IMG/VR virus record: IMGVR_UViG_3300035698_011158
Location: 1 to 47,984 of that record
Origin: a virus
Length of the DNA stretch: 47,984 bases
Strand: one strand, 5' to 3'
Shown: positions 1-47,984 of the stretch, in pieces
Numbering within the stretch: the first letter of the stretch is position 1
Layout of the letters: the number at the start of each line of letters is the position of its first letter
The notes under the pieces: model-generated
The model's input: the letters and a program-made list of their open reading frames with translations, nothing else
Databases searched by the model: none
Told to the model about the DNA's origin: nothing
Translations under genes and position numbers: made by a program

Positions 1-322
1 ACACTCTTTGAAGGCTTGAAGAAGGCTCCCCCTCTTTAGCAATTGTTCCTACCGTTAACTTTGTTCCCGCACTTGGAAACACATAGCGACTCTTATCAAC
101 CTCAAAAGACCTTCTTCGAACAGCCACAAGAGGAAGCCCCTTGATTCTATTATAATCAATTTCAACTGAGTTACTAGGATGAAACTGATACCTCCAACGC
201 GGCCATGCTGAATAGAAAACTCCAACAGAATTTCCATCAATATCAGTCAAGCCAAGACTATCTAACCAATCCACGATACCTTGATCATAGTCTCTCAGCA
301 ATGCTCTTGTGTTTATAGCCAT
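1..322 (-). CDS. Putative connector/tail-completion protein, 3' end cut by window edge
   Basis: An open frame starts at ATG 322 and runs off the left edge with 107 codons visible and no stop. The start follows an AAGG ribosome site and lies 13 bp after the stop of the upstream gene, as in the rest of this unit. The visible part has a helical N-terminus (MAINTRALLRDYDQGIVDWL), then beta-rich sequence with an Arg cluster (VAVRRRSF). I do not recognise the family. Its position after capsid and neck-type genes suggests a structural head-tail joining protein; that is inference from context only. Confidence 0.75.
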   Translation of the reverse strand, partial: MAINTRALLRDYDQGIVDWLDSLGLTDIDGNSVGVFYSAWPRWRYQFHPSNSVEIDYNRIKGLPLVAVRRRSFEVDKSRYVFPSAGTKLTVGTIAKEGEPSSSLQRV

Positions 323-335
323 AGTTTAACTACCT

Positions 336-815
336 TCATACTGTGAAAACTTGATCTCTTGTTGAGTGACATTCTGCTAACAGAGTTCGTGGCGTATTTT
401 CTAAGCCGAAAACTCGTTCAACCTTAACCGATCTGTGAACAACGAAGGTTTTTCCTTCGTGAATGAGATAATCTCCTTCTCTTACAAGACACTCGGAAGG
501 ACCAGGAACATCGGCATCCAACACAGAAACATAGTCATAATCGAAGTAGCAGTTAATAACATGAGCGTGATCAACTCCGTACTTTTCTCTTGCTAGTTCA
601 GGTGGGACGTAACGAATGAAGCAATATACATCACTCCACTTATAGTAGTTTGTCTCTACATTACTTGCCTCTCCATAGAGAGGATCATAAGTAACCGCAT
701 CTTTATTAATCCTGTAGAGCGTCACATTCTGCTGTGATAAATCATTAACAAGCTCTTGTGAAGCATTTGTAAGGAAAGTTTTATCTTTACTTTTAACATA
801 AAAATTGATACTCAT
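336..815 (-). CDS. Putative head-tail connector / neck-region structural protein
   Basis: 159-aa protein, start ATG 815, beginning 2 bp after the stop of the 507-aa gene, so the two are probably translationally coupled. Mixed alpha/beta, no signal peptide or membrane segment. The middle is rich in Tyr/Asp (FDYDYVSVLDAD) and the C-terminal half looks like a small beta-barrel (GDYLIHEGKTFVVHRSVKVERVF), a make-up common in phage adaptor or completion proteins. No diagnostic motif was found; the role rests on its place between the neck-like gene and the next structural gene. Confidence 0.7.
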   Translation of the reverse strand: MSINFYVKSKDKTFLTNASQELVNDLSQQNVTLYRINKDAVTYDPLYGEASNVETNYYKWSDVYCFIRYVPPELAREKYGVDHAHVINCYFDYDYVSVLDADVPGPSECLVREGDYLIHEGKTFVVHRSVKVERVFGLENTPRTLLAECHSTRDQVFTV

Positions 816-817
816 AA

Positions 818-2341
818 TTAACCCATAACAATCGGTGAATCAGGAGCAGTAAACTGTAAAACTTTATTTAGTCCTTCTGCTTCATCTGCTTCATTTTGAA
901 TAAGAGCAGACTCAAGAGCCTTTTCTAAAAGCTCACGCAGACTTGCTCTAAGTTCTTCTTTCTCTTGTCTCGCTTCATCAATGAGAGAAGGGGCATCAAG
1001 AGAGATTTCAGAATCGGGAACTGGAATAGTAGTAAATTTTCCTCGGATTCGCCCCAAGACTTCCTTTGCCGTAGCAAGAGAAAACTTGTGAATCCATCGA
1101 TGCCCCATACTATTGATATGTGAATACTTCAACTGAAAATAGGGCATGTTAGACATGTTAGCAATGGTTCCCTCTGATCCTAGATTAGCATCCGTATAGG
1201 GATTCAAGGGTACGATGTAGTCAAACCAAATTTTACCTACACCCACCTGAGTAATATCAGATCCAGGTACAGGCCAAATTGTAATACGCTTATTCATTTC
1301 TTTGATTGAATAGTTTTGCTTACGAACTCTTGCAGAAATCTCATGTTGCGCCCCACGAAGAATATCGTAAAACACAGGATACATAAAGATTGGTGATTCT
1401 ACTGTATAACCAAAACCAAATGCTTCCGCACCAATCGTTGTTCCCGTATTATAGGGATCATAAAATTTGAAAATCGTTGCGGGTTCATACCAATCAATAT
1501 TATTGATCTCCATCGTATTTCTATTAAGAGCGTCTGCTAAAATCTCACTATTACTATCATCATATATGGAAACTGAGAAAGGTGCCTTGAGAGTCAATCG
1601 CCAAGGGGAAGTTGTTCCCCAAGAATCGGGTTGGGGATCATAATGAACCTTATCAGTTAAAAGAGTGCCAAAATCTTCACTAAAAGTCAATATAAGATCA
1701 GTTCCACTGATTACTTCAGTTGAAAGATAGCTGGATAAATTTACATAGCTGGTTTCGTCATTGATTGTTCTCCCAATTTCAAAAACATACTCCCAATTAG
1801 CCTCGGCATCACTTTCCAAATTAGTTCCCGTTACATCAACACGAAGAATCGTTCCTGAAGCAAAATTACTAACATCGGTATAGCTTTCTTCATCATAGGA
1901 ACGCTCTAATAAATCATAATGCTGAGTATTGACAGTAGAAGTAAAAAAGGCTTTCTGTTCTGTAACTTTCCCCCCAACCTCTGCAATCGCACTATACTTA
2001 TTGGTCTTTTGAAGAATGAAACCAAAAGTGGATAGCACTCTTCGTTGAGAAATGTTAACAATATCATCGGGGTTAGGCTCATTAGTTCCACCAGGACTTG
2101 CAAAGGTATTTGCAAGATTATCCAGAGCCGACCACTCATTTATGATAGCAGAATACTCTTGAAGAGAATCATCGATAGAGGCATCATAATGTCCGACACC
2201 TAATTCAACCGTAATCCCGTCATTTCGGATACTACTTGGATCATCACCAAGCATTGCTTTCATCCAATCAATGACTTTATCACGATCTGTATTGACGATT
2301 ACATCTTCTTCAAAAAGTAATGTTGTATGTGTATATGACAT
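818..2341 (-). CDS. Putative neck protein (T4 gp13-like position), 507 aa
   Basis: 507-aa protein starting at ATG 2341 after an AAGGAAGAGG ribosome site, immediately downstream of the capsid-gene terminator. Largely beta-rich. Around residues 375-450 it has aromatic, Pro-rich sequence (WPVPGSDITQVGVGKIWFDY), then a helical end with LGRIRGKFTTIPVPDSEISL and a charged helix (ARQEKEELRASLRELLEKAL). That C-terminal pattern (a leucine-rich helix, an IPVP turn and a long acidic/basic helix) is reminiscent of neck proteins of T4-like phages of environmental origin. Length is greater than T4 gp13 (about 310 aa). The function is a family-level guess helped by gene order. Confidence 0.65.
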   Translation of the reverse strand: MSYTHTTLLFEEDVIVNTDRDKVIDWMKAMLGDDPSSIRNDGITVELGVGHYDASIDDSLQEYSAIINEWSALDNLANTFASPGGTNEPNPDDIVNISQRRVLSTFGFILQKTNKYSAIAEVGGKVTEQKAFFTSTVNTQHYDLLERSYDEESYTDVSNFASGTILRVDVTGTNLESDAEANWEYVFEIGRTINDETSYVNLSSYLSTEVISGTDLILTFSEDFGTLLTDKVHYDPQPDSWGTTSPWRLTLKAPFSVSIYDDSNSEILADALNRNTMEINNIDWYEPATIFKFYDPYNTGTTIGAEAFGFGYTVESPIFMYPVFYDILRGAQHEISARVRKQNYSIKEMNKRITIWPVPGSDITQVGVGKIWFDYIVPLNPYTDANLGSEGTIANMSNMPYFQLKYSHINSMGHRWIHKFSLATAKEVLGRIRGKFTTIPVPDSEISLDAPSLIDEARQEKEELRASLRELLEKALESALIQNEADEAEGLNKVLQFTAPDSPIVMG

Positions 2342-2359
2342 TAAGCCTCTTCCTTAAAG

Positions 2360-2392
2360 ACAAAATGGGAGGGAAGAATTCTTCCCTCCCAT
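2360..2392 (-). terminator. Intrinsic terminator after the major capsid gene
   Basis: A perfect 28-bp palindrome at 2365-2392 folds into a 12-bp stem (ATGGGAGGGAAG / CTTCCCTCCCAT) with an AATT loop. In the minus-strand transcript it is followed by TTTTGTCTTT. It sits between the capsid stop (2431) and the neck-like gene start (2341). On the plus strand there is no U-tract, so it serves minus-strand transcription only. A terminator right after gene 23 is a familiar way to raise capsid over connector expression. Confidence 0.9.
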
Positions 2393-2430
2393 CTAGGTCA
2401 ATGATTACCCAAATTAAAATCCAAACTTGA

Positions 2431-4269
2431 TTAGTTAACCTTGTAAGGGTTCCAACCTGCAACGCGACCAACATCAAAGGTTCTCGCTGCTTCACCGAAT
2501 CCACCACTATAAAGTGACGCACCCAGACCAGCAGTAGGCCAACCAGTAATATCGAAGCGAACAAAGTAATCAGAACGAATTAGCTTCTTACCGTAGCGAG
2601 TCAATAGACCCTTACGAGGTACGAAGGTATGAGGATCAAAGACTGTAGGTGTCAACTGGATAGGTACATACGGTGCATATACATATCCCGTCTCAAGGAA
2701 GCTTGATCCTGTGTATCCCATAATAGCCTGTGTAGCTGGCATTAGAGGATCGACATAAATCTTAACACGGTTTTCAAGCAATCCAGCGAGATGCATTCCA
2801 CCAGAATATGTGATCGACTTATCGGTATCGTTACGCAAGAACGCACCAGCGAACTCCATAACAGTAGCCAATTCAGGCGATACAATCATCCAGTTTCCGT
2901 ATCCACGCATAGTTCTCTTAAGGATAAGGTTTGATCCAGCCAAGACAGCTTCAACAACGATTCGATACGAATCCTGAACTGTTTCTCCACCAGCAAGTGT
3001 ATGAGCAAGGTCAACCTTAATCTCAGCACCCGCTTGACCAATAATATCCCTAATGATCTCTCTATCAATTTCAAGAGTAACTTCATCACTCATCGCACCA
3101 GTAAGTTCCTGCTCGGCATCAATGCTATGATAAGCCTGCAAGTCCTGCTGGATTTCGGGAGTCCACTTCGTCTTAAGCTTACGAGTCTCAGCGACAATGC
3201 TGCTACTCTTAATCTCAAGATTGATTGAACGAATGTTAGAAGTTTCTTCGCCCTGTAGCAAGTAGGCATTCGTAGGCTGATTAATGTTATCTCCGATTTC
3301 AAACGGATTGTAACCAAAGTCAACTAGAATGTTAGCTTCGCGGAAGGCTTCGCCCTGCGCGTGAGCAGTCCCACCTACAGTTTCAGGCATTGTGATTGTT
3401 TCTGAACCATCATTAGTATATAGCCCACCCTGTACGAAGTTTGAGGCATCCTTGAAGATCAACGCAAGCGTACCAGCGGCTCCATAGAGCTTAAGCTGTA
3501 CTTGGTTGGAAGCTTCAGGCGTACCTGTAACAACGTAGAGGCGTACCCAATCCGCAAAACGAGTTGTTCTATTGGAAGGATATACCCAAACGGTAGGCAT
3601 ACTGTACTTGTGAAGGTTAGTTACAGGATCTAGAGTGAATGCGGTTGCTGCTGTAGAAAGCGCATACTGCTTATCCTGAGTCATTTCAACAAGATTTGAG
3701 GGGGTTCCTGTGTAATATTTCCACAATGAAGTAGTATCAAGTTCGATACCGTTAGAGCTATCATCACCAGGAAGATCTCCTCCATGAACGATACCACCTT
3801 CAATGTCAGTGAAGTTAGAAGGTCCGAATCCAACCCAATACTTAGTTCCAATACCGTAATTTAGGTTGTAGAACGCTTGGTCCTGAACGCGATTTCCTTC
3901 CTCATCTACGAAGTCCATATAGAATACAAGTCCAGAAGGAAGAGACATAGGCTGAACAGACACAATTTCATTAGCCAATAGTCCCGCCCAAACGCGGCGA
4001 ACCATTGGGAAAATTACAGTATTGTATCCCTCGGCATCTGTAGTGTCGGCCTCGTTAATCATCCACTGAGCCTGATTCTCAAGAAGCTGTGATACGTTGC
4101 TTCGCTCAAGGTCATTTTTAAGACCCTTGAGCAAACCAAACTTGTGCCACTTCTCCATGAGAGCCGTATGTAGCTCTGGCGTATGTTGAGGCTGAAACCT
4201 CTCAGAATCCTTCTGTGCTGCAACTAAGATTTGACTCGTAAAGGTTCTATTCTTTTTATAGTTATTCAT
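2431..4269 (-). CDS. Major capsid protein, T4 gp23-like
   Basis: 612-aa precursor of the T4 gp23 (HK97-fold) family. Diagnostic N-terminal segments are present: LLKGLKNDLERSNVSQLLENQ, FPMVRRVWAGLLANEIVSVQ and PMSLPSGLVFYMDF, the same order as in gp23. The C-terminal half contains the A/P-domain-like stretches RGYGNWMIVSPELATVMEF and APYVPIQLTPTVFDPHTF. The start is set at ATG 4269, not at upstream in-frame codons, because AGGAG lies 8 bases before it and it overlaps the preceding stop by 8 bp (ATGAATAA). As in T4, an N-terminal peptide is probably removed by the prohead protease encoded 1.5 kb upstream. Function is close to certain. Confidence 0.96.
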   Translation of the reverse strand: MNNYKKNRTFTSQILVAAQKDSERFQPQHTPELHTALMEKWHKFGLLKGLKNDLERSNVSQLLENQAQWMINEADTTDAEGYNTVIFPMVRRVWAGLLANEIVSVQPMSLPSGLVFYMDFVDEEGNRVQDQAFYNLNYGIGTKYWVGFGPSNFTDIEGGIVHGGDLPGDDSSNGIELDTTSLWKYYTGTPSNLVEMTQDKQYALSTAATAFTLDPVTNLHKYSMPTVWVYPSNRTTRFADWVRLYVVTGTPEASNQVQLKLYGAAGTLALIFKDASNFVQGGLYTNDGSETITMPETVGGTAHAQGEAFREANILVDFGYNPFEIGDNINQPTNAYLLQGEETSNIRSINLEIKSSSIVAETRKLKTKWTPEIQQDLQAYHSIDAEQELTGAMSDEVTLEIDREIIRDIIGQAGAEIKVDLAHTLAGGETVQDSYRIVVEAVLAGSNLILKRTMRGYGNWMIVSPELATVMEFAGAFLRNDTDKSITYSGGMHLAGLLENRVKIYVDPLMPATQAIMGYTGSSFLETGYVYAPYVPIQLTPTVFDPHTFVPRKGLLTRYGKKLIRSDYFVRFDITGWPTAGLGASLYSGGFGEAARTFDVGRVAGWNPYKVN

Positions 4270-4768
4270 CTTTACTAATCTCCTGCTTTTCAGCATAGGT
4301 ATGAGGATTTAGACCAGCAGCAGTTTGCATTCGCAATCTTAGCTGATCTGTTTCAGTTTGTTCTGTTTCAGCTTTACTCTTCAACTCTTCTTGCTCTTGT
4401 ATTAACCTTTGTTTATCTTCCTCAAGTGTCCTAATTTGATGTGTCAATTTAGATTGAGTGAGTGTTAGCTGTTCATTAAATAGTTTTCGTTCTTTTTTTA
4501 GTGCCTTACCAAGAGCAGATAAGCTCTCTCGTAAGACTTCATTCTCAATTAGAGTTTCAAAATGATCATTGAAGTGTGTCATATCTTCCTTAATTGTAGG
4601 TTTCACTTCGATAACCGACTCCTGAAGCTTAGGCTTTTTAGCCTTACGCTTTTTAACAGGAGCGGCTTTCGCCTTCATGACCCTTTTAGGTTTCACTTCC
4701 GAAAGTTCCCGCAGGAATCCTTCTGATACAGTTAAAAAGGAATGCTCTAGTATTCTTAGACTATCCAT
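4262..4768 (-). CDS. Basic/coiled-coil head-assembly protein, function unknown
   Basis: 168-aa protein between scaffold and capsid genes. Residues 25-50 are strongly basic (KRVMKAKAAPVKKRKAKKPK), and residues 70-145 form a long heptad-like coiled coil rich in Glu, Gln, Leu and Lys. Its last codons overlap the capsid start. I do not recognise the family. Position and composition suggest a minor prohead core component, comparable in place to the small core proteins near T4 gene 22, but this is inferred. Confidence 0.75.
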   Translation of the reverse strand: MDSLRILEHSFLTVSEGFLRELSEVKPKRVMKAKAAPVKKRKAKKPKLQESVIEVKPTIKEDMTHFNDHFETLIENEVLRESLSALGKALKKERKLFNEQLTLTQSKLTHQIRTLEEDKQRLIQEQEELKSKAETEQTETDQLRLRMQTAAGLNPHTYAEKQEISKDE

Positions 4769-4791
4769 AATAAACCACCTTGGGCTTTTGG

Positions 4792-5748
4792 TTAGTCGGG
4801 AATATTCGCTAGTTTTTGCATTCTCTTAACCTCTTCATCATTCATTCCAAGTATAGGACTGTTCGCAGAAGAAGTAGTTGTAGTTACTCTCTCCTTAAGG
4901 ATAGACCTGATGGGCTTGTCGATGTTGCCCAAAGCGAAGCTCTCCGTAAGAATCTTGTAAATCTTTCGAACTTCCTTATGCGACTTAGTTCTATCAACAG
5001 CTTCGATGATATGACGCTTCTGCTTGGCAGATAGAGACTCTTCAGAAAGAAGCTTTGTGGTAACAAGAACCTTCGATAGATAAAGATCATTTTCCTGAAG
5101 TGCGCTCTTGAGTTTCTTATTCTCCTTGACAAGCTTGGCTAACTTAGCCGTAATACGCTTCTCAAGTTTTTTGTCGGCCTCCATGTAAGGTTCATCTTCC
5201 AAATCATCCTCTTCTTCCTCGTCGCCTTCTAGTTCGTCATCAAAGATTTCGAGAATTTCCTCGTCCTCTTCTTCTTCGGGCGCAAGTTCGGAGTCTATTT
5301 CTTCTTCATCAACGAATTCATCGGCACCTTCCTCATCGATTTTGACTTCTTCATCATCATCTTCAAGGTCAAGGTCGATTCCTGTTTCATCGCCAGAAGG
5401 TTCGGTATTTTCGTCACCAAGATCTACAGCAACTTCGTCATCGGAAATCTCTTCATCAGGAGCTTCCTCGTCGCTTCCATCGGTGTCAACATTTACGTCA
5501 ACATCAACTTCATCATCTTCGTCATCGGAAAATTCTTCATCTTCCTCCTCATCAAGAAGATCATCTTCCTCTTCATCACCAAAGGCTTTCCCGCCAGGGA
5601 GTCCTTCAGCAGAAGTGGTGTCTACTTCTTCTTGAACATCTTCTTCTTCCTCATCAGTTTCTTCATCATAATCAGTATCTATTTCCTCTTCATCTGGAAA
5701 CGAGGCTTCTAGAAATAAATCTTGAAGTGACTTCTTTTTCTTACCCAT
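4792..5748 (-). CDS. Prohead core scaffolding protein, gp22-like, very acidic
   Basis: 318 aa. A short basic start (MGKKKKSLQDLFLEA) is followed by about 180 residues dominated by Asp and Glu, with long runs of both. A predicted helical C-terminal part follows (KLEKRITAKLAKLVKENKKL, then LSAKQKRHIIEAVDRTKSHK). The helical tail resembles the conserved C-terminus of T4-type gp22 scaffolds, and gene order protease-scaffold-capsid matches T4. The acidic block probably makes the protein migrate abnormally and fills the prohead core before proteolysis. A Ser-rich frame on the opposite strand is only the shadow of the GAA/GAT repeats. Assignment by composition and synteny. Confidence 0.88.
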   Translation of the reverse strand: MGKKKKSLQDLFLEASFPDEEEIDTDYDEETDEEEEDVQEEVDTTSAEGLPGGKAFGDEEEDDLLDEEEDEEFSDDEDDEVDVDVNVDTDGSDEEAPDEEISDDEVAVDLGDENTEPSGDETGIDLDLEDDDEEVKIDEEGADEFVDEEEIDSELAPEEEEDEEILEIFDDELEGDEEEEDDLEDEPYMEADKKLEKRITAKLAKLVKENKKLKSALQENDLYLSKVLVTTKLLSEESLSAKQKRHIIEAVDRTKSHKEVRKIYKILTESFALGNIDKPIRSILKERVTTTTSSANSPILGMNDEEVKRMQKLANIPD

Positions 5749-5758
5749 TTTTTCTCCT

Positions 5759-6343
5759 TTAATACTTATTCAGGAAATTTGCAGATGCATCCAAAAATTG
5801 TGATACATCAATCAATTCCCGAACATCTCCAAAGTTTTCGCTTTCACGCAGAAAAGCCCCTTGTGTAGAGGGCATTGATACTAAGTCAAAACAAATTAGT
5901 TGATAATCTTCTTGAACCATGTTTGAGTCATCAACACTCCCCACGCCTCTTGAACTAATCCCCAATGGAACTTCGGAAGCTATTAGCTGTTTCGCAATTC
6001 TTCCTGCTGGCGTGTCCAGAATCAGTATCTCACCTTCAACCGTAGTTCCCGACCACCAATATTTTTTGATTAGGTGGGACGAGTTCTGCAAGTTAACTTC
6101 GGGCGTTGTTGGATGATCTAACTCACCCAAAGCCCTGTTTTCATTAATCAATCGTTGATATTTCTTTAGCTCCCGTTCAAGAACCGCAAATGGGTAAATT
6201 CTACCGTTACGATTTTCCTCGTCAGCTTTTTGCAATGGTCCCCGAATGATTAAAGGTGCTTTCGTGTTGATAGCATTTTTAGCTTCTCTAACTAAAGATT
6301 CATTTATATTAATTAGCGTTGTTTCTGTTATAATGCCTTTCAT
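5759..6343 (-). CDS. Prohead maturation protease, T4 gp21-like
   Basis: 194-aa serine protease of the T4 gp21 (MEROPS S80) type. Seen directly: IRGPLQKADEENRNGRIYP near residues 33-51, the catalytic-His motif LGELDHP (His77) and the Ser motif LGISSRGVGS (Ser130/131), followed by LICFDLVSMPSTQGAFL, the usual substrate-pocket region. It cleaves capsid, scaffold and other prohead proteins during maturation. The gene starts at ATG 6343 and overlaps the stop of the 287-aa gene by one base. Length is close to gp21 (212 aa). No missing key residue is apparent. Confidence 0.95.
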   Translation of the reverse strand: MKGIITETTLININESLVREAKNAINTKAPLIIRGPLQKADEENRNGRIYPFAVLERELKKYQRLINENRALGELDHPTTPEVNLQNSSHLIKKYWWSGTTVEGEILILDTPAGRIAKQLIASEVPLGISSRGVGSVDDSNMVQEDYQLICFDLVSMPSTQGAFLRESENFGDVRELIDVSQFLDASANFLNKY

Positions 6344-7206
6344 TATGAATCCTTCTTTGCTTTTTTGATAATTTTATCCGCTTCTTCGATTAAGTTGTTA
6401 CAATCTGTAAGAACTTCAAAATAAGATTCCTTTCGGATCTTCATCGAAGAAACAATATCCTTGGTTTGTTTGAGTAGTGCTTGCTTGATCTCATCTAGCT
6501 TCTTCACTATCAAAGATATAACTGCCCCACCCAATCCGATTTTTCCTAATGATCCCAATTCAGTTAGAACCGCACCCTTTTCTTTAAGGGTGCCTTCAAC
6601 TTTTGAGAATTCCTTGATCATGAAATCTGAAAAAGAGTCATCGGATTCCAATACATTAAGAACAAACTTTTCTTCAAGAGGATCTAAGTCCTTCTTCATC
6701 GCCATAGAAACAAGTTCCATCTTATCCCCAAAGAATTTATGATACTTTTCAACCAAACCCACCTTCTTTTGGGAGGCATAAGAGTAGAAATCCTCCGTAG
6801 TGGCCTTATTCTTTATATCCAAATGATGAGATTCCAAGATAGTATTGATGATAGAGAAGGCATTACCATACTCGTCATCGATATTAGTAAAGGTATCTTC
6901 TATTTCTTGTAGAACTTTTGTTCGTTTAAGGTCCGAAACAAGCTTGGCATAGCAAGGGGATACCTTGTTCCCTTCAGGCAGGAAAGCCAATGCTTCTTTC
7001 AGTTTCTTTTCAGCACCGTGTTTAGTGCGTGTCTTTACATGGATCAAATGATTGAAGATTACCGCTTCTTTATGAAGTGGTGAATCACCATAAAAATGAT
7101 CATGCAAAATACGATGATAAATTCTTGCCCTGTCTAAATCCTTATGCAAAAGAGATTCTACAAAGGAATAGGAAAGCATCTCAAATATTAGCCCCGAATT
7201 AATCAT
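6343..7206 (-). CDS. Uncharacterised head-module protein, mostly helical
   Basis: 287 aa between portal and protease, a place where T4 has the small core genes 67 and 68. The sequence is almost all helical with many Lys and Glu. Around residues 215-240 there is a Gly-rich hydrophobic stretch (GSLGKIGLGGAVISLIVKKL) that could be one amphipathic or membrane-contacting helix. The C-terminus is Lys-rich (IKKAKKDS). It overlaps the portal stop by 8 bp. No recognised domain. A minor core or capsid protein is the simplest inference. Confidence 0.75.
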   Translation of the reverse strand: MINSGLIFEMLSYSFVESLLHKDLDRARIYHRILHDHFYGDSPLHKEAVIFNHLIHVKTRTKHGAEKKLKEALAFLPEGNKVSPCYAKLVSDLKRTKVLQEIEDTFTNIDDEYGNAFSIINTILESHHLDIKNKATTEDFYSYASQKKVGLVEKYHKFFGDKMELVSMAMKKDLDPLEEKFVLNVLESDDSFSDFMIKEFSKVEGTLKEKGAVLTELGSLGKIGLGGAVISLIVKKLDEIKQALLKQTKDIVSSMKIRKESYFEVLTDCNNLIEEADKIIKKAKKDS

Positions 7207-8863
7207 TAGAATTCTCCTTAAAATGATTAGCTAACTCTTTATATATTTTACCCGCAAATTGTCTGTTTTCCATAGCCATTGGACTATCCGTATCAGGTTT
7301 ATCCACGCCCATCTCTCCCTTATCATAACCAGCCCGATCTTCACCCCCATCTTCATCATCCCACATTTCTTCTCCCTCGCCACTAGCGAGTTCATCATGG
7401 GGATTGGTCTGAATTCGTTTGAGTTCTCTTCGAATTTCTTCATCAGAAAGTCTAAGGAAATGCTGCATAGCCCACTCAACAGAGAATGCTTGATCTTTAC
7501 CCGTAGCTTCCTTGAAGGCATCAATTCTTTCTTTCCAAAGAGTTATTTGCATAAGCTCTGCTTGGTGAGAAGGATTTGTCATAGTAAGTTTGAAATTTAA
7601 AACATCATTACTATGAATACCCTTAAGGTATAGATGAATAATCGCCAATCGCGTAAGACCCGTAAGGAACGATTTCTGAACTCGCTGAATCGTGCGAGAG
7701 AATCTAACATCCTCTTGGGACAAGAGACTCTTAGCTGAGATTTCATCTTCATAAGTCAAGTAAGCTTTGGGAACTTTAAGAACAGCAAACAGCTTCTTCT
7801 GAATGTATTCAATATCCTCAATGTCACTCATATTCTGTGCGCCAGGAAGAGTATCAATTGCAGAACTCTGGCCTCCTCTAGAGGGAAGGAAATAATCTTC
7901 GTCAACAGCCATAGGATTATAGCGTAGATGTGTTAATCCAGAATTCTTTTCAACCGTACTTGTTTTCTTAAGCTTTCGTTTTACCGATTCAAGGTAATCA
8001 CCAACATCTTTCGGATTCATATTTCCGACTTCAATATTGAACACTCTACGCTCGGGAGCGCGAGTAATACGATAGACCATCATAGCATCTTCCAACATAG
8101 TTAATTGCTTGAAAATCCTGCGACCAGCATCTAGAATGCCTCGGCTATAAGGTTTAAACTTATCGTCCCCACCCATTCCAAAATGAGCCATGTTGATATC
8201 ATCAATATAGGGCTTATCTTGTAGGGCATTGATATAGAATTGCCCCGTCTCACTAAGCCGTAACCATTGGTATCTAATTTTCTCGGGATTTTCCTCATCA
8301 TAGCCCATTTCTTTAGCAACTTCAATAGAAGGTAGGGGCAATACGCGAATAACACCATTCTTCTCTTCAGTTTCGGTATACATAAAGATGTCTCCATATT
8401 TACAGAGACTTCGTACCCAAGGCCACGCATTATTCTCAATATCTAGGACATTGTAAAATAGATCCTCTAGATATTCTTTGATCTTTTTATCCTCTGAATA
8501 GATAGAAAGTAATTGACCCTCTTCATTAGTAATTGTTGCTTCATCTGCATAGATATCCATAGCAGATGAAATCATAGGCTCGAACTCCATCATTTCAAAA
8601 TCTTGGTATCGGGCCTTTCGATCATGAACCTGAGAACTTTCAATTGCTTGCTGATAATAGGTATACTGAATTTTGTCGGATAGACGATCAATGATTTGCT
8701 GTGTTGTACTACCCTCATGATCACCAAGATCATCATAAAAGATTGACTTAGGAGTATGAGGACTTACTTTACGAACAAGACCCGAATAATCACTAGGTCT
8801 ACGATTTTGATTCGCATTGACCAGCGTTGTAAATGTTACTGGTTTCTTAGGCATTACAGGCAT
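7199..8863 (-). CDS. Portal vertex protein, T4 gp20-like
   Basis: 554 aa, similar in size to T4 gp20 (524 aa). Clear family signatures: MLEDAMMVYRITRAPERRVF, VDEDYFLPSRGGQSSAIDTL, IEDIEYIQKKLFAVLKVPKA and SLLSQEDVRFSRTIQRVQ. These make up the wing, stem and clip region of the dodecameric DNA-entry portal. An acidic, low-complexity C-terminal stretch (about 480-520, GEGEEMWDDEDGGEDRAG) precedes the end. Start ATG 8863 is chosen over the ATG 9 bases downstream because TAGGAG is correctly spaced from it. Lies 8 bp after terminase, as expected for a packaging motor operon. Confidence 0.95.
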   Translation of the reverse strand: MPVMPKKPVTFTTLVNANQNRRPSDYSGLVRKVSPHTPKSIFYDDLGDHEGSTTQQIIDRLSDKIQYTYYQQAIESSQVHDRKARYQDFEMMEFEPMISSAMDIYADEATITNEEGQLLSIYSEDKKIKEYLEDLFYNVLDIENNAWPWVRSLCKYGDIFMYTETEEKNGVIRVLPLPSIEVAKEMGYDEENPEKIRYQWLRLSETGQFYINALQDKPYIDDINMAHFGMGGDDKFKPYSRGILDAGRRIFKQLTMLEDAMMVYRITRAPERRVFNIEVGNMNPKDVGDYLESVKRKLKKTSTVEKNSGLTHLRYNPMAVDEDYFLPSRGGQSSAIDTLPGAQNMSDIEDIEYIQKKLFAVLKVPKAYLTYEDEISAKSLLSQEDVRFSRTIQRVQKSFLTGLTRLAIIHLYLKGIHSNDVLNFKLTMTNPSHQAELMQITLWKERIDAFKEATGKDQAFSVEWAMQHFLRLSDEEIRRELKRIQTNPHDELASGEGEEMWDDEDGGEDRAGYDKGEMGVDKPDTDSPMAMENRQFAGKIYKELANHFKENSND

Positions 8864-8871
8864 CTAATCTC

Positions 8872-10431
8872 CTAGTCATCAAGTAGCCAACGAAGATCCC
8901 CTAAATCGGGATCTTCCCAGGGATCATTCTCCCTATTGTGAACAGCCATTTGTGGTTCCATAACTTCTGCAAAGGTTTGAAATTCAGGCGTAAGATAGTC
9001 CGCATCTAAGAGCGTATGCGAATTTCGTAGATTCTCATACCTTAAATAACTAGACATTGCAAGCGGTATCACAAGGTCATCATTGTAATTTCTCATCGCT
9101 TGTGCTTTACCGTTCAACCAAATGAACACATCAAGCTCATCGAGCAATCTTTTCGAACGAATCTTAAGAGAGCAAGGATTCATGACCTCAACCATAGAAT
9201 CAATCACTCTAGGTCTTACGAGGGATGACATTGTGAATCCTGGCACCATTTGAACCTCGGATTCTACAGGTGCGAAAGGATTCACTTTTGTCTTTTGCGC
9301 TCGACTCGTATAGTAGATGTTAGAATAACCTTCTTCAACCAACGAACTCACAGCAGCCCACCCAAGACCGTTATTTTCCACGACTAATTGCGCTTTATTA
9401 TAAGTAGTTGCTGCTTTTAGTAAAAGTTGAACAAACTCCGTAGTATTTATCTTGTCTTTGAATTCTTCTACCTGGTCATGATCTTCTAAGTCAAATACTT
9501 CATAGGCGGAAAAGTCATTTCCGTCTCCACGCGCAACATCAGCAGCAACAACATACTGTTTTTCTGGCTCCACAAAAGCCCAATTCCAGATAGCATTATT
9601 AGGTCCAGATTTCTTGATAGGATCTCGCATCGTGTTCTTACGATACCATTGCAGAGATTCTGCTTGAACAACCGTATTACCAGAAGCGATAAACGAGCAT
9701 TCGTATTCCTGTGCCATTTTCTGCTTGTCAAATCCAAGAGCCTTGAATGCATCTTCCCACCATACTTGATCTCGCTCGGGATGAAGATCCCAATTGAGAG
9801 TACTAGGCTTGAAGTCGTTAAGCTCCGACTCAGCTTCAACAAACATCTTGTGGAAGAAATTTCCCTGTCCATTGGGAGTCGAAAGAATAATAGCATCTCC
9901 ACCCGTAGAAAGCGTAGGATAAGCTGCCGTCCAGAGGATATCAATGTTCTTAATGAAAGCGGCTTCATCAAGCACCAAGAGACTCAACGCTTCGGAGCGC
10001 CCCGCATCATCGGATGAAGGAGAAGCCACACAGGTTGAACCATTAGCGATTGTTACACTCTGTTGGTTATCAGAGGTAAGTTTGGGTTTCAGGAAATCTG
10101 GAAGGCATCGTAGGAATACCTTGACCTTCGTAATGAAGTTGATTGCTGTTGACTGTTTGGTAGCGATAACCAAGATCTCTTTGTTGGGATGAAAGATCAT
10201 CAACCAAGTGCAATAACCCGCCACAAGCGTAGACATTCCTAGCTGTCTACTCTTAAGGATAATCGTAAAACGCTCAGTTAAGAAGTCCCCCAATGTTGTC
10301 TCCTGAAAATCATACATCTTGAAAGGGATCAAACCCTTAATAGGATGACGCACCTTTCCATAGGTTAGGAGAAAATAGAGGCAGTTCCTAGCACATTTAA
10401 TGAACTCAGTTTTTTGATCTTGTATTTCCAT
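8872..10431 (-). CDS. Terminase large subunit, T4 gp17-like packaging ATPase/nuclease
   Basis: 519 aa with both terminase domains. ATPase: Walker A-like SRQLGMST (61-68), Walker B plus catalytic Glu LLVLDEAAF (151-159), coupling motif LSTPNG (183-188). RNase H-like nuclease: first Asp in VVAADVARGDGNDFSAY (Asp298, Asp303), a Glu/Asn motif VVENNG (around 350-355) and a late Asp pair NDDLVIPLA (451-452). It threads DNA through the portal encoded next to it and makes the headful cut. No ribosome site is visible before ATG 10431; the upstream stop is 3 bases away, so translation is probably coupled. No small terminase subunit gene is recognised nearby. Confidence 0.96.
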   Translation of the reverse strand: MEIQDQKTEFIKCARNCLYFLLTYGKVRHPIKGLIPFKMYDFQETTLGDFLTERFTIILKSRQLGMSTLVAGYCTWLMIFHPNKEILVIATKQSTAINFITKVKVFLRCLPDFLKPKLTSDNQQSVTIANGSTCVASPSSDDAGRSEALSLLVLDEAAFIKNIDILWTAAYPTLSTGGDAIILSTPNGQGNFFHKMFVEAESELNDFKPSTLNWDLHPERDQVWWEDAFKALGFDKQKMAQEYECSFIASGNTVVQAESLQWYRKNTMRDPIKKSGPNNAIWNWAFVEPEKQYVVAADVARGDGNDFSAYEVFDLEDHDQVEEFKDKINTTEFVQLLLKAATTYNKAQLVVENNGLGWAAVSSLVEEGYSNIYYTSRAQKTKVNPFAPVESEVQMVPGFTMSSLVRPRVIDSMVEVMNPCSLKIRSKRLLDELDVFIWLNGKAQAMRNYNDDLVIPLAMSSYLRYENLRNSHTLLDADYLTPEFQTFAEVMEPQMAVHNRENDPWEDPDLGDLRWLLDD

Positions 10432-10434
10432 AAT

Positions 10435-10893
10435 TTAGATTATGCAGAATACTTGATTCGAATCAAGTATTGTAATCTTCCCTTCGGTGACAGTCTTGTA
10501 ACACTCCCAATTATGAGAATTTGATAGTGTTTTGATCTTCCACTTTTTCCGAATCAGATATTCCCTAAACACTGAGGGATTGGTTAAGAGATCCTTCTCT
10601 CTTATTGCACTATCAAATAGTCCACGATGAAATGCAAAAAATAGAAAATCTTTATTGAAATGCACTCCTTCTATAATCGCACTCACTTCCAAATATCTAA
10701 CAATATCATTGTGCCAACCCCGTTTTAGAAAACTACAATCAGAACTTAAGAGAACCACAAAATTACTGCGACTATCTACATTCTGGTAAGCCTCTTTCCA
10801 GGTGGGTTTCTGAATAATTTCATAGCTATTATGCTTCATGGATTCTTTGATAAGATCATCAAGCTTATTGCTTTTAACTAAAATTGATAACAT
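10435..10893 (-). CDS. Unknown protein with a possible truncated GT-A glycosyltransferase core
   Basis: 152 aa, last gene of the sugar-modification cluster and directly before terminase. Residues 45-70 read NFVVLLSSDCSFLKRGW, then NDIVRYLE, which resembles the strand-Asp-x-loop-GW region of GT2/GT-A transferases, where a DxD-type motif is followed by a GW-x-(D/E) acceptor segment. The usual N-terminal nucleotide-binding half is shortened, and no complete DxD is present. It may be a degenerate transferase, a partner subunit or a coincidental resemblance. The gene is intact and tightly packed (2 bp from its upstream neighbour), so it is likely expressed. Confidence 0.7.
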   Translation of the reverse strand: MLSILVKSNKLDDLIKESMKHNSYEIIQKPTWKEAYQNVDSRSNFVVLLSSDCSFLKRGWHNDIVRYLEVSAIIEGVHFNKDFLFFAFHRGLFDSAIREKDLLTNPSVFREYLIRKKWKIKTLSNSHNWECYKTVTEGKITILDSNQVFCII

Positions 10894-10895
10894 AA

Positions 10896-11699
10896 CTAAC
10901 CCCCAAAATTATCGTAACCCCATTGATCAGAATCGAGATTTACGATAGCTTCTGTCATTGAAACAGGATGAAAATTAGGCCATTCCTGTGATCCAATTTT
11001 CTTCTTTGCCATATAAGATATATAGTGTTGTAAAGCTTTAGAATGCTCTCCTAAAGCAAAAGGCATATCTTTTTTGAACTTCTTATTGAATGCTCTAAAC
11101 CAGTAAATCCATTTCGTTGAAATCTGTTCCCGCGTCATAAAGGTGTTATCATAATTAATGGGAAGCAGTAAAGTCTCGGACACTTGTTTAGCTCTGGTAG
11201 CATTATCATAGCATGGTTGGTGGCTCCCCCCGTCATTGACAATGGTGATTGTTCCCTGAATGACAGCCTTGTTAAGTGCAAAAAGAACATGGTTGCGATT
11301 GATCTTGAATTGATCCTTACAGAAGAAATTGATTCGTCCAAAGTTAATTCTGTCCCTATCATTATTCTCTTCAAATATAGCCTTGATATTGTCCGCTTGG
11401 TCTGTTCTAAAAAGGGAATCAACATCTAGTTTCAAGGCCCAATCTTTTGTGCAAGCATCCAGCCCAACCTGTAAGTGAGTTTTCATATCGTCATAGTGCC
11501 AATCCTCGGGCCATGCATCGGTATTGATAACCTTAATCTTGCTACTCAAGGCTCGGATTCGGCCTTCACTAGACTCTTCTTTACGCCCACATACAACGAT
11601 AACTTCATCTGAAAAGGGAAGCACAGAAGCGATAGACTGTATGTAAGGAAACCCCATTTTCTCTGGTTCGGTAACGATAAAATATGTCGATATTGTCAT
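10896..11699 (-). CDS. Glycosyltransferase, GT-A fold
   Basis: 267 aa. The N-terminus (MTISTYFIVTEPEKMGFPYI) and the segment FSDEVIVVCGRKEESSEGRI resemble the nucleotide-sugar-binding half of GT-A enzymes. KDWALKLDVDSLFR (around residues 85-98) supplies the metal-binding DxD (Asp-Val-Asp). The C-terminal half is aromatic- and Lys-rich (KWIYWFRAFNKKFKK) and probably binds the acceptor. Donor and acceptor cannot be told from sequence. ATG 11699 overlaps the TGA of the FkbM-type gene (ATGA), so the two are translationally coupled. Confidence 0.85.
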   Translation of the reverse strand: MTISTYFIVTEPEKMGFPYIQSIASVLPFSDEVIVVCGRKEESSEGRIRALSSKIKVINTDAWPEDWHYDDMKTHLQVGLDACTKDWALKLDVDSLFRTDQADNIKAIFEENNDRDRINFGRINFFCKDQFKINRNHVLFALNKAVIQGTITIVNDGGSHQPCYDNATRAKQVSETLLLPINYDNTFMTREQISTKWIYWFRAFNKKFKKDMPFALGEHSKALQHYISYMAKKKIGSQEWPNFHPVSMTEAIVNLDSDQWGYDNFGG

Positions 11700-12307
11700 A
11701 TCAAATCCCTTCTCATAAACAATTCACCATCCACCCGTTCATAGCCGTAATCAACCAACTCCTTAACCACTCTCCGTTCCCAATCCTTAAATATCTCCTG
11801 GCCTTTACCATGAAACTCAACACAGATTACACCTACCTGAAGATTACTCTTAATCAGATCCTCTAGGACTTCATACTCAGACCCCTCAATGTCTATCTTA
11901 AGAAGATCAATTTTAGAATGTTTCAATTCTTCCATAATTGTATGAAGTCTCTTACAAGGAGCGTTAAATCCTGGTTTTTTCTTAAGCTGTTCAAAAGTAG
12001 AATAGGAATCACGCCCTTTTCCTGGTGCAAAAAAGTAGTAATCCCGATCCTTCTCGGCAATGCCGTACTGGTGGACTATAAAATGTTCCTCAAGAAACCC
12101 CTTTTCTTTTTGGAGTTCCCTCACATATTGAATCGATTTAGGTATGGGATCAAAACCGTGAACTACGCACCCATATTTCTCAATGATAGCAATATCAAAA
12201 CTGATATCTCTACCTAGACCACCCGAATAGACAATCGAATCCTTTGTCAAGAAATTGGAAGGAATTGTCCAGCCCCCGTAGGAAGTGCCGTGTCGTTCTA
12301 TTTTCAT
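11696..12307 (-). CDS. FkbM-family SAM-dependent methyltransferase
   Basis: 203 aa. The FkbM signature LLKIDIEGSEYEVLEDL is at about residues 135-151. Upstream motifs are IVYSGGLGRDISFDIAI (SAM loop), VVHGFDPIPKSIQYV (acidic strand 2) and VHQYGIAEKDRDYYFF. FkbM enzymes typically O-methylate sugars or polyketides and often sit in polysaccharide gene clusters. All core elements appear present. Start ATG 12307, 2 bp after the upstream stop. The likely acceptor is a sugar built by the neighbouring transferases; this is inference. Confidence 0.92.
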   Translation of the reverse strand: MKIERHGTSYGGWTIPSNFLTKDSIVYSGGLGRDISFDIAIIEKYGCVVHGFDPIPKSIQYVRELQKEKGFLEEHFIVHQYGIAEKDRDYYFFAPGKGRDSYSTFEQLKKKPGFNAPCKRLHTIMEELKHSKIDLLKIDIEGSEYEVLEDLIKSNLQVGVICVEFHGKGQEIFKDWERRVVKELVDYGYERVDGELFMRRDLI

Positions 12308-12309
12308 TT

Positions 12310-12888
12310 TTATCCTTTTTGTAAGAGGAAAATGGTATCTTTTACATCACATATAGCTTTTTTTAGAACAACGATATTATTCTGTTCAAAAAAAGCATAC
12401 GATCTTTCTAATGAAAATATACAAGGATCTTCAGCAGTTACTTCAGAAAGTTCCATACTTTGATTCCATATAATTGCTCCATCAGGCTTTAAACAAGAAA
12501 ACCAATGGAGTAGTGTTTCTCCCGCATCTATCGCATGATCTAATGAATTTGTATAAATAAGATCCCACTTATTCTTCCAATCTTCGGGGAGGCTATTAAA
12601 ATCCATAATGAAATCGGCATCCGATTTCCTGCTAATGTCTAAAGAATACACCCTACAAGAAAATAAAAATTCTTGTAAGAATTTTTTCTCATTTTCATTT
12701 CTAGTTCCCATACAAATTATATTCAATTTTCGATTTACAACAAAATCTTCTATAAATTCTGCTATCCGCAAATAGAAATAAGAAGGTTTTTTCTTTTTTC
12801 TTTTTTTAAAGTGTCTATAAATTTGTATCTCCTCGTAATCTTCAACCGCTTTATATTGATACTGTTTTGTTTGAAGTTTAATCCCCAT
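12310..12888 (-). CDS. Class I SAM-methyltransferase-like protein
   Basis: 192 aa. After a basic N-terminal extension (RHFKKRKKKKPSYFYL) comes a Rossmann-type core: NIICMGTRNENEKKFL (motif I), VYSLDISR (motif II), DADFIMDFNSLP and WDLIYTNSLDHAIDAGETLL, then LKPDGAIIW. The TNSLDHA segment resembles a set of small methyltransferases that I associate with environmental phages. Motif I has Gly-Thr-Arg in place of the usual GxGxG, so SAM binding should be tested. AT-richer than its neighbours, with an A-rich block in the 5' part. Confidence 0.8.
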   Translation of the reverse strand: MGIKLQTKQYQYKAVEDYEEIQIYRHFKKRKKKKPSYFYLRIAEFIEDFVVNRKLNIICMGTRNENEKKFLQEFLFSCRVYSLDISRKSDADFIMDFNSLPEDWKNKWDLIYTNSLDHAIDAGETLLHWFSCLKPDGAIIWNQSMELSEVTAEDPCIFSLERSYAFFEQNNIVVLKKAICDVKDTIFLLQKG

Positions 12889-12898
12889 AGGAAATCTT

Positions 12899-13453
12899 TT
12901 AACTCTTGGCTTTCATAGTTGTCCTCTTTTTAAAAACTCCCATTAAATCAACTAATTCAATAAGCTCATATTTTTCTTCTATAACCTGATAATACTGTCG
13001 ATCCTTAGCCGCGTACTCATGAACAAAAAGAATTCCATTCTCCTTTAAATGAGGATAGATAAAACGACAACATTCGGGTCTAGCTCGTCCATCGACAAAA
13101 ACACAATCAAAGGTTATTTTAAAAGACTTTGGGCTTTCTATATATGACTTAAAAGTTTCATAGGAAGTTGACTGAATCAATTCATCCCATGAAGTAGCAT
13201 GAAGAAATTTCGTACTTTGTTTCTTTTTATAGGGCTTATCTGGTGGAGATAATATACGTGAAATATTTGTATCTTTTACCGCGTTTTCGAGCCTCTTGTA
13301 CCACCTCTCATCGTGTTCAATAGAATATAGAGCCTTAACAAAAGGAGCAAAATATATAGTAGACCCCCCGCTACCATATTCCAACAAATTTTTTTCAAGA
13401 GAAAGGTAACTTTCAATAGTTTTAATTTCCTTATCAGTCATCCAAACTTTCAT
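12899..13453 (-). CDS. Methyltransferase-fold protein (GSGGST loop)
   Basis: 184 aa. Class I methyltransferase outline: NLLEYGSGGSTIYFAPF (residues about 21-37, Gly-rich SAM loop), ALYSIEHDERWYKRL (strand 2 acidic end), FDCVFVDGRARPECC (motif IV with Asp-Gly-Arg) and LKENGILFVHEY. The VDGR-ARPEC motif resembles small methyltransferase-like proteins of bacterial sugar clusters. Overlaps the next upstream gene by one base (TAATG-type junction at 13453). Acceptor unknown. Confidence 0.8.
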   Translation of the reverse strand: MKVWMTDKEIKTIESYLSLEKNLLEYGSGGSTIYFAPFVKALYSIEHDERWYKRLENAVKDTNISRILSPPDKPYKKKQSTKFLHATSWDELIQSTSYETFKSYIESPKSFKITFDCVFVDGRARPECCRFIYPHLKENGILFVHEYAAKDRQYYQVIEEKYELIELVDLMGVFKKRTTMKAKS

Positions 13454-13980
13454 TACTTTACCTTCTTTACAGCCGTAATATGCCGTCCTTTTGACCTATT
13501 TATCTCGCCCAAACAAGAAATTTCATAACCTAGATCCTCAAATTTATTGCCGTCCCAAGAAGAAATATGCTTCTCATTGGGATTACCCCCAAGATTCCCT
13601 TGTTTACGAGTCCCATAAGGACAGCCTAGAACAACTGCAACCTTTGCTTTTTTCTCTAGGTATTCAAGTGTGGTTTCTAACTCATCTTCAGCAATATGTT
13701 CTGGGCCATGCCACCAGAATACGATATCAAACTTTCGATTTACCTTGAAATCCCGCACATCGCCTTCAATCACCTTCGTAATCCAATCAAGAGTTTCAAG
13801 GTATTCCACATTCTTCGGAAAAATTTCTAGAACAGTTATCTTATATTCAGCCTTTCGAAATTCACTACTCAAATCAAAACGATTTCCTCTTGCTCCCACA
13901 TACAAAACCGTCTTGTGGTCAAAAATATCAGGAAATAACTCCAATAGAGAATCGATTCTATCCCTTTCAGTAATAATCAT
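13453..13980 (-). CDS. Class I SAM-dependent methyltransferase
   Basis: 175 aa. TVLYVGARGNRFDLSSEF is motif I, YKITVLEIFPKNVEYL motif II, WITKVIEGDVRDFKV motif III and FDIVFWWHGPEHIAEDEL motif IV with the characteristic WWHGPEH. VVLGCPYGTRKQGNLGGNP follows in the substrate region. This WWHGPEH/GCPYG arrangement is a recognisable small methyltransferase type of phage and bacterial surface-sugar clusters. The core looks complete. Start ATG 13980, one base from the preceding stop. Confidence 0.87.
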   Translation of the reverse strand: MIITERDRIDSLLELFPDIFDHKTVLYVGARGNRFDLSSEFRKAEYKITVLEIFPKNVEYLETLDWITKVIEGDVRDFKVNRKFDIVFWWHGPEHIAEDELETTLEYLEKKAKVAVVLGCPYGTRKQGNLGGNPNEKHISSWDGNKFEDLGYEISCLGEINRSKGRHITAVKKVK

Positions 13981-13981
13981 T

Positions 13982-14653
13982 TCACTTTACCTTCTTTCCT
14001 AGTATTGCGATATAGAGTGCTGGCTCTTTCGGCCAGAGTGTCTTTGTTCGTAATTTCGTTATCGACAGATTAAAATGTTTGAAATCCATCGAAGTGAAAT
14101 GCACAGGAACCTCTTTCGTAATGATCTGGTGGAGACTTTCTCTCGGATACCAAGGCTCAATCAGTTTAGCGAATTTAAATACCTCATCATTCGTAGGAAA
14201 CAGAGCCTCTTCCCAAAAAGTTGACCACAGATAGTTACCCTCTTCATAGGCCCATTCCTGTTCCTGATCCGTAAGCCAACCCACCCTATAGTTTTCGAAT
14301 CTCCAATGATCCCCAAGCCCCCAATCTAAAAAGAAAGTACCACCTTTTCGTAAATACTTGTGTATGTTATAGAGGAATTGGTTCTTATCCTTTGCAAAGT
14401 AAGGACATCGAGTAGATACAATAAGATCATAATCATTATCCATTAAGGTCCAATAGGAATTAATTTCCCATTTAAGAGCTTCCCCTGGATAGTAGTTATC
14501 ACTCCCCTGAATATCATAAAGCTCAATGTAACCCCCGCGCTTTTTAATATACTCAGGAATGGTAGTAAACCCCAATAGGGCTATTTTCCTATAAACTTTA
14601 TCTGGTAGAAGGGAATCATACCATTTTTCTAGTATAGCATTACTCTTGCCCAT
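13982..14653 (-). CDS. Divergent methyltransferase-like protein
   Basis: 223 aa. The middle has a methyltransferase-like layout: YIELYDIQGSDNYYPGEAL, DYDLIVSTRCPYFAKDKNQF, then YLRKGGTFFLDWGLGDHW. Motif I near the N-terminus (KIALLGFTTIPEYIKKRG) lacks a GxGxG loop, so SAM binding may be lost or unusual. Very aromatic (many Trp and Tyr in WAYEEGNYLWSTFWEE). Sits in the run of methyltransferase genes with 2-bp spacing on both sides, so it belongs to the same unit. Exact role unknown. Confidence 0.78.
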   Translation of the reverse strand: MGKSNAILEKWYDSLLPDKVYRKIALLGFTTIPEYIKKRGGYIELYDIQGSDNYYPGEALKWEINSYWTLMDNDYDLIVSTRCPYFAKDKNQFLYNIHKYLRKGGTFFLDWGLGDHWRFENYRVGWLTDQEQEWAYEEGNYLWSTFWEEALFPTNDEVFKFAKLIEPWYPRESLHQIITKEVPVHFTSMDFKHFNLSITKLRTKTLWPKEPALYIAILGKKVK

Positions 14654-14655
14654 AA

Positions 14656-15387
14656 TTACCCCCGCACTTTACATAAGATACGCTGCTCTTGTCTAACCGT
14701 AGTTAATGCATAAAGAACTTCGAACCCTAAATCTTGAGCCATTCCACTCAATTCGCCCCACCCAAAGTTAAAACAATGTCCCGATTTGATACCCAAACTT
14801 CCCGTTTCGGTGGGAACCTCAATATGAAGATAGGAAGTCTCATCCATAGCATCATGAAGCTTTTTGAAAGCCTCTTCGGGATGAATTAGGTGTTCAAAAC
14901 AATGGTACGAAACTAGTAAAGATCTTGATACCTCTGAAATGGGAAAAGGTTCAGTAGAAGAAAGGTCATGTTCTATACACTCGTAGCCCAAATACTTCCC
15001 TATCAAAACATTCAATTTTACTATATCAATCCCTATGCTAGTCTTACCCGAACCTTCAAAAAACTGTAATAAATGGGGTGTCCTAAAACCTAAATCGATG
15101 AAATGATCAAAATCTGAATTTGAAATACGCTCTGTAAGTTCCCGAATTCGAAGATAATCAAAATTGTTAAGTTTCTGCTTCAAGGCATTAACAACAGGTG
15201 CTAAAGTATCTTCAACCCGCAAACCTTCTTTAAAATCAATCCCTCTTGAAGCTTGCAAAACCTCATATAGCAGATTCGTATCTTGATTAAGAGTGTCTAG
15301 ATTTCTAACAGAAGCCCAATTGTCATTCCCTTTATAATCAAATAGCCGCACTATTTCATCGCGGATCTGCTCTTTTAGTTCAGTCAT
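14656..15387 (-). CDS. SAM-dependent methyltransferase (type 11/12-like)
   Basis: 243 aa. An N-terminal helical region of about 95 residues precedes the core: HFIDLGFRTPHLLQFFEGSG (motif I), SIGIDIVKLNVLIGKYLG (motif II), ECIEHDLSSTEPFP (motif III) and SLLVSYHCFEHLIHPEEAF (motif IV). HLIHPEEAFKKLHDAM is typical of methyltransferase_11/23 proteins. YLHIEVPTETGSLGI and HCFNFGWGELSGMAQDLGF complete the C-terminal sheet. Overlaps the deacetylase gene by 8 bp. Confidence 0.85.
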   Translation of the reverse strand: MTELKEQIRDEIVRLFDYKGNDNWASVRNLDTLNQDTNLLYEVLQASRGIDFKEGLRVEDTLAPVVNALKQKLNNFDYLRIRELTERISNSDFDHFIDLGFRTPHLLQFFEGSGKTSIGIDIVKLNVLIGKYLGYECIEHDLSSTEPFPISEVSRSLLVSYHCFEHLIHPEEAFKKLHDAMDETSYLHIEVPTETGSLGIKSGHCFNFGWGELSGMAQDLGFEVLYALTTVRQEQRILCKVRG

Positions 15388-16063
15388 TTAACAACTCCCC
15401 CATGAAACAGAAATCGGGAGAATCTAACTTCCTGAGAAAGACAGCTAACTCCAATTCTTTTTCATCATCAAGATAGCTTTTGTCCCATTCACAAGCATGA
15501 TAGACAATTTCAGTATAAGGTTCGTCAAGCTTCAACTTTTTGAAGGGAGGATTTACTGTGCAATAAACGATTTTTGATTCGTCTATATTTGAAGCACCCC
15601 CCACAATTTGAATATCGGGATGTAAAGCCAAAGTGAAATTGAAAACCTTCTGCGCTATATGAGCCGATCCCGCACTCATACGAAATGCTGAAGGTCTAAA
15701 CAATAACCCTGCTTCAATTCCTACGTATCGCATCTGATCGATCATCTGATGAAAGTATTCCATTGCATTTTTAGTGGGCATGTTCTTAAATTCATCGTTG
15801 TTAGAAGTCAATGTCCCATGCGTGATTCCATGATAACCAATTTCAAAATTCTCTTTCGGTAAATCTCGAATTTCCTCACAAAAACTTGGGTAGGAATTCA
15901 GAGGATAAGAGAACTCCCCTAACCGCTTGTAAGCCGTAGGAATGAATAGCGTGAACTTGATATCGGGAAACTCTTCTATGAGCCTATAACATTGCACTAA
16001 GACCTTCGTTGAAGATCTGGGATGCGGACTGATATCGTCTATGCTAATGTTTATTTTTGGCAT
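15380..16063 (-). CDS. Polysaccharide deacetylase-like (NodB/DUF2334-type) protein
   Basis: 227 aa. NodB-type motifs are present in order: INISIDDISPH (Asp-Asp metal motif, residues 5-15), EIGYHGITHGTL (HxxxH metal motif), LLFRPSAFRMS (the RxP region) and EIVYHACEWDKSY (C-terminal His). Such enzymes remove N-acetyl groups from amino sugars, or act as related metal hydrolases. In this cluster it probably tailors a sugar before or after transfer. Overlaps the following glycosyltransferase stop by 20 bp. The substrate cannot be read from sequence. Confidence 0.85.
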   Translation of the reverse strand: MPKINISIDDISPHPRSSTKVLVQCYRLIEEFPDIKFTLFIPTAYKRLGEFSYPLNSYPSFCEEIRDLPKENFEIGYHGITHGTLTSNNDEFKNMPTKNAMEYFHQMIDQMRYVGIEAGLLFRPSAFRMSAGSAHIAQKVFNFTLALHPDIQIVGGASNIDESKIVYCTVNPPFKKLKLDEPYTEIVYHACEWDKSYLDDEKELELAVFLRKLDSPDFCFMGELLND

Positions 16064-16937
16064 TGTGAATGTCCCCCATAAATTTTATGTAATCTGCGAA
16101 TGTGTTTTTTAACACTTTGGGCCTATTAGGTTGAAAAATATTAATACTACGAGCTATATGATATACCTTTTCCAACAATTCTTCCTCGATTAAAAAGGTT
16201 CTTTCAGAATTCGATACTATTTCAGAATTTCCCCCCTGATTTAATACGAGAGGGATACAACCACACGCTATTGCTTCAATCAAGGAGTTTGAACAAGTAT
16301 CATTTGAAGATCCCGAAACAAAAATACTATGCTGTCGCAATTCCTTAGCTAATTCTTCTGAAGATAAGGGTGGAACCATTCGTATATTCTTAAACTTAAT
16401 GGGAGAATTACCTACAAAGGTCATAGAATACCTATTGAAATTTAAGGTACGATCTAAGAAGTCTAGGTAGGAGAACCCCTTACGCGGATTTGTTGACCAA
16501 GAGGTGCTAATCAAGCTATTTGTTTTGGGGATTCCCTCAACATAAAAAATATCTGGATCAGCAGAATTATGGATTATACCAGAGGGCTTTCCCACTTTTA
16601 ATCCGTTTTCAATATGCGCTTCTTTAGACCATTTAGATTGAAAAATAATCGCGTCCGCATAGCCTTCAGCAAAGTCATAGACAAGTTGATCCCTGAATTT
16701 CTCATGTGCACCCCTGTAGAGGGTAAACACTCCGTCAATCCTATGAATGATCGTCTTGCCTCGTTGCTTCCCCATCTTAGCAAGTTCCAAATGGTCTTTG
16801 CTATTCACCAAAACTATATCTGCTTCACTTGGATTATCGGTATATTGATCTCCAAGGTAATGACGCAACGCTTTCAAGAACTGGTTGCCACCACCCCAAG
16901 GCCCACCAACAAAGTTATGCAGTATGTGTATCTTCAT
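16044..16937 (-). CDS. GT4-like (GT-B fold) glycosyltransferase
   Basis: 297 aa from ATG 16937 (MKIHILHNFVGGPWGGGNQF). A longer in-frame extension upstream is rejected because it lies inside the previous gene. The N-terminal domain has the Gly-rich start and the pair IVLVNSKDHLEL and IIHRIDGVFTLYRG. The C-terminal donor-binding domain has LISTSWSTNPRKGFSYLDFL and SGSSNDTCSNSLIEAIACGC (the E-x7-E-like region), then PLVLNQGGNSEIV. Retaining GT-B transferases of this kind use nucleotide sugars. Overlaps the preceding gene by 23 bp. Confidence 0.87.
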   Translation of the reverse strand: MKIHILHNFVGGPWGGGNQFLKALRHYLGDQYTDNPSEADIVLVNSKDHLELAKMGKQRGKTIIHRIDGVFTLYRGAHEKFRDQLVYDFAEGYADAIIFQSKWSKEAHIENGLKVGKPSGIIHNSADPDIFYVEGIPKTNSLISTSWSTNPRKGFSYLDFLDRTLNFNRYSMTFVGNSPIKFKNIRMVPPLSSEELAKELRQHSIFVSGSSNDTCSNSLIEAIACGCIPLVLNQGGNSEIVSNSERTFLIEEELLEKVYHIARSINIFQPNRPKVLKNTFADYIKFMGDIHNAKNKH

Positions 16938-17898
16938 TAGCCACCTTCCAGCAATTTTCGACCATCTCATCATAAACCTTGACATGCTTCTTGATATCAA
17001 GAGAAAGGGCCTTCTCATGATTATGTTTAACCATAGAACGAACCCCATCAGCACCTAGCATAGTAATGCGATTTCCCATTTCCTGCTCATCTTTGCAAAT
17101 TGAATAGGGATGAAGCGTCCTTACCGTTGATCCCACCTTCGTTGAAAGAACGGGTTTCTGCACTAGACTCGCTTCAAAAATCGCCTGTGGACCCCCCTCA
17201 TTACGGGAGGTAACGAGATAAACATCTAGCATGTTGTAAAGGATATTGAGCTTTTCTGTATTTACATTTTCGTAATATGTATAAGGGATATCTCGCTTTT
17301 CTAATTCTGCAATGATATACTGTCTCCTGTATCCCGCTAGCAGCACGTGAGGCGTTGCCACCGATTCCTTAAGAGCTTCCATGATTGCTACAAATCTATC
17401 GGGGCCTTTCGAAAGCTTAGGAGTTTTAAGGTCGAAACCTTCTGTATCCCGCTGGAAAGAACCAAAAACCATAGCATCCCCTGGATCAAAATCAGGAAAA
17501 TGCTTTGATATTAGTTCGGTTAGTTCGGGTTCTGGAATTGGGAAGAAATCTTCCTTATTACACCAGTAATCGGTAAGCATCACAGGAGAATCACTTGCTC
17601 TGTCGATAACATTGTAGGCAAACACATCTTGAGTAAAGTAGTGATCTACGAACTCGTCACGAAGCTTAAATTCCCTAAGATCAAATTTCTTGGGATCAAT
17701 GTGATGAATCGTACAAATGACAAATTTTTCTTGAAGAACTGGAACGGGAATCTTTGCCCATACCCAAGGAGCAATCAACCAAATGATATCCGCTTCTTTT
17801 GGATCATCTACAACTTCATGACTCGTATGTTCCAAGAATTCTCGTCTAATTCGATCCACAATCCAACCTTCGGCGGGATCATTAACATACAGCTTCAT
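16915..17898 (-). CDS. GT4-like (GT-B fold) glycosyltransferase
   Basis: 327 aa from ATG 17898 (MKLYVNDPAEGWIVDRIRRE). Upstream in-frame residues belong to the overlapping methyltransferase gene. The C-terminal domain carries MVFGSFQRDTEGFDLKTPKL, then KGPDRFVAIMEALKE, LNILYNMLDVYLVTSRNEGG and PQAIFEASLVQKPVLSTKVG, the usual GT1/GT4 donor-site sequence with the EGGPQAIFEA motif. The N-terminal acceptor domain has WLIAPWVW and FVICTIHHIDPKKF. The ATG shares one base with the TAA of the upstream gene. Confidence 0.88.
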   Translation of the reverse strand: MKLYVNDPAEGWIVDRIRREFLEHTSHEVVDDPKEADIIWLIAPWVWAKIPVPVLQEKFVICTIHHIDPKKFDLREFKLRDEFVDHYFTQDVFAYNVIDRASDSPVMLTDYWCNKEDFFPIPEPELTELISKHFPDFDPGDAMVFGSFQRDTEGFDLKTPKLSKGPDRFVAIMEALKESVATPHVLLAGYRRQYIIAELEKRDIPYTYYENVNTEKLNILYNMLDVYLVTSRNEGGPQAIFEASLVQKPVLSTKVGSTVRTLHPYSICKDEQEMGNRITMLGADGVRSMVKHNHEKALSLDIKKHVKVYDEMVENCWKVANEDTHTA

Positions 17899-18608
17899 TA
17901 GGCTTCCTTTCGCTTTATGATTACCAAACCCTGGTCTTTTTCGGGACCGTGTTCGCCTTCGAAGAGATGCCCCCGAAATTCGACCATTTCGACTTCCCAC
18001 TCGCCCGAATCAATAACTTTGTCTACGACAGGAGTTACGCCGAGGCCCCATTCACAATTGTAATCATCAAAGAGGATCAAGCCCCCTTCTGCAAGCATAA
18101 ACTCCGAAAGCCAAAAATCATCCATGATAATGTCGGCGTCATCGTGATTTCCGTCGATGAAAATCAGATCGAAGTGGCCTTTGTAATCATCGGACTCAAA
18201 ATGCTTATTATCGGCATTAACGAAGCTAATCTTCCCTTTTCCTGGGATATTTAATATGTCGTAGAGTTGTTTGTTTGAAAGGGTAACTGGTTCCCACATT
18301 AACGCGGTTTGTTGCTCTTTTTCGAAAGGAACAACATCAATCGTAACAATTTCGGCTATTTCGGGGATCATACCCAACACATAGCTTGTAGTTCCGCGAC
18401 CTGTTCCAATTTCAAAGAATTTCTTGGCCTTAATGTGTTCCGCAATCGCTTTGATCAAATATTGCTGTTCCCAACCTCTTTCAAAGCGTTTTCCTTCGGG
18501 TCTTGCTCTCGTTTTCGTCACTTTGCAAATTGCGTGAACAAGCTTCTTATCTTTCTTCCAATTATAGCCAATTTGATGAAAATAAGTCTTAAGATCCGTA
18601 GTTTTCAT
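17898..18608 (-). CDS. SAM-dependent methyltransferase (Methyltransf_24-like)
   Basis: 236 aa. KKFFEIGTGRGTTSYVLGMI (around 60-79) is motif I with a good GTGRG loop; AEIVTIDVVPFEKEQQ is motif II; FDLIFIDGNHDDADIIMDDF is motif IV with the D-G-N-H-D metal-type motif; EGGLILFDDYN follows. IDGNHD/FDDY is the signature of the cephalosporin hydroxylase and sugar O-methyltransferase group (Methyltransf_24). Overlaps the upstream GT4 gene by 20 bp. Confidence 0.9.
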   Translation of the reverse strand: MKTTDLKTYFHQIGYNWKKDKKLVHAICKVTKTRARPEGKRFERGWEQQYLIKAIAEHIKAKKFFEIGTGRGTTSYVLGMIPEIAEIVTIDVVPFEKEQQTALMWEPVTLSNKQLYDILNIPGKGKISFVNADNKHFESDDYKGHFDLIFIDGNHDDADIIMDDFWLSEFMLAEGGLILFDDYNCEWGLGVTPVVDKVIDSGEWEVEMVEFRGHLFEGEHGPEKDQGLVIIKRKEA

Positions 18609-19581
18609 AAATCTCCTTTAGAAACACTAGATAGCGGTCTGCAACATTGCTAATATCAATTTTATCGTGAACAGCCGTAAAATCATGCTCTTTTTCGAGT
18701 GAATCCGCAACTGATTGTGCAATTATACTATAATCATCCGACATTAAAGGGGGACTATAGGTATCTTGAATCTCCGTATGCCATCGTTCAGGTGCGATAA
18801 CCCCACAAGGTGGATCACCTAATAGTTCCTTGGTTCCCCCTGATGCAGAACATAGCACAGGCACAGAATGCCCCAACGCTTCCACAACGGAATTGGGGCA
18901 ATTGTCTAGGTATGTCATATGGAAAAAGTAGTCTGAGGAACGATAGAACGCCGCCATTAGATTATCATCGATCTTTTTTCGGATGATATAGACATCTTCA
19001 TCTTCAGTATACGCCGAACACCAAGTAAAATCGCCTACCATTACAAATGCAATGGGATAGTCAACGATTTTTTTGAGTTCTTCGAAAACTGCAAGATTAT
19101 CCTCGGGCCTTTTGTTGGGCCTCCAGCTAGATGCGCTGAAAATGACTTTTTTGTAATCCTTCAGGTAGTCAAGACGCTTCTTTTTACCGCTATAGAGGGA
19201 AATTCCGTTGTTTACTAGGGAAAAGGGCTTATCTGAGGCTGGAAAATGCTTTTTTACCAGCATAGCGGTAAAATTCGACTGAAAGATATGTCCATCGACC
19301 TGATTGTAAGTGTCGATTATGTGATTGTTGCCGTTTTTGTGGGTTAGTCCCTCGAAGTTGGTTTGGGAGTTCAGATAAATCCCATCTAAGCGTTGAGCGT
19401 AGGGCTTATCCGCTAGTAGAGGCAGATTATTTGATATGAATATTAGTCCAACATCGAAATCCTCTTCATTCGTCCAAATAACTTTATGGTTTTTACGGAT
19501 GAATTCTTCGGCTAGCCTTGCGGCAAACTTTCCTGGGCCAGAGTTAACTTCGGGATTCACTCCCTGTATCTGTATCTTCAT
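18589..19581 (-). CDS. GT4-family glycosyltransferase
   Basis: 330 aa starting at ATG 19581, after GGAAAGAGG. Complete GT-B layout: MKIQIQGVNPEVNSGPGKFA (N-terminal Gly loop), then VDGHIFQSNFTAMLVKKHFP and LVNNGIS (linker), FSASSWRPNKRPEDNLAVFE (donor domain start), VMVGDF, and YFFHMTYLDNCPNSVVEALG with HSVPVLCSASGGTKELLGD, where the ExxxxxxxE-type donor motif is clear. Overlaps both neighbours (38 bp upstream, 20 bp downstream), showing strong compaction. Confidence 0.9.
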   Translation of the reverse strand: MKIQIQGVNPEVNSGPGKFAARLAEEFIRKNHKVIWTNEEDFDVGLIFISNNLPLLADKPYAQRLDGIYLNSQTNFEGLTHKNGNNHIIDTYNQVDGHIFQSNFTAMLVKKHFPASDKPFSLVNNGISLYSGKKKRLDYLKDYKKVIFSASSWRPNKRPEDNLAVFEELKKIVDYPIAFVMVGDFTWCSAYTEDEDVYIIRKKIDDNLMAAFYRSSDYFFHMTYLDNCPNSVVEALGHSVPVLCSASGGTKELLGDPPCGVIAPERWHTEIQDTYSPPLMSDDYSIIAQSVADSLEKEHDFTAVHDKIDISNVADRYLVFLKEIYENYGS

Positions 19582-20344
19582 CAACGAACCTCTTTCCTTG
19601 GTCTATGTATAGTTTAACCGCTTCACGAATGAACATCTCTGTTTCAATCTGCTTGCCCTCATGCACATGTCTTGTATCACGATCTTCCATATCGTACATG
19701 CAGATTGGGATTGGATTGAAATGGATCTTGTCGTTGTCTACCGACTTTAATATGGGAAGCATAAAAGCCTGATCATAAGCTGAATCCCAAAACACCCCAT
19801 TACGAGGATCAACAAACATTTCGTAAGGAATGTCGGTGAAGTATTTTCGCTTGAAAGTCTTAAGATGAGAAGCAACCCAAGCATAATCTTCATAAGTATT
19901 AGCATCTTGGACATGCTTAGGATATTTTCGGCAATGACCAAACTTCATATGCCAAGCTCTCCAGGGAGCATGACGCAAAAACTGTCCATAACTTACGTCA
20001 TATTTCTCATGGATTCCACGAATGATACAAGTAGCATTAGCCAACAGCCAATCGTCTCCATCCAACTGTGCAATGATTGTAGAGCTACCCTTTAACTGGT
20101 TCACAATAATGTCATAGACATTGTGTAGCGGACCTTGGCGTTCTGAGTTTTCGTAGAGCGTAATTCTAGGCTCATTGTCTACAAGAAGATGAAGCTTTTT
20201 ACGGCTGGCCGAATCAAAATCAGAATGATCGTCAATGATATGCGCCAACCAATTCTCGTCCTCTTGCATGAAGAGACTCTGTATACAACGCTCTAACAAT
20301 TCGAAACGACCCTTAAATGGAATAATATAGTTAACTCTTTCCAT
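19544..20344 (-). CDS. GT2-family glycosyltransferase
   Basis: 266 aa from ATG 20344 (MERVNYIIPFKGRFELLERC). The longer upstream frame lies within the neighbouring gene. GT-A features: IQSLFMQEDENWLAHIIDDH (first nucleotide-binding Asp), then STIIAQLDGDDWLLANAT with the DGDD metal motif (around 93-96). The acceptor half is Trp/Tyr-rich (RHAPWRAWHMKFGH) with an FWDSAYDQAFMLPIL segment in place of the usual ED catalytic motif. Overlaps the next GT2 by 14 bp; the two are probably diverged relatives. Confidence 0.9.
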   Translation of the reverse strand: MERVNYIIPFKGRFELLERCIQSLFMQEDENWLAHIIDDHSDFDSASRKKLHLLVDNEPRITLYENSERQGPLHNVYDIIVNQLKGSSTIIAQLDGDDWLLANATCIIRGIHEKYDVSYGQFLRHAPWRAWHMKFGHCRKYPKHVQDANTYEDYAWVASHLKTFKRKYFTDIPYEMFVDPRNGVFWDSAYDQAFMLPILKSVDNDKIHFNPIPICMYDMEDRDTRHVHEGKQIETEMFIREAVKLYIDQGKRFVDEDTDTGSESRS

Positions 20345-21107
20345 GTTCCATATCCTTGTAGTAAGGGTATTTGGCATTTCTATTTTTTGCTCTAATTTCC
20401 CAATCGGTTTTCTTTTGCAGTCCTTCTTGGGCAATGAAGTCACAATTCTCATGAATGTTGTAGAGCAAAAGAGGTTCCTGAACTGCCACAACATTCTTTT
20501 GTTCACACATATTCAACATTGGAAAAATGAAAGATAAATCCCAGGCAATCCGATAAAAATTACCCTCTTTGTCTTTCATATCTTCGTGCTTAACTTCATC
20601 CCAAAGGAATCTTCTATAGGTTCTTAACTGAGAGGCCCACCATCCAAACGAGGAATGGGATTTTTCATTCCATACAAAATCGGGGTATTCCCTACATACA
20701 ATAAGCTCCCCTGTAGATCTTTGGTGTGATCCATAGGTAAGCCATATATTTTCGTCTTTGTAAATTTGATCAAGCTTCTGAAGGACAAACTTGTGCATGA
20801 GTCTATCGTCCCCATCCACCTCTAGGAGAACATCAGCCGACTTGCTTTCACAGTTTTTGTTTAACCAATCCCATCCAAAGATTAAATTGTAGAGTCCATA
20901 CATTCTTTCGGATTGCTGCACTACAGTAAAACGATCATCATACTTTGTGGCCTTTACTGCAAGCTCGTAAGTCCTATCTGTTGTATCGCCATCCACAACC
21001 ACAATTGACTTAAATCGATCATGTGTCTGCGACTTGATGCTTTTAATACATGTCTCAATATAACGTTCACAATTCCTAGCGGGAATCACAATATGGAAGT
21101 TAATCAT
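20331..21107 (-). CDS. GT2-family glycosyltransferase
   Basis: 258 aa. MINFHIVIPARNCERYIETC and IKSIKSQTHDRFKSIVVVDG form the classic GT2 N-terminus. SADVLLEVDGDDRLMHKFVL holds the DGDD metal site, and the C-terminal half shares the W-x-S-QLRTYRRFLW and IAWDLSFIFPMLN pattern with the adjacent GT2, suggesting an old duplication. Cytoplasmic, no membrane segment. One base separates its start from the stop of the upstream 165-aa gene. Confidence 0.92.
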   Translation of the reverse strand: MINFHIVIPARNCERYIETCIKSIKSQTHDRFKSIVVVDGDTTDRTYELAVKATKYDDRFTVVQQSERMYGLYNLIFGWDWLNKNCESKSADVLLEVDGDDRLMHKFVLQKLDQIYKDENIWLTYGSHQRSTGELIVCREYPDFVWNEKSHSSFGWWASQLRTYRRFLWDEVKHEDMKDKEGNFYRIAWDLSFIFPMLNMCEQKNVVAVQEPLLLYNIHENCDFIAQEGLQKKTDWEIRAKNRNAKYPYYKDMEHGKS

Positions 21108-21605
21108 CTAAATAACCTCACCTTTTCTTGTATGTTTAGTCCTAATACGACCACGATTTTCTATCAAAGGATATATATTCACTGTTGAATTCATTCGGGA
21201 ATATAGATAACGTCTGTAGGCTTTCAGCAACCTTGGAGCAGACCTTTTAAGTAAAAAGTAAAAGAGCCTACCGTCTGCTTTGGGAAATCTAGCTTTGAAT
21301 TGTTCAAGGGTCAACCAATATTTTTTGTTCATATAACGAATATTAATCGCCTCTAAAAATGGTCGTTCACATTTTATATCCGCATAAAGAACAAAAACTA
21401 CAGGATTTTCATCCCACGCCCAGGGTTTTCTATACTTAAACTTATATATAGTTCCTGGTTCAATATCAGATTTTCTACGTTGACGAGTGACCTCTTTCGG
21501 TCCCTTAGTATCCTTGGGACTCTTAGGTTGAGTTCGCTGTATTGCAGCTTGCCTCTTAACCCGCGTTTTCCAATGGATAGATTTCATTCTTTTCATATTA
21601 GCCAT
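21108..21605 (-). CDS. Conserved-looking phage protein of unknown function, first gene of late unit
   Basis: 165 aa from ATG 21605, just downstream of the 21.65-kb terminator, so it is the first gene of the late unit. The N-terminal 45 residues are very basic (RMKSIHWKTRVKRQ). The core reads IEPGTIYKFKYRKPWAWDEN, then PVVFVLYADIKCERPFLEAI, and INIRYMNKKYWLTLEQFKARF, with a basic end LLKRSAPRLLKAYRRYLYSR. This F-x-Y-x-P-x-W-D-NPVVF-x-GIN-RYM layout recalls a small protein family of T4-like environmental phages, function unknown to me. Earlier in-frame ATG codons at 21647 and 21635 fall in the terminator and untranslated leader. Confidence 0.8.
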   Translation of the reverse strand: MANMKRMKSIHWKTRVKRQAAIQRTQPKSPKDTKGPKEVTRQRRKSDIEPGTIYKFKYRKPWAWDENPVVFVLYADIKCERPFLEAINIRYMNKKYWLTLEQFKARFPKADGRLFYFLLKRSAPRLLKAYRRYLYSRMNSTVNIYPLIENRGRIRTKHTRKGEVI

Positions 21606-21645
21606 TATACACAAAGTCCTTATAGAAGTATACATCGATAGACAC

Positions 21646-21686
21646 AAAAAAGCTTCCTACCCTTAAATAGAGTGGGAAGCTTTTTT
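21646..21686. terminator. Strong intrinsic terminator, usable on both strands
   Basis: Arms 21646-21660 and 21672-21686 pair over 15 positions (AAAAAAGCTTCC(T/C)AC with its complement; one mismatch or wobble), loop of 11 bases. The minus-strand product ends in TTTTTTG and the plus-strand product in TTTTTTC. It lies between the 62-aa gene (stop 21702) and the late unit (start 21605). It ends the early transcript that begins at 26.45 kb and insulates the late unit. Confidence 0.93.
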
Positions 21687-21701
21687 CTTAAAGAAGTGAT
21701 G

Positions 21702-21890
21702 TTAAATAACGAAGGTTATCCCCGCCTTTTCAAAGTCCTGGAGCAGCAACTTAATCTTGTTATCCCACTTTTCGATAATGGGACCGTGTTCATCGGATAT
21801 CTGCTCTAGATTACTTGCTAGGTCATCACCGACATTGAGAAGGTCTTGTAGAATTTTAACAGTCTCAAAATTCAATTGATGTTCAGTCAT
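21702..21890 (-). CDS. Small helical protein, unknown
   Basis: 62 aa. Predicted all-helical with heptad-like leucines (VKILQDLLNVGDDLASNLEQ and IKLLLQDFEKAGITF); acidic overall. Last gene before the early terminator. Starts at ATG 21890, with AGGGAGAAT before it. No family recognised. Confidence 0.75.
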   Translation of the reverse strand: MTEHQLNFETVKILQDLLNVGDDLASNLEQISDEHGPIIEKWDNKIKLLLQDFEKAGITFVI

Positions 21891-21892
21891 AT

Positions 21893-22012
21893 CTATTCTC
21901 CCTCTTCATCAACAGGGTTACTGGGTTCCTGTTGTTTTGGAATGCCCAATAAAACAGGGTTTTCCCCTTGGTTAAACGCCTTTGCAGCTTCCCCAAATCC
22001 TGCTAAATACAT
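21893..22012 (-). CDS. 39-aa peptide between two small genes
   Basis: ATG 22012 to TAG 21893 encodes MYLAGFGEAAKAFNQGENPV followed by a Pro/Gln/Glu-rich end (19 more residues). Its ATG shares one base with the TAA of the upstream 75-aa gene (TAATG), and it ends 2 bases before the next start, so the intergenic space is filled exactly. That packing is the main evidence for a real gene. Function unknown. Confidence 0.6.
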   Translation of the reverse strand: MYLAGFGEAAKAFNQGENPVLLGIPKQQEPSNPVDEEGE

Positions 22013-22239
22013 TACTCACCCGCCTCTAAATTCGCTCTCGGATCAAAGTTAATAACATAATAGAGTTGTTTTCCAGCCGTATCCGTAATCATTCCACTCT
22101 CCAAGAGCCTTTCAATATCCTTACAAAGCTGGACAATATAAACAGAATGCTTCTTATGTTTCAAGCATCCCCCATGAATGTTGTAATCGCTCATCATAGC
22201 ATTCTCGTAGAATTGTCGAAGTGCGCTAGGTGCTTTCAT
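22012..22239 (-). CDS. Small unknown protein
   Basis: 75 aa: MKAPSALRQFYENAMMSDYN, a His/Lys-rich turn (GGCLKHKKHS) and VQLCKDIERLLESGMITDTA. Predicted mostly helical, possibly a short helix-turn-helix-like unit around residues 35-60, but no convincing DNA-binding signature. Overlaps the preceding gene by 14 bp. Confidence 0.75.
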   Translation of the reverse strand: MKAPSALRQFYENAMMSDYNIHGGCLKHKKHSVYIVQLCKDIERLLESGMITDTAGKQLYYVINFDPRANLEAGE

Positions 22240-22570
22240 TACCTACTCTCTCCTTTGTTGCTATCGCTTCCAGAACCCATTCGTTTGTTGTCAAGGTTTC
22301 ATCTATGTCCACCATAGACGAACCTACCTGTTGGGCAATGATAACACAACGAGCCTTGTAAGTAGATAGCGTGTTCAACATTTTGTTCAGAGTAATCAGG
22401 TAGAGGCTGTTAGGTCGGAAATACTGCTTCTCATTTTCGAGAGTAAGAGTTAGCCTTTCGATGTGGCTATCGATCTTACGAATGAGATTGTCCAGATCCA
22501 TTCCCTGCGTACCTAAGTTTTCCTGTAGCTCTTGAAAAAGTGTTGTGTAAGTCGTAACAGTTTCTTTCAT
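22226..22570 (-). CDS. Helical coiled-coil protein, unknown
   Basis: 114 aa, nearly all helical with coiled-coil-like spacing (LFQELQENLGTQGMDLDNLI and RKIDSHIERLTLTLENEKQY). The start ATG 22570 has a G-rich ribosome site (GGGGGGA, spacing 7). The TTGACT-like sequence 30 bases upstream was considered as a promoter and rejected, because the matching -10 would overlap the start codon. Function unknown. Confidence 0.78.
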   Translation of the reverse strand: MKETVTTYTTLFQELQENLGTQGMDLDNLIRKIDSHIERLTLTLENEKQYFRPNSLYLITLNKMLNTLSTYKARCVIIAQQVGSSMVDIDETLTTNEWVLEAIATKERVGNEST

Positions 22571-22634
22571 ATAAAAATCCCCCCATTCAAGTCAAACTTA
22601 AATAGGAGGATCGTTCGATTTTATTCAGGACTAT

Positions 22635-22886
22635 CTATTCGGGATCTTCCTCATCCTCTGTTTCCTGAATCCACTTTGACTTTGACTTCTTGGGGGCCTT
22701 TCTAGGATCTCTCTTCTTGACATTGAAAGCTTCTCCATCGTCAAAGATTCTAGGCTTCCCCCGTTTCTCACGACCAGATTCAACCGTAAACACATCGGTA
22801 CTTCCGCATTCGGGACAACGATAGCCATCCTCAAAGACGGTACCGCAATCAACACACTCCAACTTAGGTGTTTCAAACTGTCCCAT
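22635..22886 (-). CDS. Zinc-ribbon protein
   Basis: 83 aa. Two Cys pairs, CVDCG (11-15) and CPECG (24-28), spaced as in a rubredoxin-type zinc ribbon. They are followed by a basic linker (KKRDPRKAPKKSKSK) and an acidic end (ETEDEEDPE). The ribbon next to charged tails suggests nucleic-acid or protein contact. Overlaps the upstream stop by one base. Confidence 0.82.
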   Translation of the reverse strand: MGQFETPKLECVDCGTVFEDGYRCPECGSTDVFTVESGREKRGKPRIFDDGEAFNVKKRDPRKAPKKSKSKWIQETEDEEDPE

Positions 22887-23098
22887 TACTTAACCTTCTC
22901 CTGAACATAGAAATCCTTTTCAAAAGCGTCTCTATCACGATAGCTTTTTGTGATGCTAGTATATGTCGGCGTTGAAATTGTTACAAAGATAGATCCATCG
23001 TCAAGGGTCATGAAATGTGATTCTGTCCCTTCCTCAAGAAATCCGTCATTGAAGTAACAGATATCAAGTACGAACAAGTGACTCTTAGTGTTACTCAT
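22886..23098 (-). CDS. Small unknown protein
   Basis: 70 aa, beta-rich (FMTLDDGSIFVTISTPTYTS), then KSYRDRDAFEKDFYVQEK, a probable helix. No motif recognised. Lies in a run of tightly packed early genes; start ATG 23098 follows the upstream stop by 3 bases. Confidence 0.75.
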   Translation of the reverse strand: MSNTKSHLFVLDICYFNDGFLEEGTESHFMTLDDGSIFVTISTPTYTSITKSYRDRDAFEKDFYVQEKVK

Positions 23099-23100
23099 TT

Positions 23101-23403
23101 CTAGTCCTCCAAGATTTCGATTTCAGCGAGTTCAACAGTCGATTCGCCCCAACCAATATGCTCAATGAAATCGGGATGAGCCGCTACGAGATACCTAGAT
23201 CCCATAACGTCCTTGACATAAGTATCGCCCATTTCGAAACTTCCATAAGTGAAAGGCGATTTCACAGCACAGAACCAACGAGCGTAATTCTTGTTCACAT
23301 CGTTCTGATAGTTCTTAAGAATTCGCCATTCCCAACCGTCACGCTTGAAAATCGCCCAAGGCTTTTCTACTTTACGTGATTTGTTGCATAGGATTTTAGC
23401 CAT
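23101..23403 (-). CDS. Small unknown alpha/beta protein
   Basis: 100 aa. Basic, aromatic N-terminal half (SRKVEKPWAIFKRDGWEWRI) and an acidic C-terminus (STVELAEIEILED). Domain identity not recognised. One-base overlap with the upstream gene (TAATG). Confidence 0.78.
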   Translation of the reverse strand: MAKILCNKSRKVEKPWAIFKRDGWEWRILKNYQNDVNKNYARWFCAVKSPFTYGSFEMGDTYVKDVMGSRYLVAAHPDFIEHIGWGESTVELAEIEILED

Positions 23404-23729
23404 TACTTCTTACCTTTCTTTGCAAGCTTCTCTTTACGAGCCTTCCTAGCCGCAACGAGAGCTTTAGCATTTCCACCATTCCCTACACGCTTGTCGAAAG
23501 GATTCTTACCTTTACGAAACAGCCAGAGGGGACATTCTATGCAAGGGCAATCCGTAGTCTTAACCGATCCCATGCAGATAACGCACATCGCCTTGATTGC
23601 GGTCTTGAAGCTCTTGACCCTTCTTCGATAGGTCATGAACATTTCATCTTCGGGAATGCCAGAAGCTTTTGCTTGCTTCGCCTTCGCCTTCAAAGTAGCT
23701 TCCCACTTCTTGATTTCAACCTGAGACAT
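23403..23729 (-). CDS. Basic Cys-motif protein
   Basis: 108 aa, strongly basic at both ends (ATLKAKAKQAKA, ARKARKEKLAKKGKK). The centre holds CVICMGSVKTTDCPCIECPL, a compact Cys cluster (CxxC...CxCxxC) likely to bind zinc or possibly a metal cluster. This resembles a family of small phage proteins with the CxxC-MGG/S...DCPxxxCPLW pattern. First gene downstream of the internal promoter at 23.76 kb. Function unknown; nucleic-acid binding is likely from composition. Confidence 0.82.
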   Translation of the reverse strand: MSQVEIKKWEATLKAKAKQAKASGIPEDEMFMTYRRRVKSFKTAIKAMCVICMGSVKTTDCPCIECPLWLFRKGKNPFDKRVGNGGNAKALVAARKARKEKLAKKGKK

Positions 23730-23732
23730 GAT

Positions 23733-23900
23733 TTACCTTTCGTTCCAGGGATACTTAAGTATAATCGAAAGTCCGCAACATGTCAAGATAAATCCTGCCC
23801 AAAATAGCAAGACAGAATGCACCACAACTGATCCTAACATGAAGAAAAATCCCAAAAGTGTTAAGAAAAGAGACACAATACTAAACCAAGTTCTAAACAT
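23733..23900 (-). CDS. Small membrane protein, 55 aa
   Basis: ATG 23900 to TAA 23733, 55 codons. Two hydrophobic helices: IVSLFLTLLGFFFMLGSVVV and VLLFWAGFILTCCGLSIIL, ending in basic/aromatic LKYPWNER. The start overlaps the upstream stop by 8 bp (ATGTTTAG), a coupling seen throughout this phage. A sigma70-type promoter is embedded in its 3' part. Possible roles include membrane remodelling or superinfection exclusion; not assignable. Confidence 0.65.
   Translation of the reverse strand: MFRTWFSIVSLFLTLLGFFFMLGSVVVHSVLLFWAGFILTCCGLSIILKYPWNER
23758..23786 (-). promoter_or_regulatory. Sigma70 promoter internal to the 55-aa gene
   Basis: Minus-strand TTGACA (23781-23786), 17-bp spacer, TATACT (23758-23763): -35 perfect, -10 five of six. 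It would drive the basic Cys-motif gene (start 23729) and the genes down to the 21.65-kb terminator. It lies in coding sequence, so chance similarity cannot be excluded. Confidence 0.65.
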
Positions 23901-24051
23901 ACCAATATTCCTTTGCGAGTTGGACTACCTTCAAAGCAAACTTATAGTCTTTAATAGTACCCACGAAAATCCAAGAATTGTACTTACTGGTTCGAATCTT
24001 AATGTCCCAAAACCCACCGTCATTTACAACCCAAACAGTATCGGTTTTCAT
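23893..24051 (-). CDS. Small unknown protein, 52 aa
   Basis: ATG 24051 to TAG 23893 encodes MKTDTVWVVNDGGFWDIKIR, then a beta-rich, aromatic rest ending KEYWYV. Ribosome-site context GGGGAATTGAA. Starts one base after the stop of the 46-aa gene and overlaps the membrane-protein start, so it fills the gap exactly. A tRNA T-arm-like string inside it (GGTTCGAATC on the plus strand) is coding sequence, not a tRNA. Confidence 0.65.
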   Translation of the reverse strand: MKTDTVWVVNDGGFWDIKIRTSKYNSWIFVGTIKDYKFALKVVQLAKEYWYV

Positions 24052-24052
24052 T

Positions 24053-24193
24053 TCAATTCCCCTCGTCTTTCAAAAGAAAACCCTGACAAATCTCAGGAGC
24101 ATTATCAAGTTCTCCTGCTCCAAAATACTTCACAAACTCAAGCATACGTTTTGCACACTCTTTTTTGTCCATTCCACAGAGAGGACATTTCAT
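24053..24193 (-). CDS. CPxCG mini zinc-binding protein
   Basis: 46 aa from ATG 24193: MKCPLCGMDKKECAKRMLEF, then VKYFGAGELDNAPEICQGFL. CPLCG plus Cys13 and Cys36 could form one zinc site. The longer frame upstream (to 24277) lies within the preceding gene and is rejected. Unknown function. Confidence 0.7.
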   Translation of the reverse strand: MKCPLCGMDKKECAKRMLEFVKYFGAGELDNAPEICQGFLLKDEGN

Positions 24194-24194
24194 A

Positions 24195-24470
24195 TCAGTC
24201 TCCACTCCAATTCGTGTAAGGAGTTTTCTGCAACTTACCCGTAATCGCGTCCTTGATTTCCTGAGTATCAGGATCAAGTCCAGCTTCCAAAGCCGAAGCC
24301 TTTGTGGAAAGAGAAAACATGGTTCTCTCTACGCTAGAAACCGCGTAAGGAAAAGCTGGTTTCTCGGGTTTCAAATCAGCAAGGAACTCTGCGAGAGTCT
24401 TGGGATCGGTATTGAATTCCATTCCCCAAGTTTCCAACAAATCCTTGTGTCGTTCTGTAAGCTTAAACAT
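24195..24470 (-). CDS. Small unknown protein
   Basis: 91 aa from ATG 24470 (MFKLTERHKDLLETWGMEFN). An ATG two codons earlier (24476) sits one base after GGAG, too close to be used, so the second ATG is chosen. Helical, acidic, with a Pro-rich turn (LKPEKPAFPY). No family recognised. Confidence 0.72.
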   Translation of the reverse strand: MFKLTERHKDLLETWGMEFNTDPKTLAEFLADLKPEKPAFPYAVSSVERTMFSLSTKASALEAGLDPDTQEIKDAITGKLQKTPYTNWSGD

Positions 24471-24624
24471 TGTCATTCTCCACTCGATTCAAAAGTTCAC
24501 AAAGAAGTTCCGCATCGTAATCGTCAAAACCAGCTAGGTCATGCTTACGCATTTTTAGGAGACTCCTAAAATATGTAGCCAACTCCTGATTAGTCCAATC
24601 CTGAACAGTCCTTTGTTTACGCAT
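24463..24624 (-). CDS. Small charged protein, 53 aa
   Basis: ATG 24624 (alternative ATG 24633 lies one base after GGAG) to TAA 24463. Sequence MRKQRTVQDWTNQELATYFR, then a basic stretch (LLKMRKHD) and an acidic C-terminus. The QDWTNQELATYF start looks like a short helical recognition element. Overlaps both neighbours by 8 bp, supporting a real gene. Confidence 0.62.
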   Translation of the reverse strand: MRKQRTVQDWTNQELATYFRSLLKMRKHDLAGFDDYDAELLCELLNRVENDNV

Positions 24625-24808
24625 CTTTGTCATTCTCCGTTTCTATTTCCATGTAATAATCATCGCCACCATTGCCGATTACCTTGTCAAGCTGATTGAA
24701 AAGGTCTTTCAAAAAGGGATCTTCCTTATCTGCAAGCAACGCTCTCACACAGATTGCAGCGTTGACAGTATCCCAAACCTTTTCCATGTTCACAGCATAC
24801 TTAGACAT
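24617..24808 (-). CDS. Small helical acidic protein
   Basis: 63 aa: MSKYAVNMEKVWDTVNAAIC, then VRALLADKEDPFLKDLFNQL and an acidic end. Predicted helical bundle fragment. No recognised family. Overlaps the upstream gene by 8 bp. Confidence 0.72.
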   Translation of the reverse strand: MSKYAVNMEKVWDTVNAAICVRALLADKEDPFLKDLFNQLDKVIGNGGDDYYMEIETENDKDA

Positions 24809-25070
24809 TTTCGTTACCCTTCGGATTTTCGGTTACGTAGTAAACCTTGAAGTCAATAAAGTCCAGAGAGAAAGCTTCTCTTCCCGCCCTTGCAAGATTC
24901 TGATTGGGAACCTCAAGGAACTGAACCACAAGAACGCTTTCATCGTCAAGGTTAGAGTAGAAGAAGAGATTTCCAGTTTCAGCATCCCAACAGGGCATGA
25001 AATCGAAGATCACCTTGAGAGGGTATTTTCCAAGTTCAAACTTCTTCTGATCGTAATTCTTTTCTTTCAT
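24801..25070 (-). CDS. Small beta-rich unknown protein
   Basis: 89 aa: a Lys-rich N-terminus, then LKVIFDFMPCWDAETGNLFF and VLVVQFLEVPNQN, probably one small sheet. Ends in an acidic tail (TENPKGNENV). Preceded by an untranslated gap of only 16 bp. Unknown function. Confidence 0.74.
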   Translation of the reverse strand: MKEKNYDQKKFELGKYPLKVIFDFMPCWDAETGNLFFYSNLDDESVLVVQFLEVPNQNLARAGREAFSLDFIDFKVYYVTENPKGNENV

Positions 25071-25086
25071 CCGTAAAACCTACCTC

Positions 25087-25278
25087 TTACCAGTTACTAG
25101 GATCGGGATATTTGACAAGATACTTTTCCACTTGATCGGGATTTGATCCTAGAACAACTTCGAATCCCTTTCCGTTGATTCCGATATACTCATTGGTATT
25201 CTCATCGAAGAGGATATCCCCCTTGTCCATTAACAGGACCAAAGTTTTGCAAAGTGAAAGATTCAATTTGAAGGTCAT
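25087..25278 (-). CDS. Small unknown protein
   Basis: 63 aa: MTFKLNLSLCKTLVLLMDKG, then DILFDENTNEYIGINGKGFE, a hairpin-like sequence with NGKG turn. Its C-terminus is acidic and Pro-rich (KYPDPSNW). One-base overlap with the upstream gene. No family recognised. Confidence 0.74.
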   Translation of the reverse strand: MTFKLNLSLCKTLVLLMDKGDILFDENTNEYIGINGKGFEVVLGSNPDQVEKYLVKYPDPSNW

Positions 25279-25532
25279 TAAAATTCTCCCTTGTTAATTT
25301 CATCGCCAACTTTTTCGAAGAGAACCTGAATCAGCGAAGATACGCTGGAAGATTCAATTTCGGAAACGAACTGCTGAAATTCGAAAGCCATGTTATCCTC
25401 ATGGAAAATTGAAAGTCCATGTAGATTGGTTTTGGAAGCGCAAAGATTCTTTTCGACTTCCTTATCCTTTGCAATATTCAACACATGAGCGAGAACCGCA
25501 AGTTCCTTGTTAGTCAATTTGAGAGTAGTCAT
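25278..25532 (-). CDS. Member of the LTxEE small-protein paralogue family
   Basis: 84 aa from ATG 25532, with AAAGGAG before it; upstream in-frame codons lie in the previous gene. The N-terminus MTTLKLTNKELAVLAHVLNI is a beta strand followed by an LT-x-(K/E)-E-x3-L-A helix, matching at least six other small proteins in this window (near 29.7, 30.1, 30.5, 32.1, 32.3 and 32.45 kb). A second helix follows (MAFEFQQFVSEIESSSVSSL). Function unknown. Confidence 0.76.
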   Translation of the reverse strand: MTTLKLTNKELAVLAHVLNIAKDKEVEKNLCASKTNLHGLSIFHEDNMAFEFQQFVSEIESSSVSSLIQVLFEKVGDEINKGEF

Positions 25533-25534
25533 TT

Positions 25535-25732
25535 TTACTTCTCCTTTTCTATCCGCGCCAGAAGAGCGCGTCCACGATTCGCAGGGCAATCGTCAAACTT
25601 GCAAGACACATCGAAAGGTGTCTTATTTTTACACTCACGCCCACAATAAATGCACTCTCCAGAATCGTCAAAGTCGAAATCTTCTTCTAGAATTTCCTCC
25701 AGAATTCCAACCAACTCAGTATAGTTAGACAT
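25535..25732 (-). CDS. Zinc-binding small protein
   Basis: 65 aa from ATG 25732 (the ATG six bases upstream is too close to AGGAG). Acidic N-terminus (LVGILEEILEEDFDFDDSGE), then CIYCGRECKNKTPFDVSCKF with a later Cys (DDC): CxxC-x3-C-x9-C-x3-C pattern, likely one zinc site. Resembles small phage zinc-finger proteins; function unknown. Confidence 0.78.
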   Translation of the reverse strand: MSNYTELVGILEEILEEDFDFDDSGECIYCGRECKNKTPFDVSCKFDDCPANRGRALLARIEKEK

Positions 25733-25742
25733 TTTCATTCTC

Positions 25743-26405
25743 CTAGTGCAGTTTGTAAACAATGGTTTCAATGTCGGTATTCCAACAGGCACGACATTCG
25801 CCGCAACCCTTCTTTTCCTTGATCGTGGTCGCAGGGCAAATGTGACATTTCGAAAGTTCGGAAGGACTCATTTCAAGAAGCGGATCAGCCATGACTAGCG
25901 AAATCCCGCCAACCGTAGGATTGTCATTCGTAAGATTCTTGAACTCAGAACCAATCTCATCGGATGAGCAGCGAACAGAAACGTTACCAAGATCAACCAT
26001 TTTCTGAAGAACCTTAGCAATCGGCTTACTCTTGTAAGCGCGAGTAGGAAGCCAATGCTTGACTTCGGGAGTAGCCTTCATTACCGCAAGAATCGATTCC
26101 GCGATTTCGAGAGAGTTGATATCGCCAGAATCAAACCAGCGAAATTCGGGACGCTGAGAAACAGCCGTAACCATGCGAGCAACCCAATCGGATTTCTTCG
26201 AATCCTCTTCACGCGCAATCAAAGCATTCTTGACGTTAGGGAAGTTATAGCGTCCCTTACATGCGTAACACTTCTTACAGACAGGAACCGCTTCCCCATC
26301 TGAACCAAGACTGAAAGGACAAGTAACCCTAGCGCGAGTTGACCAAGCGGGACAGGGCATCTTGCCAGGAGAGGAAAGTTTAGCGGATTTCTGAGCGTTA
26401 GTCAT
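25743..26405 (-). CDS. Gp88-like Cys-rich protein
   Basis: 220 aa resembling the phage and plasmid 'gene product 88' family. Segments seen: SSPGKMPCPAWSTRARVTCP, then CKKCYACKGRYNFPNVKNAL (first Cys cluster), FRWFDSGDINSLEIAESILA, HWLPTRAYKSKPIAKVLQKM, VSVRCSSDEIG and a final cluster CHICPATTIKEKKGCGECRA-CW. The FRWF-DSGDI and W-x-PTRA motifs are characteristic of that family. At least eight Cys suggest metal or iron-sulfur binding. Biochemical function is not established to my knowledge. First gene of the transcript from the 26.45-kb promoter, with AGGAAGAT before the ATG. Confidence 0.82.
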   Translation of the reverse strand: MTNAQKSAKLSSPGKMPCPAWSTRARVTCPFSLGSDGEAVPVCKKCYACKGRYNFPNVKNALIAREEDSKKSDWVARMVTAVSQRPEFRWFDSGDINSLEIAESILAVMKATPEVKHWLPTRAYKSKPIAKVLQKMVDLGNVSVRCSSDEIGSEFKNLTNDNPTVGGISLVMADPLLEMSPSELSKCHICPATTIKEKKGCGECRACWNTDIETIVYKLH

Positions 26406-26451
26406 TCGGGATCTTCCTTTGGTTAAGTCCCTGTCTTTGTTTTGTACCTAT

Positions 26452-26480
26452 ATTATAGCGCAAAACTGGCCAACTGTCAA
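26452..26480 (-). promoter_or_regulatory. Consensus sigma70 promoter
   Basis: Minus strand: TTGACA (26475-26480), 17-bp spacer, TATAAT (26452-26457): both hexamers perfect. It is intergenic, 47 bp before the gp88-like start. About 25 bp upstream of the -35 is a TCAACGA box also found upstream of the 33.53-kb promoter. It follows the 26.58-kb terminator, so it starts a new early unit. Confidence 0.93.
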
Positions 26481-26580
26481 ACGAGATTCCTCTGTAACTC
26501 GTTGATTCTATAGGGGATTAGAACTATTTTTTAACTGCTTTGTTTTCAATGGTTTGTAAGTTGCTGTCCTATAACGAGTT

Positions 26581-26622
26581 GAAAATAAAACGGGACCAAT
26601 CTCCCCATGAGACTGATCCCGT
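26581..26622 (-). terminator. Intrinsic terminator, minus strand
   Basis: Arms 26590-26603 and 26609-26622 form a 14-bp stem in the minus-strand RNA (two G-U wobbles), loop of 5, followed by TTTTATTTTC. On the plus strand the wobbles become A-C mismatches, so it is directional. It ends the unit 29.5-26.7 kb, 41 bp after the stop of the KTSC gene. Confidence 0.9.
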
Positions 26623-26662
26623 ATCTTACCTATTTTCAAGCATTTACAACCAACCTTAAGTG

Positions 26663-27217
26663 CTACCGAATGAAGGGCTTATACGCTTCGTCTGTAGACA
26701 GTTTCCATTCAACGATTTCGAAATGCCAACTGACAAGTAGAGCCTGTATCTCTTCGATAGAAACCGAAGTTCCCGCCCCAATATCTACAGGAGTAGAAGT
26801 AAACCAATGTCCATGCTCATCGACAAGATACATCGCACCCGTAAAAATGAGCCTGATATGATAGAGATTAAAGTCTTTTATCTTAAAACGAAACTGTTTC
26901 GCAGAATGCTTTTCCTGTTGCGCTTTCTTATCGGGGTTTACAATTTCAAAGGGATCGATATCCTCTACGTGTCCCACGAAATCTGAAGTGAAAGCTCCCT
27001 TAATGTACGTGTTGTAATAGCTCCCCACCGACCTAGATTCCACAAAGCGCTTGAAAAGATAATCAGAAACCTGATAGTAGTCATACACTCGACCACTCTG
27101 GAAGGTGACGCGAAGAAGATTATTTTCCTCACAGTAAGCAACTTCCATGATCACGCTAGAATTCAAAGCTCCCGCATGATCACCTTCTCTTGCGATTCTC
27201 CAAGTTTTATAGCTCAT
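26663..27217 (-). CDS. KTSC-domain protein with C-terminal extension
   Basis: 184 aa. Residues 15-75 fit the KTSC domain: NSSVIMEVAYCEENNLLRVT, then FQSGRVYDYYQVSDYLFKRF, and SVGSYYNTYIKGAF, the typical small beta domain of phage and bacterial proteins linked with lysyl-tRNA synthetase and nucleic acid. The C-terminal half (FKIKDFNLYHIRLIFTGAMY and WFTSTPVDIGAGTSVSIEEI) is of unknown type. Last gene before the 26.6-kb terminator. The exact role is not known. Confidence 0.82.
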   Translation of the reverse strand: MSYKTWRIAREGDHAGALNSSVIMEVAYCEENNLLRVTFQSGRVYDYYQVSDYLFKRFVESRSVGSYYNTYIKGAFTSDFVGHVEDIDPFEIVNPDKKAQQEKHSAKQFRFKIKDFNLYHIRLIFTGAMYLVDEHGHWFTSTPVDIGAGTSVSIEEIQALLVSWHFEIVEWKLSTDEAYKPFIR

Positions 27218-27218
27218 T

Positions 27219-27569
27219 CTAACTCTCCTTCTTTACAGGCGTAAGTTCCGCAAGACGATTTCTGAATTCTATAGCATCATAATGCTTGCCCTCAAACTCA
27301 ATCTCCGTAAGGGGGTCCTCTTCTAGAAGATGAGGAACATTTTCCTTAAACCAGTTGTTGATTCCTGTCATTGCAGCCTCTTTCATAATCCCCGTATGCA
27401 CAAACTGATTCTGTTCGTTTTTGATAGAAAGCGCCCATACATTAGGGTCTTTAAGGTAGTATAGGTAAACCATATAACCCACAAACCTCTGCTTGTAGAG
27501 AGAACAGTGATTCGCTTCCAAATCTATTCTATCGTCAACTCCGATAGCTCTCCAATTAAAATATTTCAT
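27219..27569 (-). CDS. Small unknown protein
   Basis: 116 aa. Tyr/Trp-rich middle (FVGYMVYLYYLKDPNVWALS) suggests a small beta sheet, then a helix and an acidic stretch (LLEEDPLTEIEFEG). No family recognised. Ribosome site GGAGAG before the ATG; overlaps the metallopeptidase-like gene by 4 bp. Confidence 0.78.
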   Translation of the reverse strand: MKYFNWRAIGVDDRIDLEANHCSLYKQRFVGYMVYLYYLKDPNVWALSIKNEQNQFVHTGIMKEAAMTGINNWFKENVPHLLEEDPLTEIEFEGKHYDAIEFRNRLAELTPVKKES

Positions 27570-28036
27570 TCTAACTCTCCTTCTTTCATTTTAAGAAAAT
27601 CTGCATTCAATACTTCAACTCCATGAGTCCAAGCACTATAAGCAAGTCCATCCCATGTACGCCAATTCGCGTACCTAACAAGTAGATCGATGAAGATTCC
27701 AGCCCATTCGGGACTGTGAATCGCAATCGTATCGTTACTAACTCGCGCCTTCAACTTGGGATGAGTCTCCGCAATGTAATGAGCAATCTCATGCAACAGA
27801 GCGGGGGGATTCATCCAAGCACCTTCGGGAATGATGATCCTTGTATTATCGTCATTCAAGTAAGCAGCCTTGGTATCTCTCCATCGAAGTTCGGGCATCT
27901 TGAAAATGCCATAATCGGCACACGCTCGCGCTGCCGTAACGAACGCTTCACCCTTCGATGCAAATTCTGCATCCTCATAGAACATGATATCCTCACGTTC
28001 CCATCTGTAAGCTCTCGCTTTTTGATAATCTCTCAT
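27566..28036 (-). CDS. Putative zinc metallopeptidase-like protein (HExxH)
   Basis: 156 aa. LLHEIAHYIAETHPKL (around residues 80-95) contains HExxH (His-Glu-Ile-Ala-His), and IAIHSPEWAGIFIDLL about 24 residues later offers the third ligand (His in HSPEW), the spacing of SprT-like or gluzincin-like small peptidases seen in phages. The preceding part (WRDTKAAYLNDDNTRIIIPE) resembles the strand that precedes the helix. No signal peptide, so it would act inside the cell. Substrate unknown. Confidence 0.82.
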   Translation of the reverse strand: MRDYQKARAYRWEREDIMFYEDAEFASKGEAFVTAARACADYGIFKMPELRWRDTKAAYLNDDNTRIIIPEGAWMNPPALLHEIAHYIAETHPKLKARVSNDTIAIHSPEWAGIFIDLLVRYANWRTWDGLAYSAWTHGVEVLNADFLKMKEGELE

Positions 28037-28047
28037 AGTTGTATCTC

Positions 28048-28266
28048 CTAGAAGTCGGTGGAAAGCTGCATTTTTGACTCAGACCAAAATTGCTTAGTCC
28101 CGTCACTCATAAGAACAAGCCAATCCAATTCGTCAAGCTGGCCGAGACCAAACCCTTTGTCCAGGTTGTGCAAATAGCCCCTGGGGTCCAAGCCCTCAAG
28201 CGAGATTGCCGAAACAGGAACCACTTCCTCTCTAGTACCTTTTGCTTTGATGATTTCGAAATTCAT
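28048..28266 (-). CDS. Small unknown acidic protein
   Basis: 72 aa: MNFEIIKAKGTREEVVPVSA, then ISLEGLDPRGYLHNLDKGFG and LDELDWLVLMSDGTKQFWSE. Beta-rich with a central loop; no family recognised. 2 bp from its upstream neighbour, 11 bp from the next. Confidence 0.75.
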   Translation of the reverse strand: MNFEIIKAKGTREEVVPVSAISLEGLDPRGYLHNLDKGFGLGQLDELDWLVLMSDGTKQFWSESKMQLSTDF

Positions 28267-28268
28267 AT

Positions 28269-28679
28269 CTAGCCTCCGTTCTGGAAGAATTTGTAAGCCA
28301 TTTCAATCACAAACATATCGGGATACATGAGCGCGGGAATCAGCTTAACCCCGTAACCAGCAAAGAATCCGATCCACAGACCCAAGGAAACCATTCCACC
28401 AAAAATACACCCACAAAGCCAACCAAAAGGCTCATCACTATAAGTGTTTTTTTCCTTCCAAGCGGCATACCGCTTTTTTGTCTCCTTGATAACCTTCATA
28501 AGAATAACCGTAGTCACAATAGCAAGCAAGAGAAGAAAAACCCCTTCCGCAACAAACTTCGCAATGATATAACCCGTCCCCCGTTCCGCGAAATTCTGAA
28601 TGTGGGGAGCAATTACCTGAGCAAGAGAATCCACCTTTGTCGCAACGAATTCAATCGCATCTTTTTCGATCATAGCCAT
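28269..28679 (-). CDS. Membrane protein with two hydrophobic segments
   Basis: 136 aa. Hydrophobic segments at about 40-62 (FVAEGVFLLLLAIVTTVILM) and 87-112 (LCGCIFGGMVSLGLWIGFFA), separated by a basic loop (KVIKETKKRYAAWKEK). The topology recalls small holin or inner-membrane effectors, but it lies among early genes, away from any lysis gene, so no holin call is made. One-base overlap with the upstream gene. Confidence 0.78.
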   Translation of the reverse strand: MAMIEKDAIEFVATKVDSLAQVIAPHIQNFAERGTGYIIAKFVAEGVFLLLLAIVTTVILMKVIKETKKRYAAWKEKNTYSDEPFGWLCGCIFGGMVSLGLWIGFFAGYGVKLIPALMYPDMFVIEMAYKFFQNGG

Positions 28680-28963
28680 TATTTACTCTCCTTCAAATTA
28701 TCCAATACTCTTTGTGCAGAACCTTGTCCGTTATCCCTATCGTACAGCCAGGGATCAAATTCAGTTCCCTTCAAATCTACCTTCATTACCCGACCTTTAA
28801 GATAGTCAAAGTAAGTAATCCCTTGATCTAGGTATCCTTGTGCCTCTTCAATCGTCATATCTTCAGGAGTATAGTGCAGAAACCCCATACCTAGAGGCTT
28901 CGCCTTATTATAAAGCCCCGCTAACACTTCGGCTTTGTTCATGGTAGAGATATTAATTTTCAT
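28679..28963 (-). CDS. Small unknown protein
   Basis: 94 aa from ATG 28963 (AAAGGGAG before it); upstream in-frame codons lie in the preceding gene. MKINISTMNKAEVLAGLYNK, then a helix-loop (PLGMGFLHYTPEDMTIEEAQ) and VDLKGTEFDPWLYDRDNGQG. The PxxYDRDNGQGSA end resembles a short phage family with unknown function. Confidence 0.75.
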   Translation of the reverse strand: MKINISTMNKAEVLAGLYNKAKPLGMGFLHYTPEDMTIEEAQGYLDQGITYFDYLKGRVMKVDLKGTEFDPWLYDRDNGQGSAQRVLDNLKESK

Positions 28964-28964
28964 T

Positions 28965-29294
28965 CTAAAACTCCCTTTCAATGACTTCAAGCAATTGACG
29001 CTTAGTATAGTTTCCCTCATTCAATTCAACCGTGGCTACATCGAAGTAAAGATCCCCCATTTCGATAAGCTCTCCAAATTCACTCAGGGGGTCGCAACCC
29101 GTCCAAGTAATCTTCTTGGAGTTTGCATAATTTAGACAAAAGCAAGCCTGACTAAGCTGGATAATCTTATCCGTACTGTGAGTCCAATTAAAGCCAAGCT
29201 CAAACAGACGCTTCTGAATTGCTTCACAGTGGGTTTTACAGTTACCTTGAAGGGTAAACTTTTCAGTGAACAGATTCGTTTCATTCATCTTCAT
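28965..29294 (-). CDS. Small unknown protein
   Basis: 109 aa. FTLQGNCKTHCEAIQKRLFE, then ACFCLNYANSKKITWTGCDP, and a C-terminal helix (NEGNYTKRQLLEVIEREF). Several Cys (33, 37 type spacing) but no clear zinc pattern. Start ATG 29294, with GAGG before it. Confidence 0.76.
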   Translation of the reverse strand: MKMNETNLFTEKFTLQGNCKTHCEAIQKRLFELGFNWTHSTDKIIQLSQACFCLNYANSKKITWTGCDPLSEFGELIEMGDLYFDVATVELNEGNYTKRQLLEVIEREF

Positions 29295-29522
29295 TTACTT
29301 TACCTCATTCTGTTTAAGCTTCAAAATTGCTTCGGTATCCTCAACCGTAGAGCCAAGCGTGAAGGAAAGCATTTGGCGAATCTCGAAAACCGTAGGAGCG
29401 CGATCCCATTCCTTTTTCCAACACTTGATCACCTTGTCAAAAGCATCATCCAAAATATCGGCGGGTTCGTCCCCACCAACACCATTCGGATTTCGCGTGT
29501 TCGTAATTGTCCACCAACCCAT
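29295..29522 (-). CDS. Small helical protein
   Basis: 75 aa: MGWWTITNTRNPNGVGGDEP, then ADILDDAFDKVIKCWKKEWD and a helical end. The NPNGVGGDEPADILDDAFDK part resembles a short conserved phage protein with the pattern W-x-I-(P/x)-NGVGGDEPAD; function unknown to me. First gene after the 29.57-kb terminator, with no promoter visible in the 43 bp between. Confidence 0.78.
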   Translation of the reverse strand: MGWWTITNTRNPNGVGGDEPADILDDAFDKVIKCWKKEWDRAPTVFEIRQMLSFTLGSTVEDTEAILKLKQNEVK

Positions 29523-29564
29523 GATTACGTCTCACTTTCACTAACCGTTTAAGAACTACCGAAT

Positions 29565-29600
29565 GAAAAACGTACCAATGACACCGTTGCCATTGATACG
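29565..29600 (-). terminator. Intrinsic terminator, minus strand
   Basis: Arms 29571-29583 and 29588-29600 form a 13-bp stem (CGTATCAATGGCA / TGTCATTGGTACG, two G-U pairs in the minus-strand RNA) with an ACGG loop, then TTTTTC. It ends the single-gene unit of the 61-aa protein. Confidence 0.88.
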
Positions 29601-29608
29601 CTTAATTT

Positions 29609-29794
29609 CTACGCTTCTAGATCCGCAAGGACTTCAACAAGTGCAATAGCCGAACTGTCCTCAAAATCCTTGTGTACGAGAAGCATTTCAGCCTCAAGAG
29701 TTTCCATGTCGATCAGATCCAAAGAGATCCGAAGCATGTCAAATTCTTCCATGCTCAGAGACAGTTCAACCCTCTTCACCATTTTAGCCTTCAT
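29609..29794 (-). CDS. LTxEE-family small protein in its own transcription unit
   Basis: 61 aa from ATG 29794 (AAGGAG at good spacing; an upstream in-frame frame to 29857 would start inside the promoter). VKRVELSLSMEEFDMLRISL is a strand plus L-S-x-E-E-x3-L helix, matching the LTxEE paralogues, followed by acidic helices. It is flanked by its own promoter (29.83 kb) and terminator (29.57 kb), so it can be expressed alone and strongly. Function unknown. Confidence 0.8.
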   Translation of the reverse strand: MKAKMVKRVELSLSMEEFDMLRISLDLIDMETLEAEMLLVHKDFEDSSAIALVEVLADLEA

Positions 29795-29824
29795 TTCCAA
29801 ACTCTCCTTGTTCGTGTTAGCCCA

Positions 29825-29853
29825 ATTATAGCAGAATCCCCCAATAGAGTCAA
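29825..29853 (-). promoter_or_regulatory. Sigma70 promoter
   Basis: Minus strand: TTGACT (29848-29853), 17-bp spacer, TATAAT (29825-29830). Eleven of twelve consensus positions. A TCAACGA box lies about 37 bp upstream of the -35. It drives the 61-aa gene. Confidence 0.92.
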
Positions 29854-29903
29854 CCACTTACAGCCATTTAAAGCAACTTTATCTCGTTGAAAATAGGTAA
29901 CTT

Positions 29904-29940
29904 ACAAAAAAGTCTCTAAGTTGTTGAAGCTTAGAGACTT
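29904..29940 (-). terminator. Intrinsic terminator, minus strand
   Basis: Perfect 11-bp stem AAGTCTCTAAG / CTTAGAGACTT (29910-29920 and 29930-29940), loop of 9, followed on the minus strand by TTTTTTG. Ends the unit that begins at 33.53 kb, 28 bp after the last gene (stop 29968). Confidence 0.92.
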
Positions 29941-29967
29941 AGTTGTATGTTATGTGTTTACAGGGAG

Positions 29968-30303
29968 TTACAACGTTGTTGCCCGTAAAAATTCGGCTAG
30001 AGAAATGTCTATAAAACTCTTGGCGTTTAGGTTCCACTTGGTAGCCTGTCGATAGTATCCACAGGAAAGATCGTCAAAGAATCTCCATGAATAGTAACTA
30101 TGGGGATTCCTATCGATATCAAGAGCATACGCGATACGATTTACTTCCTCTTGAGTAAGCTTAACTGTGTAAGTAGTATTGTGAATCTGCTTGTCAATGA
30201 GTATTGGCATAAGCCCCCTTGAAATTTGATAACCACAGTCAAAACATTCAATCCCGTCAAAGGCGTAATAGCCACAAGCGGGACAGCGTGATAGATTTTT
30301 CAT
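29968..30303 (-). CDS. Zinc-ribbon plus LTxEE-family protein
   Basis: 111 aa. Residues 7-24 hold a zinc ribbon (CPACGYYAFDGIECFDCG). The rest has the paralogue element TTYTVKLTQEEVNRIAYALD, then DIDRNPHSYYSWRFFDDLSC and a C-terminal helix (FIDISLAEFLRATTL). The fusion of a ribbon to the LTxEE element is unique among the copies. Last gene before the 29.9-kb terminator. Confidence 0.82.
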   Translation of the reverse strand: MKNLSRCPACGYYAFDGIECFDCGYQISRGLMPILIDKQIHNTTYTVKLTQEEVNRIAYALDIDRNPHSYYSWRFFDDLSCGYYRQATKWNLNAKSFIDISLAEFLRATTL

Positions 30304-30569
30304 TCGCCCATTTCGAAATGGGCGACCCTTTCCTCGTAAAGACGCCGTAGGAAATCAGAGAGATTTTCAGCAAGTTCCGTTTCACTTTTACTCGTGAACT
30401 CACCTTCATGTCCCAATAAGGAAGCAATCTTTTCAGGAAAATGCAAATAGCTTGCTCCGTATAGGTCCGCAAGCATACGCATTCTTCCTTCACTTATGGT
30501 AATCGTGTACTCACGAACCTCTACCGTAGTTACTTTTTCTTTGTTAACCATTTCGCTTGATATTTTCAT
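30300..30569 (-). CDS. Unknown small protein, LTxEE-like element
   Basis: 89 aa from ATG 30569 (an upstream frame to 30659 lies in the preceding gene). VEVREYTITISEGRMRMLAD is a strand and helix resembling the LTxEE family, but with Ile-Ser-Glu-Gly in place of LTxEE. An acidic-basic helical C-terminus follows (ELAENLSDFLRRLYEERVAH). The member least certain to belong to the family. Overlaps the ribbon gene by 4 bp. Confidence 0.76.
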   Translation of the reverse strand: MKISSEMVNKEKVTTVEVREYTITISEGRMRMLADLYGASYLHFPEKIASLLGHEGEFTSKSETELAENLSDFLRRLYEERVAHFEMGE

Positions 30570-30582
30570 AGCTATAACTCCT

Positions 30583-31047
30583 TTAGTTTCTGTTCTCAGC
30601 CAAGAATTTATGGATCTTATCCACATACTGCTCCCACACATACCAGCCTTCCATATCAAGGGGCATGAAGTGGGGCAGCTTTTTAAGACTATCTAGAAGA
30701 TGAAAAGACTCTGCGAACTGCATCTGCTTGGCAAGGTATTTCTTACCAACCCTAGTAGTCTCCCGCTCGGCTACTTCAAAACGATTCTCGGCTTTAAGTT
30801 TTTCGATTTCAGAGTTACATGAAGCCTCTTGAAACCTCTCAAGATCCGCTTCACGCAACCTTTTCGTTGCATCAAGAGCATCCTTCGTTTCGTGAGCAAT
30901 CTTACACCAGAAATCGATTTCAGCTTCAAGTCCCGCACGTTCCATAAACTGCTTACAACAGACAGCTTCGTGACGATCCATTGCTAGCATCCACATTTCA
31001 TTATCACAGCGATTACAACGGTACAGAATCATACCTTCAGATTTCAT
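30583..31047 (-). CDS. Zinc-ribbon and coiled-coil protein
   Basis: 154 aa. The N-terminus carries LYRCNRCDNEMWMLAMDRHE and AVCCKQF (CxxC...CC, one likely zinc site). A long helical region follows (ETKDALDATKRLREADLERF, SEIEKLKAENRFEVAERETT), probably a coiled coil or helical hairpin. Could be a small regulatory or DNA-contact protein; unknown. Confidence 0.78.
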   Translation of the reverse strand: MKSEGMILYRCNRCDNEMWMLAMDRHEAVCCKQFMERAGLEAEIDFWCKIAHETKDALDATKRLREADLERFQEASCNSEIEKLKAENRFEVAERETTRVGKKYLAKQMQFAESFHLLDSLKKLPHFMPLDMEGWYVWEQYVDKIHKFLAENRN

Positions 31048-31349
31048 TTTAATTCCTTCACTTTTTCAAAGAGTTCAAAGACTTCTTCAACCGTCATGTA
31101 ACCCTTCACAGTATCGCCCCAACCGTCCATTTCGATCATTTCACCACTTGGATCAAAGACAGCACATTCGGCATTCTTGCAGCCCTTAAGACCACAATTG
31201 GTTTGTTCTTCCCCCCAATCCTCAAATCTAACATCGATGAGTCCATTGTTTTCACAGTAATTTGCAATACCGAATTGTACGCTTACATAATAGCCATTGG
31301 CGAATGTAATACCAAAGCCAGAGCCATATGCGTTGAATTTGCTTTGCAT
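31044..31349 (-). CDS. Small beta-rich unknown protein
   Basis: 101 aa. Gly/Tyr-rich start (YGSGFGITFANGYYVSVQFG), then YCENNG and a Cys-rich loop (NCGLKGCKNAECAVFDPSGE), ending in a helix (TVEEVFELFEKVKELK). This looks like a compact phage family (ANGYxVSVQFG...C...EC-AV); I recall similar small proteins in other phages, without assigned function. 4-bp overlap with the next gene. Confidence 0.78.
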   Translation of the reverse strand: MQSKFNAYGSGFGITFANGYYVSVQFGIANYCENNGLIDVRFEDWGEEQTNCGLKGCKNAECAVFDPSGEMIEMDGWGDTVKGYMTVEEVFELFEKVKELK

Positions 31350-31364
31350 TATAGTTCCTTTCGT

Positions 31365-31514
31365 TTAGTCTAGAGTTCCCGCATAGAAACCCCAAGACCC
31401 ACAACCTATTAGTATAAACCAAAAGGGCATATCCGCTAATGTACCCAATGACATGATAATTACACACCCCACTACTGAAAGAGCTAGACTTCTAAGCCTT
31501 GACATCATTGACAT
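31365..31514 (-). CDS. Small membrane protein, 49 aa
   Basis: ATG 31514 (AGGA 6 bases before) to TAA 31365. MSMMSRLRSL, then the hydrophobic segments LALSVVGCVIIMSLGTLA and PFWFILIGCGSWGFY separated by AD-M-P. Two short membrane helices, basic N-terminus. The start lies within the end of the upstream gene (23-bp overlap). Function unknown. Confidence 0.62.
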   Translation of the reverse strand: MSMMSRLRSLALSVVGCVIIMSLGTLADMPFWFILIGCGSWGFYAGTLD

Positions 31515-31743
31515 TATAATTCCTACTTTCATTTTTTTCAAAGGAAACCGAATTGAATTCGAGTCCAGGGAATTCCTCTAGGTATAGCTTGGTATGCCAT
31601 GAGCGTATTTCAATCTCGGCAATGGTGTATAGATCCGTGGTGTTCAAGTATTGGCGGGGATCATCGTGGTGTCCCCACTTAACTTGCTCATCGGAAGCAC
31701 CAATGAATCTAACCATATCGCCCCTCCAAAATTCGCTTGTCAT
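31492..31743 (-). CDS. Small SH3-like/barrel protein, unknown
   Basis: 83 aa from ATG 31743 (AAAGGGG before it; an in-frame TTG upstream is disregarded). MTSEFWRGDMVRFIGASDEQ, then an acidic loop, TTDLYTIAEIEIRSWHTKLY and LEEFPGLEFNSVSFE. The WxxGDxVRFIG...YTI..I.....KL.L.E form is the usual small SH3-like phage fold. Function unknown. Confidence 0.78.
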   Translation of the reverse strand: MTSEFWRGDMVRFIGASDEQVKWGHHDDPRQYLNTTDLYTIAEIEIRSWHTKLYLEEFPGLEFNSVSFEKNESRNYNVNDVKA

Positions 31744-31776
31744 GATTATAACCCCTTTCAAATGCGAGAGTTAGCT

Positions 31777-31843
31777 CGACATGTACTCGAAACGCCTTTT
31801 TAGCGACACATACTCTGGACATGCCGTTGTGAGCGACATGTCC
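31777..31843. repeat. Short repeats and an inverted repeat between two small genes
   Basis: Three related blocks on the plus strand, CGACATGTACTC (31777), CGACACATACTC (31804) and CGACATGTCCTT (31834), are 27 and 30 bp apart. Separately, GGACATG (31817-31823) and CATGTCC (31837-31843) form a 7-bp perfect inverted repeat. No consensus promoter is present. Could be an operator or an RNA structure ahead of the 83-aa gene. Confidence 0.4.
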
Positions 31844-31844
31844 T

Positions 31845-32171
31845 TTACCAAGCTTGGCCGTAATGCGAGTCGAAATGTTTCCCGTAGTCAATATGTTCGT
31901 ATTTATACTGAACGAGTTGGCGTTTCCGATACCTATCCAGTTTAGCTTGTCGTTGAGCGGATTCCATGCCGATACCTACGAAGTCTGTATCAGAGTCTCT
32001 TGTTGTCTTATCCTTAAGCAACTGGAAGAATGCTAATAGATCCTTGTCTACCATCCAATGCTTGTTGGTTCTGTAATGGTTAAGTGCATTTAGTATGGTA
32101 TTAGCTTCGTCACTCGTTAAATCTATGTTATGTTCAATGCCCGTAGCTTTAGAGCTTTTTAGTTTTGCCAC
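31845..32171 (-). CDS. LTxEE-family protein with basic C-terminal extension
   Basis: 108 aa, start chosen as GTG 32171 (GAGG 6 bases before), giving an N-terminus (VAKLKSSKATGIEHNIDLTS) that parallels MAKLVKSESSAVIHTIDLTH of the paralogue two genes upstream. DLTSDEANTILNALNHY is the family element. A second helix (KDLLAFFQLLKDKT) follows, then a basic/aromatic tail (AQRQAKLDRYRKRQLVQYKY). Function unknown. Confidence 0.76.
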   Translation of the reverse strand: MAKLKSSKATGIEHNIDLTSDEANTILNALNHYRTNKHWMVDKDLLAFFQLLKDKTTRDSDTDFVGIGMESAQRQAKLDRYRKRQLVQYKYEHIDYGKHFDSHYGQAW

Positions 32172-32172
32172 T

Positions 32173-32343
32173 TTAAACCTCTTCCTTGAGCATATCACGA
32201 AGTTCCTCATAGAGCGTAACGTTAGGGTCTGATGCAGGAGAACTCCCTACAATACTCCTAAGAGTTTCGGCCTCTTCTTGTGTAAGTGTTAGAATCCACT
32301 CATACCGTGTTTCTACTACTATTGCTTCTTTGATATACTTCAT
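32173..32343 (-). CDS. LTxEE-family protein, 56 aa
   Basis: ATG 32343 to TAA 32173. MKYIKEAIVVETRYEWILTL, then TQEEAETLRSIVGSSPASDP and a short acidic helix (LYEELRDMLKEEV). Strand plus LTQEEAxxL helix plus final helix is the complete family layout. One base separates it from the next gene, and its ATG overlaps the stop of the 57-aa paralogue. Confidence 0.7.
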   Translation of the reverse strand: MKYIKEAIVVETRYEWILTLTQEEAETLRSIVGSSPASDPNVTLYEELRDMLKEEV

Positions 32344-32516
32344 TAGATACCTACCTTAATGTTTCGGAAGAACTCCCATAGGATACATTCGGTATTGTTA
32401 AAGCATTTATTTCCTGAAAACTCTCTGAAGAAATTCGCTATCGTGTTTACCTCTTCATGTGTTAGGTCTATTGTATGTATTACTGCACTTGATTCCGATT
32501 TGACTAACTTAGCCAT
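32343..32516 (-). CDS. LTxEE-family protein, 57 aa
   Basis: 57 aa from ATG 32516 (GAAAGAGG before it); the upstream frame to 32630 lies in the preceding gene. MAKLVKSESSAVIHTIDLTH, then EEVNTIANFFREFSGNKCFN and a final helix (ECILWEFFRNIKVGI). Closest to the 108-aa paralogue: both start (M/V)AKL-x-S-x-S and share (H)xIDLT. Confidence 0.74.
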   Translation of the reverse strand: MAKLVKSESSAVIHTIDLTHEEVNTIANFFREFSGNKCFNNTECILWEFFRNIKVGI

Positions 32517-32556
32517 AATACTACCTCTTTCTCTTTTGAAACTTTTGAAAGTCGTG

Positions 32557-32877
32557 TTATTTCTTACTTTCAATCTTGTAGATTCTCTTGACTTTCCAAT
32601 AATCAAAATGAAAGGAAGCGATGTAGTCAAAAATCTCTTGAATGGTTACAACGTGGTTTCCTGATTTGGTACGCAAAATCCTGTCGGTACTAAGGCTGTT
32701 GTCAAAAGACTCTCGTACAAAGATAAACGCTCCTGCACCACAGGCACAGACTCTAATGGGAACATAGGTTTCTACCCCACTTCCCGTTTTAATGTCAATA
32801 CGAGTATCGCTAGCAAACAGTCTAAAGGTTTCGGTAAGAGGGTTCTGTTCATCGGTATAGAGTGTTTTTGTGGACAT
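32557..32877 (-). CDS. Small unknown protein
   Basis: 106 aa. DTRIDIKTGSGVETYVPIRV, then CACGAGAFIFVRESFDNSLS (CxC-G motif) and a C-terminal helix (IFDYIASFHFDYWKVKRIYK). Probably a small alpha/beta fold. No family recognised. Leader contains TTTCAAAAGAGAAAGAGG, a pattern shared with other genes here. Confidence 0.77.
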   Translation of the reverse strand: MSTKTLYTDEQNPLTETFRLFASDTRIDIKTGSGVETYVPIRVCACGAGAFIFVRESFDNSLSTDRILRTKSGNHVVTIQEIFDYIASFHFDYWKVKRIYKIESKK

Positions 32878-32879
32878 GA

Positions 32880-33125
32880 TTATAGCTCCTTATCAAAGTT
32901 TTCCATAGCAAGGTCAATAGCTTCTCTCACAGTGGGTTTCCACATTTCAGGTTCAACATCGATGCCCAAAGAAACAGGTTCATCAAAGCCGTTTCCATCA
33001 CCTCTAGGACAAGGTTGGAACCCATCAAAAGACACCGCCCAATTTCCATCATCATCGTTAACGAGATTGGGACAGGCATAGCATACCTTTTCAAGCCAAT
33101 CGAATCGTTGTGTATCTGTGTTCAT
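32880..33125 (-). CDS. Small unknown protein
   Basis: 81 aa from ATG 33125 (MNTDTQRFDWLEKVCYACPN). An in-frame GTG four codons upstream is possible but less likely. The DTQRFDWLE start, then DDDGNWAVSFDGFQPCPRGD and VREAIDLAMENFDKEL, match a widespread small phage/prophage form (T-x-RxDWLE...A-W-V...R-AID-A) without a known function. Confidence 0.78.
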   Translation of the reverse strand: MNTDTQRFDWLEKVCYACPNLVNDDDGNWAVSFDGFQPCPRGDGNGFDEPVSLGIDVEPEMWKPTVREAIDLAMENFDKEL

Positions 33126-33142
33126 GTTAAATTTCACTTTCG

Positions 33143-33343
33143 TTAAAGTTTAGGGGCATTGCTATTTCTCATTCGTGCTTTTACTTCTTCGCGCACAATA
33201 TCAACTTCGTCTGGGGGTCCGTTGTTTAGATCGGGCTTATTCCAATCTCCTTCAAAGTATTGACACCCGTAACAGAAGTCAACGCCTTTATCCTCGTTTT
33301 CCTGCCTTGTGCAACCATAACAGCCACCATGAAAGATAATCAT
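33143..33343 (-). CDS. Small zinc-finger protein, first gene of the 33.5-kb unit
   Basis: 66 aa: MIIFHGGCYGCTRQENEDKG, then VDFCYGCQYFEGDWNKPDLN. Two CxxC pairs (CYGC, CYGC) 13 residues apart, one zinc site. Acidic middle, basic end (KARMRNSNAPKL). Good ribosome site TAAGGAG. It is preceded by about 180 bases of untranslated leader. Confidence 0.8.
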   Translation of the reverse strand: MIIFHGGCYGCTRQENEDKGVDFCYGCQYFEGDWNKPDLNNGPPDEVDIVREEVKARMRNSNAPKL

Positions 33344-33597
33344 TCGTTAGTTCTCCTTACTAAAGGTTAGGTTAGCGTTTATCAGATATATCGTAACTGC
33401 TTACCAAATTGGCTTATACTCACAGTGGGAACGTTGAATAAACATCGTTGTCTCACAACGACTTAGAGTTTATCCCATATACCGCAATCCAATGGTAGAG
33501 GGCATAAGAATGTCCCCCCCCTGCTTTGCAATAATAGCACATGGAGGAAAGCTTGTCAAGTCTAAAATGTAACTTTAAGTCGTTGATTCTATTAGAG
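33344..33597 (-). promoter_or_regulatory. Untranslated leader and promoter region of the 33.5-kb unit
   Basis: About 250 bases without a supported gene. Promoter at 33531-33559. In the leader RNA are a G7 run close to the start of the transcript, an 11-codon open frame (MPSTIGLRYMG, 33470-33505) preceded by that G-run as ribosome site, a compact hairpin TCGTTGT-GAG-ACAACGA (33445-33461), and AT-rich sequence up to the TAAGGAG ribosome site of the zinc-finger gene. The layout (leader peptide, hairpin, gene) is suggestive of control but no known riboswitch is recognised. Confidence 0.5.
33531..33559 (-). promoter_or_regulatory. Sigma70 promoter
   Basis: Minus strand: TTGACA (33554-33559), 17-bp spacer, TATTAT (33531-33536). 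Eleven of twelve consensus positions. AGAATCAACGA lies 31 bp upstream of the -35 hexamer, nearly the same place as at the 26.45-kb promoter (29 bp). Drives the unit ending at the 29.9-kb terminator. Confidence 0.92.
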
Positions 33598-33672
33598 TTA
33601 GCTAATTAATTGGCCCTTGCTTTGGGGCAAGTTTAACACTGTGGTTGTGGCATGGACAAGGGCAGTACGCAT
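33598..33672 (-). CDS. Possible 24-aa peptide
   Basis: ATG 33672 to TAA 33598, MRTALVHATTTVLNLPQSKG plus 4 residues. The leader TTTTCAACTTTGAAAGAGGAAGT closely matches the leader of the 70-aa membrane-protein gene (start 34120), and the ribosome site GAGG is well placed. The reading frame alone is too short to prove coding. Confidence 0.3.
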   Translation of the reverse strand: MRTALVHATTTVLNLPQSKGQLIS

Positions 33673-33705
33673 ACTTCCTCTTTCAAAGTTGAAAATGGGG
33701 TGGCT

Positions 33706-33906
33706 TTAGTCCTTTAGGGCTTCCGTCCCCTTGAAAGTAAGTTTGAATGCATATCTATGCGCCCCTATACTTAACCCCCAAGGAAGAGAGTTTACTTCAA
33801 GATATCCACGTTTCCATAGTCTACGACAAATGGATTGCGACCCCATACCATAGCTGTAATGCTTGGTAGAAAATTGAGAAAGCACTTCGCGTTGTCTAAC
33901 TGTCAT
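33706..33906 (-). CDS. Winged-helix-like small protein
   Basis: 66 aa: MTVRQREVLSQFSTKHYSYG, then MGSQSICRRLWKRGYLEVN and FKLTFKGTEALKD. The pattern RQREVL...(A/G)SQSICRRLWKRGYLEV...FKLTxKG looks like a winged helix: recognition helix (SQSICRRLWKRGYLE) plus the beta wing ending in LTFKG. Possibly a DNA-binding regulator. Size is close to one winged-helix domain. Confidence 0.78.
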   Translation of the reverse strand: MTVRQREVLSQFSTKHYSYGMGSQSICRRLWKRGYLEVNSLPWGLSIGAHRYAFKLTFKGTEALKD

Positions 33907-33907
33907 T

Positions 33908-34120
33908 CTAATTATTCCCTTTATTCGAGATTGAAGTCCAATGGTAAGTAAAGGTTATCACAAACAACCAGAACAGTATAGCTACCCAAGAAAGTATGGG
34001 GGAAATGGGCCATGCCATTATAATAGAGCCTAAAACAATCCACACGAAGATAACTGTGCCCATTACAGCACCCATAAAGCTAACTGTTTTTAGAAGAGCT
34101 TTTTTGAATCGATTCATCAT
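33908..34120 (-). CDS. Small membrane protein, two hydrophobic helices
   Basis: 70 aa. Basic start (MMNRFKKALLKTV), membrane segments at about 14-36 (SFMGAVMGTVIFVWIVLGSI) and 41-60 (ISPILSWVAILFWLFVITFT), polar end (TSISNKGNN). No holin signature beyond topology. Leader shares TTTGAAAGAGG with other genes. Confidence 0.78.
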   Translation of the reverse strand: MMNRFKKALLKTVSFMGAVMGTVIFVWIVLGSIIMAWPISPILSWVAILFWLFVITFTYHWTSISNKGNN

Positions 34121-34320
34121 TTACCTCTTTCAAATGTGAAAATGAACGTTGGTAGAAAATGGGTCTAAGGACTTACTCTCGCATTTCGAAAAACCCCATG
34201 CGCGGCGAAACCTTAAGTGTGCCAACGTGTTAGCATGCCAATGCCCTAGCGTTAGTGTGCCATAGTATTACCAGCTTAGTCTATGGCGTATGTTAATGTC
34301 CATACTATAAGTAGAGTGTG
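34121..34320. repeat. Repeat-rich intergenic region
   Basis: 200 bp without a convincing gene. Three direct repeats on the plus strand: TTAAGTGTGCCA (34213), TTAGCATGCCA (34230) and TTAGTGTGCCA (34252). Inverted repeats GCCATAG / CTATGGC (34259-34265, 34281-34287) and GTATG / CATAC just to the right. No sigma70 hexamer pair was found. Candidate protein-binding or origin-like site. Confidence 0.5.
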
Positions 34321-34617
34321 TTAACAACAATGCTCCTTCTTAACGAAGGGCTGGGCAGCTTTCTCTAACAACTGCAACGCTTTAGTAGTATCGTTAAACT
34401 TAGTACGGGGCTTACCTTTCTTTGTACCTTGTCGTGCATCTTGCTTACTACCTTGACCTTCGAATTGCTGGAAGAAATGTGCAAGGTTATACAATCGATT
34501 GAATGAGTTATGCTCATTGTAGAACTCTATAGCTCTCCTTATGTCCTCTATCTCATGCTGTGCTAACTCTATAACCTGTTCTATGTCTATACTCTGTGTT
34601 TCTAGTAATGTTGCCAT
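34321..34617 (-). CDS. Helical protein with basic linker
   Basis: 98 aa. Helical N-terminus (IDIEQVIELAQHEIEDIRRA), aromatic/His stretch (FNRLYNLAHFFQQFEGQGSK), a basic linker (QGTKKGKPRTKF) and a final helix. Ends His-Cys-Cys. Unknown function. Confidence 0.75.
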   Translation of the reverse strand: MATLLETQSIDIEQVIELAQHEIEDIRRAIEFYNEHNSFNRLYNLAHFFQQFEGQGSKQDARQGTKKGKPRTKFNDTTKALQLLEKAAQPFVKKEHCC

Positions 34618-34624
34618 TGTTTCA

Positions 34625-34705
34625 CTACCTTTCTTTTCTATGATCCAAATATCGTATCCAAATAACAGCCAACACTATGCAAACCGCTAATGTTATACAT
34701 TCCAT
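34625..34705 (-). CDS. Single-span membrane peptide, 26 aa
   Basis: ATG 34705 (AAGGAGAG before it) to TAG 34625. MECITLAVCIVLAVIWIRYL then DHRKER: one hydrophobic helix of about 16-18 residues and a basic cytoplasmic end. The strong ribosome site and exact fit between neighbours support it; too short for most gene callers. Confidence 0.5.
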   Translation of the reverse strand: MECITLAVCIVLAVIWIRYLDHRKER

Positions 34706-34718
34706 AGTCTCTCCTTAA

Positions 34719-34766
34719 TCTAGAGTGCTTTAAATCGTTGTAAAGTTCTACGTTTAAATCTCTAGA
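34719..34766. repeat. Inverted repeat downstream of nrdJ
   Basis: TCTAGAG (34719-34725) and CTCTAGA (34760-34766) are perfect inverted copies flanking AT-rich sequence that also contains two TTTAAA blocks. No U-tract follows, so it is not a typical terminator. It may fold in the RNA or bind a protein. Confidence 0.4.
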
Positions 34767-34771
34767 ATCGT

Positions 34772-37048
34772 TTAACTACACGTAGAGTACCCGCAGCTAC
34801 CACAAATCCAACAGCCACTTTCTTTTCTGTAACTTACAGCATTACACTCGGGGCATGGTAATGTTATGGTTGCATCATTTTCGTTGCCATTTGTGGGCAC
34901 ATCACCATACTGAGCCAGCCATGCACGTAACATAAGGGCTATGGCATGCGGACCACTCTTAACATACACGCTTTTAACGTCTTTGTCAAGAGTATTCTCA
35001 TCAAAATACTTTATGGGAGCATTGGGGGTTGACTCAGAATGTAAAGTATGCTTTACATCCACGGGATATTTTATCCACATTCCGCCACTACTATCTGCGA
35101 TCTTCTCAAAACTGTCTATAATAAACCTTATCTGATCGGTTCTGGGAAATATAGCACTCAACATACGAGCCAATGCCTTAATCCATACTTCGGCTTCTCC
35201 ACCATCGTTATTGTTAATGAATATCTCGAAGGGTTGACCGTCTCTATCTCTATCCCTATTGATTGTTACGTAGAGTTTACCTTTACCTTGCTTATACTCT
35301 AAGCTATATGTACTTCCTTGTAGATTAAAAGGTCTTTCTGTCTTACCTTGGGGTATTAGCTTTGAATTATTATCCTTATCCTTTGATCCAAGATTGATGA
35401 TCGAGTCCATCTTGGGATTGGCACGATAAAGCGTCATGCCCTTGCACCCCTTGTCGTATGCATACAAATACAAATCCTTGAAGTCTTGATAGCTATAGCT
35501 CTCTGGCACGTTGATCGTCTTGCTAATGCTTTGATCAATAAACTCCTGAAACTTGGCTTGCACTTCAATATGAGTCTTGGGATGAATATCAACAAGCTCC
35601 TCGAAATCGCTTGTGTCAATGTTGTTTTGCTTCATCCAATAGTAGGCGTAATCTACAACGTTCTCTTCGTTCATTTCGCCTGTGGCATGATCCAATACGT
35701 CTCTGCTGTATTCCTTTTGCCATACTGGCTCTATGCTGCTACTAATACAATTGGCCTCTATGGCTATCGTGCCTGTGGGAGCTATGCTTAAGAGATGGCT
35801 GTTGCGTATGCCATATTTTTCTATGTCATCCCTTATGTCCTTGGGTAAGGTCTTTATATACTTACTTTCCATGTATTTCTTTTGATCGAAAAGTGGGAAC
35901 GACCCCTTCTCTTTGGCTAGCTCAATGCTTGTTCTGTAAGCGGTATCACGAATCACCGTCATGAAATCGTTGATAAATTCCATGCACTCTTCACTCCCAT
36001 ATTTCATGCCAAGCATATTCAATACGCTACCAAAGCCCATCACACCTTGACCCATTCTACGCTTGCTCAATGCCTCTAATTTTTGTGCTTCAAGAGGATA
36101 GATCGCTTCGTCTATAACTGCATCAAGGAAACGAGTTCCAAACTTAACCGCTTCACAAAGCCCTTCAAAATCGAAGTACCATATCTGCTCATTTTCGTCC
36201 CACTTCACAAACATGGGCAAGCCACAGCTTCCTAGTAGACAAGCTCCGTACCTGGGCAATGGTACTTCTCCACATGGATTTGTTCCGTTAATCTGTTCGC
36301 AATAGTACAAATTATTCCATTGGTTGATCCTGTCCAAAAACACCACTCCTGGTTCTGCGAAATCATAGGCGTTTCGAGTAATCTTGTCCATGATATCACT
36401 AGCTTTGATCGTATCATACTTTACCCCATTGAATTCTGTTGTCCAATTCTGGTCTTTCTTTAGAGCCATCATGAAACGGTCCATCAAATCAACGCTTACA
36501 TTGAATTGCGTTAGCCTCTTATTTTCATTGCCACGCTTTGCTTCGATGAAGTCAATGATATTGGGATGCTGCACATTCAGGATACCCATCTGTGCGCCTC
36601 TTCCACCACCACCACGAACAATCGTCTTGGTCATTGTATCGTAAATGTCCATGAACGATAATGGGCCACTACTCTGTCCACTCTCTCCTACTAATGCATT
36701 GGCTGGACGCAAGGTGCTAAAGTTGTAGCCAACGCCCCCACCAAATTTCTGTGTTCGTGCGCTCTCTCCTAAGACACGAAAGATATCGTCCATGTCATCC
36801 TCTATGTCATCCATCATGTAACAGTTGAACGCCGTAACATTCTTGCCCGATCCAATGGCTGATTGAATGCGTCCACCTGGAACGAATTGAAATGAGCTTA
36901 GGAAACCAAATTCACTACTTGCTTCGTCCACTTGAGGCAGGAGCTTGCCCAACATGCGTATCCACATGTCCACAATGGTTTCGTCACTATCGGCCTTGTA
37001 CTTGGCCTTCCACATATCTTCGCTGAACGTGTTGTTGAAATACTGCAC
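34772..37048 (-). CDS. nrdJ: Class II (adenosylcobalamin-dependent) ribonucleotide reductase
   Basis: 758 aa NrdJ. It reduces ribonucleotides to deoxyribonucleotides using coenzyme B12, without oxygen or a second subunit. Seen: VPGGRIQSAIGSGK, FNCYMMDD with Cys76 (active-site Cys partner), ARTQKFGGGVGYNFSTLRP, SSGPLSFMDIYDTMTKTIVR, VFLDRINQWNNLYYCEQING, then TNPCGEVPLP with Asn257-Cys259-Glu261 (thiyl-radical site), and LSIAPTGTIA. The C-terminus is a zinc ribbon (CPEC 732-735, CWICGSC 746-752, Cys757) that also supplies redox Cys. No N-terminal ATP-cone. Start is GTG 37048 with AAAGGA 6 bases before; GTG shares its G with the upstream TAG. Confidence 0.96.
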   Translation of the reverse strand: MQYFNNTFSEDMWKAKYKADSDETIVDMWIRMLGKLLPQVDEASSEFGFLSSFQFVPGGRIQSAIGSGKNVTAFNCYMMDDIEDDMDDIFRVLGESARTQKFGGGVGYNFSTLRPANALVGESGQSSGPLSFMDIYDTMTKTIVRGGGGRGAQMGILNVQHPNIIDFIEAKRGNENKRLTQFNVSVDLMDRFMMALKKDQNWTTEFNGVKYDTIKASDIMDKITRNAYDFAEPGVVFLDRINQWNNLYYCEQINGTNPCGEVPLPRYGACLLGSCGLPMFVKWDENEQIWYFDFEGLCEAVKFGTRFLDAVIDEAIYPLEAQKLEALSKRRMGQGVMGFGSVLNMLGMKYGSEECMEFINDFMTVIRDTAYRTSIELAKEKGSFPLFDQKKYMESKYIKTLPKDIRDDIEKYGIRNSHLLSIAPTGTIAIEANCISSSIEPVWQKEYSRDVLDHATGEMNEENVVDYAYYWMKQNNIDTSDFEELVDIHPKTHIEVQAKFQEFIDQSISKTINVPESYSYQDFKDLYLYAYDKGCKGMTLYRANPKMDSIINLGSKDKDNNSKLIPQGKTERPFNLQGSTYSLEYKQGKGKLYVTINRDRDRDGQPFEIFINNNDGGEAEVWIKALARMLSAIFPRTDQIRFIIDSFEKIADSSGGMWIKYPVDVKHTLHSESTPNAPIKYFDENTLDKDVKSVYVKSGPHAIALMLRAWLAQYGDVPTNGNENDATITLPCPECNAVSYRKESGCWICGSCGYSTCS

Positions 37049-37058
37049 TATTTATCCT
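37017..37058. repeat. 42-bp direct repeat, copy 1 (nrdJ start region)
   Basis: Identical over 42 bp to 37547-37588. It covers the AGGA ribosome site, GTG start and first nine or ten codons of nrdJ. See the DUF5662 gene for copy 2. Confidence 0.9.
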
Positions 37059-37536
37059 TTCTTAGTTCGTTGATAGTCTCCAATGTCTCTTCATGCAGAA
37101 TCATCTTGTCTTTATTAATATCCCACCAAGGCCAGGGGTCTTTTCTTCCTGATATTGCCATTCCTGCACCCGTCCAATCGGCAATCATTTCTAGTACATA
37201 CTTTCTAGGCATAGGCAATGCAGTTAGTTTTCCATGATCGCCTATCGATAGCCACGCTTGCCAATGATGTTTGTTCCTTTGATGTGAAAGCCAAGCTAGT
37301 TTAAATGCCTCTGGTTGTGCATTGGGATCGTATGCCCCTGACGCACCCCTTATGTCCCGCTTGCTTCCATCTGCATTATAGAAATTGTGTGCGTAAGGAC
37401 CAAACTCTCTCTTAGTAAACTTGGTCTGATCATGAAAGATTGCAAGGTGCAAAGGAACTCTCCATTGCAAGCAAGCCTTGAACACATACCATTTATGCCT
37501 TAGTACGTACTTGAGATAAGCCCAATGTCTTTTCAT
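37048..37536 (-). CDS. DUF5662-family protein
   Basis: 162 aa from ATG 37536 (GAAGG 7 bases before). An in-frame GTG 37578 inside the repeat copy would add MQYFNNTFSEEGVT and is possible. Family segments: MKRHWAYLKYVLRHKWYVFK, LAIFHDQTKFTKREFGPYAH, FKLAWLSHQRNKHHWQAWLS and PMPRKYVLEMIADWTGAG. The two HD/His pairs (FHDQTKF, HQRNKHHW) suggest a metal-binding helical fold, as in other DUF5662 phage proteins. Function unknown. The repeat flanks it on both sides, so it looks inserted in front of nrdJ. Confidence 0.86.
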   Translation of the reverse strand: MKRHWAYLKYVLRHKWYVFKACLQWRVPLHLAIFHDQTKFTKREFGPYAHNFYNADGSKRDIRGASGAYDPNAQPEAFKLAWLSHQRNKHHWQAWLSIGDHGKLTALPMPRKYVLEMIADWTGAGMAISGRKDPWPWWDINKDKMILHEETLETINELRKDK

Positions 37537-37546
37537 AGTTACGCCT

Positions 37547-37588
37547 TCTTCGCTGAACGTGTTGTTGAAATACTGCACTATTTATCCT
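37547..37588. repeat. 42-bp direct repeat, copy 2
   Basis: Second exact copy of the nrdJ start region. On the minus strand it supplies GGAGGATAAATA, GTG and the codons for MQYFNNTFSE just after the stop of the 104-aa gene, and leads into the DUF5662 frame. A third, diverged copy is seen near 37896-37945. Confidence 0.9.
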
Positions 37589-37896
37589 CCATCATTAGTT
37601 CCACATTCTTTACATTGGTCCCAAAGAAGCACAGTTCCATTTTCCATCCAATCACCTAAGTTAAGATAGTGACAGAACCCGCTCTCTTGATCAGAAAGCC
37701 CACTAAATTTCTCCCAATAAGGACAAATTCCATGCTCATCATAACAGTAAAGACCAGGAGGAATCTTACTATCATCTTTTTCCATTCGTTTAGGCGTGTA
37801 AATATATAGCCTTTCCCCACAATCAGGACACCAATCAAGCTGATCCCACGCATGGAGTATTGTTTTATAGCCACATTTTAAGCAAGTTTGAAACAT
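37582..37896 (-). CDS. Multi-Cys zinc protein
   Basis: 104 aa. CLKCGYKTILHAWDQLDWCP with DCG (first ribbon), then YCYDEHGICPYWEKFSGLSD, FCHYLNLGDWMENGTVL and CKECG: at least eight Cys in CxxC-type pairs plus His, room for two zinc sites. The ICPYWE..GFCHYL segment looks like a small phage domain. The leader TCACGAAGAAGGTGTAGCTATG resembles that of the DUF5662 gene. Confidence 0.8.
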   Translation of the reverse strand: MFQTCLKCGYKTILHAWDQLDWCPDCGERLYIYTPKRMEKDDSKIPPGLYCYDEHGICPYWEKFSGLSDQESGFCHYLNLGDWMENGTVLLWDQCKECGTNDGG

Positions 37897-37898
37897 AG

Positions 37899-38063
37899 CT
37901 ACACCTTCTTCGTGAACTGTTCAAAATACGTACAGGTCATTTGTATACCACACTTGGCACAAATCTTTGTGAAGGGATTGGTAGTTGTCTCTTCTATCTG
38001 TTGACATTGAGGACAACGAAATATGCTTCTGTATATTACCTCTCTGTTATCTATCTTTTTCAT
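37899..38063 (-). CDS. Small zinc-ribbon protein, 54 aa
   Basis: ATG 38063 to TAG 37899. MKKIDNREVIYRSIFRCPQC, then QQIEETTTNPFTKICAKCGI and MTCTYFEQFTKKV. CPQC and CAKC pairs are 13 residues apart, a normal ribbon. Its last codons include the diverged third copy of the repeat (TYFEQF resembles QYFNNTF). Starts inside the end of the preceding 28-aa frame. Confidence 0.66.
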   Translation of the reverse strand: MKKIDNREVIYRSIFRCPQCQQIEETTTNPFTKICAKCGIQMTCTYFEQFTKKV

Positions 38064-38133
38064 CACTCTCTCGTTTCTTGGGTTTCCTTCTCCAAAACTT
38101 TGACCTTGTACACTTCTTTAGCCTCTTTACCAT
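38047..38133 (-). CDS. Possible 28-aa very basic peptide
   Basis: ATG 38133 to TAA 38047, MVKRLKKCTRSKFWRRKPKK then RESDEKDR. 13 Lys/Arg in the first 21 residues. It fills the gap between the 64-aa gene and the ribbon gene, but its ribosome site is poor. Confidence 0.33.
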   Translation of the reverse strand: MVKRLKKCTRSKFWRRKPKKRESDEKDR

Positions 38134-38146
38134 TGTGCTGTTATTC

Positions 38147-38341
38147 TTATTTGGGGTAGTCAATGTATTCTACCTTACGAACCGTAAGCTCCTGCTCCAT
38201 GTGCTTATCAATGATTTTCTTTGATACCAAAAGTGTGAATGCGTTCTGTTCTAGATCGATCCAAACACTATTCCAGTGTAACTGTGCTTGATACCTTATG
38301 CCTACTTTTTTGATTCTATACTTCTTGCCTAATTCAATCAT
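38147..38341 (-). CDS. YRIKK/YIDY small protein, copy A
   Basis: 64 aa: MIELGKKYRIKKVGIRYQAQ, then LHWNSVWIDLEQNAFTLLVS and KKIIDKHMEQELTVRKVEYI-DYPK. Probably beta-beta-alpha-beta. Similar in layout and end (YIDY) to the 64-aa gene at 38577 and more loosely to the 71-aa gene between; presumed tandem duplicates. Confidence 0.75.
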   Translation of the reverse strand: MIELGKKYRIKKVGIRYQAQLHWNSVWIDLEQNAFTLLVSKKIIDKHMEQELTVRKVEYIDYPK

Positions 38342-38351
38342 AACTCACTCC

Positions 38352-38567
38352 TTAGAAATGTTCTTTTGTTACCTTTACGACTTCAAGTTGATGATGATGT
38401 TTAGTGGCGTTTTTTGAACGCCTTATCTTGTCTAGAGCCTGTAGTTTATTGTAGGACTCGAAAATCCTAAACCAATGACCAAAGAAGCCCTCCTTCTTTC
38501 GGACTATGTAGATAGCCACTTCACCATTTCTTCGAATCCTTGTGTCTAGTCTGTAGTATACTTTCAT
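38352..38567 (-). CDS. YRI-type small protein, copy B
   Basis: 71 aa: MKVYYRLDTRIRRNGEVAIY, then IVRKKEGFFGHWFRIFESYN and a helix plus strand (ALDKIRRSKNATKHHHQLEV). Same order of elements as its neighbours, with IRRNGEV in place of IKK. Function unknown. Confidence 0.74.
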   Translation of the reverse strand: MKVYYRLDTRIRRNGEVAIYIVRKKEGFFGHWFRIFESYNKLQALDKIRRSKNATKHHHQLEVVKVTKEHF

Positions 38568-38576
38568 AACCTCTCC

Positions 38577-38771
38577 TTAATAATCGATGTAAGTAGTCTT
38601 GGTTTTAATGCTACCTTGTTCTCTCATCTTATCAATAAAACTCTTTGCTTCATTTAGACCGTCTACAAAAATACCAGTGTCATACCAATGATCCTTTACT
38701 GCGAACTCAACTGAATAATAAACACGATCTCCCCGAACCGTTTTCTTTATCCTGTAACGCCTATTTATCAT
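38577..38771 (-). CDS. YRIKK/YIDY small protein, copy C
   Basis: 64 aa: MINRRYRIKKTVRGDRVYYS, then VEFAVKDHWYDTGIFVDGLN, EAKSFIDKMREQGS and a final KTTYIDY. Shares YRIKK at the start, W in the centre, IDKM/H and YIDY with copy A. Confidence 0.75.
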   Translation of the reverse strand: MINRRYRIKKTVRGDRVYYSVEFAVKDHWYDTGIFVDGLNEAKSFIDKMREQGSIKTKTTYIDY

Positions 38772-38774
38772 AAC

Positions 38775-39017
38775 CTACTCCAATCGGTAATCAACCACAA
38801 GCTTGAATGTAAAGTTTGTTTTACATTTGAAGCAGTGTGCTTTGTACTCAAACTTAGCGAAGATCGATTTCTTGTCATCGCCTATGAGACTAGAAGGGCC
38901 AGCAAGCGAAACATTTTTGCTTCGCATTGCTAGCCATTCACGTTTACAGCTTGGGCAAGTCACCTTGAACTTGCTAACTTCCCTAGCTTTTAGATTGTAT
39001 ACTTGAGCATCTTTCAC
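38775..39017 (-). CDS. Zinc-ribbon-like protein
   Basis: 80 aa, start GTG 39017 (AAGGAAA before it; overlaps the preceding gene by 35 bp). CPSCKREWLAMRSKNVSLAG, then IFAKFEYKAHCFKCKTNFTF: CPSC and CFKC pairs 38 residues apart, consistent with a long-loop ribbon. Function unknown. Confidence 0.66.
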   Translation of the reverse strand: MKDAQVYNLKAREVSKFKVTCPSCKREWLAMRSKNVSLAGPSSLIGDDKKSIFAKFEYKAHCFKCKTNFTFKLVVDYRLE

Positions 39018-39216
39018 GATGATACTTTCCTTTTAACTCAAAACTCTCATTGTAGGTGAACTCAATGTGATGCTGCTCTCTACAACATTCAGCATCAAGT
39101 CTAATAACCGCATTCGAACAATCGCAGAGATCCCACGGGACGAGCTTCCCACACTTTCTACATACTGCTTCATGCATCTGAGAATAATCATAAATCTTAT
39201 TCTTCCTTAAAATCAT
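38983..39216 (-). CDS. Small Cys-rich protein
   Basis: 77 aa: MILRKNKIYDYSQMHEAVCR, then KCGKLVPWDLCDCSNAVIRL and ECCREQHHIEF. Six Cys (CRKCG, CDC, CC) with two His, probably zinc-binding. The ATG shares one base with the upstream TAA. Confidence 0.74.
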   Translation of the reverse strand: MILRKNKIYDYSQMHEAVCRKCGKLVPWDLCDCSNAVIRLDAECCREQHHIEFTYNESFELKGKYHRERCSSIQSKS

Positions 39217-39467
39217 TAGGCTTCTCTGATGATTTGAATATCTAGATTCCCGTCACCGCCTAATTCCGCGTACTTGTCCTCGCCCCACTTCATGATCGTT
39301 TCGAGACTAGTATCCCCGTCATAGATTCTGTAGTAAGACCCATAGCCTAACGAATATATTACAATGACCGATTTTTCTTCATGCATAACAATGCTCCTTA
39401 TTCTGTTTTCTCCTATGATGATATTAGGTTCGTTACCGTCTATCCTTTCTCGCTTTTCTTCTAACAT
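39216..39467 (-). CDS. Small unknown protein
   Basis: 83 aa from ATG 39467, which overlaps the stop of the 295-aa gene by 7 bp. MLEEKRERIDGNEPNIIIGE, then IRSIVMHEEKSVIVIYSLGY, ending in an acidic region. Beta-rich; unknown. Confidence 0.7.
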   Translation of the reverse strand: MLEEKRERIDGNEPNIIIGENRIRSIVMHEEKSVIVIYSLGYGSYYRIYDGDTSLETIMKWGEDKYAELGGDGNLDIQIIREA

Positions 39468-40348
39468 GTCTCCGCTACTTTGCTTGTATCTGGACCCTTC
39501 CAAGGGTAATTGTTAGGTGTTGGACCTACAAATACATTTGCATGAAGTAGTTCGGACCAAACATAACTCTTATCTCCATCGGGAACGCCAAGATTAACAG
39601 CACAATTCATACGACTACCCAAGAAGCAAGTTAAAAACTGTGCTTGATCATCAAGGTTCTTAAGCATCAAGAAATCTCCATACTCGGCGTTGTCGGCAAT
39701 GCGACTCCAAGGATTATAGGGCGCACCTGGGTTTTCCCACACACGATTCTTAAGACAAGATTTCCCCCTTGTATCAGCATCAAGCAACTGCACACCGTTC
39801 GTAAGTAGGATTCCACTCTCTCCAATGTACTTAACAATAAGAGTTCCAAGTATCCATTCGAGTGTCTTAAGATGCCATTCAGTAGAAGAGGGATGAATTA
39901 AATTGTAATCATCAGGATTCTCCAAATGCCACCAACTATGGTCCTTCCAATGATCATCAAGCAATACCCCACGCACATTATAGCTGCTAAGGAAATTCTC
40001 AATATCCATGATAAAGGTTGATATTCTATGGGTTGTAAGTGGATACGCCCATGAATAGCTTTCTACATCGGGATCATCTGGATTCCAATCAATCTTGATT
40101 TCAACAGAGTGATCGATATCCCAAGGAGAAGTCTGTAAGACGTACCTATCATCTTCAGGTTCCATGTAGTAGGGAGACACAAAGTAGTTGAAGAATACTA
40201 TGCACTTTTCTTCTAGCTCTGTCCCCGCAAAGTATTTTATGAAAATGTAGGGAGTCACCACAAGATAGTCATACAGATCAGCATGAGCAATAACGCTCAT
40301 GTCATCACCATTACCACCCGTAATCGTAAGGAAGGTTTTATAGGACAT
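39461..40348 (-). CDS. 295-aa unknown protein, possibly (beta/alpha)-barrel hydrolase-like
   Basis: 295 aa from ATG 40348 (AGAGG 6 bases before). Rich in Trp, Tyr and Asp. ISTFIMDIENFLSSYNVRGV then LLDDHWKDHSWWHLENPDDY recalls the strand-DD core of GH114- or GHL-like glycoside hydrolases (a 'GVLLDD' catalytic strand), and WSRIADNAEYGDFLMLKNLD, PNNYPWKGP later look like barrel strands and loops. No signal peptide. The resemblance is weak, so no enzymatic call is made. Located directly after a cluster of small paralogues. Confidence 0.68.
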   Translation of the reverse strand: MSYKTFLTITGGNGDDMSVIAHADLYDYLVVTPYIFIKYFAGTELEEKCIVFFNYFVSPYYMEPEDDRYVLQTSPWDIDHSVEIKIDWNPDDPDVESYSWAYPLTTHRISTFIMDIENFLSSYNVRGVLLDDHWKDHSWWHLENPDDYNLIHPSSTEWHLKTLEWILGTLIVKYIGESGILLTNGVQLLDADTRGKSCLKNRVWENPGAPYNPWSRIADNAEYGDFLMLKNLDDQAQFLTCFLGSRMNCAVNLGVPDGDKSYVWSELLHANVFVGPTPNNYPWKGPDTSKVAETC

Positions 40349-40350
40349 GA

Positions 40351-40551
40351 TCAACCTCTTATGTCGGGGACTTTGTTATTCGTTATTGTAACAGGTACAG
40401 AATTCGCAATTGAAATAAGCGTGTAATATACATCACCGCCAATTAATTCTGAAGTATAGGGCAACACATGGACATTGTGATCCAACGCCAATTGAATTGC
40501 ATCCCTTAGTGCTTCGGACCCTTCTAATACTTGAACGCTTACTTTAGCCAT
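40351..40551 (-). CDS. Small protein, diverged member of the LETLN tandem family
   Basis: 66 aa from ATG 40551: MAKVSVQVLEGSEALRDAIQ, then LALDHNVHVLPYTSELIGGD and VYYTLISIANSVPVTITNNK. Layout (MAK strand, helix, x-L-x-NV strand, beta hairpin) resembles the three following paralogues, but only loosely. Upstream in-frame codons to 40608 fall inside the neighbouring gene. Confidence 0.66.
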   Translation of the reverse strand: MAKVSVQVLEGSEALRDAIQLALDHNVHVLPYTSELIGGDVYYTLISIANSVPVTITNNKVPDIRG

Positions 40552-40552
40552 A

Positions 40553-40723
40553 TCAAACCAACTCTCCATAGATAATATCATGTCTGACCCCTGGTAGCCA
40601 TTGATCATAATAGGTTAGTATATCTACAATATTAGTTATATTTTCATTGTTATTAAGAGTCTCTAATCCCGCTGCTATCGTAGCATCGTTATAGGTAACT
40701 GTTTTGAGTATCCGTTTAGCCAT
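40553..40723 (-). CDS. LETLN-family small protein, 56 aa
   Basis: ATG 40723 (GGGGGGATC before it) to TGA 40553. MAKRILKTVTYNDATIAAGL, then ETLNNNENITNIVDILTYYD and a short end. A-x-GLETLN-x-N-x(N)I-x-IV is shared with the two neighbours upstream. Fills a gap that has no other gene. Confidence 0.7.
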   Translation of the reverse strand: MAKRILKTVTYNDATIAAGLETLNNNENITNIVDILTYYDQWLPGVRHDIIYGELV

Positions 40724-40731
40724 GATCCCCC

Positions 40732-40923
40732 CTAATCTACTAAGGTTCTATAAAAGACTCGATGATGAATAGCACCCGTTATGATATTGTGACTTATGGT
40801 AATACTTACAATACTCAACACACTTGAATCTTTACTAAGGGTTTCTAATCCCGCGCCAAATACTGTGTCAGCATTATTAACATCATCATAGGATGCCATT
40901 TTAATTGTAGTTTTATGTGCCAT
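40732..40923 (-). CDS. LETLN-family small protein, 63 aa
   Basis: 63 aa: MAHKTTIKMASYDDVNNADT, then VFGAGLETLSKDSSVLSIVS and ITISHNIITGAIHHRVFYRT. Contains GLETL, x-IVSI and VFY, the common signature of the family. Ribosome site GATTAATC is weak; the start is set by the adjacent stop at 40926. Confidence 0.76.
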   Translation of the reverse strand: MAHKTTIKMASYDDVNNADTVFGAGLETLSKDSSVLSIVSITISHNIITGAIHHRVFYRTLVD

Positions 40924-40925
40924 GA

Positions 40926-41102
40926 TTAATCTGTATACTCATGGTAGAAAACATAATGGTATGTCCCGTCTCCAATTTCAAACACAGAATTAATTGCTAC
41001 AATAGCTTTCACATCTGCATTGTCATTGAGCGTTTCTAAAGTGACTGCTATATCAGCGTCCTTTGCTTTTGCCGCCATTTTAAGTGCAACTTTATTTGCC
41101 AT
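40926..41102 (-). CDS. LETLN-family small protein, 58 aa
   Basis: ATG 41102 to TAA 40926. MANKVALKMAAKAKDADIAV, then TLETLNDNADVKAIVAINSV and FEIGDGTYHYVFYHEYTD. Shares TLETLNDN, V-x-AIV-I and VFY. Overlaps the stop of the kinase gene by 11 bp, so it is translationally coupled to it. Confidence 0.7.
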   Translation of the reverse strand: MANKVALKMAAKAKDADIAVTLETLNDNADVKAIVAINSVFEIGDGTYHYVFYHEYTD

Positions 41103-41700
41103 TTTTAGGTTCCTCTCTTGTCATTGTGGCGTAGTAATTGTCCAGCCACTCATTCATTATGCTTTCATTCTCAAACCAGAACTCAACTAGATGTACCGCA
41201 TCATTAGGATAGGTAATCTTGATAGTTAGATCTCTTGGGAGAACGAGCTTTGCTTCTCTTTTTAAATAGGTCCAATGATTTTTAAACCATACTTTAAGAT
41301 GAGTAAATAGTTCTGGATTTTCTTGTGACTCACCATGAGGCTCGTAAAGGTCTTGATGTTTTTTGAGTTTTCCACCATCACGCAAATGACAGAGGATCAC
41401 CTTTACGCCTAGCTCCATGCCTACCGTTTGATAGAAACTAAGCTCCCCTGATCGGTAGGGTGCGCCATCAATAATCACATGCTTAGACCCATCCGTAAAA
41501 CCTTCCTTGATATCCTTACGTAGAATCTCGCGGATCTCCCTTTCCGTTCTTTCCTTATTTTCTTTCAACCAAGGATTGCGTGAAGGAGTGACAACTCTAA
41601 TGTCATGATCCTTAAACAACTCATCTTTTAGATAATTAACGAATGTTGATTTTCCAATCACGGGGCCGCCTGTAATACAAATTATGTAGTTTCCGTCCAT
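41092..41700 (-). CDS. P-loop kinase-like protein
   Basis: 202 aa. CITGGPVIGKSTFVNYLKDE has a Walker A motif (GGPVIGKS, residues 11-18). HVIIDGAPYRSGELSFYQTV looks like a Walker B/lid strand with Asp-Gly-Ala-Pro, typical of small nucleotide or small-molecule kinases. Between them is a charged lid (KENKERTEREIREILRKDIK). Could be a nucleoside monophosphate kinase or a zeta-toxin-like kinase; position among replication genes favours nucleotide metabolism. Substrate not determined. Confidence 0.82.
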   Translation of the reverse strand: MDGNYIICITGGPVIGKSTFVNYLKDELFKDHDIRVVTPSRNPWLKENKERTEREIREILRKDIKEGFTDGSKHVIIDGAPYRSGELSFYQTVGMELGVKVILCHLRDGGKLKKHQDLYEPHGESQENPELFTHLKVWFKNHWTYLKREAKLVLPRDLTIKITYPNDAVHLVEFWFENESIMNEWLDNYYATMTREEPKNGK

Positions 41701-43073
41701 TATTTTCTTCCTTTCAAAAACTCCCTTAAACGATCTTTTCCATGTTGAGAATTACTGGGTTCATCTAAAGATACTCGCTCGTTTTCATCCATGTAATCAG
41801 TCTCGCTCAAGATCTCAACATATGCTGTAGCGGTATCTACAAGAGCGTCAAAAATGATGCCGTCCCTTCCAGCCCTTGATTTTGCTAAGAAGAATGTCCC
41901 CTTATTATTTCTCCTGTCGTCAACAGATCTTTGGAGAGATAAAATCACATCGGCTACTTGTGCTTTCGCGTATGATTCTGAAATATCACTGAGAGTTACA
42001 TATGCTTTATCCATTGAACTTCTGTTTGATTGGCTTGCGGTCCATATAGGTAGGGACTGTTCAACAGCTAGACCGCGCAAACTCTCGTAAATTGATTCAA
42101 GCTCATGACGTTTTTCTTTGAATCTTGAAAGAGGTTTCATCAAGTCGGCATAATCAACAATAATCAAATCGGGAATAAACTTTGTAGTCTTAAGTTTAGC
42201 AATATGTCCTTTGATGCTGGTAACAGAAGCCCCCTTGGTTGGGAATTGCTTGATAACCAAACGTCCCGTAGTATCTTTAATTTTTTCAAGCTGTTTTCCT
42301 ACAACTAGAGGGCTTCGATAGACCTGATCAATCGGCATGTTACAGATACGCGCATCCATTCTTACGCCTACCTGTGTCTCACTCAATTCTAACGTGTAAT
42401 AAACAACATTCAGCCCTTTCATCATTGCTCCGTAGGCCAAGTTCAACAGGACCATAGATTTTCCAACACCTGTTGGAGCTAAGATACAACCTAACTCCCC
42501 TGAAGATAAGCCGCCGCCCAAAATCTCATCCATCGGCGTACCCAACCCTGTTGTGACAGGATTACGCATAATCTTTTGATTTCGATTTTCCAAGTCCTCA
42601 AAATAGACATGACCTAAATCCCTTTCTTGTCCAGCAAGCAATGCTTCTTGCATGATCTTGAAGATCTCATCGTGCTTGCCCTGCTGCAACAGATCAACAG
42701 AATCAAAGAGAGCATTCTCCATAGCTCTGTTCTTGCAGAAGTCAATGCTCTTTTCCTTAACATACTCAAGTGCTGTTCCATCAGACTTTTGAATGTCCTT
42801 AAGAAGCTCAACAATCTGATCGTGGAGAGGGCCTTTGGTTAGATCTTCATTGACCCAATACTTTAGCACATCCATTGAAGGAAAGATGGCCTTACCTTCA
42901 ACATTCTCCTTAAGGAATTCGAAGATCGTGGCATGACCTTCAGTGGAGAAATAGTCTACCTCAAGAATGTCAAGTATCTGCTCAGAGTATGCGTTATCAA
43001 TGATCAACGCATGAAGCACATTGGTTTGAAAGCTGTCCTCTCCAAAGATACTGAAATCTATTTTAGGTGGCAT
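41700..43073 (-). CDS. Replicative DNA helicase, DnaB/T4 gp41-like
   Basis: 457 aa. N-terminal helical domain (1-160) and RecA-like domain: LGCILAPTGVGKSMVLLNLA (Walker A 199-206), VVYYTLELSETQVGVRMDAR with catalytic Glu229, FIPDLIIVDYADLMKP (Walker B, Asp307) and PIWTASQSNRSSMDKAYVTL (sensor Gln348). Hexameric 5'-3' helicase at the fork. Length and motif spacing fit gp41 (475 aa). One-base overlap with the kinase gene. No primase is recognised in the window. Confidence 0.95.
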   Translation of the reverse strand: MPPKIDFSIFGEDSFQTNVLHALIIDNAYSEQILDILEVDYFSTEGHATIFEFLKENVEGKAIFPSMDVLKYWVNEDLTKGPLHDQIVELLKDIQKSDGTALEYVKEKSIDFCKNRAMENALFDSVDLLQQGKHDEIFKIMQEALLAGQERDLGHVYFEDLENRNQKIMRNPVTTGLGTPMDEILGGGLSSGELGCILAPTGVGKSMVLLNLAYGAMMKGLNVVYYTLELSETQVGVRMDARICNMPIDQVYRSPLVVGKQLEKIKDTTGRLVIKQFPTKGASVTSIKGHIAKLKTTKFIPDLIIVDYADLMKPLSRFKEKRHELESIYESLRGLAVEQSLPIWTASQSNRSSMDKAYVTLSDISESYAKAQVADVILSLQRSVDDRRNNKGTFFLAKSRAGRDGIIFDALVDTATAYVEILSETDYMDENERVSLDEPSNSQHGKDRLREFLKGRK

Positions 43074-43302
43074 TATTATCCTTTGGAAGTAGATAGGGTT
43101 TGGGTTCTAGTCTCGCGCAATGGTCCGCTATTAACAGTCCAAGAAGGGTTACGCTTATCCCCCACTTCTCGGTTAATGAGAGGAATGTCTCTCCCTGCGT
43201 ATGTATCTCATGACAGAGAAGTTCACCAAAACTCGCCCCACAACCCGTTGGGCAAGAGAGGTACATTTCCTCTACAGAGTCTCTATACCATTCGAGATTC
43301 AT
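43063..43302 (-). CDS. Conserved-looking small phage protein
   Basis: 79 aa: LSCPTGCGASFGELLCHEIH, then TQGETFLSLTEKWGISVTLL and GLLIADHCARLEP. The TLAEKWGISVTxLGxLIADHCxRLEP form is a helix-turn-helix-like element that I associate with a small family in other phages, and three Cys in the N-terminus may bind metal. Possible DNA-binding protein. Overlaps the helicase start by 11 bp. Confidence 0.8.
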   Translation of the reverse strand: MNLEWYRDSVEEMYLSCPTGCGASFGELLCHEIHTQGETFLSLTEKWGISVTLLGLLIADHCARLEPKPYLLPKDNNAT

Positions 43303-43304
43303 TG

Positions 43305-43520
43305 TTACTCGTCCTCCGTATAGTCACACCAAAATTCAACCATTGTTTTTTCGGATTCTAAATCTAAGATGAGGTGTTTTACTGTATACACCAAACTTTT
43401 ACCATTACTATCTGAAATATCTACTTCCTGCCTAAGATATGCTTCAACTGACGCAAGCTTATCGATAGAAATATCTCCAAGACCGTAAGATCCCTTACTT
43501 GATATAATTACTGCCTTCAT
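43305..43520 (-). CDS. Small unknown protein
   Basis: 71 aa: MKAVIISSKGSYGLGDISID, then KLASVEAYLRQEVDISDSNG, LVYTVKHLILDLESEKTMVE. Alpha/beta, acidic end. Between exonuclease and helicase; one-base overlap with the exonuclease gene. No family recognised. Confidence 0.78.
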   Translation of the reverse strand: MKAVIISSKGSYGLGDISIDKLASVEAYLRQEVDISDSNGKSLVYTVKHLILDLESEKTMVEFWCDYTEDE

Positions 43521-44515
43521 TACTTGTCCTCCTGCGAGAGTTTATACTGCAAGGTCTTGAATGGAAGCAGCCAACTATCGAAGTATTCAATGAGCCTCAT
43601 CGCTCCATCCTGTATGAAAAGCATTCGAAGCTGTAACTTCTGGCACTTCAAACCATGATTCATATCGGCCAACCAATCTTGGAACTTGTCGTAGCAGAAC
43701 ATAGGAATGTCTGGTTCGATCAATTGGATGATGCTGTAGTTAGCTTCAATCAACTTGGGATCTTCCACGACCTTTTCGATTGCCTTGAAATGCTTTTTCT
43801 CTTGCACCTGTTTCTGACTGAAGGCAATCACATCACTAGGATACTTACGCTCTGACTCTGTGATCAAAGGGAAGCACTTCACAGCAGACTTAAAGCCCAC
43901 GCCTTGAAGGCCCATGATGTTGTCACTCTTGTCACCCGTAAGGGCGCGAAGGATTGGGAAGTTCTCTGGCGTTACTTGAAACTGCTCTTTGACTGTAGCA
44001 TTGGTGATGTATGTTTTCTTCATCGGTTGATAGATGCTAATGTGTCTCTCATCATTGACGAGTTGGAAGAAATCCTTGTCCGTTGAATAGATAACCTTCT
44101 CGTAGTCATCGAAGGCTTGGTTCTGGCAAACATACGCAATGATATCATCAGCCTCAACCCCTGGACATACTAACTGATTTACAGGTAGCAAGTCAAGGTA
44201 TTTCTTCAAGCGGGTTAGTTGATAGTTGAAGCTGTTGTCCTGTTGCTCTAAATCATCGAAGGGCATCAAGATCTTACGTGCCTTCTTCACTCGGTTAATC
44301 TTGTAATCAGCATAGATTCTCTTGCGCTTTGTGGAACCACCTTCATCCCAACACAATAAAATTCTGTCTGGTTTCGTGGCTTCCATAACATGACGAAGGG
44401 AACTTAGAAATCCAATTGTTCCTCCAAGGTGTATTCCGTTGTCATTTTGTAAAGGGACTATGGCAAAATTTCTGATAAATGTGTTCATCACATCAATCAA
44501 CAGTATCTTTTTCAT
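43520..44515 (-). CDS. 5'-3' exonuclease, T4 RNase H-like (FEN family)
   Basis: 331 aa from ATG 44515; the longer frame to 44557 is rejected. Family motifs: MKKILLIDVMNTFIRNFAIV (Asp8), ILLCWDEGGSTKRKRIYADY (Asp57), GVEADDIIAYVC (Glu121, Asp123, Asp124), VIYSTDKDFFQLV (Asp145, Asp148) and LTGDKSDNIMGLQGVGFKSA (Asp195, Asp198, then the H3TH loop). All metal-binding acidic residues are present. Removes RNA primers from Okazaki fragments. Size matches T4 RNase H (305 aa). Confidence 0.95.
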   Translation of the reverse strand: MKKILLIDVMNTFIRNFAIVPLQNDNGIHLGGTIGFLSSLRHVMEATKPDRILLCWDEGGSTKRKRIYADYKINRVKKARKILMPFDDLEQQDNSFNYQLTRLKKYLDLLPVNQLVCPGVEADDIIAYVCQNQAFDDYEKVIYSTDKDFFQLVNDERHISIYQPMKKTYITNATVKEQFQVTPENFPILRALTGDKSDNIMGLQGVGFKSAVKCFPLITESERKYPSDVIAFSQKQVQEKKHFKAIEKVVEDPKLIEANYSIIQLIEPDIPMFCYDKFQDWLADMNHGLKCQKLQLRMLFIQDGAMRLIEYFDSWLLPFKTLQYKLSQEDK

Positions 44516-44578
44516 ATTCCAAAAACTCCTCTTTTGTTTTTGTAAACTTCCTAGCATTGCAACTACGACAAAATTGAA
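44503..44578 (-). pseudogene. Possible 3' remnant of a small zinc-finger gene
   Basis: Between the GC-rich gene and the exonuclease, a frame reads IQFCRSCNARKFTKTKEEFL then EYEKDTVD and stops at 44503 within the exonuclease start, with one CxxC pair. No ATG, GTG or TTG is in frame with the peptide near its beginning (the first codon is ATT), and the sequence upstream in the same frame belongs to the GC-rich gene. It looks like the end of a gene whose beginning was lost, but coding potential is not proven. Confidence 0.35.
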
Positions 44579-44929
44579 TTACTCCTTCTCTAGCAGGGAC
44601 TCGGCGCGGGTGATGGCGGCCTTGTGTTTCTCGATGATCGTCAAGGCGCTGTCTGCCCTTCTGTGGTCGTTCAGCCTGTAGGCAACGCCTAGCTTCTGGT
44701 ATCCATTGACCAGCTTAACTAGGTCGCTCACCAACTCCCGCAGGGCTGCTTCGCGCTCAATGAGTTGCTGGTAAGCATCCAATATTCGAAGGGCTTCCTT
44801 ATAGCCACTCATCAGGCTTGGATTTGGCATCGGGTCACGCTTTAAGTTCCTGAGCGCAAGACCAACAGCATATTTAGCATCTTGCCATTTGGCTCTTTGC
44901 ACTTCCTCCACGCTAGGACATTTTTTCAT
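44579..44929 (-). CDS. GC-rich helical protein, probably recently acquired
   Basis: 116 aa from ATG 44929 (GGAGAG at good spacing; upstream codons are in the preceding gene). Almost all helical: EEVQRAKWQDAKYAVGLALR, then ILDAYQQLIEREAALRELVS, AITRAESLLEKE. The 3' third is unusually GC-rich: I count 71 G/C in 120 bases (44581-44700), against roughly 30% in the 60 bases at 44461. Function unknown. Confidence 0.78.
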   Translation of the reverse strand: MKKCPSVEEVQRAKWQDAKYAVGLALRNLKRDPMPNPSLMSGYKEALRILDAYQQLIEREAALRELVSDLVKLVNGYQKLGVAYRLNDHRRADSALTIIEKHKAAITRAESLLEKE

Positions 44930-45411
44930 GATAACTCTCCATGAGAGACAGAAGAAGTCACCCACTGTACTTGCTGTTCAAACGTTTCTTCGCTTCCCCA
45001 CTCATTACGCCTAAGCAAAATGGTAATAAGAGCATAGTTAGCAAGGTCGAGAAGAGTATCTTCAATAGTTTCATCTTTAACTTCTGCATCATTGTCCTCC
45101 CATAGAAGAGTCTTGAGTCTATTCATCTTGTCATTCATACGAACAAAGCAAGCTCTCTCGCCAAGGTCGCTGATATTGTCTGAGCCGTAATCGTGGTTCT
45201 TCTGCTTGGCCTTGTCGAACATTTCCTTGAGCAAGTTTGTGTAGTGACAAGGTGGAAAGCGTTCTGGAATGTGAAAGTAATCTATATCGCCCCAATTCTG
45301 AAAAGCTGGTTGGTCAATGATATGTTCTTCATAAGCTTCTTTCATATTAACCTCGTAAAGATCAGCCTTAATTTCTTCCCATTCTTTGGAACTCAAATGT
45401 GTATAGTCCAT
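44926..45411 (-). CDS. Nmad1/DUF1599-type protein
   Basis: 161 aa. The second half matches the DUF1599 (nucleotide modification associated domain 1) pattern: KAKQKNHDYGSDNISDLGER, ACFVRMNDKMNRLKTLLWED, then VKDETIEDTLLDLANYALIT. E-x-x-xD-x-LLDLANYA is the helix seen in all-alpha NTP pyrophosphatase-like folds. The N-terminal 70 residues are unlike the family. Role in nucleotide metabolism is inferred from family and neighbours. 4-bp overlap with the GC-rich gene. Confidence 0.87.
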   Translation of the reverse strand: MDYTHLSSKEWEEIKADLYEVNMKEAYEEHIIDQPAFQNWGDIDYFHIPERFPPCHYTNLLKEMFDKAKQKNHDYGSDNISDLGERACFVRMNDKMNRLKTLLWEDNDAEVKDETIEDTLLDLANYALITILLRRNEWGSEETFEQQVQWVTSSVSHGELS

Positions 45412-45412
45412 A

Positions 45413-45616
45413 TTATCCCCTAACCCTGTTATAGATTTCTAGATGTTCAGGTCCAAGTGTTGACCAAGACCCACCTTGCGAATCGTACTTAAACTCTTGA
45501 ACCTTTCCACACACGCTGCACTTTCGAAAACCCTCATATTCCCATTCAATAGGCTCATCCAAATATGTTCCCTTGTGAATTTTCGGGTCTTTGATCCACT
45601 TGTGAAATATATGCAT
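45413..45616 (-). CDS. Small single-CxxC protein
   Basis: 67 aa from ATG 45616 (upstream frame lies in the HNH gene). MHIFHKWIKDPKIHKGTYLD, then FRKCSVCGKVQEFKYDSQGG with GPEHLEIYNRV. Trp/His-rich with CSVCG; similar to short phage proteins of the 'HxWxK...C.xCGKVQ' kind. One zinc site if combined with His. Function unknown. Confidence 0.74.
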   Translation of the reverse strand: MHIFHKWIKDPKIHKGTYLDEPIEWEYEGFRKCSVCGKVQEFKYDSQGGSWSTLGPEHLEIYNRVRG

Positions 45617-45617
45617 A

Positions 45618-46214
45618 TTAACCTCTATCTGCGTATTGCGGCAGTAACCGCGCCTTGATCTTCTCCCTACAAATAGGACAGACCACCAATATATTGCTAT
45701 CATCCTTGTTTGCAGAATTACCGTCTAACCAATGGATCGATAACAACTCCTCATGTTCATTCCAACTACACACTTGACAATACGCTACTGGTCTGCGATA
45801 GTTAGCTTGTTCGAATGCCTCTTTCTTCCATGCTCGATACATATATGCATGAGCGCAGGACATTGAACAAAACTTAAGCCCACTTTCATTTTTACCTACG
45901 TGGGAAACCTTTCGATAGAAAACCTGTTCGCATTCGTCACATTTAAGAGCAACTTGATCTCGTTGCTGGTGAAGTGTCAAGCAAGCTTTGGAGCAGAAGT
46001 GTCGTTTGTACTTCTTTAGCTGGCTCTCTTTCCTATGAAAAGATTTTCCACATTGAAAGCAGGTGGCGTTATGCTCAAGCTTTGGTCTATGCCTGTTAAG
46101 GTATTCGTTCTTACATTTGCTACTACAAAAAGGGCGATAGTCCTTGATCTCATGAAGTTTTCTGTAAAAGATATTCCTGCAATATGGGAAGTTAGAACAA
46201 ACAGCATTGGGCAT
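45618..46214 (-). CDS. HNH-type endonuclease-like protein with zinc fingers
   Basis: 198 aa. Repeated FCSxxC fingers: PFCSSKCKNEY, CFQCGKSFHRKESQLKKYKR with HFCSKACLTL, CDECEQVFYRKVS with KFCSMSCAHAY. The C-terminus is an HNH core: AYCQVCSWNEHEELLSIHWL then DGNSANKDDSNILVVCPICR. The usual HH is His-Trp, and the last Cys-His (CxxCH) is CPICR, so the catalytic and zinc residues are altered. Zinc-finger-HNH proteins are commonly free-standing homing endonucleases in T4-like phages; this one may be inactive or altered. Overlaps the recombinase stop by one base. Confidence 0.82.
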   Translation of the reverse strand: MPNAVCSNFPYCRNIFYRKLHEIKDYRPFCSSKCKNEYLNRHRPKLEHNATCFQCGKSFHRKESQLKKYKRHFCSKACLTLHQQRDQVALKCDECEQVFYRKVSHVGKNESGLKFCSMSCAHAYMYRAWKKEAFEQANYRRPVAYCQVCSWNEHEELLSIHWLDGNSANKDDSNILVVCPICREKIKARLLPQYADRG

Positions 46215-47287
46215 TACTCCTCAATCTCCTTTGGATCTTCCATATTAATCTTCAAGATGAAGTGATCCTCAAGTGCGGCCCTGAATTCTGCTACCACACC
46301 CTTCGATGCCTTAACTTGCTTCACGAAGTCGGTACTTCTAAACTTCGTTCCACCGTTTAGCTTGGGATGCGAATACCACGTTCCCGCTTGTTCGATGATA
46401 TCAAGATTTACAAGCGTATCAAACCAAGACTCGATATCCTGAATGCCAATACCAAAGCGGAGCTTGAAAGTTGCCTTCCTAAATGGTGGGGCAATCTTAT
46501 TCTTCTTTACGAGAGCCTTGATAGCAACCCCGTAAACATCCTTCTTAACAGGAGTCTTAAGATCAGCTTCCTTTGACAGCCGTAAACGAACTGACGAATA
46601 GAAAGGGATAGCGTTCCCGCCAGGAGTGATCTTATCATCCCCAAATGTGATACCAATTCTTGTGCGTAGCTGATTGATAAAAGCTAAGGTGACATTATAC
46701 TTTCCAAGGAAGGGAGTAAGCTTACGCAATCCCTTCGAAATGATTCGTGCCTGTAGTGCAACAGTGGATTCGTCATAGTCCTTACTAAACTCTGCTTCCG
46801 TTGATGTAGCAGCAACCGAATCCCAAACAATAAGCAAGGGCTTATCGATGTTGTTTTGCTTGGCTCTTACTTGGTGGATCGTATGATCCATAGCTTGAAA
46901 GACTTTCTCTGTTGTCTCAAGCTGCATGTAAATGAGAGCGTCAAGATCGATACCCACATTACGCATGATATCCATAGACGCAGCATTCTCGGTATCAATG
47001 AGAATCGCTATCCCACCCATCTTTTGACAGTTTGCTATCAGGTGATAACCCAACAACGATTTTCCAATTGATTCCATGCCAGCGATTTCTGTTAAACGCC
47101 CCGTAGGAATCCCGCCATTCTTGGTATTGGAAATTGCAATATCAAGAAGGCAGGAACCCGTGGAGATATAACCCTTGACAGTAGAGGGAGTAGATTCATT
47201 TAACTTGAATGCTACTCCCCCTTTTTTGCCAAGTGTATCGTTCAAAGAATCTCTGAGGAAATCAGACATGTTTTCTGATTTAGCCAT
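46214..47287 (-). CDS. RecA-family recombinase, T4 UvsX-like
   Basis: 357 aa. Walker A GMESIGKS (70-77) replaces the RecA GPESSGKT. ILIDTENAASMD (Glu100), LLIVWDSVAATSTEAEF (Walker B, Asp156), and TLAFINQLRTRIGITFGDDK then ITPGGNAIPFYSSVRLRL (L2 region, Asn205/Gln206) are in the right order. Catalyses strand exchange on ssDNA during phage recombination-dependent replication. Length is close to RecA (353) and a little shorter than UvsX (391). Confidence 0.94.
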   Translation of the reverse strand: MAKSENMSDFLRDSLNDTLGKKGGVAFKLNESTPSTVKGYISTGSCLLDIAISNTKNGGIPTGRLTEIAGMESIGKSLLGYHLIANCQKMGGIAILIDTENAASMDIMRNVGIDLDALIYMQLETTEKVFQAMDHTIHQVRAKQNNIDKPLLIVWDSVAATSTEAEFSKDYDESTVALQARIISKGLRKLTPFLGKYNVTLAFINQLRTRIGITFGDDKITPGGNAIPFYSSVRLRLSKEADLKTPVKKDVYGVAIKALVKKNKIAPPFRKATFKLRFGIGIQDIESWFDTLVNLDIIEQAGTWYSHPKLNGGTKFRSTDFVKQVKASKGVVAEFRAALEDHFILKINMEDPKEIEE

Positions 47288-47297
47288 GATTCCTCAC

Positions 47298-47984
47298 TTA
47301 TTTATTGAAGCCATCTACCTTTTCGTTGTCCTCTGAGTCACTGTAATCAGTTCCTTCTCCATCGGACTCCGCCTCTTCCCCGCCAGCAAGAGAGTGAAGC
47401 ATTTCTTCAAGCTCTGCTACTGTAGGTTCGGCAACTAGATCCTCAATGTTAGGACAATTCTCAAGCATTTCTTTCCAAGCTTCTTCACCAGCGGCAAGCA
47501 TAGGTGTTACTCTAGGCTTGGGCATGATATCAGTCTTGGGGAAAGGCTGTCCCTTAGTTGCTGGCGAATAGGTAACAGTAATGTCACGACCATTCACAGG
47601 ATCAGAGATATCACCATAATCAGGATCGAGCCAAGTCTCAAGTAGCTTCTCATAGAGTTGCGCTCCATAAGAGAAGAGTTTGATTCCATCCTCTTCCTTG
47701 TTACGATCAATGACAGGAGAATGAATACGCTGCTTTGCATTCAACTGCTTGGCTAGCTTTTCATCAGAGCTATCGCCCTTCCATAGTGTCTGAACGAAGT
47801 CACACACAGGACACTCTTTGCCGAATGTTCTCTTAGGACAGAGGACAGGCTTCCTATCGCCAGATAGATTGTAATGGTAGTAGTATTCGATGAAGGGATC
47901 ATCACCGTGGGGATAAGGAGTAATTCTAATCTGGCTCTTACCTTCATTGGGCCTCCACCAAATAGACTGTCCTCGTTCTTTGTG
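47298..47984 (-). CDS. ssDNA-binding protein, T4 gp32-like, 5' end cut by window edge
   Basis: Reads in from the right edge; 228 codons are visible, stop at 47298. SIWWRPNEGKSQIRITPYPH then GDDPFIEYYYHYN and LCPKRTFGKECPVCDFVQTL fit the gp32 DNA-binding core and its Cys-rich zinc subdomain. The C-terminus has the acidic tail (GGEEAESDGEGTDYSDSEDN) that gp32 uses to contact replication partners. The methionine at 47807 is internal, not the start. It lies 10 bp upstream of uvsX. Confidence 0.9.
   Translation of the reverse strand, partial: HKERGQSIWWRPNEGKSQIRITPYPHGDDPFIEYYYHYNLSGDRKPVLCPKRTFGKECPVCDFVQTLWKGDSSDEKLAKQLNAKQRIHSPVIDRNKEEDGIKLFSYGAQLYEKLLETWLDPDYGDISDPVNGRDITVTYSPATKGQPFPKTDIMPKPRVTPMLAAGEEAWKEMLENCPNIEDLVAEPTVAELEEMLHSLAGGEEAESDGEGTDYSDSEDNEKVDGFNK

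Follow-up and report, generated by a model that had tools for sequence, protein, structure and literature searches.

A putative glycan gene module with a conserved core and a replaceable end beside the terminase gene of a T4-like myovirus

Results

Gene content of the locus

The window analysed in this study, by which we mean the whole stretch of 47,984 nucleotides from IMG/VR record IMGVR_UViG_3300035698_011158, is a 48-kb viral fragment of a T4-like myovirus, a virus of bacteria represented by environmental DNA only; its portal, terminase and prohead protease of T4 type and its capsid of gp23 type leave no doubt as to this assignment. Fifteen minus-strand genes lie head to tail at 10435-21107 and lead straight into those for terminase, portal, protease and capsid (Table 1), and all of the open reading frames on which the initial annotation was built are present where it placed them. 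The extents of these genes required adjustment, as the frames exist but the true starts of some glycosyltransferase (GT) genes are internal (the second GT2 gene and the second and third GT4 genes). With the starts that are supported by the relative L004, adjacent members of the module either share 1-23 nt or leave a gap of 1-10 nt, and the terminase gene starts 3 nt past the last of them. The proposed head gene order of terminase, portal, protease, (probable) scaffold and capsid is kept, but is interrupted by unknown genes between portal and protease (6343-7206) and between scaffold and capsid (4262-4768). The capsid protein itself is 621 aa long, exceeding its counterparts in RM378 and immuto, and carries a variable segment (approximately residues 145-320) flanked by parts that can be aligned to other T4-like capsids, this segment being a candidate surface domain. 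Upstream of the module, the match of the adjoining gene to T4 gp2 did not recur in its L004 homologue, and the gp2 assignment is weak.

Families were called using Pfam gathering cut-offs, and NCBIfam was also searched. Nine of the fifteen module genes score above the Pfam cut-offs, namely two GT2, three GT4, one Methyltransf_24, the DUF2334 gene (which we take to encode a NodB-like deacetylase), a marginal Methyltransf_23 and FkbM. The family calls made previously stand for these nine and are weaker for four methyltransferase-like proteins encoded at 12310-14653, all of which fall below the cut-offs (E values of 3e-5 to 0.01), and for the 267-aa GT-A candidate, which has a DVD motif but gave no Pfam or NCBIfam family match. 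Single-sequence structure prediction of this candidate and of one weak methyltransferase was unconfident (pLDDT 34), and profile comparison of the same two proteins with the core alignments returned no match; several of the putative accessory activities rest on weak profile matches. Two of the accessory genes (12310-13453) have a GC content of 0.30-0.34 as against 0.37-0.45 in the head genes. The DUF2334 gene, five GT genes, the methyltransferase genes and FkbM adjoin T4-type portal and capsid genes and form a contiguous run, as in the glycan clusters of T4-like phages.

The gene next to the terminase specifies a 152-aa protein that had been regarded as a short GT-A-like member of the module. 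This protein gave no Pfam or NCBIfam match, can be aligned to the full-length GT-As of L004 and L002, and is devoid of the first Asp of the DQD motif, of the internal glycine-rich segment and of the C-terminal HHVGRS block. Because these parts are missing, the gene is, as judged from the alignment, a decayed GT-A remnant, and it would mark the spot at which the end of a former module gave way to the present one. The reading frames of the other 14 of the 15 genes are intact and tightly packed.

In no module product does hydrophobicity exceed the threshold customary for a transmembrane segment, and all look soluble. The module is without an initiating lipid-linked transferase, a flippase, a polymerase or any further membrane protein, and a domain search of the whole window retrieved no nucleotide-sugar epimerase, so that the notion of a full pathway goes too far. 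These absences point to the use of host nucleotide sugars and to an acceptor that is cytoplasmic or faces the cytoplasm. O-antigen conversion of the GtrABC type was ruled out, since its membrane components (the GtrA flippase, membrane-anchored GtrB and integral-membrane Gtr) are lacking from the module; the one weak GtrB-family match within it arises through the common GT2 domain only.

Table 1. Features of the glycan module and the adjoining head genes (MT, methyltransferase).
Feature	Position	Strand	Evidence
Terminator-like hairpin past capsid gene, downstream border	2362-2394	-	-24.1 kcal/mol; hairpin at same place in L004 contig (46157)
Major capsid protein, gp23 type	2431-4296	-	phrog_138
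Prohead protease	5759-6343	-	phrog_207
Portal, T4 gp20 type	7199-8863	-	PF07230 5e-87
Large terminase, T4 type	8872-10431	-	PF03237; 82-84% in relatives
Degenerate remnant of the GT-A seen beside terminase in L004 and L002, 152 aa	10435-10893	-	Alignment
GT-A candidate with DVD motif, 267 aa (accessory)	10896-11699	-	Sequence motif only
FkbM-family MT (accessory)	11696-12307	-	PF05050 2e-15; TIGR01444 above cut-off
MT-like, weak, AT-rich (accessory)	12310-12888	-	PF13489 E 0.01; GC 0.30
MT-like (accessory)	12899-13453	-	PF13578 E 3e-5, just below cut-off
MT-like, weak (accessory)	13453-13980	-	PF13489 E 0.003, below cut-off
MT-like, weak (accessory)	13982-14653	-	PF08241 E 0.003, below cut-off
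MT-like (accessory)	14656-15387	-	PF13489 (Methyltransf_23) 27.2 bits vs cut-off 27, marginal
DUF2334, NodB-like polysaccharide deacetylase candidate (accessory)	15380-16063	-	PF10096 5e-11; no L004 counterpart
GT4 glycosyltransferase (core, diverged), corrected start 16937 (ORF 16044-17054)	16044-16937	-	PF00534 1e-8; 38% in L004
GT4 glycosyltransferase (core), corrected start 17898 (ORF 16915-18000)	16915-17898	-	PF00534 5e-9; 72% in L004
SAM MT, Methyltransf_24 (core)	17898-18608	-	PF13578 1e-8; 72% in L004
GT4 glycosyltransferase (core), likely start 19560 (ORF 18589-19584)	18589-19560	-	PF00534 3e-10; 67% in L004
GT2 glycosyltransferase (core), corrected start 20344 (ORF 19544-20506)	19544-20344	-	PF00535 8e-8; 68% in L004
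GT2 glycosyltransferase (core)	20331-21107	-	PF00535 3e-15; 69% in L004
Gene upstream of module, weakly similar to T4 gp2 DNA end protector	21108-21647	-	phrog_429 E 0.0026; 68-70% in L004
Terminator-like hairpin and T-run, upstream border, contains CTATTTA	21646-21685	-	-20.1 kcal/mol; hairpin at same place in L004 contig (30000-30021)

Borders of the module-head block

Scanning for stable hairpins followed by T-runs identified terminator-like structures at both borders of the block in the window, with a further hairpin upstream of it at 22575 (-21.8), while the strongest hairpin inside the block (-17.1) lies within the terminase coding sequence. The corresponding border hairpins of L004 have values of -22.2 and -27.7, and its strongest internal candidate (-19.9) is located within a GT gene. 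Since the block is bordered by strong hairpins in the window and in L004 alike and contains no hairpin of equal strength, the gp2-like gene, the glycan module and the terminase, portal, protease and capsid genes are likely to constitute one transcription unit. Hairpin borders and gene packing, both read from sequence only, favour co-transcription of the GTs with structural genes and support the earlier view that the sugar- and methyl-transfer genes are contiguous with the head operon.

Neither the T4 late promoter TATAAATA nor the Bacteroidetes promoter pattern was found to be enriched. Hairpin elements containing CTATTTA recur intergenically at unit borders, both in the window (22599-22625 and 21664-21690, minus strand) and in the L004 contig (L099-L101; 27604, 30000, 46152 and 51681), and several of them are accompanied by an (A/C)ATAAAATYG-like sequence starting approximately 20 nt upstream. 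This element is possibly a phage promoter or an RNA-processing signal joined to a terminator; as the window shows no enrichment of the 7-mer as such, we make no claim to a promoter.

Conservation of the module among relatives

Relatives were collected from IMG/VR by terminase identity, which yielded five close contigs (82-84%), the partial contig L008 (55%) and L007 (44%), all others being at or below 33%. The 57-kb contig behind L004, whose terminase is 82% identical to that of the window, is colinear with the window, with nine genes between the gp2-like gene and the terminase as opposed to fifteen. The GT2-GT2-GT4-methyltransferase-GT4 series retains its order at 67-72% identity and is followed by a sixth gene (GT4) at 38%, whereas the nine remaining genes of the window give way in L004 to three different ones, which encode a GT-A, a sugar O-methyltransferase resembling MycE and TylE, and another methyltransferase. 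The search for the same gene order in other phages thus recovered the first six genes in L004 but not the other nine, and the view of the fifteen genes as one functional unit is not supported, as only six have L004 counterparts, others stand in place of the remainder, and the last of the fifteen is decayed. That the first six recur in order at these identities means, by sequence comparison, that the arrangement is not a product of chance. The terminal methyltransferase of L004, which has no equivalent in the window itself, matches the sugar O-methyltransferases MycE (7.6e-24) and TylE (1.1e-18) and can be aligned to MycE over 142 residues; this close homologue renders methylated sugars a plausible product.

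Elsewhere in the clade, the module of L002 ends in a GT-A and methyltransferase pair of the kind seen in L004, and L005 has yet another gene before its terminase, unlike those of the window and of L004 and L002. No GT is encoded directly upstream of the terminase in L007 or L008, and a search of T4-like IMG/VR contigs at greater distance detected no GT2 or GT4 domain in any of them. Scans of IMG/VR with the module proteins produced matches in L003 and L004 only, with the addition of L002 for the terminal GT-A. Among annotated phages, a nucleotide search with the module gave no match and tblastn with six module proteins returned only one distant GT2. A scan of genome contigs with the terminase for a hint of the host was empty. 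Because the module end differs between the window, L004 and L002 taken together, and L005, and because L007 and L008 have no GT at this place and the searched distant contigs no GT2 or GT4 domain, the module beside the terminase is a trait of a small clade; its core is conserved, and its terminase-proximal end can be exchanged. The varying gene content between core and terminase is akin to that of variable insertions in the structural module of T4-like phages.

Two features of the L004 contig are absent from the corresponding places in the window. An NAD-dependent sugar epimerase (PF01370; L004:736-1701) is encoded shortly upstream of the gp2-like gene and is a possible nucleotide-sugar supplier for the module; the whole window is without it. 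HNH-endonuclease-like reading frames are present at both borders of the module-head block (29986-30579 and within the gap 46085-46640), and these are possible mobilisers of the cassette.

Between the window and L004, five core genes gave pN/pS values of 0.21-0.28 against 0.15-0.34 for the head genes, and the sixth GT gave 0.56, these figures being rough as synonymous sites are near saturation. The five core genes are under purifying selection comparable to that on the head genes. Gene content, synteny, the conserved core as opposed to the replaced end, this selection and the block borders are direct observations. A further proposition is that the locus is a recombination hot spot beside the terminase, in which host-derived genes of little current use form mostly transient cargo or genome filler. 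A filler role has been proposed for cyanophage LPS clusters (PMC3037559), and a hot spot would account for accessory genes that are not common to the relatives, two of them AT-rich, and for the remnant. However, a core that is syntenic, intact and selected as the head genes are, and reading frames of which all but one are intact and closely packed, make this proposition highly improbable.

Discussion

The best explanation of these findings, albeit one to which we assign somewhat less than an even chance, is a clade-specific late glycan module that is co-transcribed with the head genes and has a virion protein as acceptor. The soluble GTs of the core (two GT2 and two to three GT4) together with one methyltransferase would build a short oligosaccharide in the cytoplasm, drawing on nucleotide sugars and S-adenosylmethionine of the host. 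The rapidly exchanged terminase-proximal enzymes (methyltransferases, FkbM, the deacetylase-like protein and GT-A) would then trim and cap this oligosaccharide, so that each phage lineage may carry a different outer sugar, and its transfer to a head (or tail) protein would result in a methylated, variable virion surface. A head or tail protein is the likeliest acceptor because the module appears to share a transcription unit with the portal, protease and capsid genes and has no membrane or lipid-carrier component; a structural protein made from the same transcript would be the most economical choice, a view that we hold tentatively. Co-transcription, late timing, the catalytic activities and the acceptor are matters that we infer, as is the glycosylated virion that had been suggested from the outset. 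Operon membership is insufficient to identify the acceptor, and the capsid, sheath and tail-tube proteins have no evident Ser/Thr-rich C-terminal acceptor tail. Placement beside the head genes is moreover not a general rule, as the two nearest annotated relatives keep their glycan clusters away from these genes.

A serious alternative, though one that we regard as less probable than a virion acceptor, is that the module acts on the host envelope, extending or capping a lipid-linked or LPS oligosaccharide with the aid of the host flippase and polymerase, and thereby blocks superinfection or the adherence of progeny to debris. GT4, GT2, FkbM and deacetylase genes are typical of O-antigen and LPS-core clusters, and a variable outer cap would also suit surface antigen variation. 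The clusters of T4-like cyanophages are usually read in this manner (PMC7824862, PMC2984593), and that of immuto contains pilin-glycosylation-like genes besides its aminotransferase and epimerase. On the other hand, no membrane or lipid-carrier component is found in the module and no nucleotide-sugar component in the window, while the head-block placement implies late expression, at which stage a change of the host surface would be less useful to a lytic phage.

Its position directly before the terminase also brings DNA glycosylation into consideration, whereby methylated oligosaccharides would be attached to hydroxymethylated phage bases prior to packaging as a protection against restriction. 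Hypermodification of DNA with a diversity of glycans by viral GTs has been described (Pyle et al. 2024, as cited in PMC12619734), and the replication region of the window encodes a DUF1599 (nucleotide modification associated domain 1) protein (44926-45411, minus strand), which is a hint of modified nucleotides. We nevertheless regard this possibility as unlikely, given that neither the window nor the 57-kb L004 contig, both being genome fragments, encodes a hydroxymethylase of the thymidylate synthase family, and that the module is situated with head rather than replication genes.

Whichever molecule is modified, the module probably supplies a component of the phage or of its host with a covering of methylated sugar that is open to change. 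Should the virion prove to be the acceptor, we know of no phage-encoded pathway for coat glycosylation that is more elaborate; it would be tied to head assembly, and the change of its outer cap between close relatives would allow variation of surface sugars in environmental phages to be tested. It is conceivable, though rather doubtful, that the head transcript provides a T4-type virion with a lineage-variable methylated glycan coat on its proteins, the conserved core of which would be assembled by five or six transferases, while a capping cassette that can be interchanged would act as a phage serotype switch.

Comparison with known systems

Glycan clusters of T4-like and specifically cyanomyovirus phages, variable genes near the terminase (the g15-g18 region) and virion glycosylation have each been described before (PMC3037559, PMC2984593, PMC12619734), for which reason the earlier remark that the system is not described in this form is overstated. 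The enzymes are of familiar kinds. What is unusual is the location in the head block and the layout of a conserved core with a swappable end; the transferase-dominated and methyltransferase-rich content differs as well.

Virion glycosylation in mycobacteriophages reportedly involves few GTs and not a long module. These GTs modify capsid and tail-tube subunits (Freeman et al. 2023, as cited in PMC12619734 and PMC10877033); the glycans are reportedly attached at subunit C-termini, a feature that is not evident in the unrelated phage described here. Chlorovirus PBCV-1 resembles the module in that its A64R protein, a GT fused to a methyltransferase domain, is proposed to add and methylate the terminal sugar of the capsid glycan (PMC4691112), but it is a eukaryotic virus with an unrelated capsid.

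Going by terminase identity (43%), the annotated phages closest to the window are immuto, which infects Flavobacterium, and the Microcystis phage Mel-JY01. Each possesses approximately ten clustered GT and methyltransferase genes, with an aminotransferase and an epimerase in the case of immuto; these clusters are located elsewhere in the genome, no GT run being present upstream of either terminase. In Mel-JY01 (L083), a protein of approximately 1230 aa that is annotated as an FkbM methyltransferase and contains a GT4 domain (4750-8430) adjoins an annotated structural protein approximately 7 kb upstream of the terminase.

In T4 gene numbering, g15-g18 spans the terminase genes g16-g17, as is the case for this region in S-CREM1. 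Large glycan gene clusters are established in the T4-like phages P-SSM2, S-SM2 and S-SSM7 (PMC3037559) and in jumbo phages (PMC7824862), and the module shares with the cyanophage clusters its long contiguous run of genes that is polymorphic among relatives (PMC3037559, PMC7824862, PMC2984593). The cyanophage clusters, however, are situated in the vicinity of hli03 or of phoH and tRNA genes and also encode nucleotide-sugar enzymes, neither of which applies to the module, which lies inside the head block and consists of transferases, rich in methyltransferases, and one deacetylase-like gene. In its variable insertion into the structural module near the terminase it resembles the hypervariable (hyperplastic) g15-g18 region of cyanomyoviruses, where 4-14 genes are inserted; the cargo described for that region is devoted to photosynthesis and carbon metabolism (PMC2984593), whereas that of the window is predicted to direct glycan assembly and includes a conserved core. 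Were the host envelope the acceptor, the locus would still present phage glycan genes with a fixed core and a swappable end at a site beside the terminase that is comparable to the hypervariable site of cyanophages.
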